This document shows, in pieces, positions 1 to 64,000 of a stretch of DNA of 64,000 nt. The position numbers were made by a program, and so were the translations under genes. The notes below the pieces were generated by a model, which had not been told where the DNA came from, did not search any database, and worked only from the letters and a program-made list of their open reading frames with translations. Origin of the DNA: Clytia hemisphaerica. Taxonomy: Eukaryota > Cnidaria > Hydrozoa > Leptothecata > Clytiidae. Positions within the stretch are counted from its first letter, which is position 1, and every line of letters begins with the position of its first letter. The DNA lies in assembly GCA_902728285.1 (NCBI GenBank), contig CACVBU010000603.1, positions 1,028,066-1,092,065 on the forward strand, given 5' to 3'.

Positions 1-1669
1 TTCTAAAATTTTGTTGTCCCATTAAGCACTGTATAGACTGTATATTGTTTAAGTTTTAAGAGTCTTGTTATCTCTGCTTGCTTTTTATTTGATTGCTTCC
101 TCTTATTCATAAGGAAAATTTCCCCATTTGGGAAAAAAGTTTCCACCATTCTTCTTTCATTTTACTTTAACTTTAGAAAAATAACAACAAGAATTTTTCA
201 TTGAATGCTTTCTGAAGAACCTTTTTGTTTCTTAATGTTTGTAACGTGGGGGATTACGTAAAGAGGCTTTCTTGGCTAGGGATTAAAGGCAAATTGGATA
301 TAATAATTTGTTAGCATGGTTCTGAAAGTTTGTCCGTATGGTCTATAATGTTTTAACGTCTGGTTTGTATTTCAGTGTGGTTGATTGGTAATCTTCTCTA
401 GTGGTTTTGAGAGGTCAACTACACCCCTGTCAATCAATCTGATTATGATTTTAATGTTTTTTTTGAAGAGTTCTATCTGGTTTGATCATTTGTTTCACAC
501 GATGAAATTCTAATTTTGACACCATTGAAATGACTCAACCTCAAACTCTTTATCAACCATTTTTCTGTATGGTCTCGTCAAGGAGAATGTCGAGTTGAAT
601 GTTGGTTATATTTGGTTGAGTGGATGGAAGTTCGATAGTATGATGTTTAAGATGGACAATGAGTTAAGGAACAATATTCTGGGTAAAGATTCCTGAACCT
701 TTCTTACCGATGATTATATTTTATCTTTTTTTCGAGTTCTGGAGATCGAAGCCGCTTTTATCTTTAATGCTATAATAATTTAATGTATCTACTTGGAGAG
801 TTCTGAAAGTTTTTCGTGCTTTTGGGAAACATGCAGAGGGACTTCAACGGGATAAATCCGTTTCACCGTCGTCTCAAGGTGGGATACGGGATATACAGGG
901 ATCAGTAAAAAACTGTATTGATGGCGAGGCTTGCCGAGTGTAACTAAATAGTATACTTGAACAAAACTGACGAAGCAATATTTTTTAAACTGCAACTTTT
1001 GCGTACAACTCGTTGTTTTCCTTTCATTTTATTTGAATTAGCAAAGCTACATAATCTACCAATAAAAGCAAGGTTTTTGATCAATGAAAATAACCTTAAA
1101 TGCTAATTGGAAAAGCAAGCTTGATTTATTCAAACAGTTTTCCCGCCCTTATGCTTTTCATAGTTCTTTTTGTTTAAAGTGTCTGCGAAGAACATTATGT
1201 TTTTAACATTTCTTTTTCAATAATTTCTTTTTCAATGTTGTTTTTGAACGAACCAGTTATATTTTTGATGGAACAAGATGGTACTCGAAGATCTATTCCT
1301 TTATATTTTGGCAGCTTTTTATGATTCCAAAATAAAACATGGAATTCTATTAGATATTAGAGATTTTATGTAGGATTGGGCTTAAGATTTTTGTTTAAGA
1401 ATAATCTGTACTTTCGTTTGTAGGACTTTCAATTGAGTACATGAATTATTTTGAAAGATCATTCCCCAGGCAAAGATATTATATACTTACAGCATTGTTA
1501 TTGAAATAGTATGTCAGCAGCAAATTTTGATCTGAAATTTTTCTGTTGGAGTAAATTTTCAATATCTGGATTGAGTATTCGAAGCTGCTAAACTTGGTGT
1601 TGAAATTATTGTGTTGGTCACATCCATCCTTATTTGGACGGAGACCGCGGAGACCCGATTGAAAGGTTA
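1..1669. other. non-coding AT-rich DNA
   Basis: No credible exon on either strand. The open frames are short, begin at non-ATG codons or have skewed low-complexity composition. No Ig-type exon, splice pair or RNA gene was recognised. Confidence 0.6.
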
Positions 1670-2230
1670 TCTCATTGACTAAAATATAACAATAGCGTTC
1701 AGTTTGAGGTCGTTGTTGTTATTTTCTGCCCGCGCAGTTTGATTATTAGCCCGAGAGTGTCATTTGGCAAATGGCACTAAAGGGCTAATAATCAAACTGC
1801 AAGGGCAGAATTAATGACAACAACGAACGAAAGCTTAACGCTATTACTATTATTATCCATATCGGACATTCAAACAACGTTTTTTTCTAGCGTCAGCCAA
1901 GTCTTTTCACTTCAATGCAATGACTTTAACAAGTTTTGAGTACCCTTGCGAGCGGGCCACAAATGACCAATAAGTGTTTTTTTCTGACGTTAGTTTAGTC
2001 TTTTCGCTTCAATGCAACGACTTCAATAAAGTTCCGAGCGGGCCGCAAATGACGTTATCGCCCTATAACCAGGGCGGTTAATGATATTTCAGCCCTCTGA
2101 AGCGCGAAGCCTTAGTTTTCTCAGCGCGGGTATGACTATTTGAGTCATAGAACCTTTCAATACCGCCCACCGTTCGAATCTTTAATGGCTTACTTAATGA
2201 CCGCTATATGGATAATAATGCTCAATGAGA
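1670..2230. repeat. 560-bp inverted-repeat element
   Basis: The two ends are inverted copies: TCTCATTGA... on the left and ...TCAATGAGA on the right. Just inside the left end is a large hairpin at about 1693-1846, where GCAGTTTGATTATTAGCCC is answered by GGGCTAATAATCAAACTGC. The right half contains two tandem diverged units of roughly 90 bp (from about 1877 and about 1975). Each has a (T)n-CT-gACGT-like start, TCTTTTC(A/G)CTTCAATGCAA and GAGCGGGCC(A/G)CAAATGA. It is richer in GC than its surroundings. No transposase frame is present, so it is a non-autonomous element. Confidence 0.7.
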
Positions 2231-2330
2231 CAGGGTTGTTCAGAATAATCTTTTTCAATTTGAATATTCCTTCTAGATTTCCATCAATCAATGAGAGTGC
2301 AATTTATTAGAACACCTAAAATTTGGCTGA

Positions 2331-2658
2331 GCCTGGATGTACTTATATTTTTAGCAATTTTTAGCCTAAAATGTTCTTAAATGCGTTCTTAATTTTTCAG
2401 ACTTCTCTAAATCGACAATATCATGCAAAATAAAAAGAGCACTTAAAATTGGTAAAATTTGGACAATATTTGACTCTCGATTTTAGAAAATCCATCCCTA
2501 AGTTCGGTTAAAACTACTTGAAAGGAGGAAAAAATTGTAGTTTCTTGTCATTTTTTTCCAAACTGAGGCTAAGCATGTTCTTACGATGTTCTTAATTTTT
2601 CGACGAATTTCAGCCTAAATGTTCTTATAAACTGGGTCCTAATAAAAAAAACGTGTAG
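2331..2658. repeat. family A MITE, copy 1 (diverged left end)
   Basis: The right end reads ATGTTCTTATAAAC...AAAAAAAACGTGTA, the hallmark of a family present at least eight times in this window. Internal GCCTAAAATGTTCTTAAAT and AGCCTAAATGTTCTTATAA segments match other copies. The left end lacks a clear TACACG terminus and may be eroded. Confidence 0.55.
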
Positions 2659-3919
2659 CTTCTTCATTTACACGGTAGTATGGCGTCGAATATTAACTGT
2701 TGCACCCCTACTTGCCAATTATTGTATTTCCATTAACACCCCCTTTTCTTTAGATAAATTTTCTTTGAATTTCAAAGTAGGAAACGGTTTTGCTTTAATG
2801 AAGAATTTTGATAACATAAGTATATAGTGTTTTAAAAAGTTCTATTTTTATAATGTTTCGTGAATTATTTTAAACCTTGGAGCTAAAAAGGTGCCCCTCT
2901 TTAATGCTCAAACTCAAAGAACCTTTCTTCAATTAAGGTTAAAAAGGGCCTTACTTTCTTTGTAACTCCTTTAAAATTCTTCCCCTATTTTCCTTAAAAG
3001 CTAAAATCTTTAAGGATTTTTAAGTTTCATTTTTTTCTATGTTCTAGACATTTTTTATAATGATAAAATCCCTTGCGTGTGTGTTTTATTAAACCTCAGA
3101 TTTAAAAGAAAGGGATTTTAGGGGTTTGGGGAGGTTTTGATTTTTCTTCGTTACTTTTCGACTCTTTTTTGTAATTTCTCGTGATTTTCTTTTTTTGACA
3201 TTTTGAATTTAAACGTCGGAAAAAACTGCTTGGTTGAATCGGTAGAACACAACCTTCAAGGTTGAATAGTGTGGTAGAATATTTTTATTGGTTTCGGTCA
3301 CATGATTGTTTTGGGATTAGAATATTTTAATGACTGTCTACCCTTAAAGAAGGTATACTCATTTGAGCTTCAATTCCGGCACGTGTGCATTGACCTTCTC
3401 TAGTAATTCCATCTTCAAAGGAACCAAGATTTTTTTTTCAAATTATTATAGAATGATTTGATTATTTTTATAAAACTTTCAAGCGTTAACAGCACCATCG
3501 TATTTTTTGGAACTAGTGGATTATTTTATTTTAAGATTTTTTTCATTAAATTTAATGTCCTTCAGACTATAGTGATAGGATGAGAGACTTTAGATATATT
3601 TTTTAAGATGAATTGGTATTTCTATCACATGAACATGAGAATTTACGCAAATAAGTTTGCAATTTAAAAAAAGCTGTGTTTAAAATTTGTGAGAAAAATG
3701 AGAAAATTTTTAGTTCTCAAAATAAAAATCAGAATACCTTTTTTGAATGAAATTCTTATTTTGAAAACTGATTAGCTTAAAATTATTCTTGTGTATCGTA
3801 CTTGTTTTTTTTTTTTATCATGTGGTATCCTTGTAAATGGTGGTCAAGTTTACATAGTAATTTTCTTTTTGTTAAATTAAAAATCTGCCTCTAGAAATCT
3901 GTTGAAATAGATATAGTCC
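2659..3919. other. non-coding AT-rich DNA
   Basis: T-runs and short frames only. A stretch near 3228-3280 loosely resembles a tRNA D-arm (GAATCGGTAGAAC) but cannot be folded into a tRNA. No gene recognised. Confidence 0.55.
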
Positions 3920-4050
3920 ACTGGCAGATTTAAGACAATAGAGCAAGTGTGCTGGAAACATGTGACGGAGAGCAACGCTCGTTAAAAGACAATGAAATTA
4001 CAATTGTAAATCTCTTCATCTGATAAGTTCGACATGTTCTAAAACCGCCT
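3920..4050. repeat. family C MITE, copy 1
   Basis: About 131 bp, homologous to 39721-39852. Shared blocks include GGAAACATG, GCAACGCTCGTT and ACAATGAAATTACAATT. Ends are inverted: GGC(A/G)GATTTA(A/G)GAC on the left and TAAAACCGCC on the right. It is non-coding. Confidence 0.7.
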
Positions 4051-4936
4051 ATGTAAGTCTGATGTTATTGAGTTTCTTTCTAAATCCAGGTGATACAGGG
4101 TGATCGACGCTCAGGATTGATGTTCAGGATTTCCAAGGGTTTATCTTTTCACTTTTCAGATAATTTCCTGATAATTATAGATTTACATTGTTTGTTGAAA
4201 CTATCTGACCATGCCTTGATACTTGCTAAACGTTCCCAATCAAATAATTTTAAAATACTTTCCTCATACTTTCACGAGGTTGTTTGGAATGTTGCATATT
4301 TCATATTTTCCATTAATAATAGGGGGTAGACACGCAGTTTGATCAATCTATATTTTATATTAGCTGTGAACTTCAAAGAGACCGATCAGGTTATTATCAT
4401 TCTTAAATGAAACAGTACAAATCAATTATATGCATTAAGATTATTTAAAAGTATTTTTGGAAATACTTAAAAATCGTCACCAGCAAGATTATATTTCATA
4501 AGAATAAGAAGATGATGTTTTTTTTGCGAGTAGAATGTCTCTAGCCTGTACCAATTTTGAGGTCTATACACTGGTGAATATCATATATTCCAAAAGAGTT
4601 TGGGACAGGCTAGGGTGATAGACTACTTAAAAAGTTTTTTTTGTGGTTGTTAAGGCTTGAATGGTATTGGCTGGTTTGATTAGTTTCTTAATTGATATAG
4701 CTCATTATTGACATGGCTGGTAAATGCCAAACCAAGCTTCCAGCATTGTATGTCAGTTTGATTCCGTTTTCTGAAGTGCTCGTATCTTCATGTTGCGACT
4801 TTAGTTGTCGGGAAAGAATAAATAGAACTTCGTAAAATTGGCATGTGGATTGAAATGGTATTTCTTCTATGCTTGAATCAGGGGAAAACAACAACCACAT
4901 CGATCGCGGTATGCATTTATCAAATACCTATAAAAC
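4051..4936. other. non-coding AT-rich DNA
   Basis: The longest frame (about 79 codons from 4090) starts at a non-ATG codon and has no recognisable domain. Nothing else supported. Confidence 0.5.
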
Positions 4937-5158
4937 TACACGTTTTTCATGAGAACAAACTATATAAGAACATGCGACTTCGATGGGCAAAATATTAAGA
5001 ACATTTTAAGGCTTTGCGGACTCTAAAAGACCTTGTTAGAAATTGCACTAACAAGCCAACAACATTTTTAGGCTTTAGGCTTAGGCTTTTTAAGCTTAAA
5101 AATCTATAAACATCAGAAGGCTTTTAAGATTTTTGATGTTCTTATAAAAAAGCTTGTA
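4937..5158. repeat. family A MITE, copy 2
   Basis: Starts TACACGTTTTTCATGAGAAC and ends GTTCTTATAAAAAAGCTTGTA. Inside are repeated AAGAACATTTTAAGGCTTTG-type and TTTTTAGGCTT-type segments, giving a long imperfect palindrome. Confidence 0.75.
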
Positions 5159-5458
5159 TTCCGATTCGATTACTCCATATAATAGCAAAACTGAATGAAT
5201 AAGGTAATATAATTGGTTGCCCCGTTGTGTATTACCTTTGAAAGATAATAGGAAATAAGGTAATAATCGGTTTATCTGTTGTGAAGGATATATACCATAT
5301 CATATCGTTCCAATATGAAGATATTTTGATGGTAGAGTAATGCATACGATAGATGAAAGAATTTATTTGCAAGAGAGACTCTACTGGCAGTGGCTTTTGG
5401 AGTATATTGTTTTATTTCATATAGAAATATGGAAATTTTCCAACTTTTGATATATGGA

Positions 5459-5609
5459 TATATATATATATATCTTTCTATAATTCGAACTAAGATATCG
5501 GTCCTCTCAGCTATAAATTTGTATGAAATACTTTCTGTAATTCGATTATTTCTCTATTTCGACTAAATTTTTGGTCGCTTGAAAATCGAATTAAAGAGAG
5601 TCAACTGTA
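5459..5609. repeat. AT microsatellite plus diverged family B (pogo-like) MITE
   Basis: A (TA)n run at 5459-5472 adjoins a palindromic block rich in AATTCGA/TCGAATT words. The right terminus is ATCGAATTAAAGAGAGTCAACTGTA, inverted relative to the left terminus of the intact copy at 6258. The left terminus is degraded. Confidence 0.55.
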
Positions 5610-6257
5610 TGTAATTTATTGATTCGAAACGGTAAGGTTTTCAGTAGAGTTTAGAATTCAACCAGCTTCTAGTAAGAGAGGAATAGAAACTGTGTTTTAG
5701 AGTTGTGAAGAGCAAGTTTACCATTCTCTTGGCTTTTTGCACCTGTTTAAAACTTTTTGTCAAAGTTTGCTCTGTCAACTTATTCTGATTGCAAAAAATT
5801 GTTTTCGACAGCCCCTAAACAAGTAAAATTCGCCTGATTTTAAACTAGTTTTTGGGCAAAGTCGAAAATGTTTAGAATTTAAGAATAAAATATTCGTAAT
5901 GATTTTGGCTCGTTCTTAAGACTATCTAAACCGAGGCTTAATTTAATTTCATCAATTTCCGTATTTTGCAACGAGTTCCATTTTAACGCGATTTCCTCAA
6001 CTTATATAAGATTCTTTAAATTCAGAAATTAAGAGCTTGCTATCTAGATTTGTAATCTTATTTGCTTAAATTATTTTCTTCATAGCCTAATAATTTTTGG
6101 TCTTATTCAAAGAGTTTTTCGAACAGTTTTTTCAAATCATTGTCCTCAGATTTTGTGCTCGTTTGTGAATACAGTCTTTGTTATAAGTAAAGTCAAGGAG
6201 CCTACAGGTATAGCCTTAGTCGTATGGCAGGATACTTGAAGAAGCGTTTTTAGTGTG
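5610..6257. other. non-coding DNA between MITEs
   Basis: No exon, RNA gene or long frame seen. Confidence 0.5.
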
Positions 6258-6360
6258 TACAGTTGATGCTCTCTAATTCGACGTTCTACTATTCGATAGC
6301 TCCATTATTCGATGAAAATCCAATTCCCCTTGAAGATCGAATTAGAGAGCGTCAACTGTA
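6258..6360. repeat. family B MITE, intact copy (TA-flanked, pogo/Tc1-like ends)
   Basis: A near-perfect 103-bp palindrome: TA-CAGTTGATGCTCTCTAATTCGA on the left and TCGAATTAGAGAGCGTCAACTG-TA on the right. The TA flanks and a CAGTTGA terminus are typical of Tc1/mariner/pogo-class elements. No coding capacity. Three diverged relatives are at 5474-5609, 15412-15538 and 41242-41421. Confidence 0.8.
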
Positions 6361-6493
6361 TTTAAGATGTAGCACCATCCCGACCATTTTGCACATTACA
6401 CAGAACCCAATTTTTATCCCGTTTATGATAAAATAATGGATGAATGGAAAAGAAAATTTGTATAACAATATCAAAGTTGAAAGAAGTTCAGGT

Positions 6494-6749
6494 ACACGTT
6501 TTTTTTTTATAAGAACAAACTTTATAAGAACATAAGGCTTCGAGGCTCAAAAATTTAAGAACATTCTAAGAACATTCTAAGGCTTTGGGGATTTAAAAAC
6601 ATGCATTTTCTTAAGAAATTACATCAAAATGCTCAAAAAATGCTGAAAATAACAACATTTTAAGAACATTTTTAGGCTTCAAATCCAAAAAACTAAGAAC
6701 ATCCGAAGGCTTCGAAAATTTTTGACGTTCTTATTAAAACAAACGTGTA
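6494..6749. repeat. family A MITE, copy 3
   Basis: Begins TACACGTTTTTTTTTTATAAG and ends GACGTTCTTATTAAAACAAACGTGTA. Internal AGAACATTCTAAGGCTTTGG, CATTTTCTTAAGAAAT and TTTTTAGGCTTC match the other copies. Close to the family consensus at both ends. Confidence 0.8.
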
Positions 6750-8482
6750 GGAGGAATAAAGTAACATGGGTTTATTAAGTCGTATCTGAGTATTAAATTC
6801 CTTTTAAGCTTTTGTTATTTTGGTCCACATATCAAAATCCCTCTGTCCCATTAGATTTACAATCCTTTATTTTTGTTTTAAGAATATTCTTTATCGAGGG
6901 AACAGAAAAAGTTTGAATAGTCTTAGCTTTCGAAGGTTTGAGGTCTAATGGCTTTTACCTAGACATCAACTTGTCTTGTTTGTATATATTACCAGGCCAT
7001 TCTGGGTCAATTTTGGATAAAAAACTGTTGTCATTCTTTCAAAAAAATCGAAAGCAACTTTTTCGTGCTTATTTTCAGGGATTACGTTGAAAAGGAACAG
7101 AAAGGTGCTAGATTTGTTCTGTTTTAAGGATAACAAAAATAGCAGTATAGAAAAAAAGAGTTATTTTTTGTGTGTCGGCATTATTTTTTATCCTGCCATC
7201 TTGTTTTGATACAAAAATGTTGATTGGTTATTGAATGCTGATTTATAAAATGGTCTTTAAAAAATTTCATTAAAATTATTAAAGTACGAGTTTCTCTCAG
7301 TAGCTACCCTGTAGACTAGAAATTTATTGGAAAAATCTCCTGTGTGGTTATAGTGGTGTCGGGTGGATTCGAATGATTGATTTAATGTTTATTTGCTCAG
7401 ACTTATTTTTGAAACAAAATTTTTAGGCTTGAATCTGATACAGAGGTTGATAATCAAACATTACTTTAGAATTAGCTCATTTAATGTTTCCAGTTCACGC
7501 AAATAGAGACGCAATTTATCATTCTTTAAATCGCTAGGTTGTTAAATAACGTAAAGTACAAAAAGTAATGAATATGTAGGGGTGGTAGCTACTGATCAAA
7601 GCCGGTATTTGGAACGACAAAATATGTCGTTCTTTGATAGTTAGGATTAGGGTTTGTCGTTCTTTTTGTCGCTTTTTAAAATAGTTATCTGTCGTTCTTT
7701 TTAGGTGGTCTGGAAACGTTAGATGAGCAGTACATAAGTTATGGTCATTTATGATGTTGTTCTTGAGCTTATGGGCGAACAGTGACTTCATAGTCCAACT
7801 GTTTTATTTTCAATAAATAAATATCGACTAACAAAATTGTTGATTTTCAGTTGAATTTAAAAACAAGCGGGCCACTGTTTTCAAATTTCACTTTTCCCTA
7901 ATCCTAGTCTGCAAATTAGCTCGATCAGGCTTAATAACGATCAAAATAAGAAATTAATTTATTGATTAATTGCTCAAAGCTAATCCTGATTATCATTAGT
8001 TACTCCCCTTTATCTAATCCTTTTTTGTTCTATTCTTTTAAATTTTACTCTGATTTTTAACGTATCAGCGGAGCAGAGCAATTAGTTTGGTATGTTAATA
8101 GTATGGTAGTACAACAAAATCTTAAACTTTTTTTGACAAATCTTGAATATAAAAGCTGAAGTTTGGAAGGGATCTCGGGGCGGTAAATCAAGCTTTTATC
8201 GGTAAGCTCAGTGTTTGAAGTTATGAAAGTACAGCTTAATTGAAAGTGGCAATAGTTGAAACGAAACGGCAAGACGATCTCTATCTAACATTTACTGTAT
8301 GAATGCTGAATGAAGTTTTTAGAAGAATTTGAACAAATCTCTCTGATTAGGGTTTTATTTCATTTTTCAGTCTTTGGCTATACCGTGTACTTTCTGTGCT
8401 CCTAGAAAATTTAGCGCGCCATGATATCCAGGTTGACAAACAACGTTGTTTCAACATTCACCTAACGTTATTTGGATTATCT
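6750..8482. other. non-coding DNA
   Basis: Contains a short GTCGTTCTTT-repeat patch around 7610-7700 (four copies of GTCGTTCTT). No gene, domain or splice-consistent exon recognised. Confidence 0.5.
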
Positions 8483-8740
8483 TACACATTTTATTTATAA
8501 GAATATCCAAAATCCTTTAAGCCTTGGGATGTTCTTAACTTTTTGGATTTTAAGCCTAAAAAATGTTCCTAACATTATTAGGAACATTATTTTCTCCATT
8601 TTGTGACCATTTTTATTCATTTTCCTAAAAAATCGAGTTTACGAGTCCGCAAAGCCTTAAAATGTTCTTAACTTGTTCTTAGCATATTGGCCATGGAAGC
8701 CTTATGTTCTTATATAGTTTTTTCTTATAAAAAATGTGTA
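8483..8740. repeat. family A MITE, copy 4
   Basis: Starts TACACATTTTATTTATAAGAA and ends TTCTTATAAAAAATGTGTA. The CG of the termini is replaced by CA/TG, as expected from CpG decay. Internal AAGCCTTAAAATGTTCTTAA and GCCTAAAAAATGTTCCTAA segments are retained. Confidence 0.75.
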
Positions 8741-9087
8741 GTGAATATTCGTTGTGTACCAGCTTCATCATTATTGCTATTCGGAGTCTAGATTTAAAAC
8801 TCCATGAATCGTACATACAGAATCTTGATTTGTATTTGAGACAACAGCTCCTCCCCTTTAGCTGCAATACGTCCAAAGTGTTGACAGCCTCCATGTTGAA
8901 CATGGTTAGTGGCCTGCATTGAATCTCATGTAACTTTTATTTATTTGTGTTTCTTGAATTAACTTACAGATTTTACTTATCGTCAAGGGCTTTTTGCTTT
9001 TATTTCGGGTTCTGAATGGCCACTTATACAAAAGCACAGTTTAGACTTGAAAGATTTGAAACTACTATAAATGAAGTATGGTTGTAA

Positions 9088-9219
9088 TACACACTTTTTT
9101 TATGAGAATACACTTTATAAGAATGTGCTGTAAGAATATTTTAAGATGACTTTCTCAAAAAAGTTAAGAATATCCTTGATGAAATGGACTTACACCATTC
9201 TTATAAAAAAAAGGCGTTT
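9088..9219. repeat. family A MITE, short copy 5
   Basis: TACACACTTTTTTTATGAGAA at the left and CATTCTTATAAAAAAAAGGCG at the right, with only about 130 bp in total. This is an internally deleted member. Confidence 0.6.
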
Positions 9220-12200
9220 AGCATAGTTTTGGATCTTGGTTTGTCTTGTTAACAACTTTAAGAAACTAAGTAAGGTTTGTCAGGTCATTGGTATCAGACG
9301 GTGGAGTTCAAAAATAGCTCGGGAGTGATGGACTCGTTTTGCTGTTTAATTTCGTCAAATGCTTCTAGAGAAACAAGCCTTTGTTGTTTGGGGCCCTCTG
9401 TAGTTTACCAATGCACTGGATTTTCTCTAATTTTGGTAATTTTGCTTGCGGAGCTTATTAGAGGGAGCTTAATGGCTTAATATAGGGCGACGCTTATTTC
9501 TGAAGCTTTTAATGACAGTGCTTAATGGAGGAAATACGGCAGACTTTGTTGGATTAAAATACTTATGAGAGGATATCACTAGCATCCACTTCTTAAACGC
9601 GCTTGGAAACTGTCTCCAAATAAGCATGATGTAATCTTCTTATACAAAATCCCTTTTTCATAAATATAAGAATTACTACGGGTTTTTGCAATCCAATTTT
9701 GTGATTTTCCCTACAGTGTGTCGACTGTATACGATCGTTGTATACTTATTAATGTTCGTAGCATTTTATTATGTTGACCTTATCACTTTGCTTTGAATTA
9801 GCAAAACTGTTAAATATCAACTCGGAAATTAGGTATAAAAGGGGGGCCCAAACTCGTTCGCAATCCTGAATCTAATTTCATCATGCATCGATTCCAGTAA
9901 AGATTATAAAAGCGCTCTTTATCGCTGCTTTCAATGGAGATAGTTTAATGGAGCGAGGAACCGGGGTATGTTTTCACCATTTTTTTCCTGTACTTCTTGA
10001 ATAAGGATTCGATCACAAAAAGTATCAGACTTTTTTTATTCATTCCTTTTTTTCTCGCTTCAAATTTAAAGAATCTACTTTCAAAGACGCAAAAGAGATT
10101 GTTACTTGTCCCCCAAAAAATCTAATTTATAATCCATAAATTTTGTTTCACCCCTGTCACTGTCAGGGCCTCATAAATAATTGATCAAACCCTTAGGAGA
10201 GAAATGTTTTCATGCCCAGTTAGGACCCTCAACTGTCTTATAATTGGACAAAATTTTGAGACTCTTATTTTTTTTTCTTAAAATTGTTTTTCCATAACTT
10301 TGTTTTCGAAAATGGGAATTTTTATTGTATGGTAATTTTTAATTGGAAAATTGAAACAATTTGAAGGTTTCGTTTTTGTTGCAAATTATTAATGTTGAAA
10401 CGACATGTGAAGGATTCTTCATTTTTTTTTTGAGAATCATTAACCGGGGGCTAACCACTATATATAAGCCTTAAAAAATGAGATTTGTAGAGAGTACGGA
10501 TCTAGAATATCCAAAAAAAGTAATGAGAGACAAGAAAGAAGTTATTCCAAGCTTAGTGACAGCAAGACTAGTGATAGCAAGCTTCTCTTTAATTATTGGT
10601 TGAGGAAAAACATCATTTGAAACACGTTGTAATTACACCACGTACATCACATAATTGGATAATCTTTTAACAAAGGAGAGGGCAAACTCACTGATATACA
10701 ACTCAAATATTATTGTTAAATATTCTTCTCAGAACTCATTCTACAAGGTAATACCTTAATCAGCATTAATACCCTGATAATCAAATTCCACTACATTCAC
10801 AATCAATTTGTTTCGACAAAATTCGACCCACTAACACTCTACTAATAATCCTATAACCTCTGTTATCGCAACTCCTGATGTGCACGACCGGCTATCATCC
10901 AGATGACTTGTATCATTTTGGGATCCGTCCTACTGTGATGCTAGTCTCATCTTGATGATATTATTAAATGTTTCAAAAATTTGGTACTCTTTTTGTACTT
11001 AATAAGATCCTCTGTTATACGTTATTCACTAGTAGGATCCTCCAAATTTTGGTAATTTTCAGACAGCTCCATGTTAAATATTCAGTTATTTGGTACAATC
11101 TTGCAAAGTATTACTATCCAGCAAGTACAGTAGATAGATAGATAGATATGCCCTCCGATGTTTTGCAACTTCCATCTGAAGACATGCTTTGATATATCGA
11201 GATTTCTGATTACTATTTTTCAATATTTCGAGCCCCTTCCCCTTCGTATTCGCTATCCTTCAACCTATGTTGGAAGATTGAATTCTTACATTTACATTTT
11301 TTTTCTAGGTATAGAGAACATATAGACGAAAAACTGAAATGGTTTTATTGGAAATAATTACCATGGATATATTTCGTGTCCTTAAATATTTATTCAATTA
11401 GTTTATGATGGATTGTATTGGGTTGGAGAGCTTTTGGAATATTTGCAGATGTCTTGGGAGCCATAATTTGGATCATTTAAGTTTTGGCTGGTTGTTAATA
11501 GCCATGGCAAATTGTTGAGGCCCGAAATTCTTGATGGAATATGGTTAATAAAAAAAGTCAATGTTACTATCATTCCGGTTTTAATTTTAAGCCAATCGAG
11601 TACTCCACCGCTCTACCAAAGCCTTATGTTGTTGCCTCGATAGAAAACAAACCTTTAAAACTGTCCTAAATTTAAGAAATGTACTGAAAAAATTCACCAC
11701 GGCTAAAAATAAATATCAGTTTAAAGGTTTTATTTTTACACGAGTGTTCCCGTTTCATATCAGGACAATGTCTGCCTATTGTTATATTATGCTGATACAA
11801 TCATGGTCGTAATATTTGAGAAAAAAGGGAAATCCACCGGGAATTTTTGAAACCACAATCGATTTGTAAGTGCTCTAAAGTAGGTTTGAAGGGTAGAGTT
11901 TTAACTCTGAGTTTTAATGCTAGACTTAAGCCTTAGGAGCTTAGGATCTGAGGATCCAAAAGTTCAAAAATAGTCCAATAAGGCTCAGAATATAGCCTGG
12001 AAGTCTGCCAACCCCTCCCAAATTGAAATATTCGATTCAGTTTAAGAGATAGCCCAAAATCGACTTTCTCGCCAGAACTTTAAATCTTGAAAAACGTTAA
12101 AATATTCGGAATTCTCATTCTTTTTCGACCATGATTGTAGACCAATCTTGCTCCACATCCGTGTCAATGTGAAAAAGCTTGTGAATTAAAATTGAGGAGT

Positions 12201-14570
12201 AAGCAAACGATATCACTCTTATTTAAAAACAAAACCTTTAATGTTCTGTTTCTATTTCCCTTTGTGTTTTATTTTCCGTATCAAAATTTTGTGGTAATTA
12301 CGGGCCTCATTTTGTAGACCAAAGGAAGCCGTAATTTGAAAATATTTTTTCACTTTTTCACTTGTCACCAAAATGTCAGCAATAGTTTGCAAGTTTGTAA
12401 ACAATCAGAAATCATCAACATTAACATACAAGTCACTTTTGGTTGGTTGAGATGGAAGTCGATTGCAAGAGAAGACGGTAATGGGTTGGTTTGTAAAAAG
12501 AAAATTCACACTGGGAAGAATTGGGATAAGGGAAATCACTATCTTTTTTGTTTATCCTTTTTATCCATTTTTTGGGAGGCAGTGTAATAAACACTTGAAG
12601 CAAAGGGTCTTTCAACTCTTTAACATTGCGAAACTAGTTTGGTAGATTTGCTGCTAGGCATTTAGTGCAAACGAAATCATATTCATAAATGATTTCGAAA
12701 TTCACTTTTGACCACGTCATAATAACTCCATGCACCCTACTCAAAAATACCTTTTCCCCTCTATTCATTTCACTACGGGATAGTATTCAAAAACTTAAAA
12801 AACAAACAGCTTACGGCTTGAAGAGATCATCCCGGTACTTCAGGGAGATTCAAACAGATAGACAATCCCTTCTAAAGCCGATATCTGTAAATCACGAGCT
12901 TAGGACAAGACTTATCTTTCAATTTTGATGATGTTTAATCTCCATGTTTACTTTTGTCACGCTTTCTTTTACTCCCAGTAGGACCAAATTAGATAATGGC
13001 ATAAGGGTATGACTCAAATATGCATTATCCCTTCTATTACACTAGAGTCTACTTCTGACTGAACTTCGCTTTCTGACGATTTTTGATGATGCTGAGTCCG
13101 GTAAAATATCAGCGCCATCCAGTCTACCAAAAAATCCATAAATGACCCCCGGGCTACTCTTCTATTTGAGGATGATTATATTTCTTACTTTTAAACGCTA
13201 AGAATATATCGTAAAACTTCTCAATACAACTCATCAATTAGCGGCCTCGAAAAAGTCCCTGCTGGCTGTAGGCTGCTGGCATCAACTGTTGGATTCGTTT
13301 TTTTTTGTACTATACTACCTGAAGTTTTGTAGAGGTCTGTGATATCGACAATATTCATTAAGTGTTCAAGCGCGTAAATTGCCGTTCAAGGCGTTCAAGC
13401 TATAGAGACATTTGAGTGACAGGGTTTTGACATCGTAATATCAAGACTGGATGATTCACTTCATGAACTTAATATGTTGTTTACTCTTCAAAGATACAGC
13501 AATAAGGATGTGATCTAATCAATGGAAAGACGATCTATCACCGATACTATTTCCGTACGAGACAAGATATATTTGTACCTGCTCTGTATGAAGTAAATAC
13601 TCCCCGGAGAAGATCATATTTTAATACTTTGGCTGATAATCTCAAGCATATAGGGGAAACAGTCACGCTCCATCTTGCGTGTTTTCTGAGATTACCGTTC
13701 TATCTTATAATGCTTTTATGAGACTTTATTTTGTTCCGATTTTCTCTTTATGCTTTTTGATCGATTCCGGATATTGTAACCAAGTAACTGAGATTATCAA
13801 AATAATTTGAAGACTCGGAATAATTTCCCATACTCACAATAGTCATGAAACATTTAGAGTCATAAGGCCGGTTGGCTTCAAAGTTGCCCGTCAACCAACT
13901 AACCCCGTCCACCAACCGGCCCACCTTCTCTAGACAATTTCATATGTATCTCCAAACAAAAGTTGTAAATAACTTGTTAAAGTATCTTAAGGGAAGGTCC
14001 AAATATTCAAAAAAGACTGATGCTCTCGCAAAGTCAATACCTAAAAATCAACCTATTCAACGTATCTCCAAAATTAGTAAGAAACACCGCTTGCACCATT
14101 ATATTTATGCTCAACAAATTCAAATAATACATCACTCTTGTTGTACTCTAGAGCAACTTGTTTTGAACAATGCGTCTTGATTCTGATGGACGTGGTAAGT
14201 AAGTAGAAGCGCTATTAGAATCATAAAACAGCGAACTAAGGGACTGTGTACGAATTTAAGGAGATGCTAGAATTAAGACTTTTTCGAAAGCTGAGTGTTC
14301 TTGTTGCTGTCCGGATGGGGAGTAGTTGATCATACAAGCATCATCACCAAGTAATATCATACCATTCAAAAAAGTAATAATTGACGACTATTTTCGTCTG
14401 CGCTGCAGGTTCTCAAATGAGTAGGCGGATCTGATGGTTATAATCAGATTGAATGAGAGGTAATGAAATCTTAATGGGAGATTTTATTATTAGCAATACC
14501 TCTGCTATTTGATATACCTATCAATAACATATTGAATGTCTTGATCCCTCTTTTATTGAATATCCTTGGT
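9220..14570. other. 5.3-kb gene-poor segment
   Basis: No supported gene. It holds a (TAGA)4 microsatellite at 11131-11148, a tRNA-like stretch on the minus strand at about 11575-11645 and a short GGCCGGTTGG/CCAACCGGCC inverted repeat at 13866-13920. An open frame at 13872-14180 lacks an ATG and any family motif. Rows around 10.6-11.1 kb and 12.7-14.2 kb are A/C-rich, unlike most of the window. Confidence 0.5.
11131..11148. repeat. (TAGA)n microsatellite
   Basis: Four and a half TAGA units, directly visible. Confidence 0.9.
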
Positions 14571-14860
14571 GAGGATTTGAACAAGCTCTATGTTGATTGG
14601 TTAAAACGAGATATTTTTTTGTAAGCAACGGAAAATGCTAATCATGAAAAGTGTGCGCTTTTCTTTTTGTTTCTATCTGGAAAGAAAGTCAACGAGACAA
14701 TTTCCTGGAGGTTTTGAAGAAGCTCTATGTTGATTAGTTAAATGATTTTGTAAGAAAATACTTTACCATATTGTAAGAAACGGAAAATGCCTATCACGAA
14801 AAGTGTGCGTTTTTTAGTTTTTATCTGGAAAGTATATGTCAATGAAACAACATGAGGCAA
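14571..14860. repeat. two tandem units of about 140-150 bp
   Basis: Unit 1 starts GAGGATTTGAACAAGCTCTA and unit 2 (14708) starts GAGGTTTTGAAGAAGCTCTA. Both contain ATGTTGATT(A/G)GTTAAA, ACGGAAAATGC, GAAAAGTGTGCG and TATCTGGAAAG in the same order. This is an old tandem duplication of non-coding DNA. Confidence 0.75.
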
Positions 14861-15411
14861 AGTTTGAGGAAAAGACACATATGAATGATGAAACATATAC
14901 ATACCTCATTGCATTGATCTACTTTATCAGCCATCATTTTCTACGCTTTAATAGAGAGTCTTATTAGTTTTAAGTTTTCCAGCCTTAGTCTTGTAACGGT
15001 TCTTATAAATTTATATTTTTTTCCGATGAAAGAAACTTCAACCATGCACCAGAATATGAAATACCATCTTATTATCAATTTGTGCACTTCTTTTTAAAAT
15101 GACCAATGATAATTTGGTATGAGTACAGAGGATGTGATGTGTGACCGTTTTGATCACCAGAAATGTCAACTATTTTACTTCTTGTTTTGATTTTGGTGAT
15201 GGTTTTGGTAATAGGTTTGCTAGACTTTCCCCATGATTGATTTGATTTGTTTAACTGGAATCATTCGTTTCGAGATGATAATTTCTGAAAATTTTTAAAT
15301 CGGATTTTCTGGATATCAATAATCTGGTTTAGATTCTTGGCTTGTAGATGATACCTTCTATGGTGAAAATGTTATAATATTTATTTTATATTTAATTATT
15401 TATAATATTTC

Positions 15412-15538
15412 TGTACCATAATTCGAACTAAAATATTGCTCCCCTCACCTGGAAAATGGTTTAAATTACTCTCTGTAGTTCGAATCTTTCTTTAAATCGA
15501 AGAAATGTTTTAGTCCCTGGAGATCGAAGTCAACTGTA
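15412..15538. repeat. diverged family B MITE
   Basis: Right terminus GATCGAAGTCAACTGTA and internal TAATTCGAACTAAAATAT and AGTTCGAATC blocks match the relative at 5474-5609. The left end is truncated. Confidence 0.55.
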
Positions 15539-15661
15539 AAGAATTCAGAGGTTTACCTCAGGACCATAAGAATTTGATTATCTCTTTGGAATTCCCACTT
15601 TAGACTTTTGACGACTTTTGGTTATACAGTAAAACACTTACAAGTTGTAAAGAAACTTTAC

Positions 15662-15914
15662 TACACGTTTTTTTATATAAGAACATCCAAAATTTTTTAA
15701 GCCTTCGGATGTTTTTAAGTTTTTGAGTTTTAAGCCTAAAAATGTTATTAACATGTTCTTATTTTCGCCATTTTTTTAGTATTTTTGACCTTTTTCCAAA
15801 GAAATTGGGTGTTCTAGAGCCCGCGAAGCCTTGAAATGTTCTTATTAACTTGTTCTTAAGATGTTGTCCATCGAAGCATGTTCTTATAGTTTGTTTTTAT
15901 ATAAAAAACGTGTA
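15662..15914. repeat. family A MITE, copy 6
   Basis: TACACGTTTTTTTATATAAG at the left and TATATAAAAAACGTGTA at the right. Internal TTAAGCCTTCGGATGTT, GCCTAAAAATGTTATTAACA and GAAGCCTTGAAATGTTCTTA show the family order. Close to full length. Confidence 0.8.
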
Positions 15915-18166
15915 TCTTGTTTTAGATGTTCTGTTTTCTTATGAAGAATGGCATTCAAATGGAGTAGTAATTATTTATGCCCGCTCCTCTTCGCATCACT
16001 TTAATGCTCATGTGTAATTAACGCGCTAATGACAAATTGTAATTAAAAACAGAAAACAGAAATTGTTTTCGAATTGATTCCTGGCTAAAATTCTTCTGTT
16101 TTGATTCGGTGTGTTGTGCATTTATCAATCATTATGTGTAGTTAAGACGGTATTAGGTATACTGTAATTGGATTGGTAATGTGTGGAAGGAATGTGTGTG
16201 TCTGTACATTTGTCTTGTAATTTTTGTTCAAATGTGTGGGTTGTGGAAGAAAAGAAATCTTTTGGTATTTCTAAGTATTGTCAGGTTGGGGAAGTTTAAT
16301 TTTAAGTTCTGGGTTCATTCCGTATTTATTTACGAACTTTTGACTATTGGTTCTCAAATCTTGAGTACTCCAGTTCTTTTCTAGATTTTTCAGCAAGAGA
16401 ATATTTTATGGCGTGAGCTAGCAGATCGAATTGCCTAGCATAGGGTGCAGTATGCAGTGCTGACAAATCCTAATAAGGACGAAATGCATATGCTGCTCTG
16501 CCACCCAAATCTCCTGAAAGAAGATGGTTGGAAATTCACATATATATTTCGCTTTTATTCTTTTTTGAGATATAGTCCAGAGTCTTTAAAACACTGGCAT
16601 ACTTGGTTCTACAAAAATAAATGTGAAATGATTTTTGATTGAAAAGAAAAGGAAAACGAGGCGTTCCTTAAATGGTAAGTGACTATAGCTTCTCACAGTG
16701 AAGTCGAAATTACTAGGCTAAGCATTTGCCGGCACCAGGAACCACGTTTTTTTCCTTGACACCACGCGGAATAGAGATAGACTAGCTAAACACACACGTT
16801 TTGCGTTCAAAATCAAGTTTTTTTAAATCTATCGATATTTTCTCCTCCTATAGTCAAATCACTTGTTGCCGAAGGTATCATAGCTAGGTAATACCTCTCT
16901 GTGTTTCCTTATTAAAAGGACTTAAATGTTTTTGTTGCATAGAGGAAAGTGCTGTGGAATTAAACAGTTGGGAATTCTGATTGTAATGACTGAATGACGC
17001 GCTCTTGTATTATGTATTGGGTTATATTATAGTGGTATAATACATTCTGTAATATGACGTAATAGGGAATACGGATTTTCTATAAGAACTAGGAGCTTCT
17101 GGCTGATTGATGCTCTTATTTTTTTCATGATTTTTAGTCGTTTAAGCACCTATTTGTTCGCGGATGTTGGACATTCCGGGGATCTGTAAAGTTTAGAGCA
17201 AGTTCCTCTTCCGCCTTGATGATGAGCAAATTTGGTTGATACAGGGGTGATAATAATTGATTCAGAAAATACAAAATAAAACCAACACACTATCAAACTC
17301 AACCCGTCTTTTCAAAGCTCTCCTTTTGAAAATATTTCAGGACTAAAACATTGCATTGAAGACAGGTTTGAGGTTTTCTGTTATCTAGTATGACAATTTT
17401 GTATAAATGATATCAAAAGATCGTGTGAAGATGTCTAGATGAGTTATCTAAAAATCATGTGTAGGAAAGTTTTAATGCTATAAGAATAATCATCATGGTT
17501 TCATTTGCTGATTTAGTTCTTATAAAGAAAACATTATATCATTTTGAGGTATTTTCTTAAAAATGGAGCATTATCCATTGTAAAACAAAAGCATATTATA
17601 GAAAATCAAATGAGTACGAACCCTTTATAAAATGTCCATTGTCAAGCCCTTAGATGGGAGTTTGACATAATACCCAATTAAAGTGTAGCATTTCCTCTCT
17701 GTAATATTTTTTTTCTTCTTTCTCCCTTCAAAAGTACTCTAACGTTTTTTGATTAGAAAGCTGTCAGTGTCAACTTTATGACGGATTTTTTTTTGTTCAT
17801 TCTTGAATTCAATTTTCTGATTCACGCTTACTCGCGATAAAGAATTTAGATATGATGAAGTTCTGGTCACGTTGAAGAAAATTTCTTAGATTTCAATAAT
17901 TATTTCTACCTTATCTTATTTATCTTATTAGTCGATGTGGGTTTTTCAAGGAAATTTATTACGGAAAAGGATGAATGTAAAATGATGTGTTGTTTTGTTG
18001 CTGAGATTTACTTCATTTGAAAAGACGTCAGTAATATCACTTATGGTTTTAGAAACTGGAAATTCTAAATATGGCTACGGTACTTATTTAACAACAAACA
18101 AATTGATACAACCTTAAGCACTGTCGTTATTTAATTGGTGAAAGTTATATGAATGTAGAAAGAATC
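15915..18166. other. non-coding DNA
   Basis: Frames of 60-70 codons at 16181 and 16445 start with ATG but are rich in F, L, K and N, lack domain signatures and have no good splice partners. No gene is supported. Confidence 0.5.
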
Positions 18167-18441
18167 TACACGTTTTTTTTAAAGAAACTAATTTTACCAA
18201 GCAGCCTCAATGTTTCTTAAGAAATCAGCCTTTTAAGCCTTTAATGATTCTTACATGTTTCTTAACTTTTTGACATAATCAGCCTCACATTTGTTTTGAT
18301 TGGAAGATTCCTTAAAAAAAACGAATTAAAAAATGTTATTTTCTCATTCTCAGCCTCAGCATGTTTCTTAGAAGTTTTTTAGTTTTTAGGCATTTTGAGC
18401 CTCATGTTTCTTAAAAGTGTATTTCTTTAAAAAAACGTCTA
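18167..18441. repeat. family A-related MITE, GTTTCTTA variant
   Basis: Begins TACACGTTTTTTTTAAAGAA and ends TTTCTTTAAAAAAACGTCTA. The subterminal word is GTTTCTTA instead of GTTCTTA, and the GCCTCA.../...GAGGC arrangement is repeated through the copy. It is a sister subfamily with the same termini. Confidence 0.7.
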
Positions 18442-19658
18442 ATGCGTTGAGATCACTACACACACCAGCCTTTGTTTTTGTTTCAACTCCACAGTTTTTA
18501 GAATAAACTTCAATAAAGCTGGTATATAGGTGGTACATCTATGAAACGAGATAAGTCTAGTTCGTAATTAATATTTGTTAGTTAACGAGTTGGCCATTTA
18601 ATCCTAATGACAAACCATCGATCGATAATCGGTTTGTTACCTCGATGCTATAACATTACTGACTTCCTTGCAAGCTATAATTCTTTTTGTTGTCTTGCTA
18701 TGGAAGTGTTCATCTTTTTGAAATCTGGGGAGTTCAGTGTCTTGTACCTGGTTTCTTGCTCTGTTTCATAGACTTAGAATTCATTTATAAAAATTAGGTT
18801 CGATATATGTATATTTTGAATTTGCTTTTCTTTATAAACTAGTGCTCCTGATTATCTTTTCGACGGTGTATCATCTATCAAAATGAAGGCGTTCGAATAT
18901 GGTAGGAAAACCTACGTTACACGCTAACATGTAAAATATGTAGAACTGGCTTACTTCACTGTAAGTCTCGCTCATTAAAAGAAAGATAGCCGAAGGAGTA
19001 CACTGAAGTAAAAAGTATCTCAAGTCCATATATGATACTTTGTAATTTCCAAACATATTGTGTCTATTTACAGACAACCAGAGGGAATGAATATTGTAGC
19101 TTGATAGTTCAAACTTTATTTTTTTCATTTTGCAAAGTCCCATTTTACAAGTGGTCATACCACAATTCAAAACACAACTTGAAAAATTGACCAATGTTTT
19201 TCTTTGTCAAAAAGAGTTTTCATCAATCATTGAATTCTTTGAAGATTGACCTGCCATAGGTATTATGATTTATGAGGATCTTAAAAACAAAACGTGCAAC
19301 GTGAATTAGTTTGTTATACGAGACTGTAATACTTTTGTTACTTCGTTATTACAGCATGTTATGAATAAGTGTGTAAGCGGTGTAGAGGTCAGGCATAATG
19401 GATATACGATTAAATGCATAGGATGAACACATTTTTTGGTTGTTTTCTCTGCTTTCTAAATTCATCAGGTATCAATTTTGAATGAGTATTATTTTTTCAA
19501 AATTACTATGTTTTAATCAATTGATCAAATGTGTTTTTGAGGCAAAAATGAAGAAATTAAGAGATGAATGCTCTGAAGTATCACTGCCTAATCTCATTTC
19601 ACAATGAATATATTTTTGCAATGTCAGCATAAAGATCAGACAACCGTTAGCCTGAGAA
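18442..19658. other. non-coding DNA
   Basis: A 107-codon minus-strand frame at 18871-19194 has no signature and no acceptor/donor logic. Nothing supported. Confidence 0.5.
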
Positions 19659-20073
19659 TAGCGACTTTATGTATATGTATTTGCACTTTTGAGGACGGTA
19701 AAGTGACTGAAACGATTTGGAAAAACCCGCAGTTCTGACCCGAAAAATCGAGACGATAAAGTTGCTGATTTACCGTCGTCCTCAGTTAGTCATATGATCT
19801 AGTCAAATTAGAACCTTATTGTCTCCGTTGATGAAAACATATTACCGAGTTTATGTATTTGCACTTTTGAGGACGGTAGAGTGACTGAAGCGATTTGGAA
19901 AAACCCGCAATTACACCCCGCAAAATCGAGGACGGTAAAAGTGCTGATTTACCGTCGTCCTCAGCTGGTCAGGATCTAATCAAATTAGAACCTTACCGTC
20001 TCCGTCGCTGAAAAACACACATACATAAACTCGCTACTATGTGAAAAAACACACATACATAAACTCGGTAATA
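19659..20073. repeat. tandemly duplicated MITE with 178-bp period
   Basis: TTGCACTTTTGAGGACGGTA occurs at 19681 and again at 19859, followed in both by GTGACTGAA(A/G)CGATTTGG, AAAAACCCGCA, TTTACCGTCGTCCTCAG and CAAATTAGAACCTTA. Each unit is itself palindromic (GAGGACGG/CCGTCGTCCTC). The outer end TACATAAACTCGGTAAT is inverted relative to ATTACCGAGTTTATGTA at 19841. The last 25-bp motif (ACACACATACATAAACTCG) is also repeated twice, from about 20010 and 20046. Confidence 0.8.
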
Positions 20074-21180
20074 TCTCTGCAAGGGATAGAACATTTGGTA
20101 GTACAACGTCATAGCTTTGATAACTCATTTCTTAAAAATACAGAGGCGTCGTCTCGTAAGAGAAGAAGGAAGCCAGTCATTAGCTTGATTAAAGTTTTAT
20201 CGGTTTTATCTACACGTGAGACCTCATATTTTCAAGTGTTCGGAAGCTGGTCATACGGGATCCTACTTCTCCACATTTTCAGTATGATATTCTAAATATG
20301 ATACATCATCTCTATAATTGTATAATTTTCTTTGCAAATGTATCAGAAAAATCTCTAGCTGGGCATGATATCATTTCCTAGTGCTTAATACCCTCGTATC
20401 CATTACAAGCTAATAGATTTACACTGTCGTTGATGAAGTTTTGATACAAAGCATTGGAAACACCTCACACAGTGTAGGTGACAATTAAAAAATATGAAAT
20501 CTTAGTGCACGGGTGTGTAAGAAGCATTTCAAAATAGTTTTTTGTTGGCTTTATTCCTTTGCAATGATGAATGGCGTGAATGATTTGTTTTGTTGATTTT
20601 GAATATACGAAATATCTTATAACGCAAAAGATCAAGGTTTCAAGGTAACGAGACAATTCGTGTCGAGTCTCTATAGCTTGAAGACAAAAAAGTGATATGA
20701 GGAGAATCAAATAGCAAGCAATATATTATCCTTGTTCACCAGAAAGTTATATTTGAATTAAGGAGATACTTTAGTTATTATGAAGCCTTGATCGAGCTGT
20801 GCAGAATATCAACTTTACGCTCTTCAAACTATTTAAACGATTTTGCTATTGCTATGAATCTTATAGTCTTATAGTGTAATTCTTTATTCTTGACGATACG
20901 CTTATATTATATTATTTCAATTAATCATTTTGCAAAGTGATCAATATTTTATGTGATGACGGTAATTGTCTTTTCTATTTTTCTCTTTCTTACCTCAAGA
21001 GATTTGAAAATTTATAACAATTCCACAAGAATTTTTAGAATGTTATTATTCACGGGGCTTTGCTTGCTACTTCATATTAACATCATTGAAGTCATTGGTA
21101 TTCATCCCTGTGGCGGATAAAAAGCGAAAGTTTGAGATTTCGTGCGTTGTGGGAGTGTTTTATTTTCCATTTCCTACTGT
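20074..21180. other. non-coding DNA
   Basis: No gene seen. Short frames only, with no motif. Confidence 0.5.
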
Positions 21181-21270
21181 CCGCACCAAATCGTTCGCGG
21201 GAAATTTTGCGGATGATCATTTTTCAAGAACCAATCAGAATGCTCCATTTCTTCATTTATCCAATAAAAT
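21181..21270 (+). promoter_or_regulatory. possible promoter: E2F-like GCGGGAAA and two CCAAT boxes
   Basis: GCGGGAAA, the canonical E2F core, is at 21197-21204. CCAAT boxes are at 21231 (CCAATCAG) and 21261 (CCAATAAA). This local GC-richer patch lies about 0.9 kb upstream of the first coding exon of Ig gene 1. Spacing of E2F and CCAAT within 100 bp is common in animal promoters, but short motifs can occur by chance and no TATA box or start site is evident. It could serve Ig gene 1 or be unrelated. Confidence 0.3.
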
Positions 21271-22154
21271 GTTCTTAAAAATCCAATAGACAATGTTGTG
21301 AAGCAATCCTAAAAAAGGAGAAGATCGGAAATAAAAATGGCGCGATAGCAACGAATAACAGTTTTTGGAAGGGGTTGTGTTTTTTTTTCGAAAGACCTCA
21401 AACGAGTTGATTTGGTTCTGGATTAAGGATTAATATTAACTATCAATATTCTCAGACATTAATCTCTAGGTTAACAAAATCGAAGGTCTTATCTTTTTCA
21501 GAAAAGTAAAAGAGAAGGGGGTAATTTTAATGAAATAAAACAACGGTTTTGTTGTTTCTACGAACATGTTAATTTTAACATCTCCATCTAATCCTTTCTC
21601 TTCCTTTTATAAAATAAGTTTGTTGATTATTTGTTAAAGTACATTGGATTAATATTTTTCATTGAAGTCCCTTTAACATTATTGTATTTTATTTGTCAAG
21701 AAACCCCCTGGTTCTCACTCTCTCCTTATGTAAATGTCGGTTGGCTTATCACAAAAGAAGTTTGACTGATTACTTGTATATGCTAAAAAAATGCTACATT
21801 GTAATCTGATATTACTTTACATTTCTCAGTTTTAATTGTTTTGAATTGTGTACATGCATGTCTATACTGTGCTGAAAATAAGCACAAGGTTTATTTTCAA
21901 TGACAATTTTTAACTTGTTTGTTGTATAAACCAATAAGGTGTAGATTTTGTTCTAAGACTTTTCATGCAAATTCTTTTTTTTTTTACAGAAACAAAAATT
22001 GAATTGTACACACTAGATAAACAAATGAAATACAAAGTCATGATTTCTATGTAAGATTTTCAGACATTTTGTGGTTTTTGCAAGTGTTCAATGTAAACAA
22101 TTTTCAAGAGCTTTAATTTCCTCGGAGCCTATACCAATCTTGATCAAATTACAA

Positions 22155-22203
22155 ATGATGTCTCATTGGATCCACAACTTGGCCATTCTACTTATTATAA
22201 CAG
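22155..22203 (+). CDS. Ig gene 1, exon 1 (signal peptide)
   Basis: Two adjacent ATGs (22155, 22158) open a hydrophobic run, HNLAILLIIT. The donor is ACAG|GTAAAG and the intron is phase 1. A longer upstream frame exists from 22071 but begins with a non-ATG codon, so 22155 is preferred. Confidence 0.6.
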
Positions 22204-25200
22204 GTAAAGATTCTTTCCATTTAAAAATAAAATCCAGTAGAGGATCACTCTGAAGCGCCTGATTTTCTTGTAGATAGTATAGTGAAATACTTATGAATAA
22301 ATTTTTATGATGCATCAGCCTTACAGTTAGGGAAAACTTTTGGCGCGTAAGGGTACAGGCAAGCGCAGCGTTCCACCTCCCAGTAGGGCACCGATGTACG
22401 TGGGGTCTCCCAGGTGGAATGGCGATAATGACAGTTGTAAACCCTCACACGTGAGGTCTGTCCATCTATATCTACTATATATTTCACTTTATAAACAACC
22501 TTGAATTTTGAATTTTGCGTAATTGGAAACGTATAGGCTCGAGCCAATACATAGTATTGACAAATTTTAAAAAATTCTCCAGGTTTTGATGCATCATGAA
22601 GATTTAGCTGCAAGTGTTTAATCATTAAACTTGGCTGGGTTGGGATATCTTGCAAAAAATTTCCAGGTTTTGGAAAAACGACTGACACCACGTACACAAG
22701 CTACAGTTCTGTTTTGCTCAGAGACTAAATTAAGCCATATTTGAATTCAAGTTTTACGTCACTATTAACCAATAGAATGGCTTCATTTTGTTTCGAAGCA
22801 CAACGTAACTGTTACCTGTGAACAAATTGTGAAAAATTCTTGCACTTATATACCTTGTGATTCCACATTTTAAATAATTGTTGGATTGTTCAAAAATAAT
22901 TTTCATGAAATTCAGATTTTTGAGTACTGCTGGAGCTCTCCCGCATTAATGTTCTGTAAAGTAAAGGGTGTTGCAAACAGATTGAAGTACTGTTAAAAGT
23001 ATATTTTTATTTAAGATTTCTAAACGTTTCTAAACTGCAGAATTGATAAATCCAAGAGAAACTTATGCAGACTTTGAATGCTCAGAATCCTCTTTTGGAA
23101 TCAGGGTTCAGACAGACCCTGGAAAACCTGGAAAACCTGGAAATATGATAAATTTTCAGAAAAATCAGGGAAACTCAGGGAAACCCAGGGAAAAATTTTT
23201 TTTCCCAGTCTGCTCAGGGAAACTCAGGGAATTTTATTTTTTGAAGAATGAATGGAAAAAACAGATTTAAAAGTTTTTTTAGTTTTAAAGTGTTTATTCA
23301 TATGCAGTATTTGTAGCTTTAATTTTTACCTTAGGTTTACCATTTGATTTGTGTGCCTTTTGTTTAAAGATACATCTCTTTTGACTCTGCTTAGTTTTTA
23401 TGGTTTGCTTGATACTCAGGGTAAAAAATAGAGAAAAAATAGCTAAAATGAGGAATTTCTCAGGGAAAAAACCTTTGAAAATTGATTAAAATTCAGGGAA
23501 ACTCAGGGAATTTTATTTTCGAAGGTCTGTCTGAACCCTGGGAATTCATCATAAATATTTTTAGTTTTTGGGCAACTGATAAATCTTCAGCAGTCTTCAA
23601 TCGAATATAGACAGTAAACATAAAATAAAAATTTAAAATAGAGTGCATCCTAGATTAAAATTATTTTTATATCTTTTTAGTAAATTTAGCAGTATGCCAA
23701 AGCTCATCACCTTGGATTGAAACATTCGCAATCGTAGGAAAATCAATAGAACTATCTTGTGATGTTGAATTCAGCAGTATCGTCTCCACAGACTGGAAGA
23801 GGAGAGACAATGGAACGAATGCCAAAGACAAATCTTTTTTCTTAGCAAAAATAAAAAATGGAAATCTTACTCAAGTAAGTATCAACACAGTGAAAAATAT
23901 TGTTTATTTTGTTTATGAACTTTTATTTCAAATGCATTGACCCAAGTGAGAAAACCTAATTTTTTGGACAAAAAAGTAACTGTAGACTTATTCAATAATA
24001 TGTATATGCCAATCTACTTAGTCAATAAGATAATTCTTATTGTTTATTCAGTTTCAATTTTCTTCTCATAATTTAACCTTGGGATTAAATCAGGCTGACA
24101 TAAATTTGTTTACTTTTAAGATGACTTTTAGACTTTTATTTAACTTTAAGATGAACCATGAATCTTTACAAAGCTTTAATTTGATATGGTTCTATCCCTA
24201 AATTTCTTTCGCCTATTGCATTTTTCCCACAAGCTATTCCTGCGATCGCACAGCAAAATAAACAGTTAAAGATCTTCTTCAAAAAAAGTTACCTAATTTC
24301 TAAAATTATTTGCTTATTTGCTACTTACTTATTCTTGCTATGCAATGAAGATTCTGTACCAGTGTTTTAGTGACAGAGAAAGTAGTGCAAATAGAATAAA
24401 AGGAGAAAACCTAATTCAAAGAAATAGTTAAAACTAATTCTTTCCAAAACCTCTCGAACTCCTTATAATAGAGGCTTAGGCACAGCTTAGAAAAACATAG
24501 TTTCATAACATTCTTTCTCCTTCAATCTTTAGACTGCAGATGAATATAAAAAGAGGCTTGCATCGAAAAATAACAATTTGATATTGAAGGATTGCAAGAT
24601 CAAAGATCAAGCACTTTATTATTGCACAGCACAACTTCTGGATGGACGTGTGATCACTGGTCGACCAATAAAACTTGTTGTCAGCAGTAAGTCAAAATAT
24701 AATTTAGAGTAAATTACAGATTTTTTTAGGAAGAAAGACTTCTCCTTGACTTTTCACATTATTAAATATAATCAATTTTCAAAAGCTATTGAAGTTCCTA
24801 GTGGGCAAAGTTTCCGGGTTGACCATAAATCTTTCTTCTCATATTATATAGATCTTACCTTCTCTGAATTTTAATAAAAGTAAGTTAAGTTTGTTCTTCG
24901 CCAACCTGTTGTATCCAGAACAGGGGGGGGTCAGGATCCAGATACCAAACCCAGGGCCGGGGGGTGGTGTCAATTTTTTTTTTCAAATTTCAAAAAGTCA
25001 AGTTGGTATTGATACCAAAATTAGGGGGTGGGTCCCCCTTTTTTTGAAAATTAGGGAATTTTTAAGTTGGTATAGATACCAAAATGAGGGGGTGGGTCCC
25101 CCTTTTTTTAATTTTTTCTGAATTTGAAATTGGTATCTGACTTAAAATGTTGTATAATGTAAGTATAAAAACTTATTTGAATCGTTTACACTATACCCTG

Positions 25201-26801
25201 ATTCCATATAAAAGCATTCTTCATTCTATAATTGAAATTAATTTTTATTTAACTTTTGCTGCTCTCAATCCTTTCAATCAACCAAAATTCATTCAAAACT
25301 AGAGTTGAACGAACTGAATCAAGTCTTAGCAGATCTTATAACTTTTTTAGTCGTGATAAAATTTTTCTGTACATAACGTTCATCATTAAGGCTATGTTGA
25401 CTCTAGGCGTGCCTAATACAATGAGTTAATTATCTAGTCTAGTTTACCAACTAGTTTTATGAATTTGATACATTTATTTGCCAATTTAGTTCAAGAAACT
25501 TAATTTACCTTGTGTTAGAATGAGAAAAACTTGTTTTCATTTTCAGGAGTCTAAAGTGTGGTACATAATATAAGTGATTAATAAGAGGAATGTTCTTTGA
25601 ATAAAAACATCCACAGATTTTGTTTAGCGTCCATTGTATGCAGTATCCTATGCATAGAAACTTCTTGCATTTTTACTGATTGCCAATTTAGGGGGGGGTG
25701 GGTCCCCCTTTTTTAGAAAAATCGGGATTTTCAAGTTGGTATCGATACCAATTTAGGGGGGTGGGTCCACCCTTTTTTAGAAAATTGGGGTTTTCAAGTT
25801 GGTATTGATACCAATTTAGGGGGTGGTGGTGTCTACTACTTTCAAATCTCGAAAAGTCAGGTTTTTGGGCCCTGGGTTGGTATCCTGGACCTTGACCCCC
25901 CCCTGTTGTATCTTGCTTCATTCATTCATGTTATTTTTCAAACCAATTTTTAGCTGTCAAAATCCACAAAATCAAGGCCATCTCTGGCACTCAAGTTCAA
26001 TTACCTTGTGTCACACCTCACAAAGAATATGAAATTTTGACTTGGTATCGAAACGATACTCAATTACCTGTAGCAATTAAACAGAAGATTTATACTCATG
26101 TAAGAACTTAACACGTATTTTTCTTGCACTAGTATGTTATTTTTTACATAACTTTAGTTTGATATTGACTCAATACTTTTTACCAATTCATTGAAATGGT
26201 CCAACTACTGTAGAGTATGTTTGGATTTTCCTACAACCCCAAATTAAAATTTTGAATATTAATCACAAGCCGTTTTACCATACAGGCTGGCTCAAATTAC
26301 ACAGCACGGACCAATTTTGAAGGCAAGGATCTGATAATCAGCCCTCTAAAGATATCTGACTCAGCATTTTATTATTGCAAGACTACCCTGAATAAGAAAG
26401 ATTTGGAAGGCAATATGTATGTCAAGCTAACAGTACAAGGTATGTTAATTTTTATAATATTTTATGGCTTGGTTTGAATTCTTGCCTTTTCAGGCTATTT
26501 GCTTTACATTTTTTCTCAAATTTATGATTATTATTGATTGACCAGGATTTCATGATAATGGCGTCTGTAATTTATAAGAAATAAGAAAATTTTTATTGAA
26601 GTATGCCAGTCTCGTGGCTTGGTCTTATTATTAGATACCTTTCTAATTTTCAACTCAGCTGAAAAAGTGGGGGCTAGAATTGTTCTTGATTTTACAATGG
26701 GAACACCTTTTAAAAAAGAAAGAGGTCACATTATGGTTTCAATTAGAAAAACCAAAAGGTCAAACCCAAAAAAAGTATCTCATTTTCGGATCAATTGTTA
26801 A
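22155..26801 (+). CDS. Ig gene 1: secreted protein with V-like Ig domains (six exons)
   Basis: Exons: 22155-22203, 23681-23874, 24533-24686, 25954-26099, 26286-26439 and 26659-26801; all phases agree. Exon 1 gives a signal peptide (MMSHWIHNLAILLIIT). Domain 1 is split over exons 2 and 3: B-strand ELSCDV, C-strand TDWKRR, F-strand DQALYYCTAQ. Domain 2 is split over exons 4 and 5: VQLPCVT, LTWYRND, DSAFYYCKTT. The D-x-A-x-Y-Y-C pattern and long C-to-F spacing suggest V-set domains. A phase-0 intron lies inside each domain and phase-1 introns lie between them. Exon 6 starts a third domain (VGARIVLDF) with no B-strand cysteine, then stops. The lost half lies in the next frame. No transmembrane helix is seen, so the product is probably secreted. 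Possible roles in cell recognition or immunity are inference only; no family name is assigned. Confidence 0.7.
22305..22697 (-). CDS. antisense cysteine-rich ORF in intron 1 of Ig gene 1 (partial or pseudogene)
   Basis: An open frame of about 130 codons with no ATG at its 5' end, bounded upstream by an in-frame stop. The C-terminal half (22305-22480) is distinctly GC-richer than the flanks and uses varied codons. It encodes NCHYRHSTWETPR, VPYWEVERCACLYPYAP and a final FPNCKADAS, so at least four cysteines lie in about 35 residues. The N-terminal half contains two similar segments (FPKPGNFLQ, SKPGEFFK). It resembles the last exon of a secreted cysteine-rich protein or an inserted gene fragment. 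I do not recognise the family. Chance openness is possible, but the composition argues that at least the 3' half was coding. Confidence 0.35.
   Translation of the reverse strand: MYVVSVVFPKPGNFLQDIPTQPSLMIKHLQLNLHDASKPGEFFKICQYYVLARAYTFPITQNSKFKVVYKVKYIVDIDGQTSRVRVYNCHYRHSTWETPRTSVPYWEVERCACLYPYAPKVFPNCKADAS
23102..23540. repeat. hAT-like MITE with perfect 17-bp terminal inverted repeats
   Basis: CAGGGTTCAGACAGACC at the left is exactly complementary to GGTCTGTCTGAACCCTG at the right. Subterminal CAGGGAAACTCAGGGAA repeats occur at both ends. The CAGGG terminus with subterminal CAGGGA words is typical of hAT-type non-autonomous elements. A 5-bp GGAAT directly abuts both ends. It lies in intron 1 of Ig gene 1. 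No transposase. Confidence 0.8.
23681..23874 (+). CDS. Ig gene 1, exon 2 (first half of Ig domain 1)
   Basis: The acceptor is TTATATCTTTTTAG and the donor is CTCAA|GTAAGT. It enters in phase 1 and leaves in phase 0. It encodes an N-terminal AVCQSSSPWIETFAIVGKS, the B-strand ELSCDV and the C-strand tryptophan in TDWKRRDNG. Confidence 0.75.
24533..24686 (+). CDS. Ig gene 1, exon 3 (second half of Ig domain 1)
   Basis: Phase 0 in, phase 1 out. Carries NNLILKDCKIKDQALYYC, the E- and F-strands, and a G-strand ending IKLVVS. An additional cysteine (KDCKI) lies in the E-F region. Confidence 0.78.
24921..25905. repeat. 985-bp element with TIRs and subterminal tandem repeats
   Basis: The left end CAGGGGGGGGTCAGGATCCAG and the right end (read inverted) CAGGGGGGGGGTCAAGGTCC continue into ATACCAA(A)CCCAGGGCC. 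Next to each end are tandem units of about 70 bp: GGGGGTGGGTCCCCCTTTTTT, then AAGTTGGTAT(A/C)GATACCA. Two units are on the left and two to three on the right, in opposite orientation. The central 550 bp is unique and non-coding. TTGTATC occurs just outside both ends but does not abut the left end exactly. Located in the intron between exons 3 and 4 of Ig gene 1. Confidence 0.8.
25954..26099 (+). CDS. Ig gene 1, exon 4 (first half of Ig domain 2)
   Basis: Acceptor CCAATTTTTAG, donor CTCAT|GTAAGA, phase 1 in and phase 0 out. Encodes ISGTQVQLPCVT and EILTWYRNDTQLPV, the B- and C-strands of an Ig fold. Confidence 0.78.
26286..26439 (+). CDS. Ig gene 1, exon 5 (second half of Ig domain 2)
   Basis: Acceptor TTTACCATACAG, donor ACAAG|GTATGT, phase 0 in and phase 1 out. 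It is 154 nt, the same length as exon 3, supporting duplication of the two-exon module. Encodes DLIISPLKISDSAFYYCK and a VKLTVQ G-strand. Confidence 0.78.
26659..26801 (+). CDS. Ig gene 1, exon 6 (truncated third Ig-like domain)
   Basis: Acceptor TTTTCAACTCAG, phase 1. The phase-consistent frame gives AEKVGARIVLDFTMGTPF and then K-rich sequence to a stop at 26799. The start aligns with the B-strand of domain 1 (VGKSIELSCD), but Asp replaces the cysteine. From about 26703 the Ig-like sequence continues only in another frame. Confidence 0.5.
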
Positions 26802-26904
26802 GAACAGCAAATATGACGGCACGATTTGTTGCGAGTTCACTAGACCAGACTACAGGAAAGGAGTCATTAGCCCTGTAATTAAATTCTGGTCTTTAATGTA
26901 ATTA
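26680..26904 (+). pseudogene. out-of-frame remainder of the third Ig-like domain
   Basis: In the frame shifted by one base, TLWFQLEKP (C-strand), YDGTICCEFTRPDYRKG (F-strand with D-x-G-x-x-C) and SPVIKFWSLM are encoded, ending at a TAA at 26902. The switch point is near the A6 run at 26710-26715, just after GTPF. This is either a genuine one-base frameshift, an assembly error at a homopolymer, or a non-standard splice (a weak CTAG acceptor at 26675-26677 would keep phase). Confidence 0.5.
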
Positions 26905-29900
26905 AAATGCAATTACAACTGTATAAAATTATCTCCACGTTTTGCTGTCTTTTTTAATAAGAGAGAACCTCTACCACGGAGAGAGCTTAGACTGTAATTT
27001 TATTTACAACTTGGAAAAACTGGACTCCATCTTAGACTTTCATCTTTAAATTCCCATGAACTAGGTTGATAGTGATACATTCAACTATTGTTTGTAATTA
27101 AAACTCCATTTTAAATGAGCTTTTTACGATCGATACAAATTGGTGGTCCAAAATTATAATGTGAGCTTCAGTTTGTATCAATTAGTTTGTGGTATACAAA
27201 CGGTAAAATTGATTCCAATTAAAAATTGGTTAATGTTTTTGGCAAACATTCCAAAATTTTCTCAATTTTGAATGCTGTTTGTTATAAATCAATTTTGATA
27301 CAAAATGATTAATTGCTTTTTATGGATTCTCTTTAAGTTTCTTCTGTGTAATATCAGTAAATTAACAAATTAGGAAAGAAGGCCAATGCTCTTGCACTTG
27401 GATTTTTAGCAGGATTTAAGATACTATTTAATAAAGAGAAGCTTCACTTAAACCATTTTCAATATGAAAGTATTTTCTGACTGTTAAGTGTAGTTTAGTT
27501 AATAATGCATTAGATTTATGATTTTCGTGTTGTGGTGTTGTTCCAAAGAGGCTAGACTTCAAACGAGACTTGTATTCAACGATTTTCTAAAGCTCGAGGG
27601 TGTAGCTGTTTGGCGTTTTAGGGCGTTTTTTAAGTCTCAATATCAGATCACAGCAGACACTTCTAATCCTTATTAATGACTTTAACGTGAATTGACTTCT
27701 ACTTTTATACATCATGAAAAAAAAATTGATTAACAAAATCCACTTTTTCTTACATGTATCATATCAATTGCAATATGAAAGAAAAGTCTTATAAATTAAA
27801 TTTGAACTTATTGAAAATTTCTGAATATTAAAAAAAGGTTTATATCACTAAGCCGCTTGAGAGGATAAGAAGGGGTTGTACTGTTTGTATAGTGTGGTGG
27901 TGGGCAAGCCAATATGGTAATTGGTGTGGTGATACCTTGGAAATTTAATGTTGGGACTTCTTGAGTAGTGTGAATACGAGACTAAAGTTTGACTGTTTTT
28001 TTAATAGATGCAACTTAAAAAAAAAAGAATTTTCTTTTTGTTTTTTGAAATTTAGATTCATATTTTTGTTCGATATTTTCCAAAATATTCAAGGTAAGCT
28101 TATTAAAGCATGTTGTAAAGTGAAAAACTTTTTTTCAACCTTATGTTTATGGCATTGGTGACTAGACCTTTTCGGAAGTGATGTCATAGATTAACAGGTT
28201 CACAGGTAATTTGTACCAAATAATATTACCTACGACATTTGACCAGTTAGATTTTGTGTGTCATTTGAACTTAAGGTCATATAATAGTGTAAGATTTCAT
28301 TTTGTCATACTAATTGTTAGTTTTAAACTCGTAATAAACTATTGATGATGTAGTAATGTAATGCTGGTGTATTTACATGGCATATTGTAGGCATTAGTAA
28401 CCTCGGTTTAAAGTAAGTGAGTATTTGAAAGAATATTTGAATGATCTTACCTTTTCATGCTATTTCTGTGTCATCTTCGTCCTTTGTTGTAATTGTTGCT
28501 GTAATTTTTTGCTATGAATGTATAAAATAGAAGAATTTGTGTATAATAGCATTTATGAGAGACTGTGTCACTGTATGAAAAGATGACAATAAAAACCCTA
28601 TACAATATTTTCTTAAATAATTGGAACCTCACTCCTTTGGTCCTTCTTTTGGTCAATAATTCTTGTAAATTACCAATGGGATTTAAAAAAGGAGTCCATA
28701 TTATATAAACTAGTTTTTCATCATGGAATGAAAATAAGAAGGTCGCAGTAAAAAATGGGAAAAGTATATTAAATATAGTGCTGTATAATATTAATACTAT
28801 AATCCACGTTCCAAACCTGCAGGAGATCCCTTTTTTACCCCCTTTTACCCTTTATTTCCCCCTTTTTTCAAATTCTTGAGTTTGTTTTGTCTTCGTGGTA
28901 GACAACCCTGCTGGATCGAACTGTTCAATGAAACACTATTAAAAATTTTGAAAATAAAGGAAACATTTCTGATTATTTATTATCCGAATGCATCACGCAG
29001 AGAATTATTTTCAGTTATTTTCAATGGTGAAGAGTATTTTAAGGGGTTATTTTACAAATTTGTTTTAGAAATTGAATTTTCAGTTTTTTTATATACAGCT
29101 TCTATCTTTAATGAAGTTTATTAACATTTCTCATTTTAAGATGTTGCTAGGTATTTTCTTGTTACATATTACGCATTCTAGCTCTTACGCCGCTTTTTTA
29201 ATCTTTGTTTGCATTGTTACTATTAGATATCACTACTACGTTGAAAGGTGTTCTTTTATTATTTGTCGTTTTTTAATATTGCCTCACAAGTATTTCTTAA
29301 GTGAAAGATGAAACTTGGAAAGGTGATTTCTCTTATTTTGCGTGAGCGCTCATGGGACGGATAGGACGTTAAACGCGTTGATATAGTGTTAAGCTTTCTT
29401 TTCTGGTAATGAAAATTACCCTGGAAATCGAATGAGTAAATGAGTTTAATTTGATGAATTTTTGTAGCAGACTTTCTCAGTTTAGAACCTAAAAGGACCT
29501 AAAACAGTTTGAAATTTACGTTGGATCGGGGTCAAAAATCAAAGTGATTGTAAACCTAAAATTATACAACCAGGCGATTTTTGCCAATAAAAAAGTGTAG
29601 TGTAATTTTTTGATTCAGGAATTGTTATTTTATATCTTTTTGTTGATATTGAATATGATAAGTTTAGTTCAATCAACGCCTGGCAAACATTTTCAAATCT
29701 GTATTCAAGAGACTTTTATGAATGCAGCGGTAGAATCAGGAATCACAGATTTTTGTTCCTGTGACCTAGCGAGATAGTTAGGCTAGATATATGAGTATAT
29801 GAATGGACCTGTCCTCAGTAGACCGATTTATTTGTAGCCTTTGCTAACTTTGGCTTTAGTAGAAAGTTTAGAAAGCTTTGAAAGCCAACCAGAAGGAACC

Positions 29901-32900
29901 CTTCTAATTCACGAGTATGTATTTTGAGAAAGTTTTTGTGAGAGTGATATAACAACAATTAGCAGGGAGGTATCAAACCCCTAATAACGGTTTGCAGTTC
30001 TCAGAGCACGCCATAAGTGTAAAAATGCAGCTAAATTAATGATTAGTATTCGAGATAAAACTCAATAAGCCTCCCCTTTTCATGCTTCAAAGACATCGTG
30101 TGAAATTCTTCAAAGACATCGTGTGAAATTCTTAGTACTAAATTGAGTTTAAATGAACATTTTTCTAATCTCATTTTGAAATTGTCATTCAGCATTGTCT
30201 ATTTAAAACCAGGTTAATATCTTTAATTTGATTAATGAGACATCTTATTGGTGGATGATTGTATTTCAGGTTAAAACTGCTCAAAGATAGTGCTTTGTCT
30301 TTTCTCTTTCCTGCATGCAGAGGACCAGGCAATTTCTCTAGAAAGTTATGATTTTTCTTCCGTCACTTGATTTTTTAAACCGTACAATCGCTGATCGTGA
30401 TTCTCCAGGATAAATCTTTCGGACCATATATGTTGTGAAATTGCTTTTATTCATATGCTGTTTGTTAAAGATTTCCCAGCCTCTTTTCGCCATTTTATTG
30501 AGTCATGTCTTGGGTCTTTTTTCCTTTTCGCGAAAAGGGAAAAGAAAAAACGAAAACTATACTGCTATGTTTTTCAGTTCTTTTACTAATTTTCATGTTT
30601 CTTATTTTATTCGTTCTTGTTTCTTCTTATTTTTTCCTTTGAATGAATAATGATGATATTTTCCCCATTTTTCAGCTATTTTATTCCTATTTGGGGTATC
30701 AATATTATTCCCAGCCAATACTCTTAAAGAATCTCAACCCACACATTTTCGCTATTAGATGAACCCTGCCTCAGTATCGCATAATTATCTGAAGATGTTC
30801 TTAATTTTATGGTTATTAAGCCTCAGACTGTTCTTAAATGATTCGTTCTCATGTTTAGGTAAAATTTCGCCATAAAAATCTGTTTGAAATCTTAAATTTG
30901 GTGTTCATTTTTTTGTGACGTTTTAGCTTCAAATCCTGACTTAATTACGAAGTGCCTCCCCTTCTTTTCCCCAATTTGATTGTAAGATTAGATTGATAGT
31001 AAAAATAGACTTAGCGGTTTTTTTAATCCTACCCTCTGACCTTCCAGTTCAATTTCGTGCTTCCTGTGTACAGTAGATTCATGTCGTGATTTCATGTAAA
31101 GGTCAACGTCAGAAACAAGCCGTCAAAATAATACGTCATGGGAACATCGACAGTTAGTCCATCAGCAAATTTGACAAAATAAGGTTTTTGAAAGACTTTT
31201 TTTATCCAGATGATGACATGTTTATTATGATTTTTATTGAAGGTGAAATCTGCCGTCCCTCTATTTCTCCTAATCTATAATGCCGTTTACAGATAAAGTG
31301 ATGCCGTTACTTTTCGCAGTTTTTAAATGTGAAGATTAATCTGGCAGATTTACGATTTTTCTTACCCCCTTTTGTTTTTCTCTGTTTTTATTCCATCCTT
31401 TACTTACTTTTATGGTATATTATTTGATGGTATTATTAGATATTAGTCTTTATTGAAACTTTTGAAACTGTTGCACGTAGTACAGTAGTAATTCTATCAA
31501 CTTTTCAGGAAACTTGGTTGTATCTGGACAAGAAGCTTGAATCTTTTATCCTACAGTATTTGAAAACTATCGTCGTGTATTTGTTAAAAGGGAATTTCCC
31601 CTAACTACTGAGGCTACTTCATCACTACTATTATGTTTTTCACTTAATTTTTTAAAGATATATTGCAAGAAACATTTTAAAAGGATTGATATCTGGATAT
31701 CTTTAGTAGGCCCTAAAAGAGGCCCATTTTCTGGTAACAAAATCTAAAGGCTTTTTAAGGACATCTTTTTGGAACAGAATGAAACTAAGTTAAAATAGGT
31801 TTCTAAAAAGTCGATATCGCTTATTTGGGTTCTTGATTTCCAAAGGAAGGCTTATGTTTTGCTCAATACAATATGGTTTTCTGAGTCTCTAGCAATAAAG
31901 TTATCTAAATGTTTTGATTAGAAATGGGAAAGATCTGTTCCTTAAAGTTTCTGCATTTAATTGAATTTGAGCAGTTGCACCCAACAGGCAATTCTGTCTT
32001 GATCCTCAGAGCCCAAACAAAGATTAGTTACAAGATAATAAATAGTTAGAAATATTTTTTTGAAATTCATAAAGAATCTTACCACACTTTTATCAGGATC
32101 TTTTTATTCATTGCAACCACAACCAATTTCTTCATAGATTTCCCTCATTGAAAATATCGGGTTCTTCTTTGATTGGATTTGAACTTGAGTGTCTTTTGTT
32201 ATTGATGTTCTTTCTTGATTTCTTCATCTGTCTTCTTCATTTTCGGTTGAAATTGAAAAAGCTGTCTGATCGCATAGATAGCCCCAGATTTAGATTCTTA
32301 TCTCGTTTGGACAGGCGAAGATTATTTTCAATCTTCGATCTTCTTCAATGTTTTGATAGTTCTTCTGTCTTTGATCACCTCATTTTGATCTGCCAAAACA
32401 AAGAAATAGAAGAAGAAAATAGAAGAAAAAGAAAAGCAAATAGTTCAAACATATTAAAATCTTATCAAAAAAAAATATTGTAAAAAATCCTTTTCACTAG
32501 GGTTTTCCAATACTATATTTGTTTAACGATTAAAGGGATTAAACTGAAAAAGAAAAACATGGGGGAAAAGTAGAGTAGACTTGGGTTATTAAGAGATTTG
32601 GTTTGGACCAAAACAAGGGGTTGGGACCAGTATCAATTTCGTTTTTCTCATCATGCACATATGTTGTTTTCACATGTTTCCAGTGCGACTGGCTTTGGGA
32701 TCGTTTTTAGTTAAGTGTAGTTCCAATATTTTAGATCTTCTTTTACACCCTTAATTTTTCATTTCTGAATGTTTAACAGTTGAAGACCGCCGGATACGAA
32801 CATGACTGACTTCGCTAGTAGTTTTTCCAGTTTTGAAGATCAGTTAAATTCTTTTAACTTCTTCCTGGATACTTTGGCAAGGGCTGTCCCATGAAATACA

Positions 32901-33360
32901 GCTTATCAGGCAAAAGTTCTTTTTCTAACAAAATACTGTTACGGCTTTTTGTTTTTTTGTCAGATGAATATATTTGCTGTATCAGCTAGATAGATTCTCA
33001 CTTTCCATTTTGACTCCTTACTTTGCTGAAGAAGAAGAAGAAGGAGAAAGTGAAAACAGAAACGGAAAGTGTGAAATGAGCTCACACGTAAAATCCATTC
33101 AACTTTCTTTCTATTGTTCTTCTTTATTGTTGTTTTCTTGTTACTTGTCTATTCATTCATTCACGATATATAGATCGAAAGTGTGAAGTTAGCAATTTTT
33201 CATCATTTTTTTCGCTATTTTTTTTGGGTGAGAAGTAAGAAAAGATGGGAAACGTAAAAATTTAATGTTCATTAATAGTGTATAAAGTAAGTTAACTCAA
33301 GAAAAAAAAGTGTGCTTTTGGTGAATTTCGTCTTTACAATTTAAAGCGGTGGTGAATTTT
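26905..33360. other. 6.4-kb non-coding stretch, T/G-rich on the + strand
   Basis: No exon recognised. AATAAA words follow Ig gene 1 (for example near 27430) and may mark its 3' end. Frames at 29072, 30435 and 32148 are products of T-rich composition. A partial family A-like patch (ATGTTCTTAATTTTATGG, AGCCTCAGACTGTTCTTAAA) is near 30790-30850. Confidence 0.5.
30085..30131. repeat. 23-bp tandem duplication
   Basis: CTTCAAAGACATCGTGTGAAATT occurs twice back to back. The two copies are identical, so it is probably recent. Confidence 0.85.
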
Positions 33361-33363
33361 CCT

Positions 33364-33521
33364 TACGTCAAAATCGATATTATTTAAATTTTTATTTATT
33401 TCGGACGGATTTCACAACTTTTCACTGGACGGTAAGCTACGTCACAAAAGGAATGGTATAGATGTCGATTTCAGGCAGTTGAAGCCAGTACAGTAAACTT
33501 TAGAGTTTTAGTATTGAGCAG
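33364..33521 (+). promoter_or_regulatory. possible CRE-bearing promoter and 5' non-coding exon
   Basis: Two TACGTCA words (CRE/ATF half-consensus) lie at 33364 and 33438, followed by a stretch ending in a near-perfect donor GAGCAG|GTAAGT at 33521/33522. No open frame of note precedes the donor, so it would be a 5' untranslated exon of a + strand gene, possibly the mini-gene or the receptor downstream. No TATA box. The evidence is motif-level only. Confidence 0.25.
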
Positions 33522-33557
33522 GTAAGTAGGATATGCATGCTCTTTGTTAAGGTCGAT

Positions 33558-33918
33558 ATACTTTTGAACTTGCCACTCTCCTTTAGGCACTAACTTATTC
33601 TTTTGTAAATCTGCTGACGCACGTTTTATTTTATATTAACATCCAAAAATTTTTTGAGGCCTTGAGATGTTCTTAACTTTTTGAGTTTTAAGCCTGAAAA
33701 TGTTCTTAACATGTTCTTATTTTCACCATTTTTTGAGTATTTTTGTGCATTTTCTTAAGAAATCGGGTGTTTTAGAGTCCGCATTGCCTTAATATTTTGG
33801 CCATTGAAGCCTTATGTTCTTATATATATATAGTTTGTTCTTATAAAAAACGTGTATACTTTTGAGCTCGCTACTGTCCTTTAGGCACTAAAACTTATTC
33901 TTTTGTAAATCTGCTAAT
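33558..33918. repeat. family A MITE (33617-33855) between 60-bp direct repeats
   Basis: The MITE starts ACGCACGTTTTATTTTATAT and ends TTCTTATAAAAAACGTGTA. It is flanked by diverged direct repeats, 33558-33616 and 33856-33918. Both contain ATACTTTTGA, CTTTAGGCACTAA and TTATTCTTTTGTAAATCTGC. These are far longer than a transposon target duplication. They differ at several positions, so the duplication is not recent. Confidence 0.75.
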
Positions 33919-34161
33919 ACGAAGGCTAGGAATAGAGACCATGCATTTGGCGGTGTCAAGGTTGCTGTCCTTGCGTGTCTTCAAACTGTAAATTGTGCTA
34001 TTTCCTGAACACATCTGGGTGGTGAAAGTTTATATAGAAACACTAGATTCAGATTTATAGTTTAAAAGTAAAAAAAATGAACAAATAAAGCATAAAAACT
34101 CATCAAGAGGTAACATATATAGGTATTTGTTTGCGAAAATGTATCGGCTTTCGTTTGTAAT

Positions 34162-34291
34162 ATGTCACTTTTGAGTCAGACGACAAAAAAACAGTATGGT
34201 TTATCACATTGTTTATTAAAAATCAGTTGGTTTTTGTTCGTGTATATGTTTTTACTTTTATTTTTCAGTGGTCATGCAGTGGCATTTTTTA
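34162..34291 (+). CDS. weak candidate signal-peptide exon
   Basis: The ATG at 34162 opens 43 codons, with a second in-frame ATG followed by MFLLLFFSGHAVAFF. A phase-1 donor TTTTTA|GTGAGA follows. It fits the phase of the Ig exons downstream (A plus AA gives Lys). However, the surrounding DNA is T-rich, which makes hydrophobic frames likely by chance, and the donor is imperfect. Confidence 0.25.
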
Positions 34292-37200
34292 GTGAGATAT
34301 TTATTTGTCTGTTCCGGTTAATTCCGCTCCCCGGAAAGACTGTTACTGTAGCGTATTTCAGACTCAAAACGTGTTTTTCTGTAGAAAATGCAAAAACTTG
34401 GTGAAGAGGGAGGAGTTTTAGGGTGATAAAACGATGCAATGAATGACAGCCAGGTGGGGAGTCTTCCTTTACCAAGCACAGTCATATGGTGGAGATAACA
34501 CTGTGATTGTGATCTATTTTCCACCTCCCTTTTGTATGAACTGTATTTTCGATACTATATAATGATTGCTTAAAAGCAGATCACTTTTTGTTTATACTTA
34601 CAGCTTGCAGTTTGAATGTTTTTTTTTACTGTTGTTGAAAGTAGTGAAGGAAGGTTTATCTTATAGTATCCAGTCTGGTTACCATACAACGTTGTTTGGA
34701 CGTTGATCTAACGTTATATGGGTGTTAAATGGACGTTATTTGGACGTTTTGTAAAAGTTTGGAAAGTACCAGTAACTGATATCCTGATATGGAAAAGTCT
34801 CCCATTTGATCAATCAATGGTCAACTGTTTTGATTGTTTCTCCATGCATAATTTTAAATGTTATTCTCATCAAGTTTTAAGCAGAAAAGGACTCTCTATA
34901 CCTGGTCTGATTTGAAAGAATGGAATTTTAGCTAAATAGCAGTGTTATTCTCATTTGTCTGAATTTTTTGGAAATTCTACAGCAGATTTGAATGGAAATT
35001 TACTTTGACGTTGAACAGTAAGGTCATTGTTATAGTAAGGTAAATTTATACCTGAAAGGTCCAACTTTGTTGAGATCTAATTTGTCTTACAACCATCAAT
35101 GCCGGAAACAAAGAAACTGCTTTTACTTGATTTGACTGGACTAATAATCACGTGTTAAAACTTGGAATTGAGCAAAAATAAGTCATGACTAGTGCCCATT
35201 CTCCTTTGACTGGTTCAATTGTTCATCATATTACTGTTGCTCTTATACTGGTGAAAGGTTGTCTGTCGGTGTAGTTTACAGTTAAAAGTCAAAAAGATTT
35301 TTTCTCAAGACGAGATAGTAAAAGATAGAGGAATAATTATTAAAAACACTTTGGTGTTAATTTTTTGGGTCGTAGTTTTTCTCTAGTTGATATTCACGAG
35401 AGCTTGTATCTTTTACTATTTAGTTTGTTGGTTTGTTATATGCATGGAAAGAAAAATTTATGTCTTTTATTTTTAGTTGAATTTGTGTTAGTGTTGTTGC
35501 AGATTTCACAGTAATGCTCTTCGAAAAAAGGTGTCTTTGTGTCGTATTTGTAGCGGCAAAATGTTTATCTATACAGTATGCGAATTTGAATCGAATTGCT
35601 CTAACCGGAAAACATTTCAGATAGACATTTCTCTGATGTAGTGATGGCAGATACGCTCACTAAGCTTCGAACACCTGCTTCATGGCATTTAGTAACAGTA
35701 CCAAAGGGAGACTAGTAACTAAGCAATTTCCTTGTCAAACTGATAATTATTATATCAATCACAGGCAGAAAGACTGCTTCAAGAAATCACTAGTGCATTG
35801 CTAATGAGTTGATTCAAAACAATGAATTTTTGATTAATTATCTTTCAAAAAAGAAGTTAGATACCAATTTCCTTGACTTGATTGCATGTGTTTCACTTTG
35901 ATGCGGTGTTTTTTGTGGACTGTATGATAAATCCTTTTTCATTTTCGTTAAGTAATGTTTTTTTTTGAAGAATAATTTCTTGAATATGTCTTTCATTGAT
36001 ATTGGTTGGAATTAATTAACTCTTGATTTGATTTTGTTGTTTGTTTGTACTAGTTTTAAAGTAAATTTGGGTTGATGAACTTAAGTACTATATCTTTCAA
36101 CGTTGCTTACCCTTTCTCTTCTTATTATTACTTTGTAATTTCCAAGCTCTTTCCCAGATCCTATAAACCAATATTGATGCAACCTGTCTCAATAATGGAG
36201 ACCCATTCATGATGATTTTAAACGTAGTATTTAATTTAAGTTTGTTAGTAAATTTAGATTAAAAAGGTTTATCTGAAAACTTGACAAATTGGTAAATTGG
36301 GTTTTAAATTGGACGAGTTTACGTTGTTGTTGTTATCAGATAGTCAATTTGTCAAATTTTTTTTCTTCGCTTTGTATACTACCTCATTTAAAAAAAACGA
36401 TCAAACTTTCTAAAGCTAGAATTGTAGTAAAACTCTTATCAGTGCAAAGATTTTATCAGAAATTTCTGATGTCAAAGAACTTTTTTGAAATCAAATCAGT
36501 GTGGTATTGACTATATAGTGTAGACTGTATGAACCCAACGCATTTTGTGGTGTATAATTTTCATGATGTCATCTCAATATCATTTTGGCATCGTTTTCTT
36601 TTTTGATAGACAGTAACTTAATTCTTTTTCTTTAGTCGTTTTGTATGCATTTGAATGGTATTAAAGGGAAATTAAATTTCAATATCGTGTGTTTGCGTGC
36701 CTCGAACAGTGATACCCGAATACCCTATCGTTATTTGTAAGAACATACAGTTTGATTCTACGTTTACTTAAATCAAAGCAAATCAGTACAAAGTGCTCTC
36801 AAGACTTTTGGTTAGGTTGGTGTTTTGATTGGTCAAAAAGTGACAGGGGTGTCAGAAATAATACCAAGTATCTCAAGATGATTTTCTCATAGCATGGAGT
36901 GAGTTCCCTTAAGAGGTCTCTTTAGTAAATCCTTGTGAGTTTCAATCAAAAGTTCTTTCAAATAACAAGGGTTTGATATCATGTTATTATGGTATTAGAA
37001 ATTGTAATTTTCTTAGATTTTCATCTCCGCCATGAATGATCGCATACATAATGAATTGAAATGAGAAATCTTTTTGAATGAAAATTTGAAGGGATAATAC
37101 TGGATGTAATCGCAACCAAATTTGTCATTTGCTGTTTTGATTTGAACTTTTTTTGATTGATTTGTTGATACAATACTTCGTTCGACCTATCTTTCCAGTT

Positions 37201-39256
37201 GTTGCTACCGTAGATGCATTAGAGCTTGATGATGTATTTTCAATTTATTTCAAAATTGGAGAGCTTTTTGTTTTGCTTCGAAATATGTATTAACAACAGT
37301 TCAGTTCCCCTTATTCCATTTCTGGCTAAGGTTTTCATTTAACGATTTTAAGCTTTGTCTATGCAGGTTAAATAGAGATTTTTCCAGCTTTGCTACTCTT
37401 CATTATAGACTCTTAAGCAGACTTGATATTTCCAATCAGATTCTCAAAGTTGCCAGATTATTTAACCAGCTTATTACTACTATAGTTTAAAGAGCTTTTA
37501 TATTGATTGCCTATAAGGAGACAGAAGGTCAATATTGTATATAATGTTCTTCGTTTTTTGAAGAAATCAGTTCCCTATCCAAACATAGAGGTTAGACTGC
37601 TAGAGGTTGCTCCAATTTCATGATTTTTCCTATATCTATGATGACGTCATTGTATTACTCATCAGGCCTGCAAAGTACAGTTCTTTTGTTATTTGGTCAT
37701 TTTAATTATGTGGGTTTATACCAAACAATATAATTATGTCTCAATTCTTAATTTTGGATGATTAATTTAGTGGAGTAATTATTTCGAATTCCCATTGGGA
37801 ATAATTGTTATTATCTTTATTGCAAGATGTATTTTTTTTCTCAAGATGTATCGCATACTTTTGATGGAAAAATATTGTAGAACATTTTTGACGGAAAGAA
37901 ATTAAATAGTAAAAAATTTTATGTACTTTAAGATCTAGCACCTGAATATAAAGTGCAAATATTGGAACTTGAAAAACAAAGGAAGATGTTCTGCTAAACG
38001 TTTATGTGAAAAGAAATATAGTACTAAGGCTTAGAGAGAAGGGGGTCCTTGAAAAAGTAATTTGAGATATTTTAGCGTCTTTGTATGACTACAGAGTTAT
38101 GTTCTAATATATCTTTCTTATGTTAGTGTTGAAAGGGTTTTTCGTTTTTTTGTTGTTTTTTAAGGGATATAGAAAATACATAAGGTATTTGAAAGATGTT
38201 TTTTATTAAGTATTTTGATTTTTTAAGCGCAGGTTTGCATTTATTAGGTTTTTGAAAAAGCTAGAAACCGCTTTGGGTATGATCGATGATTTATAGAGGA
38301 ACTTAAAAAGTCAAATTTTAGTCTCAAGTCTAACAATTTTCGTGCATTGCATCGCAGTGAGCGGTAAATTTTGGTTGGTTACTCACAGTCACTCCTTTGT
38401 AGATTATTACATATCCCCTTTTTTCATCAAGTAATCAGTCAACACTTAGATTAAATTTCCATGTCTGTAAGTTTCGTGGCATGAGCAAAGTGATACTAGG
38501 AAAGCAAAATGTAAAGGAAGGATGAAAATGCTTTTAAGAATTTATATGGTTGATTCTGAGTTGAAGTGCTATCTTTAGGTCGGTTGTCTCTATTTTAGAC
38601 AGTTTTGATTCCATCTTTTTTAGTCAATAATGCATATTTTATGCAAGAGTATCTATGAAAGATCTTTTTCGCATGATGAATTTCTTCATTTAGCGGATTG
38701 AATAGTGAATAACTTAATGAATTATGTAATTTTTTACGATATATTTGAATATGAACTGGTGGGATTCGATGAACTAAATGTTTACAGTGTTTCTTATCAT
38801 TTCTCTCATATTTTGTATGATTTTTCAAAATGGCTGCTGATTGATACATTATTAATAAATCAATTTGGTAATTCAAGTTTTTCAAAAAAAAAATTATATT
38901 TTAGTTCGTTAGATGTTTTATTTGCATCATTTATTTCGGAGAGATATTTTAGTCAGTTTAATGTTGTCAAAAGGTAGTGAAAATTGTGAAATTTGTTTGT
39001 AACTTGTTACATTGACAATTTTGCAATTCTAGTCTAGTAACACTTACATCCTAGGACCTTATGACTGTATTGAATAATTTTTCCTTGATTTTTGTTTCAT
39101 GTTTGAGTGCTTCATTTAAAATTTTTTCTACTGATTTTTGAAGAATTAAGAAATTATCAAGAAAACTCAAAATTAATAATAATTGGAATGGAAAATTAGA
39201 TTAAACTTCATAAAGTTATTGCTTAAAATTTGATACAATTTTTATGGTGGAATTAC
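34292..39256. other. 5-kb non-coding stretch, T/G-rich
   Basis: No exon, RNA gene or repeat family recognised beyond simple T-runs. It may be intronic if the 33.5-kb exon is real. Confidence 0.45.
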
Positions 39257-39332
39257 ATGACAAAGACAATGTCATTTTTATGGATATACGTATTACTGGT
39301 ATCATTGGTGCATGGAATCTACGGCCTTGGTG
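39257..39332 (+). CDS. signal-peptide exon of the mini-gene, possibly shared with the receptor
   Basis: 25 complete codons plus one base (G). The hydrophobic core is FLWIYVLLVSLV. An in-frame second ATG at 39269 could also serve. The consensus donor and phase 1 match every Ig exon downstream. Confidence 0.55.
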
Positions 39333-40472
39333 GTAAGTTGAATGGATGGTTTATTTGAGTCTAAATGCTAACAATAGATCTTTTACAGGTCTGAATAAAT
39401 CATAGCGAATGTGAACACTTTTTTCGATAGTCAATCAGTAGTCAATCGTCTTCAACCCTTAGACATACCAACTGGCGACGCTCCCAAGAAAATGAAAAAT
39501 CATTAAATCGCGATCATCTATTTCAAAGTCATTTTTTTTCTCATGCAAAAATTGAAATTCGAGTCTTAAATCGTTTGTCAATGTCAAGAGTAACCTTCCT
39601 CTTTCAAAAGAGGGTATAAAATGGCAATTTAACGTTCAAGGCAAGCCTTGAAAAGTAGAACCTTCCAAATAACGCTAAAAAGCACTTTTATTGCGGACAC
39701 AATTGGATGCTGCTGAAAACACTGGCGGATTTAGGACAATAGAGTAAGTACGTCGGAAACATGCAAAGGAGTGCAACGCTCGTTTAATTTACAATGAAAT
39801 TACAATTACAAATCTCTTCCCCTGATGATTTCGACAAGGCCTAAAACCGCCTGTGGAAGAATAGATGTTGCTAGCCATTTTAGAGTACTAGACTCGACTG
39901 TGAATCTGCAATATGATTTTTAGGAATGAAATCGAAATCTAAAAGTTCTACTGCATATCGCAATTTCAAAGTTACATACTTATATGATCACAATATTTTT
40001 ATTGTTCTACTTTTTATAATACCACCTCCCCCACAAACACCTAAGAGTTTTTGTTTCATTATCTTAACACCTATATCTGTCATCACCAGGGCTATGCGTG
40101 TTGCTAGTACGTTATTAACCCCGTTGGATTAGGGTCTAACACTTAGAAATAACAAGTAAAATGGTTTTGTTTTGATAGCATTAGCATCGGATATCAAAAG
40201 TTTAATCTTTAAAAACACAACATTGATTTGAACAACGGTTCTCTTATTAGCGTCAGGCTTATCAGTTATCTCATTGTCAAGGCTAAGGCACTAGGGTAAT
40301 CTCATTGCGTTTAAAATCAAATTATAAGACTTGTCTACGAATTTAAAGAATTTTCTCCTTTTTCGTTGCAGAACAAATCACAGCTCTAGAGCTGTTACTA
40401 GAGCAAATTAAGAGCTCGAAAAGTGGCGATTTAGAATTTGAAGGACCATTCCGCAAAAAGCAAAACATTTAA
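39257..40472 (+). CDS. two-exon mini-gene for a 58-residue secreted peptide
   Basis: Exon 1 is 39257-39332, exon 2 is 40372-40472. Exon 1 encodes a signal peptide (MTKTMSFLWIYVLLVSLVHG, then IYGLG) ending in phase 1 at GGTG|GTAAGT. Exon 2 has a strong acceptor (TCCTTTTTCGTTGCAG) and encodes EQITALELLLEQIKSSKSG then DLEFEGPFRKKQNI and a stop. The mature part is about 33 residues with no cysteines. Its first half is a likely amphipathic helix and a basic RKK lies near the C-terminus. It could be a peptide hormone or effector, but no known neuropeptide signature (for example Gly-Lys-Arg amidation) is present. The same exon 1 is also phase-compatible with the Ig exon at 42766; both second exons begin AACAA and give Glu-Gln. 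Confidence 0.5.
39721..39852. repeat. family C MITE, copy 2
   Basis: Homologous to 3920-4050, with ends GGCGGATTTAGGAC and CCTAAAACCGCC that form an inverted repeat. It lies within the intron of the mini-gene. Confidence 0.75.
40372..40472 (+). CDS. mini-gene exon 2 (mature peptide and stop)
   Basis: 33 codons then TAA. Charged and balanced composition (E, K, S, L), unlike the T-rich flanks. Strong polypyrimidine acceptor. Confidence 0.5.
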
Positions 40473-40707
40473 GTGTTTTTCAATCAATAATCAGTACGAG
40501 CATTCTTTTTTCGACGAGCTGTAGATTAAGTTACTAAAATTTCCCTTAAACTTAAAATTTGATGGAATTCAAACATATAAACTTTAAAGAACTTGGCCTT
40601 TAATACCACTAATTTTCCATGTAATAGTCTAGAATTTTGATTTAATTTTACTTCTACTTTTAACATTTTGTCGCCATTTTGAACTTGCTCATTCTTATTG
40701 ACGCTAG

Positions 40708-40800
40708 AATAAAGTCTGTGGTTTTTAATGTTTTTCTCTTGTTGCTAGTATAAATATCTCTTAAAATGCATAAGCATGCAAACTGAAAAATTTCAATAAA
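40708..40800 (+). terminator. poly(A) signals of the mini-gene
   Basis: AATAAA at 40708-40713 and again at 40795-40800, some 240 and 330 bases after the stop codon. This is consistent with exon 40372 being a terminal exon. Confidence 0.5.
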
Positions 40801-41241
40801 ACAGAGAACACATTAGAATCTAATCGTCCTAGATCCAAAATGGCGCTTACTGATTTATTAAAAGTTATCTATATTTTTTAAATATTTTAACAGCTATAAT
40901 TTATTTCTTTGCGTAAATCAGGCATGCTTTTCCTGTGTTCTGCTCATTTTGTTAACTAAAAACTCATAAATTTTCCTGCCTGATCTTAACTACGTTCAAA
41001 AAAGGGTCAGATGACCAACTATCTTGCGGTGTATCTTAATCTTTTCCGGTACTTTTGCAATCTGGAAATCTATTGAGCTTCTAATTGTCAGCTCGTCCAT
41101 TTAATTAATGACTTTGCATATAAATCATTCAGGATAATTTACTTAAAACACATATCCTTAGCGAGAGCTAAGTTTCCTTGGAAATCAGCGTAAATTACAA
41201 CATGCCAAATAAAATAATGATCTGGAAATCACTAAGCTAGT

Positions 41242-41421
41242 AACAGTTGATGCTCTCTAATTCGTTTTTCAAGGGAAATCGGATTTTCGTCGAGTAAAGG
41301 AGCGTCTTTAATAATAGAGCGTCGTTTACGAGAGTTTCTTGTTGACGCGGTGACTTTCAATATTACCGAATAACGGAATGTATCGAATAGTAGAATCTCG
41401 AATTCGAGAGCGTCAGACTTA
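41242..41421. repeat. diverged family B (pogo-like) MITE
   Basis: Left ACAGTTGATGCTCTCTAATTCG is nearly identical to the intact copy at 6258. The right part reads TCGAATTCGAGAGCGTCAGA. The interior carries several GAGCGTC/TATTCGA words. A minus-strand frame across it is an artefact of the repeat. Confidence 0.65.
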
Positions 41422-42765
41422 TGTGATGATACTAATTGAGCAACTTGGAAATTCACTAGAGACGAGATCACAAAGTACCTTCAAAATGTTGACCTAGATC
41501 TACCATATATTTGCAAAGTCATGAACAGTTGACCTCCGTGGGATTTTTTAGGTCAACAAAAGACAATGTTGGCATTTCGAAATGATTTTCAACCGTGTTT
41601 TAATAACCTCATGCAGACTTTAATCACATCAAATAAACCAGACCGACTGAATAGATGGAAGTTCGAAATACTATCAATCACTTCTAGTAAGAACCAGGCT
41701 ATGTTAAGCACAGTATTGTATCTCAAAAAAGAAGAGGCTGGTTTCCATTCACTATAATAGACTCAATGTTCTTTTTTGCAGTCCAAGGCACACTACAATT
41801 TTCATTCAAAATGTTCATCAATTATTAAAATTATCGAACATTGCAACATTGTTTTCCTTAGAAACTATCCGATCTTGTGAATAGGAAAACTCCGAAACCC
41901 AACGTTAGCTTAGCGGGATACCATATTGTTTCATTCAAAAAAATTATCATACTGAATTAAAATAATTCAAAGAAGATTTTGAAATATTTATACTGGTGTG
42001 GTCTTTTTTATGTCTTTCAACTTGAATTTTGATAATGTTTCAATAAGCCTCCTTCGGTCTTGTTTGTGATGGTCAGAACCCTATGTCTCGTTTGTCCAAA
42101 ACTATCAAATACTCTAATGGACAATAATACCCAATGTTCTAATTAATAATGAATAAGCATTTCCCAATGGGACTCTAATAACCCTAAATTGTTTTAGGGG
42201 AGGAGCCTAGAGACAGGACATGCTGACATTTTGACTTTCAGAAAATACAAACTTCGAGCACGTGACTTTGAGTAGAATTCATCCTTAGCAGATTGCTGCC
42301 AGAAACTTTTGATCTAAAGCGGTCTTTCAATCTCGACTTTGGAATGACATAATTGATCCCAGCAGCCCTCTTAAATTATCCCCTTTAAATAGCCTAACCT
42401 TGAAATAACCCTATGTATTTTGTCCTCATTACGACTCGTCAACACTGGCCTCCTAATATAATGAGCCATCGACTCTCTAAACCTTAAAATCCCATTGCTG
42501 CGATGGCACAGTATGAAAGAATCGTTCATCAGCAGTATTAAAACAGAATGAAATCAAGATGGGAATTAAAACTAGGTGATTTCACCAGCATTGCCATTAC
42601 CTCCCAGCTCACAACGTCAAAACAAGCCTTTTTATCGTCTTTTTAACGTTCATGACATCCAAATTTTATACGTTAACACAACGCTGCGTGTTAACTTATC
42701 TCAGTCTCAGTCACTTTATACTTTAGACTTCTCTAAATGGAATACGTACTTTATCTTTTCTACAG

Positions 42766-43041
42766 AACAACCATCATGTATCGGTGCTGTTGAGAAGCTA
42801 CTGGCTTTGAACGGTAGTTCCGTCGTCCTTCCATGTCAAGCTAAAGGACATCCTATACCGAAAATCTCATGGCTTCGTAAAGTGGAGGGAGCTAAGAAAT
42901 GGCATAAGCTAGATGACAGATTCTCAATCACTCCTAAAGGATTGTTTCTTAAAGACGTGGAGAAGGAAGATACAGGACAATATCAAATCACGTTGACCAA
43001 TGATGTATCAACAACCACTTTAACGGTCCAGCTTAAAGTCC
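42766..43041 (+). CDS. receptor exon Ig1 (F-strand cysteine missing)
   Basis: Acceptor TTATCTTTTCTACAG, donor GTCC|GTAAGT, phase 1-1, 276 nt. Encodes EQPSCIGAVEKLL, VVLPCQAKGHPIPKISWLRK and EKEDTGQYQITLTNDVS. The I-set pattern D-T-G-x-Y is followed by Q-I where Y-x-C is expected, so the usual disulphide cannot form. An extra cysteine at PSC near the N-terminus could be an alternative partner. It lies 15.5 kb from the next exon and may be optional. Confidence 0.75.
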
Positions 43042-46000
43042 GTAAGTGAAAAATTACTTAACTTTTATTATTTCAGTGGTTTCTAGTCTAAGACATGCGA
43101 TGACGATTCGTGATCGGTTTTCAGTCTAGGTGAAATCTATAGTTTGTGAATATCAAAGCAATATCGACTTTTTTCACTTGAAGACCTGCTTTAAATAACC
43201 ATCCAGATGTTCGAAAACTAGAGATTTCAGATTTGGTTTTCACCAATATTTATACTTGTTCACTTCTTCTGGCTGTACACGTTAGTTTTCAATATAAACC
43301 ATCAACTGTTTTTCAATAACTTCGATTTCGATATAAATCCACCATTGAATCACGGCAAACGATTGGAACCCAATAAACTCCCATGCTGACAAAATGACAG
43401 AGTCATCTACATAAATTTATTCTTGTAAGACGGCTACAATTTACTGTCAAAGGAACCCTTTTCATAAACATTCTCAGAGGTTTAATTGGTTTTACACCTC
43501 ACTGTCTGTTCATGAGATAGCCACTGTTATCAAAACAAAATTACCTTAATCTTTTCACTCGTATCTGACTGTATTTGCTTTGTTTTTTTGGGGGTCAGAC
43601 AAAAATGTTTTTTTAGAAGACATAAAATGATTCTTTTTTTGAAAACTTGGGAATGGAAGACAGTTTCCCATGCTGTTTGTTTTCTTTTCTATATTGTCTT
43701 TCTCTGGTGATCGGCCAATCAAAATCGATTTTGTCGCTTTTCCAAATTCAAAATGGTAACTTAGTTGTGTGAGCGTGATCTTTTATGTTAAAATTGGAGA
43801 AAGCCTGGTAAAGCTGCCCTGTTTCAGAGATTATTTTTTTGTGTCTTCTTAAGATACAACAAAAGGGAATATGTATCAAAATATTTCCAAAAGGAACATA
43901 TGGACTAGTCATCTTTCTTTAATACAAAATTGAATTTTAAATGGAAAAAAATGAAGAATTGAAGATAAAGCAAATGAAAATGAAGAAAAAGAAGAGGGTT
44001 TAAAAGGCTTATCTTCTGAAAATCTTTTCCATCTTTCTCTCAATTTAAAGTATAGTACTGTATCAGATTTTCCCTCCACCCATTTCTCTATTCATTTTTA
44101 TTGTGTGTATGTCTTTTCATTCGAGTTCCTTCTCTCTGTTTTTTCTAACACCTGCATTTCATCACTGCACTGCCTTAGAATCTGGACTAGGAAGTACAAT
44201 AGGGAACCTCAAGCTCTATCCACACAATTCTGATTGAGGTTAAATGGAAGCATGGCGATGGGCTCGCTGGGTTGTCTGTGTCTGTGTTATTATGTACTCT
44301 CTTCTTGGTTTGATTAAGCACTTTCTTATTTTGGTCGGAAGATGACACATTGATGCTTTTTAATCGATATTTGATTCTAAAAGCTTGTCTACCACTAATA
44401 GTTTTTCATGTTTTTATCAATTTCGTGTTTCGTGACTTTTGCTGCAAATTATACAATTTTTCTCTTCAGTGATTCCTCTAATCCTATTCTCTTAGCTTAA
44501 TCAGCAGAGAGGAGGAGTCGCTCTCTAATTAGTCAAAATTTCAATCAAACAAACTTCCAGATTCCCACAAATGAAAAACTGATTTTTAGGAATGGAATTT
44601 AGCTCCTTGAAGTAAAGCTATACTTTCTATTGTGTCTGGTTGTTCAGTGTTTTTATGGTCCCAGTTGGGGACCAATTTGACTTCAAAATAACTTTCCATA
44701 GTCTTATGTTATATCTTTTCTGTTAAAGATATAGAATGTTTCCAAGTTGATTTAGCCTAATTTTGACACTCAGCATGCTTCTACAAGTTTTCTCTTATTT
44801 CAAGAAAGAACACAAAAATATTTCTTTTTATCCCTCCTTTTAAACTTTGTTTCTCTTATTTAATGAATTTCGATGGTCGAAGGATGAAAACAGTGACTAA
44901 CATACTTAGAGAGTTCAGTTTTGGGATAGCTGATGTTTGGATTGTTTATGGTAATGGGTTTTAGAAAGATCGTACGTGCTATATGAAATAACTTGGGTCT
45001 ATCAACCCTCCGTCCTGAAAAGTTAAAATTGAAAAAATCCTACTTACAAAGTTTGGTTTTTTTTCATCCTCTGCTTTCCTTGGCTTCTTCCACCCATCAA
45101 TTTCTCATTGTTAAAAGTCCCTTGCTTATATCTCGATTGCCAATCTAAAGATTTAGAGAAATAGAAAATTATTGTTTTTAAAGGTATGGTAGAAATACGA
45201 GAAACCAGTAGAGAAACAAAATAATGTGGTTGCACTCAGAACTATCAATAAAGATTAAGCCGTAAATCACTTTGTATAACCCCCTGAAAACATATCATGT
45301 AAGCCTTCAAAACTAGGTTGAACCAGGGGGTTATGGCATCAATCGAATTCCAAAATGGGGTATGAAACAGAGCAATCATTTAGCACCTCCATGCAGTCAT
45401 TTTCACAAATTATTTAACCTCTCCAACAAAAGTAACTAAAGAATTTCGATAAAAATTCAATGATCTTGAATTTCAATTCAGCCATGGTTCACAAGTTGTT
45501 GTTATTCTTTGAACGAAAAGAACTCTTCAACATTTTTCTACCTAATCATAGCTTTTGCGATTATTGACGAATCAAGTGGAACATAGTATTGGCAAATTAT
45601 CTATATTTTGAAGTATTGACAGTGTCTATGCTTTGTTATGGTTGTCAGTCTTTTGTAAAAGAAAAATGAATTTTCAATTGCATAGGCTACGCTGACTGCT
45701 GTAATTTTTCATACCAATTCTACATCTATAATTTATAGGGTTGGAAGAAAGAGTCTACCCTCTTTTAAGCTCTAAATGTGGGGATAAAAATGAAACAGTC
45801 ACCTACATGTAAGGAAAAATTAGGGTTAGAAAATCTGTTTTTTGTTGACTACAACAGTCAACATTTGAAACCTCGATTTCAGCAGATTTTATTTTTATGA
45901 TGAATCGATCGATATATTGGTATCATGTGTGTTTATACAGAGGCTACTACTACGTATGGATTTAAATTTTTTTATTTTCAAAACAAACATTTTTTCTGAT

Positions 46001-49000
46001 GTACAAGATTTTTTCTATAATATTTTTTTCTCTCTGTATCTATCTCTTGCATGCTCTCTTCTTTTGAACTATTGCTACATTTTTTCTGTAATAATAAAAT
46101 TTTGAATATTTTGGTTGCGTCTAAGAATAATTAGCTGGTTATCTGGTGACGTTAACTGGTGGTGACACATTGCTGCTCTTGAATTATTTTATTTTGACAG
46201 ACTATACATACCTTGTAACTTTAGGATTCTTTTCTGTTTCTTTCTTACACGTTTGTCAAATTTCTTATACAACCTAAATTTAGATTCTCAGCCCAATCTC
46301 GAAACGATTTAAACTCTATTCTTTAATCTTTATAACTCTCCCACTTAGTTTGAAAGAATCAACGATTATAACATGAATCACGAGTTAAATTCTCAACTAA
46401 AAACTGAGTCTTCCATTTTTATTTCCTGATTTAGTGGTTAAGAAGTTTACATTGGAACTAGATTTTTTTTCTTTACACTGTGGCTTTTCCAATCCAAACA
46501 AAAAGGGAACACGGCATCTCCAGTGGTCCTCGACATCTTTAATCTACTGTTTAAAATCCTGGATTTGTTTTCTTGACAAACAAAACAGTTAAATTCTATA
46601 TTTTCTTGCATCTTTTTTATAAGAATCAAGAGTCTTTATTTTCTAATTCTTGTATTCCTTTCGCTTTTATGTGCACTGTATTCCACTTAAATTAACCCAA
46701 TTTTTGTTATGTGTGAAAGTTTGTCCGTTCCTGGAAATTTAACTTCGTCCCTTTTTTACTTTTTCACCTTCGCAGAATTGTCTATCTTTTACTTTAAGAA
46801 TATTTCACCTCCCTTCTCAAATCAAACCCCTTTCTTATAAAAAACATATTTTGACACACATAGTGTAAATGACTGGGTACTCATCTGCTTCGTCAATGAA
46901 CGTCTATACGGTTGATGAATCATTAGAAAGTGTGTGTGAGTGAGTGAATGAGAGAGCCATGTTTTCTGTCTGGAGGGATACGGATTCGTCATTCGGCTTT
47001 CACCATGGTCCTCACTTCTTGAGAATGCTATCCGGTGTCATCAATGTATATTTTGGAACGAATGACCTTTTTGAGAGTTCATTTTTTGAAGTAATAATCT
47101 TGCTTCTTTTAATGTGATACTGCAGTTGAAATAGCAAGCGGTCTTTTAAGAGTAGCATGGTCTTTTGTTGTAAATATCGATGCCTTTCAAAATATCTTCT
47201 TTTTTCCGTTTCAAAACAAGAAATAGACAACAATAACCAGATAGAAACCTATTGAAAATAAACTTGGATAATTTTTTTGGATTTTTTGGATATTTTTATG
47301 GAATGGACTCGACATGGATTTTGATTCTCTGCATGGGTTTGTTCACCATCAAAGGTAAGTCTCTTTCACCAGTTATATTTGAATATTGAAAAATTTTGCA
47401 TTTGCCAAATAGGTGTTATGATAGTGTATTCAATTAATTCCAGGGGGGCGATCTTTATATCAATTTTAACCTTTTTTTATTCAGTCTCTGAAATGAAGAT
47501 TCAAGGCTCAAATTTTTTTTATAGATATTAAAAAAAATCTTGGGATCTAAAACTCATTCATGGGCCTAAATAATTTCTATTTTCTTTGTATTTTGATATG
47601 AACAACACAAGGAAAACACATTCTGATTATCAGATAAAAGTCACTTGGCCATTTACTTTTTGGGTTTCTGATTTCCCCCTTTCTCACATTAAAGTCTCGC
47701 TACCCATTAGTATCCCCATGTTTTAAGAGGGCAAAGGGGCACACTTATTTTAATTCAATTTTCACCTCTTTTTTTCCTTCTTTTTTCTTTTCCTTCTTCA
47801 TCAATTTTTTGCTTTTTCTGTTTGTCGGTAGGTTACTGACTGAAGACCGATGCTTCAAAAAGGGGTTAAAAAAGGGTCTTTTACCCCTTTTAAAAAAAAG
47901 CTAAAAGTAATCCCCTATTCTTACTTCTTTACTGCGCATTGATCAGAACTCAAAAAGGGTCATAGAGAAGAACATTTTCTATTTATTTTTACACGCACTC
48001 GGTTTCCCTTTTTTTTTCTTCCATATTTTTGGTCCCACTGTGCCATTTTTTCTAGAGAGCTGTTAGTTTTTTGTGTGACTTTTTTTGATTTTTGGTTGAA
48101 CTATACTTCCATTTCAATCGAGTTTTGAATGGGTTGTGATTTCTGAGCTCTATCTTGTTCTGGGATGTTTAATATTTCCAAATTTTTTGGAACTCAGGAA
48201 ATCAGAGTTTGGACGTCTAACGTATCATATTCTTGAGTTTGTTTGAAAATTGTCATGTTTTATATGACGTTTATTCTTTTGTACATAATCCGTTATTTTA
48301 CATTTCCAAATGTACCTTCAAAGTATAGCTTCTAGTTCAAAAGGTGGTTTTAAAGTATATCCTATTTCACTCAAACTTTCTACTTTAAACATCACTGCTT
48401 TGTTCAGTACCAAGTGTTTGTTTTCTTTATGTCAATGACTTTTTGAGAGTGAAACAAAAAAGGTATGGGTTTTGTTGACATTTGTAGTGACAGTTTTGAA
48501 AAATGATACCCTATCCTATCTTTTGTTGGCACAAATAAGGTGCTAAAGAGTATGGCTACGTGTTAATTATTAATCGTTGTTTTGTCGTTTCCACTTGATG
48601 ACTCAACGTGATGGATTGACGGCGTCATCTCCCCCTTAAGAGCCTTTCTACGTACGTATTACGTACGTCAAATTCATAAGATTTTATCCCAGACCTAGTA
48701 TCAGGCCCAAGAACACAAATATTACAATACTTGAATTTTGCATTTCACCCGGTTCTCAGATTCACTGTAGATTAAAATTCTACCCTGGGTTATTCTTTCC
48801 CAAGGTCTTTTACTCTATTCTTTATTCTAAGCTTTACTCGTTTTAAAGACTTTTTGTACGTAAATCTCGTGAAGTTTCTCAGCAAGACTTTCAACAAAAA
48901 TCCTTTCACCTTCATCCAAAAATAGTATCTTTTTTCAAAAACCAAAACTTGAATTTTCGAATGAATTTTGAACACAAAAACGTACATCTCGTCTAAGAAA

Positions 49001-52000
49001 GGCGACTTTAAACTTATAATCTTCTACTCAAAACTTGATTTGGTTTCGGAAAAGATGAAAAAACAGCTCCTCTTAACTACTCCCCTCTAACCACGCGCCA
49101 AGCAGCTTGAGAAACATAAAACCTCCCAAAAATACCTTCAAAAAGCGAAACCCAACTTACCTCCTTGATTCCAATTTTACCAAAGTGTTAAATCGTATTT
49201 AACTTAACACCTTTTACAGCCTTCCTTGATTTTAAACTTTCATCAACTTAATGTATTTCCAAGACCCTGGCTCAGACAAAATGACATTTGAAGGACTCCG
49301 CAAATCAATAGAAAGCTTATCTGCGATTTAAGAATTTTTTTGATAGTCTTTGCCCTCTACACTCTTGTCATCATTAGACTATTGATTTCTATAGAACTCG
49401 AATCTGGTTTTCATTGTTCTTATTTTTTAACATTTTTTTCCCTAAGAGTTTCTAGTTACTGGTGGTCAGAAAGGTCAGAGCTAATCTATGTTCTCTGTGT
49501 TGAAATCTCTATAAAAATCTTGGTGGAAAGGTTTGGTAGTGGCGATGACCAATCCAGTACAGTATAGTACTGGTCAATTTCTTGAATGATGCTCTCATGA
49601 TTTTGTCTGCCGTATTGTTAAAAACTTCAATGTTTTTCCAGTAGATTACTGATTTTTTTAAGTTTTTTTTATAGTAGATGATATTTTTAACGAGTGTTTA
49701 TTTTATTTGATCTTTAATTTCATGACGATTTACGAATTTTTCAGCTTGGTGCACGCCAAAATAGCATGAAAATATTTTATTTTACACCTTGATTGTTTTG
49801 ACTTCAAAAGTTCACCTCGCTTATGTTTGTTGCACTTATTCAGATTACCTTGATTGAAGTGCAAGATATGAAAATATAAAATTTTTTGAATAAAAAAAAA
49901 ACTTTTTACATTTTATCAATCTTTGATGTTCAAAGTTACTTGGAGATTTGACATTGAAGTAACCTTCTACTGACTTTTTTCATATCAGCGCTTAAAAGGA
50001 TTGGTGTTTCTACTTGTATACTTTCGTTTTTAACGTATGTATTCTTTTAAAAATCATATTTCTCTTTTAAAATTTCCAGATGTAACAAAACGCATTCAAA
50101 GATTCATGTTCTAGCATGCTTCTCTCAGTTTCAAAACAAACTCACTTCTTTCACTCTTGTTCCCTCTAGGACCTCTCAAACTCTTTTATTCCTCTACCAT
50201 CTTGATATAAATATGTACATTCTTTTAGCATTCATTTAACATACCGTACGTCTTTAATCCATCATATGGACTAACTTTTGGTTGTTCTTTCTCTTAGACC
50301 CTTTACTGTATACCTATGGTATTTTCCTTCAATGCTAAACTGTAATGTATCTTTCTTTCATACAAGGATAACCTTCCGACAGTTGATGTCTAAGGTGTAT
50401 TTTGTATGCGTCGTCTAAAAAGCCATTTTTTATGAGGGTGCTATACCGAGAAAATTCTTCATTTTTCTAACTTGAGCAGAGTTTAGTGCTTCGACAAACA
50501 GCTGGCTTTATTGCTATTGGTATATTTTAGTAGTGACATCAGAAAGCTGTATTAATTCTTAATGTTTATTTAGGTATTTGTGTGATATTCAGACATCTTT
50601 AGTCGGCTCGCGGGAAAATAGTAGTAGAGAGTTAATTCGGTGTTGACTTTTGCTAAATGGTATTGATTTTTGATGCTATTCGCGAGAAATAGAAATAATT
50701 TAATTTTCGAGAGATCTTGCATTGGTGCATGGTTCTAGTCAGAACCGTCTGTTGCTGTTTTTTGATAAAATATGTGAATGAAAGTTTTAGTTTTGGCTAG
50801 TTTGGTTTCTGGCTGATTGATTTAGAAGTTTGACTCATTACTAATCACGGAGAATTTTTTGTCTGCTTTAGTCAGGCTATTTGAGTTCAAAATCATCTCT
50901 GGAAAATTTACGGTTCATTTTTTCCCAAAAATAATTAAAAGTTCGGATTGACATTATAATGGGCTTTTCCAGAAAAAAAACCGTGCACCCCCTGTTGAGG
51001 AGGTCCAACCTTTTGTGACCTACCCCCTTGGAATTCCAGGCAATTTTAGGATCATACCCCTCTGGAATTCCAAATGTTTGCAATTTTTCAATCATTACCC
51101 CCTTGGAATTCCGCTTATTTTTGACGGATATTCGTCTACCCTTATGGAATTCCACTGCATTTCAAACCTTACCCCCTTGGAACGGAAATTGACCTCCTCA
51201 ACAGGGGGTGCACGATTTTTTTCTGGAAAAGCCCAATCTCACGTCAATTCTTTTTGTCGGTTTTTTTGATTTGTCAGTTTCGAATATCCTAAATCTATAT
51301 TGGACAAATTACTTGGAGTAAATTAGCACTTAAAATACATTTAATCTATTATTATTATCTTGCGTTGGTGCATGGTTCTACTCTAGTCAGAACCGTCTGT
51401 TGCTGTTTTTTGATAAAATATTTGAATGAAAGTTTTGGTTTTGGCTAGTTTGGTTTCTTGCTGATTGATTTAGAAGTTTGACTCGTTGCTAATCACGGAG
51501 AATTTTTTGTCTGCTTTGTCAGGCTATTGTCATTGTTGTGTTTAATTTGAAATTTTTGGAGATTATTCACGAAAACTGATTGATGGTAGATCATCAACAA
51601 AAAACAGAGAAATATTTTTCATTTCAAACGTAAAACGTGGGGTAAGTTTGTTATATAGACTCAATGACGTTTCTTATCGTCAGCCACTTGATCAAGGTCA
51701 CGATGCAATGACTCTAATCACTATGAGTTTCCAAAAATGATCATAAGGTGTCAAAACCTCAAATTCTCAATCAGTGTGTTTCCTCTTTAAACGAACTCCC
51801 CTCTCGTGTCGCGTTTTAAAAGATCTTAATAAAGCTTAAAAAACACATGGATAATATACTATAATCTTAAAAACTTCGCGATTTCAACTTTTTTTCTTCG
51901 ATTTCATCACTTTCAACAGACAAGCTTGTAGATACAATATGTGAAAATCTTGACTTAAACTTTGTGTGTGTGTGTGTGTCTGATGAGAGGTGTCAAACGT

Positions 52001-55000
52001 GTTGACGCTTGGTCTGTTAAAGAAGTCATGAAAGATCAATGAAGCTTACCTTGGTCAAGTTGTAAATCTTCTTTGTCTGGCTTCCTGATTCACTTTATTC
52101 TCATCCTGTCCTCGTGTGTTGTTTGTGAGAATTTTCTTTTTGTTGTTTTGGTTATGGTGTTGCTTTAGAGATGACTGCGATAGATTCTACGTGGTTTGGA
52201 TCTCACTTGAATGATCCCCTCGCTTTACCGTACTTGTACTTTTATTAATCCTTTTCAAATCATGTATTCGGTGTACTGAAATTGACTGAATTTTCCATTG
52301 CCATTAAGACTAACAAATATACTGACATAGAAACTGTGACAAGTTGACAACAGCTCTTGCTCGACGCTTTTTGGACTCATAAAGGAAACAATTCTTTTAG
52401 ATGACTGTTGACCGGGCTTTCCATAGTGTTGCGGAACCTATCGCAACTGTCTCAGCTGAGATTTAATGTAATCATCAAAATATATGATGTTCAAATAAGA
52501 TTTCGATTATTACGTAATTTGATTATGAGTCAGGTATCAAGAAGGAGGATCTATCAGCAAAGACCAGTTATCTTGTCAACTTAAGATAACATTTTCGCTA
52601 CAGTAGATTTTCAAAAAGGCACAACCCACTTTAGTAAAAGAGGGGCGTCACCTTAGCATTGTAACCACAAGTAGTTATCTTGTTAAACAATTTATTTAGA
52701 TTAGCTCTAATAATTGGCAATGATGAAAAGTCATCAAAACCCACCAAAATCATTGCTTTGCACTTCTCCATACATATATTTAATGATCTAGAAAAGGAGG
52801 AAGATAAGCCATGGTTTCCTCTTTCAATTTCCAAAATCTTGGTTAGTTTGTCAGTGAAGTTCAATTATGTACTTTGCTCCAGATTACACCTTTCATATAT
52901 TCTCAATAGACCTTTCAACTTGTCGTCTACTTAGTTTGTAATGTGTATGCTATAGAAAAAAATTACGTCGAAGACTTCCTATATCCCATAGACATACAAG
53001 ATTGCAGTAAATAATAGCTCTTAATTACTCTAGTGTAGCCTGTCCTGTTTTCTTCGCGGCCCCTCATTTATCTCGTTAGCTAGGATTTACTAGGATTTTC
53101 TTTTTGTATGATAACTGATTTGTTTTCAGTGATTTAGCAAGATTTCATGTTTACTTTGCTGATAGATCAGTAATTGAAGCGATCTAGCTCATAGAGCAGT
53201 ATTACTCGATTTATGTTTATGAGTAGTATATAATCAATATGCGAGTAGTTTATTTCGTATTTGACATAAGTTTTGTCTTCTGGGCACCTGTCGACATTGT
53301 GGCATATTTACAATACTGTAGGATGAGATTTTGAAAAATGGTATTAACTGGAGTATGGGTAGTTTCTAATGATAGTATTTCCTTTTTTTCTGGATCGAGA
53401 GAATTGTGAGAAAGTACTAGTCTAGTCTATTTAGGTGCAGAATTACCTTCATTGCTAGTAAGAACCAGGCGTTCAATCATTCATAAATTTCTTGCTCGTT
53501 GTATAAGTTTTATTAAGGAACTCAGTGTAACACATAAATCTCAATATATTAAAAAATAGTATTATCATTCGTCAAGCAGAAAATAGTCGCTAGTTTCTTT
53601 TGAGATTTGTTTATACCGCTTGTGGGCACGTGATAATAGCGAGACGTTTCCGTGCTAAACTGATTACGTTTTCTTTGAGTCAGTGTGACTTTTTTTACAT
53701 ATATCTTTCTTTTCATTTATGATAACCAAAATATTTAATAAATTGATACTCTCTAGTTATAATAATAGCCCGTATAGGCTACGATGTAGTCGCGGCATTT
53801 CACTTTTAAAATCCCATTTTCAATTTATAGCATATTTTCATGTCGCTGCCCCCTTTCTTTCAAATACATTGTTATGAGAATTTCTCAGCATTTTCAATAC
53901 AAAAGGCTTATTATCGTATCAATTTTTTCTTGACAGTGTGTGAGGGTAGAATACTAGTTTTCATTTATTTTGGGTTTTTATTTTTCATCACAGTATTATA
54001 CTATGAAAAATCAGATTAGAAAAAGATATTGGGAGATAGTTTGTACCTACGAGTCTCGCAATTCTGTACTTCGAAGACTAGTATTTAACAGATTTCAGCC
54101 ATTTTGTAGTCATTTTGTTCTTTAGGGCGTTCCAGTCAGCCGTAGGCTAGATGTGTCATAGAAAGGTACGTATTATAAAGAGAGAGTTATATCATCCTTT
54201 GATCACACGCTCATTCGAAAAAGAGCTCAGCTGTACTGAGTTTTTTCATCAATTGATAATCGATGCAGGTATACCTTCTCAAAGAGTTCTCAAAGCTTTA
54301 AGCGCTGTCATTCACTATCGTTCTTTTGAGAAGAAAGTGTTTTTAAATATTACAAGTTAATCGCCTGTACTGCTATATAGGACGGTTTGTAATCTATACC
54401 CCAGCGGTGTCGAGTAGACTCAGAAGAGATTTTCAAAGTCTTTTTGTCATATAGATACATCATCAGATATGGTAGCGTTCAGGAAGTTTGAAACTGTTTC
54501 GTTTCTAGTTTTTAGTTCTTTAGAAAGGAAAGAAAGGAAAGACTATTAGGGCTTAGTTCTCAATCTAGTTTTGTGTATATAAATAAAATTTACAGTCAAT
54601 TTAATCTTGTCATTGATTGAATTTAGACTTGTTATTTCGGCTAGGAAACTGCTATAAAGTAAATGGAGCTTTAATATATTGGTTTGTAAATTTTAGTTAC
54701 CGCTTTTTAAGAAAATATTTAAGTTTTGAATAACTTTAGTTTAAAAATATAGTGATTCTGAGCATTCCAACGTGATGAAAAGCTGGTCAGAATTTTAGCG
54801 AACTTTTAAATATAGTCCTTCCTGTCTTTGTCTGAGTATTATTCACAATACCCAATACAATATTTTTAGTGTAAATTTAAGTTTGACAGTTTTCTTTATT
54901 TTTAGTATCCAGTATTCAGTCATCAGATACAATAATAATGCCATAATGAAATAATCATTCTACTCAGCTTGAGGCTCTTTCAAGAAGAAGTAAAAAAGAT

Positions 55001-58000
55001 CTTTAGATATTACCGACAAATGTTCATGTTCCATTCACGAAGTTTCAAGCCTTTTGTTAGTTTGACAGATACAGTCAAGCAATGTTTAGTTCTCCAAAAG
55101 GTGTTTAATATTAAAGTATTGCCCCTTTCGATAGAAATGTCAAAATTAGTCAGAATGTGTCCCATAATTTATAGATCACCAGCTCTTCTAGAATTTCTAG
55201 TTTAAATGATGATTGATTATTGCTATATTATATAAAAATGGAAAAATAGGAAAAATTGAAGATTTTAGCTTTAGTGAAGAAGTTGTTGCTAAAGTTAGAT
55301 ATGTTTGAATTTTTCAAAGTTCATTTAGAATTAGATCTCAAGTTTAGGTAGGATCTTTAAAGTACCTGGTTTTTAGCATATTATATAATTATATGATGAA
55401 ATATTGTTTTGTTTAACCTGCTGTCGATTTTTGTCAAGTTTTCAAGTATTTTTTGACTAATTTTGTCATCTTCAAAGTTTGACTAAGTGTCATTGAAAAA
55501 CAAAAGTCAAGAATCAAAAAAATATTGCAAATGGGAAATTTCAACAACGTCATCAATATTGTGTAGAAGTGTTTACCAGTTAAAGAGGTTTGTTTAGATT
55601 AAAAACAACAAGAGCTTCAACAGTCACGTGATCATTTTGAACTTTTTTGATTGGTCGATATGATATTTTTCTTTGATTTTGAATCAAAATTTGTTACAGT
55701 GTTTTGATAATGATGTTGGTATGGTTGGTGATAAGTGCAACAAGAAGTTTGAGTGGGTATAACTGTAAGTGGAGAAAAGAAAAAGTTATAGTATATCAAA
55801 ATATTCAGATAATATAGTTGGATTTAGTATCTTTTGTCAGCTATGGCAAGACTATCTAGAGGCTTAAAACAGTATTTTCTAACCTTTTTTAGATCAGTTA
55901 GTCTTCATTTTCAGAATTCAGTTTTGAATAATGTCATAAGCTTAAAAGCTAAGTTTCGTTTTTTGTCGATACAAACATCTCTAAATTTATATTTGGTATT
56001 GATTTAGAAACATTAAAAACTAAATTTGACAAAACTGCATTCAGTGACTTAGAAATATAACTTTAAATGACGACCTGATACAAAATACGACCTTATAACA
56101 TATTACAAAATTTGACATAACACGAATTACATACGTATAACATGGCAAAGATGGAAAACAGATTACATATTATTGTTGTTATCTTGTTGATTTCTATAAC
56201 TCCAACCTTTTGGTGTCGAAAAAGTAGGTATCTTTTATTTCTTATATTATTCTTTTCTTCATAATATGTGTTATAATGTATTACATATAACACATATTAC
56301 ATTTCAATTTTTTCTTTTGAGATTTCTCACTTGATATTATAAAAACATCTCGCAGTAAATAAACGGAAATGATTTCGGGAAATCGGAATGTATTGAGAAA
56401 ATCAAGTGTTTCTTATTTAATCACATCTTTCGCACTTATGTTTGATTTTTTGCATGTCCCTTTTTTGTGCCTGTCATTAATTATGTTTTTGTGAGATGAA
56501 AAAATATTATGTTATGCATCATCTGTTTCGGCTACCCATTTTCGTGTGAATGTTACATCAAGTCAATTTGATTTTAATGATCTGACTTGTCACTTTCAAA
56601 ATTGCATTGAGTTTTTAAATTGTTGTTTTAATTCTGATTCTTCAAACCTGTAAAGGCTATGGCTAAACACACTGAAAGATCTCTCTTTTTCTTCAATTTT
56701 TCAACCAGTCATTACCCCTTTAACGTTTTCGCTTTCTAAATATATAGGCTCTTATTCAAGTCCATCAATCATGACGTGATCTTGGCTAGCCTAAAAACCT
56801 CAGCTCAGGAAATATAAAAAACCTCAATTTTCATTTTTCATGTCTCGGTCTTCTTTTCTCACATAAGACCACCATATGGTTCTCTTCTCACTCTTTTTCA
56901 ATTTTTTCTCATACTTTAATCTGCTTTCCAATTTTTTCACGTTTTTTCTGAACCCACTAATTTTACCACATGGCCTGCTATTCTTCATAGTTTCATAGTA
57001 ATATGTTTCTATATTTTTCTTCATTCATGAATTTATAATCCTCTTTTTGGAATAAGATTTTGATTTATAGAACATCCATTGTCTTAACTGATTACGGATG
57101 ACTGACATATTATTTCAGTTTTAAATCTCCAACAACAAACCAATTTGAATTTGGCTGAATTTTCTCACACTGCCAAATTGATTTTAAATCAAAATGTTGC
57201 TTTTTATTACCACGTGGGCAAAAATGTTGAGATCTGTATCACCTAGAATGCACTTCCTTCAATAGATTTTTCCAGTGCCCTATCCCTTTCCATAAGCTGT
57301 CTTTATCAACAAGAATACTTAATCATTGACAAAAAGATTGGGTGAATTTTTACAAATTTTCTAAGGATTCAAGTCATCAAGCTAATACATTTGATTCATG
57401 CTTGACCTTTACTTAAACTTTAAAGAAGTCAACTTGTGTTTTTGAACTTTACTATAATTGTATTCGAAATTGTTGATGACATAATGCAATCAGATAACAC
57501 ATATCATTTCATGCTATCTTGCAAGAAAGTAATCACGGTAAAAGTTATAATGATTACCAAAAAGAAGAAAAGAAAAATTTAACTTTGAAAGAAATTTTAT
57601 CTGAAGCACTTTTTGTCTACAAAAAGAAGATGACCTAAACCCTGAAGTTCTTTTCTCTTAATTAGCGATCATATGTGATTTGTTGGTTTTTTAAATGTCA
57701 TATTATTGCATACCATTCTCTACGATATAATACTGTATTACGGTTTGGTCATGTATTAGAATACTATAAAACCTATATGGGGTTTGATATGCACTAAGTT
57801 TCCTCAGAGAATTTTAGATGAACACTTCGAACATAAAATGTCGGCTATAGTCTTAAAGGCAAACTAGAAATTACAGGAGTCAAGATTCAAAATCGACTTG
57901 AGTTAAAAAGGTTTGGCATCTTCTTTTGTCCATGTTCTTATAAAGTTTTCACTATTGCGGATTTTTGTAATTGGTATACCATTAAGTAAATAAGCTTTCA

Positions 58001-61000
58001 CTTGATCTATCGCTTATCGATAGTCATTAAGGATGCTTCAAGCATTCAAATTGCTAATTTTCGTATGGAAGTTAAGTGGGTTCATTAATGTAATCCTTCC
58101 TTATAGTAGTTGAGTTCCTACTGGTATTCCGCATTTTGTTAAAAAAATCGATGAACAAGTGAACAGATCACAAAGTCTGATCCTGTTTTTAGTGATTATT
58201 TTATTCTTGTTGTTCTTCGACGAATTTTTGGTTTAGTGTTTTTTTGAATCTTTCAAATGTGTCTCGATGTTTCGACTTTTGTTGATTTTTGTCTCGATTG
58301 CCTATTCGGGTGAGTGATTTTGTAGGGGGTATTAGGCCTTCTTAAATTTCTCTTTGGGAATCCGGGAGTTGAACTTTCCTTACTAACTCTTGTAATCATT
58401 GATTGAATTCCATTTTTTTCCAGCTGTGAATAATGAAACAAAGCTAACGTGTACAGCCGATAAATTATAATAAACAACAACAAAAAACAATTTCGAAAAA
58501 AAAAAGTATGAAACTTTTGTTTACAATTAGTTTGTATCTTTTACTCCCAACAGAAGTGAAGCCTGCCAACTATGAAGTCGCCGTTGAAAACGAAGAAGCT
58601 TTTCTACCGTGCGGGAAACTCAAAGTGTTGCCAGGTGACAGAATCGTTTGGAAGAAAGATGGCGTCAACGTGCTCGAAAAATACCGTGATCGTGCATCTG
58701 TTGACGTGAATGGAACATTATTTTTGGATCCAGTGAAACGAGGTGATTTGGGATTGTACCAATGTTTGGTGACTACCAAGAGATTCGAAGATGAAGTTAC
58801 CATCACCAAGACCATGTTCTTGAATGTCAAATGTAAGAATTTTTTTTTTCATTCTATTCTTGATTCTTGGTTCTTCATTTAAAAATGTTTAATCCGGTCA
58901 ATTTTTTACTTTCACTGAAAGTTTTTTTATCTGCTAACCAACCGACACTTGAAATTTCATGTAATCACCAGTACGAGTTTTTCCTTCAAAGTCTTTTTTT
59001 GAAGATCCTAAAAGACAAAAATCTATTCCTTTTTATCATGAACGAGAATTAAGATTTTAGTGTATTATGTTTCCTTTTTTCAGACGTCCCAGTCATCATC
59101 TACATCTTACCGTCCGTCAAAATCTACGTTCACAAAACGGCCGTTCTTCCATGCACGGCTCAAGGTAATCCTGGTGTCAATTTTCGTTGGCTGTTCCCGA
59201 ACGGAGAACGTATCAAGAACACACCCGACAAAAAGTATTCTGTATCGAGCAACGGTTCTTTGATCATCCGGAATATTGGTACCACGGACGCGAAAAATTA
59301 TACTTGTGCACCGTACAGTGATCTGGGAAGCGGTGAAAAAAGACATACGGAACTGATCGTCTTCTGTAAGTAATTTAATCAACAAAACAAAAAACAACAA
59401 CAAATATTTCACTCTAAATTTAACAGACTTTTCTATAATCTTTTTACATAGGGTAAGTTTTGTTAAATTCTACGAAATACTTGTCTAACCGTGGAATCTG
59501 TTCATTCTTAGAGAAAAAGAAAACTTGCATCATGTTTTTTATAAATTTCCTTTTTTAGCCCCACCCTCGTTTTTCAACAAAGCACAAGGAACAGTCGACG
59601 TTCTTGAAGGAGACACAGTCACACTTGACTGTGCATCCGGAGGTATCCCTAAGCCTGTGATCACGTGGGGTCACAATAACAAGAAAATCAAAGATGGTGA
59701 ACGATTCAAAACAGAATCCATCGGCAAATTGAATATCCGTGACGTGCGGGGCTCAGATGCGGGATCTTATGCTTGTATTGTTCGATCTGAAGCGGGTGAA
59801 ATTCACAGGTCAACTACATTGGTTGTTAAAGGTGTGTTTATACTACTCGTTTTTTTTAGTTCTTCGTTTATTTGGACTTTGAAAGTTCTTTAATGCCTTT
59901 GGACTTCATATCTTTACTTCTGAGACTAATTTAGCGTAGAATTAATATTATCGTACGAAGAAACATTATTTTAAACCTGAATATTTCTTTCTTGTACTAT
60001 AGGAAAACCTGGTACTCCAACCTTGATCGAAGTCAGTGTCGAAAGTGGCGTTGTGTTCGCTCGCTGGTTGCGCGCGTATGATGGTGGTTCGCCTCAATCT
60101 TTTGAGATTTGGGGACGACTCGCTAGTGAGGATGATTTTTCATGGGAAAAGATTGACGGTATCGAAAGCAACATCAAACAAAAAACAGAATTCAAACAAT
60201 TTCAGTTATCAAGCTTGATCAAAAACGTTCCGCAAAATACAAAAGTAACTTATTTCTTCAGCGTCCGCGCAACCAATGTGCGTGGTGGAAGCGGATTCAA
60301 AAAGGTTGGAAAAGTTGTCATTTTGCCATCGGAAAAAGACGTTATGGTACCCGGAACTCTTAATGACTTTATTGTTGGTAAGTTGTCGATTTAATATTTT
60401 GAGAAAGAAAAAACTCGTCTCCTCCTATCTGCCCTCTCAAGTCATGATTCCTTACTTTAGTGAATTTTCCATTTCTATTTCTTCTTAAATAGTTTCCTAT
60501 TACATTTCTTTCTCTGCAGACAAACCTTTCCCACCATACAACGTCACTGTGAACGCAACACGTGCCGGTTACGTCATCACATGGAAAGAAAAGCTCGTCC
60601 CAGGCCGCCCACCTGCCAAACAAATCGTCGCCCAATACCGCCTTCGTGGCTCGGAACACCAATGGCGTGATTATATTATACCAAAGGATTCTATCAAGGA
60701 TCAAGCCGAACCGGCCCGTAAACGTCGATCTGCGACTCCATCCGGGGGCCCATCGCAAGGGATTATGGTCAAACCAGATGATCTTAAAGGCGATGACCGA
60801 GATGATTTGGAATTTCAAGTTGTGGCTGAAAGTGAGAATGGTGTGCGGAGTGAAGCTAACAAACCCAAGTTTGTGTTGACAGGTACCATTTTTATTTTTA
60901 CTTCTTCGGGTTCTCGAGTATCAGAAATTTACCATGGGGATGAAGGGTACTCCTCGTACTTCAGGTATAAAAGAAATAATTCACTTAGATTCTCAAATTG

Positions 61001-64000
61001 AATTTTAGAAAAGCTTTCGTAGGAATGTTTTTAAACTTTTTGGATTTGGAGGTTCATTATTTTAGAAGAAAAGTGAGAATTATATGGAAAAAAGCTGACC
61101 ATCTTTCCTTCCTTGAGCTTAGCTATTGTGAATTTCGTGTACTCCTTCGTCTTGTATTTTTACGTTTGGGCCTGTACTCTTAGCTCGGTAACACTCTATG
61201 GAGGAGAGGCTTGGGAAAAATTATTATCAATTTAGGGTTTTTAATTTCTTTTCATTTTCTTCCCTTTTTAAATCTACTGGTGCATGATTAATTTATGAAA
61301 AAAAGAAGTTTTATCTGATGGAGAAATAAATGAAAACATTTTTTTGAAGCCGAAAAAAGGAACTCTACTTGACTTCCACGAAGGCGACTGCGCAAACTTT
61401 GTTTGAAGTTTAGAAATTTGCAATCAATTTATATTAAAGTATGAAATTGAAAAAGTTCTAAGGAGAGAAGTTTTGTATGATAAACTTGAATTTCGTGGGA
61501 GATAAAACAAACTAATATTTTTAGAAGCGTGAACTAAGGAGCCCTCGTTCTGTGCTCCAAGAGTTTTATTGCTTCAAAATCTGAAAGTGTTTTTGGGAAA
61601 ATGTCTTATGGTAGGCGTAAAATTTGCAATTAAAAAAGCAACAGCAGTAGAAACAGTTTAAGAATTCCTAGAGTCTGGTTTTATTATGTTGTGAATAAAT
61701 TATTTTTGCTTTTAAGGATTTTTAATTGATGTAGTTTTCAATCTATTTTTTCAATTTCTTTTAGCACCGGTTATGCCACCTACCACGTCACCAAAATCGG
61801 GCGGCGGTGATGGTGGAACCAAAGGGGAACCAGCTGAAGAAGGAGGATTTGCCAAATTTGGTCCTATCTTGTTGGGCGGTATTTTGGGCGGCTTTGTTAT
61901 CTTGTTGGCGGTGACAATCTATTGCTTATGTCGCAAACGAAAGAACAGAAAATATGCTGGTAAGTAAAATTTTCTGACAACTTGATCCATTTTTTAAGTA
62001 GAGCTACTGAGTTAAAGAATCCGATTTTTTTTTTCAATTTCAAATATAAACAAAGAAGCTTTAAAATCGTAACTGAAGCATGAAAATGGCCTCTATACAT
62101 AGCCGTATTATTGCTATGACCCAAAACCATTTCTCATCAACAAGACTAACTGACCAATTATTTTTCATTTCATTATTTAGCTTCACGACAACAACAAATC
62201 GCCTTCACTAAAGAAAAGTAAGTTCTTTCATCATATCTCCATCTTCCGATGATTGATCCTGCCTTGTAATCCTACCTCCTCTTCATTCAAGATTATCATT
62301 ATCCTAATCTTTCCATTCACACACGGCAAAAATCGCTCATTACTGGTACAAGAAATTTCTATGGGTTTGAAAACCAAACTGTGTCCGCCTTACTGATTTC
62401 TCATTTAAAAATCACCGTTTTTGAAATCGTCTTTTTACATTTTCCTCGCCTTTTCTTCCCCTTTCATGTTACCTGAAAACAAACTTTCTTTTCCTTCTTA
62501 CCTTAGCGGTGTCAACATGGAGCATGGTATTGAAGCAGGTTACAGTGATGAAGAAGAAGTTGACGAAACAGATGAAGTTAAACTCCTACATGACGAACAA
62601 GATTCTCCAAGACGTTTCCATCTCAAAACATGCCCTGCTTTGAAACTCGGTGAATATACCAACAACGGTGGAGATATAAAAGGAAAGAGTAAAGATCCAG
62701 TCTATTTCTTGTTACAACGATATGAAGAGGAAAAAGAGATGTGCACGTGTAGTACAATGCGATACATGACGCTTAACTCACACGAACAGAAAGTCAAACG
62801 CGATAAGAAGAGACATCAGAAAAAGGCTGGATCGAATGGTGGCATGCATCGAGCAAATTCGTCACCGTCACTTTTGTTAACGTCAGAAAACGGTTCATCT
62901 ATCGATCCGTCAGAATTATTAGACGAAGAAGACTATGATTTGAGCGATAACGAGAAAGACGCCGTCGGCGATTTAAATACCGAAAAGTATCCGACGCTGA
63001 AACGACAAAAGTTTAAAGATTCGTATGATCAATTCTGTCGGGATGGAACCACGACGAAAGATGGTCGTCGCCGATTGTCCTCGGAAGAGAAAACCGAAGC
63101 CGACAAAAATTTGGTTATTCTCGGAAACGGTGAAGTCGTCAACCTGAAAGACGTCAATGATGTATCATCTGAAAACTCGGCTACCGAAAGTGAACGAGTT
63201 TTAACACCGAAAATGATGATGGAAGTTAACGATAATCGTCGTTCCAAATCGAGTGGATTCGGTGATGGAAGTAACTCGACCTCCGATTCGGAATCGATCC
63301 AAGAACTGAAAAACCCGATGTCTGGACGATTACCGCCATACACAAACGGATACCTAACTGATACCGGTATTTTGAAACGCCCCGATCATGGGTATGCTTC
63401 TGATTTCTCAACACGCAGCTCACCACTTGATTACAAGAAACGAGGCGGGCGTTATCAACCACCCGCCCCACAACAACACTCTCGTATAAATGGTTACGAG
63501 CCACCAAATCATTATTATTCTGAAGATGAATCCGTTCGAAGCGGCCATTCAGGTTTACGCCCTATCCAACCGCCCCCTTACACCCAAGCATTACACGATA
63601 TCGAACGTTTATCAGAGAAAAATGATGTGACCGACAGTGAGGATTTGTATGATCACCTACTGGATATGGGTCGAAAATTAGGTGTCACTTTAGATGATTC
63701 TATTGAGAGCGATTTGAACACTAAAGGCATGACTTTGCCTCCACCTCGCTCCTATTCCAACCCGAGGGCGTACCCACCTCCAACGGGTGTTGAGTCGGGC
63801 TACATGACAGACACTAGTGTCGGGAAAGACCGATATACCGATCGAGAAAAATCGGAACGTTGTGCTCAACTTCTGAATGAATTTAAAAGTTCAAAATCAA
63901 GGAACACTATTAATAATAACACAGACTCTGAAAATAACTATGAAGATGAACTCCCCGTTGATCCGCCTACGTTACGTAGTCGTTCCGTGATGGGTAACGT
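42766..64000 (+). CDS. single-pass receptor: 4 Ig, 2 FN3, transmembrane helix, long tail (3' end outside window)
   Basis: Exons: 42766-43041 (Ig1), 58554-58832 (Ig2), 59084-59365 (Ig3), 59559-59831 (Ig4), 60003-60377 (FN3-1), 60520-60882 (FN3-2), 61765-61959 (stalk and TM), 62180/62181-62217, 62507-beyond 64000. All junctions are GT-AG and phases agree (phase 1 up to the TM exon, then phase 2). With the 39257 signal exon the coding part in the window is about 1216 codons. The product would sit in the plasma membrane as a cell-surface adhesion or guidance receptor. Four Ig plus two FN3 resembles Ihog/Boi; turtle/IGSF9 has five Ig plus two FN3. Neither is proven. The 5' introns are very long (15.5 kb) and the 3' introns short (142-882 bp). 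Exons from 58.5 kb on are visibly GC-richer than introns. Confidence 0.85.
45275..45334. repeat. 60-bp hairpin with ATAACCCCCTG termini
   Basis: ATAACCCCCTG at the left and CAGGGGGTTAT at the right are perfect inverted repeats. It may be a tiny MITE or the solo remains of one. Confidence 0.6.
46931..46955. repeat. GTGTGTGTGAGTGAGTG simple repeat
   Basis: Short GT/GAGT-rich run, directly visible. It is about 350 bases upstream of the 47303 exon. Confidence 0.7.
47303..47354 (+). CDS. alternative first exon with signal peptide (MDSTWILILCMGLFTIK)
   Basis: The ATG at 47303 opens 17 codons with the hydrophobic core WILILCMGLF. The donor AAAG|GTAAGT is a perfect consensus match, phase 1, with residual base G. 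Joined to the exon at 58554 it gives Glu-Val-Lys-Pro, a plausible signal cleavage region before Ig2. An upstream out-of-frame ATG at 47298 stops quickly. It would encode a three-Ig isoform of the receptor. Confidence 0.5.
50714..50881. repeat. direct repeat, copy 1 (pairs with 51357-51528)
   Basis: About 168 bp at roughly 95% identity by eye with copy 2: ATCTTGC(A/G)TTGGTGCATGGT, AGAACCGTCTGTTGCTGTTT and AATCACGGAGAATTTTTTGT. Copy 2 contains an extra CTCTA-type insertion. Confidence 0.85.
50960..51235. repeat. MITE with TIRs of about 45 bp and internal GGAATTCC units
   Basis: TGGGCTTTTCCAGAAAAAAA-(A)CCGTGCACCCCCTGTTGAGG at the left is answered by CCTCAACAGGGGGTGCACGA and ...TCTGGAAAAGCCCA at the right. 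The interior has about five units built on TACCCCCTTGGAATTCC. An AAT trinucleotide abuts both ends if the element is taken as GGGC...GCCC. It lies between two 170-bp direct repeats. Confidence 0.8.
51357..51528. repeat. direct repeat, copy 2
   Basis: Same block as 50714-50881, ending TTTGTCAGGCTATT. The 480 bp between the copies contains the MITE and about 120 bp unrelated to the repeat. Confidence 0.85.
51963..51979. repeat. (GT)n microsatellite
   Basis: Eight GT units, directly visible. Confidence 0.9.
55710..55764 (+). CDS. alternative first exon with signal peptide (MMLVWLVISATRSLSGYN)
   Basis: ATGs at 55710 and 55713. The short hydrophobic core is LVWLVISA. The donor AACT|GTAAGT is strong, phase 1, with residual base T. 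Joining to 58554 would create TAA (stop), but joining to 59084 gives Tyr (T+AC) and to 59559 gives Ser (T+CC). So, if used, it should skip Ig2, as Ig2 itself leaves a T before 59084. Confidence 0.45.
56142..56223 (+). CDS. weak candidate signal-peptide exon (MAKMENRLHIIVVILLISIT...)
   Basis: The ATG at 56142 opens a strong hydrophobic core, IIVVILLISI, followed by TPTFWCRK. The phase-1 donor would be AAAA|GTAGGT, a weaker match. A phase-2 alternative (AG|GTATCT) would break the Ig frame. If unspliced, the frame continues hydrophobic to a nearby stop. Confidence 0.3.
58267..58309 (+). CDS. proximal first exon with signal peptide (MFRLLLIFVSIAYS)
   Basis: The ATG at 58267 starts 14 codons, phase 1, donor TCGG|GTGAGT. 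The intron to 58554 is only 244 bp. AYS followed by Glu-Val is a credible signal peptidase site. An overlapping out-of-frame upstream ATG at 58257 would read 18 codons to a TGA, a possible translational brake. This is the most likely start of a compact three-Ig receptor transcript. Confidence 0.6.
58424..58470 (+). CDS. possible mini terminal exon with stop overlapping AATAAA
   Basis: A good acceptor (TTCCATTTTTTTCCAG) is followed, in phase 1 from 58267, by AVNNETKLTCTADKL and TAA. NETKLTCTA resembles an Ig B-strand. The stop overlaps AATAAA at 58469-58474. It may be a decayed Ig exon or an alternative terminal exon giving a tiny secreted product. Confidence 0.3.
58508..58553 (+). other. acceptor tract that also reads as an in-frame signal peptide
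   Basis: ATG at 58508 is in frame with Ig2. The polypyrimidine tract encodes MKLLFTISLYLLLPT before the AG of the acceptor. If transcription began between about 58475 and 58507, or if the intron were retained, translation could start here. Pyrimidine-rich DNA tends to encode Leu/Phe, so coincidence is possible. I prefer splicing at 58553/58554. Confidence 0.35.
58554..58832 (+). CDS. receptor exon Ig2
   Basis: Phase 1-1, 279 nt. Encodes VKPANYEVAVENEEAFLPC (B-strand), RIVWKKDG (C-strand) and KRGDLGLYQCLVTT (F-strand). Both disulphide cysteines and the tryptophan are present. Ends FLNVK. Confidence 0.85.
59084..59365 (+). CDS. receptor exon Ig3
   Basis: Acceptor TTTCCTTTTTTCAG, donor TTCT|GTAAGT, phase 1-1, 282 nt. 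Encodes TAVLPCTAQGNPGVNFRWLF, NGSLIIRNIGTTDAKNYTC and a TELIVF G-strand. A complete I-set-like Ig domain. Confidence 0.88.
59559..59831 (+). CDS. receptor exon Ig4
   Basis: Acceptor TTTCCTTTTTTAG, donor AAAG|GTGTGT, phase 1-1, 273 nt. Encodes GTVDVLEGDTVTLDCASGG, PKPVITWGHNNKKI and DVRGSDAGSYACIVRSEAG. A textbook I-set domain. Confidence 0.9.
60003..60377 (+). CDS. receptor exon FN3-1
   Basis: Phase 1-1, 375 nt. Encodes FARWLRAYDGGSPQSFEIWG and TYFFSVRATNVRGGSGF, matching the W-x(n)-D-G-G-S-P and Y/F-x-V-x-A-x-N-x-x-G positions of fibronectin type III. A linker of about 20 residues (SEKDVMVPGTLNDFIV) follows the domain. Confidence 0.85.
60520..60882 (+). CDS. receptor exon FN3-2 with an internal RKRR site
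   Basis: Phase 1-1, 363 nt. Encodes PPYNVTVNATRAGYVITWKE (with N-linked sites NVT and NAT), QIVAQYRLRG and LEFQVVAESENGVRSEANK. Between the C- and F-strand regions is an insertion of about 30 residues, EPARKRRSATPSGGPSQG. RKRR at 60717-60728 fits the furin consensus R-X-K/R-R. Confidence 0.85.
60717..60728 (+). other. furin-type cleavage motif RKRR in FN3-2
   Basis: RKRR is followed by S-A-T, in a loop of small polar residues that would be exposed. Cleavage in the Golgi would leave two chains held together by the FN3 fold. Confidence 0.55.
60883..61764 (+). other. receptor intron (882 bp)
   Basis: T- and A-rich with no recognisable coding insertion. Frames here are intron shadows. Confidence 0.7.
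61765..61959 (+). CDS. receptor exon: Gly-rich stalk and transmembrane helix
   Basis: Phase 1-1, 195 nt. An acidic, glycine-rich juxtamembrane stalk (TTSPKSGGGDGGTKGEPAEE) leads into the helix (GPILLGGILGGFVILLAVTI), then YCLCRKRKNRKY as the stop-transfer signal. GG-rich packing motifs lie in the helix. The two juxtamembrane cysteines (CLC) could be palmitoylated. Confidence 0.9.
62181..62217 (+). CDS. receptor micro-exon, 37 nt
   Basis: Acceptor TTTCATTATTTAG, donor GAAAA|GTAAGT, phase 1 in and phase 2 out. Encodes SRQQQIAFTKEK just inside the membrane. Phase switches here, so it cannot be skipped without a frameshift. Confidence 0.75.
62507..64000 (+). CDS. receptor cytoplasmic-tail exon (runs off the window)
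   Basis: Acceptor CTTCTTACCTTAG, phase 2, open for 497 codons to the window edge. Polar and probably disordered. Motifs: GYSDEEE (62538), an acidic block LLDEEDYDLSD (about 62920), LPPYTNGYLTDTG (63330), HGYASDFS (63387), QPPPYTQ (PPPY at 63570-63581, a WW-domain ligand), LPPPRSY (about 63739) and SGYMTDTS (63795). The recurring G-Y-x-(T/S/D)-D-like motif suggests repeated tyrosine phosphorylation or adaptor sites. No kinase, phosphatase or PDZ domain is visible. The C-terminus lies beyond 64000. Confidence 0.85.

Follow-up and report, generated by a model that had tools for sequence, protein, structure and literature searches.

Can a single receptor gene begin at more than one leader exon, so that the choice of start decides which immunoglobulin (Ig) domains the protein carries? 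This question is raised by a locus of the hydrozoan Clytia hemisphaerica, in which short exons encoding hydrophobic stretches lie within and before a long intron of a putative receptor gene. The window, that is, the whole stretch of 64,000 nucleotides that was analysed, spans positions 1028066-1092065 of its contig and has a GC content of about 33%; it belongs to a eukaryotic assembly of 417 Mb in 951 contigs. All features described below lie on the plus strand unless stated otherwise.

The receptor gene and its long intron

The window contains a gene with four Ig exons, two fibronectin-III-like exons, a transmembrane exon, a short exon and a long tail exon, which is best explained as encoding an animal type I membrane receptor of the Ig/FN3-like kind. 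The Ig exons are all of phase 1-1 and comprise Ig1 (42766-43041; Pfam I-set, 1.9e-14), which is bounded by splice sites, Ig2 (58554-58832; Ig_3, 2.1e-07 in a scan begun at 58508), Ig3 (59084-59365; Ig_3, 2.6e-12) and Ig4 (59559-59831; I-set, 2.9e-17). Ig domains usually carry a second cysteine; Ig1 has none at this position, where the sequence reads YQI. PDB alignments to contactin-2 and RPTP delta extend into the first fibronectin-III-like exon (60003-60377), which gave no FN3 match in Pfam and has a predicted structure that is strand-rich but of low confidence (mean pLDDT 51.7). The second (60520-60882) has splice sites, lacks any Pfam match and is assigned by its position alone. A hydrophobic segment followed by RKRKNRK, called by eye, marks the transmembrane exon (61765-61959), and splice sites and frame define the short juxtamembrane exon (62181-62217). 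The cytoplasmic tail exon (62507-63998) has the top codon score, and its frame stays open up to the window end. Compared with its own genome, the tail exon matched only itself, and no paralogue was seen. The best 60 of 203 PDB matches come from a wide range of Ig-repeat proteins, including titin, Robo2, Dscam and contactin-2, and name no orthologue; the Ig3 exon, used as the query in a viral_contigs scan, retrieved no relative.

Ig1 is split from Ig2 by an intron of 15.5 kb (43042-58553), while the exon coordinates give the other short introns of the gene lengths of 142-289 nt, with one of 882. Concealed Ig exons within the long intron were considered and rejected: a model built from only the four Ig exons scored nothing below E 1 between 43.1 and 58.4 kb. 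Beyond its own four exons, the best matches of this model had E values of 0.04-0.6 and included four exons of a separate gene at 23.6-26.5 kb. Of the 32 best coding segments listed for the window, none that lies in the intron reaches the level of shuffles: the scores there are 12.6 and 11.3, whereas the top segments of 30 shuffles average 14.0.

A cluster of leader-like exons exceeds chance

Potential leader exons were defined by a uniform scan as reading frames that begin with ATG, run for 12-32 codons without a stop, contain an 8-residue core with a mean Kyte-Doolittle value of at least 2.0 and end at a splice donor in a given phase. With GTRAGT as the donor, positions 33001-58553 yield four matches in phase 1 and none in phase 0 or phase 2. 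Shuffled versions of this region yield 0.28 on average, and none of 300 reaches four. The four matches are 39257-39332, 47303-47354, 55710-55764 and 58267-58309, each with the reading frame, donor and phase that the initial annotation had assigned to it. Three of them fall in the intron (43042-58553), against 0.16 in shuffles. Elsewhere, positions 1-33000 give none, and scanning the entire window on the minus strand gives 0, 0 and 1 in phases 0, 1 and 2, respectively. Across 20 parameter settings, phase 1 always yields 4-6 matches, a number reached by at most 1 of 200 shuffles; phase 0 stays at zero throughout, and phase 2 ranges over 0-1 for GTRAGT and over 1-5 when the donor motif is shortened to GTRAG. 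Viewed from the donor side, 4 of the 14 GTRAGT sites in the region close a phase-1 leader-like frame; the corresponding figures are 2.2% for positions in general and 41 of 1470 for GT dinucleotides.

Real genomic sequence served as a second background. Twenty-two 10-kb stretches of the same contig, read on both strands (440,000 strand-bases; two stretches adjoin the window), contain 158 GTRAGT sites and 3, 4 and 1 matches in phases 0, 1 and 2, which corresponds to 0.23 phase-1 matches per 25.5 kb. When donors were instead scored with a matrix at a threshold of at least 4 bits, the region contains three matches (39257, 47303 and 58267) against 0.27 in shuffles, and the intron alone two against 0.19, with 3 of 100 shuffles as high. 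These three matches are less striking, because the real background contains nine in phase 1 per 440,000 strand-bases, or 0.52 per 25.5 kb. A lax threshold of 0.3 bits, which is as low as the weakest donors of the gene itself score, gives eight matches in phase 1 against 2.0 shuffled and three and two in the other phases; such counts are noisy, since the minus strand of the window yields 1, 1 and 7 in phases 0, 1 and 2. The sole donor-matrix match in positions 1-33000, at 22155, leads in phase 1 into a split-Ig exon at 23681 and has a good cleavage site. This match is suited to be the leader of a separate Ig gene, and the filter can therefore find plausible leaders. With a region and defining features that had been picked in the initial annotation after they were seen, the leader cluster exceeds chance: its frames, phases, splice signals and excess over both shuffles and real genomic background are established.

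Individual candidates and their splice partners

As had been claimed, every Ig exon of the receptor is entered in phase 1, and the same holds for the fibronectin-III-like and transmembrane exons. The candidates at 39257, 47303 and 58267 end in G, which together with the AA of Ig1 or Ig2 gives Glu, and they keep the frame because all Ig exons are of phase 1-1. The candidate at 55710 ends in T. Its junction with Ig1 or Ig2 forms a TAA stop codon and its junction with Ig3 a Tyr codon; joining to Ig2 is thus rejected, and the exon would be usable only if Ig2 were skipped.

Signal peptides were judged by hydropathy and a simple -3/-1 cleavage rule only. This rule accepts 39257 when joined to Ig1 and 47303, 56142 and 58267 when joined to Ig2, and it fails for 55710 with Ig3 and for an in-frame ATG at 58508; it adds little, because 155 of 355 chance candidates pass it as well. 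Synonymous-codon scores were trained on the receptor and have little power on 14-27 codons. Start codons were judged by the context rule for the -3 position.

The candidate nearest to Ig2 (58267-58309; MFRLLLIFVSIAYS plus one nucleotide) is the best leader for a 3-Ig form. Its donor, GTGAGT, scores 8.5, the predicted cleavage site at the Ig2 junction lies between AYS and E, and the intron to Ig2 would measure 244 bp, similar to the other short introns of the gene. Its synonymous-codon score is reached by 1.4% of 587 chance candidates. The start context is poor (T at -3), and an out-of-frame ATG lies 10 nt upstream. The distal candidate (39257-39332; MTKTMSFLWIYVLLVSLVHGIYGLG plus one nucleotide) was found by both scan criteria, has a GTAAGT donor and, once joined to Ig1, offers three acceptable sites for cleavage. 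Its start context is likewise poor (T at -3), although A occupies this position at a further in-frame ATG (39269), and an out-of-frame ATG precedes the exon by 13 nt. This exon could serve the 4-Ig form, a mini-gene or both: it can also splice to a possible alternative second exon at 40372-40472, which has a pyrimidine-rich acceptor and a short reading frame ending in a stop. The acceptor-plus-frame pattern of this mini-gene occurs 9 times in 19.2 kb, where 11.1 are expected from shuffles, and is no rarer than chance. The codon score of its second exon (0.10 per codon) is about that of Ig1 when left out of the training (0.11), and the joined peptide has no match in Pfam.

The remaining candidates are less well placed. 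The exon at 47303-47354 (MDSTWILILCMGLFTIK plus one nucleotide) was returned by both scan criteria, and its synonymous-codon score is reached by 0.2% of the 587 chance candidates. Its second residue is acidic, the stretch ahead of the core lacks a basic residue, a single marginal cleavage site is predicted between LFT and IKE, and an out-of-frame ATG lies 5 nt upstream. The near-perfect donors noted in the initial annotation hold up on the intron side, but GTAAGT at 55710-55764 (MMLVWLVISATRSLSGYN plus one nucleotide) reaches just 2.0 bits once the exon side is counted. This exon yields no cleavage site by the simple rule when joined to Ig3, and an out-of-frame ATG lies 50 nt upstream. The weak candidate at 56142 (MAKMENRLHIIVVILLISITPTFWCRK plus one nucleotide) is indeed a leader-like reading frame, with its donor corrected here to GTAGGT after position 56223 (56142-56223; score 2.2); it has the highest core value among the candidates listed (4.25) and no other ATG within 60 nt upstream. 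Codon scores distinguish none of 39257, 56142, 55710 and 22155, which are reached by fractions of 0.49, 0.49, 0.84 and 0.28 of the 587 chance candidates, respectively. A further exon proposed at 34162 was rejected as a leader, since it was absent from the candidates of any phase at the thresholds used (limit of 32 codons).

We also considered that the leaders were copied from one another or derive from a common repeat, and rejected this. Their flanks do not match one another, and neither flanks nor intron found a match in a 220-kb genome sample that does contain repeats matching the window elsewhere; this sample covers about 0.05% of the genome, and rare repeats could be missed.

The cluster is therefore real as a statistical excess, but its members are unequal: 58267 and 39257 are best, 47303 is plausible, and 55710 and 56142 are weak. 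A clear position within the receptor gene can be assigned to 39257 and 58267 alone; support for 47303 is mainly statistical. The exon at 55710 and the 2-Ig form that it would produce are weak proposals, because splicing to the nearest Ig exon would create a stop. Any phase-1 leader exon could belong to another secreted protein, and 39257 may serve the mini-gene, so that each leader's tie to the receptor is a candidate link.

Readings of the locus and known alternative-promoter receptors

We favour, with a probability of roughly 55%, a receptor gene equipped with two or more alternative leaders, the distal one leading to a 4-Ig and the proximal one to a 3-Ig form, and with 47303 as a possible third start. 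A distal promoter ahead of 39257 would produce a transcript in which this leader is joined to Ig1 (42766) and Ig1 in turn, over the 15.5-kb intron, to Ig2, giving a 4-Ig receptor. A proximal promoter ahead of 58267 would produce a 14-codon leader that is joined across the 244-bp intron to Ig2, giving a 3-Ig receptor without Ig1, and 47303 might likewise lead into Ig2. Because signal peptides would be removed on secretion, the forms would differ lastingly in whether they carry Ig1 and in their promoter. Gene anatomy is the basis on which we infer transcription, the exons joined by splicing, peptide cleavage and any role of Ig1. The phase-specific excess of leader-like exons in and before the Ig-splitting intron lends support to the alternative leaders of the initial annotation, which had proposed alternative promoters for 4-, 3- and 2-Ig forms; the 2-Ig form is the weak part of that proposal. 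Overall, its observation is partly confirmed and its interpretation partly supported. A true array, in which five leaders (39257, 47303, 55710, 56142 and 58267) with their own promoters serve one receptor, 4-, 3- and 2-Ig forms appear in different cells and 39257 is shared with a short secreted peptide, seems improbable to us, and the notion that different leaders bring different cell-type expression is speculation.

The receptor might instead use a single leader, 58267 or 39257, with the other leader-like frames unused or part of nested small secreted genes such as the mini-gene at 39257-40472. We regard this as unlikely, although several points speak for it. Many secreted proteins have leader exons of phase 1, so the excess by itself does not tie the leaders to the receptor, and the Ig gene at 22155 is likewise served by a phase-1 leader. 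Receptor-trained codon scores could also miss low-GC genes, as the upstream Ig exons u1a and u2a reach -0.12 and 0.08 per codon (with a training set that had a wrong tail frame), and the second exon of the mini-gene resembles Ig1 in its score. Against nested genes stand the intron, where no coding segment among the 32 best listed rises above shuffle level, and the mini-gene pattern, which is as frequent as chance predicts.

A different start for the short receptor is offered by the ATG at 58508 (58508-58553; MKLLFTISLYLLLPT), which the initial annotation did not contain and which would make a leader exon unnecessary. The reading frame of Ig2 extends upstream as far as this ATG without a stop; Lys is the second residue, and hydrophobic residues follow. 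The acceptor at 58553 would then serve the long form only or be unused. However, the stretch coincides with the polypyrimidine tract of the Ig2 acceptor plus AACAG, which tends to translate as hydrophobic residues anyway, its core value is just 2.11, no cleavage site follows from the simple rule, and its synonymous score is ordinary (reached by 0.33 of chance candidates). We consider this start doubtful. Least probable is chance, by which T-rich introns would supply hydrophobic frames from which a reader picks. Background sequence does contain a GTRAGT phase-1 match once per 110 kb of strand, and the lax threshold produces two per shuffled region. Four matches against 0.23-0.28 in real background and shuffles, all in phase 1 at the main setting and with 4-6 in phase 1 over 20 settings, nevertheless lead us to reject chance alone, and a receptor gene needs at least one leader.

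The favoured reading, a receptor with alternative leaders, would likely be a further example of an established type, for which the open-access literature offers precedents among adhesion genes of vertebrate nerve cells; at the sequence level, at least two candidate leader exons precede shared domain exons, as in that type. ROBO2 belongs to the Ig/FN3 receptor class, and the Robo family has five Ig and three FN3 domains and conserved cytoplasmic motifs. The present gene has four Ig and two FN3-like exons, to which upstream Ig exons in compatible phase could in principle be joined, and Robo2 is among the best 60 of 203 PDB matches. ROBO2a is described as using an alternative promoter more than 1 Mb upstream, with exons that replace the leader exon of ROBO2b (PMC7010700). 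The candidate arrangement here is similar in that an alternative promoter would swap the leader exon of an Ig/FN3-type receptor; it differs in that Ig1 would be gained or lost, while mature ROBO2a is reported to carry only four extra residues and to have its first two exons more than 1 Mb upstream (PMC7010700).

The IgLON genes Lsamp, Ntm and Opcml are described as having twin promoters, 1a and 1b, whose first exons encode alternative signal peptides (PMC5288359). Both there and here, alternative first exons with leaders precede shared Ig exons, those of the present locus being candidates from sequence. The processed IgLON N-termini are said there to be identical, whereas the distal form here would add an Ig domain (PMC5288359). 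The receptor also falls outside the IgLON family, whose members have three Ig domains and a GPI anchor (PMC5288359), as it has a transmembrane segment followed by a long cytoplasmic tail exon. A comparable logic is that of vertebrate neurexin alpha/beta, for which two promoters in one gene, one upstream and one downstream, are described; their products have a long or a short ectodomain, and both carry a signal peptide (PMC2570956). The present gene would share the upstream and downstream starts and the long and short ectodomains, but with Ig domains in place of LNS/EGF domains and possibly three starts (PMC2570956). What is unusual here is the presence of at least three candidate starts and their location within an Ig-splitting intron. 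If the favoured reading is true, gene models with a single start would miss isoforms concealed in long introns, and promoter choice would keep or drop the outermost Ig domain, extending the logic of neurexin alpha and beta to another class of receptor.

Ig-superfamily exons upstream of the receptor

A second Ig-superfamily gene lies upstream of the Ig receptor gene, at 22155–26901 (+) in the window. Its leader (22155–22203, +) fits, with a phase-1 junction, onto a set of split Ig exons at about 23681, 24533, 25953, and 26288 on the same strand. Inspection by eye puts the probable end of the gene close to 26.9 kb, but the exon boundary at 26440, which exits in phase 1, would also be compatible with splicing to Ig1 of the receptor (42766–43041). 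This Ig1 has YQI in place of the canonical second cysteine and differs in that from Ig2–Ig4.

A leader-like exon in the background

One of the background stretches, L017, contains a leader-like exon at 5559–5595 (+), MKTLVLVLLFTT, with a GTRAGT donor; this exon may encode the beginning of a further secreted protein.

Repeated sequences

At 19671–20014 (+) of the window, about 168 bp are duplicated in tandem, the copies being 86% identical. This duplication contains a charged open reading frame (19889–20008, +), whose codon score of 22.2 exceeds the top value among 30 shuffles (19.1). A dispersed repeat family with a unit of about 250 bp occurs in both orientations, and its window copies (6490–6750, 8480–8740, 15661–15917, and 33620–33856) are 72–83% identical; it is also present in the sampled genome, for example in stretches L015 (95%) and L002. 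Within the 15.5-kb intron between receptor Ig1 and Ig2, at 50714–51528, a sequence of about 170 bp occurs twice in direct orientation, the copies being 93% identical and flanking a shorter inverted repeat. The pair resembles the termini of a small transposable element.
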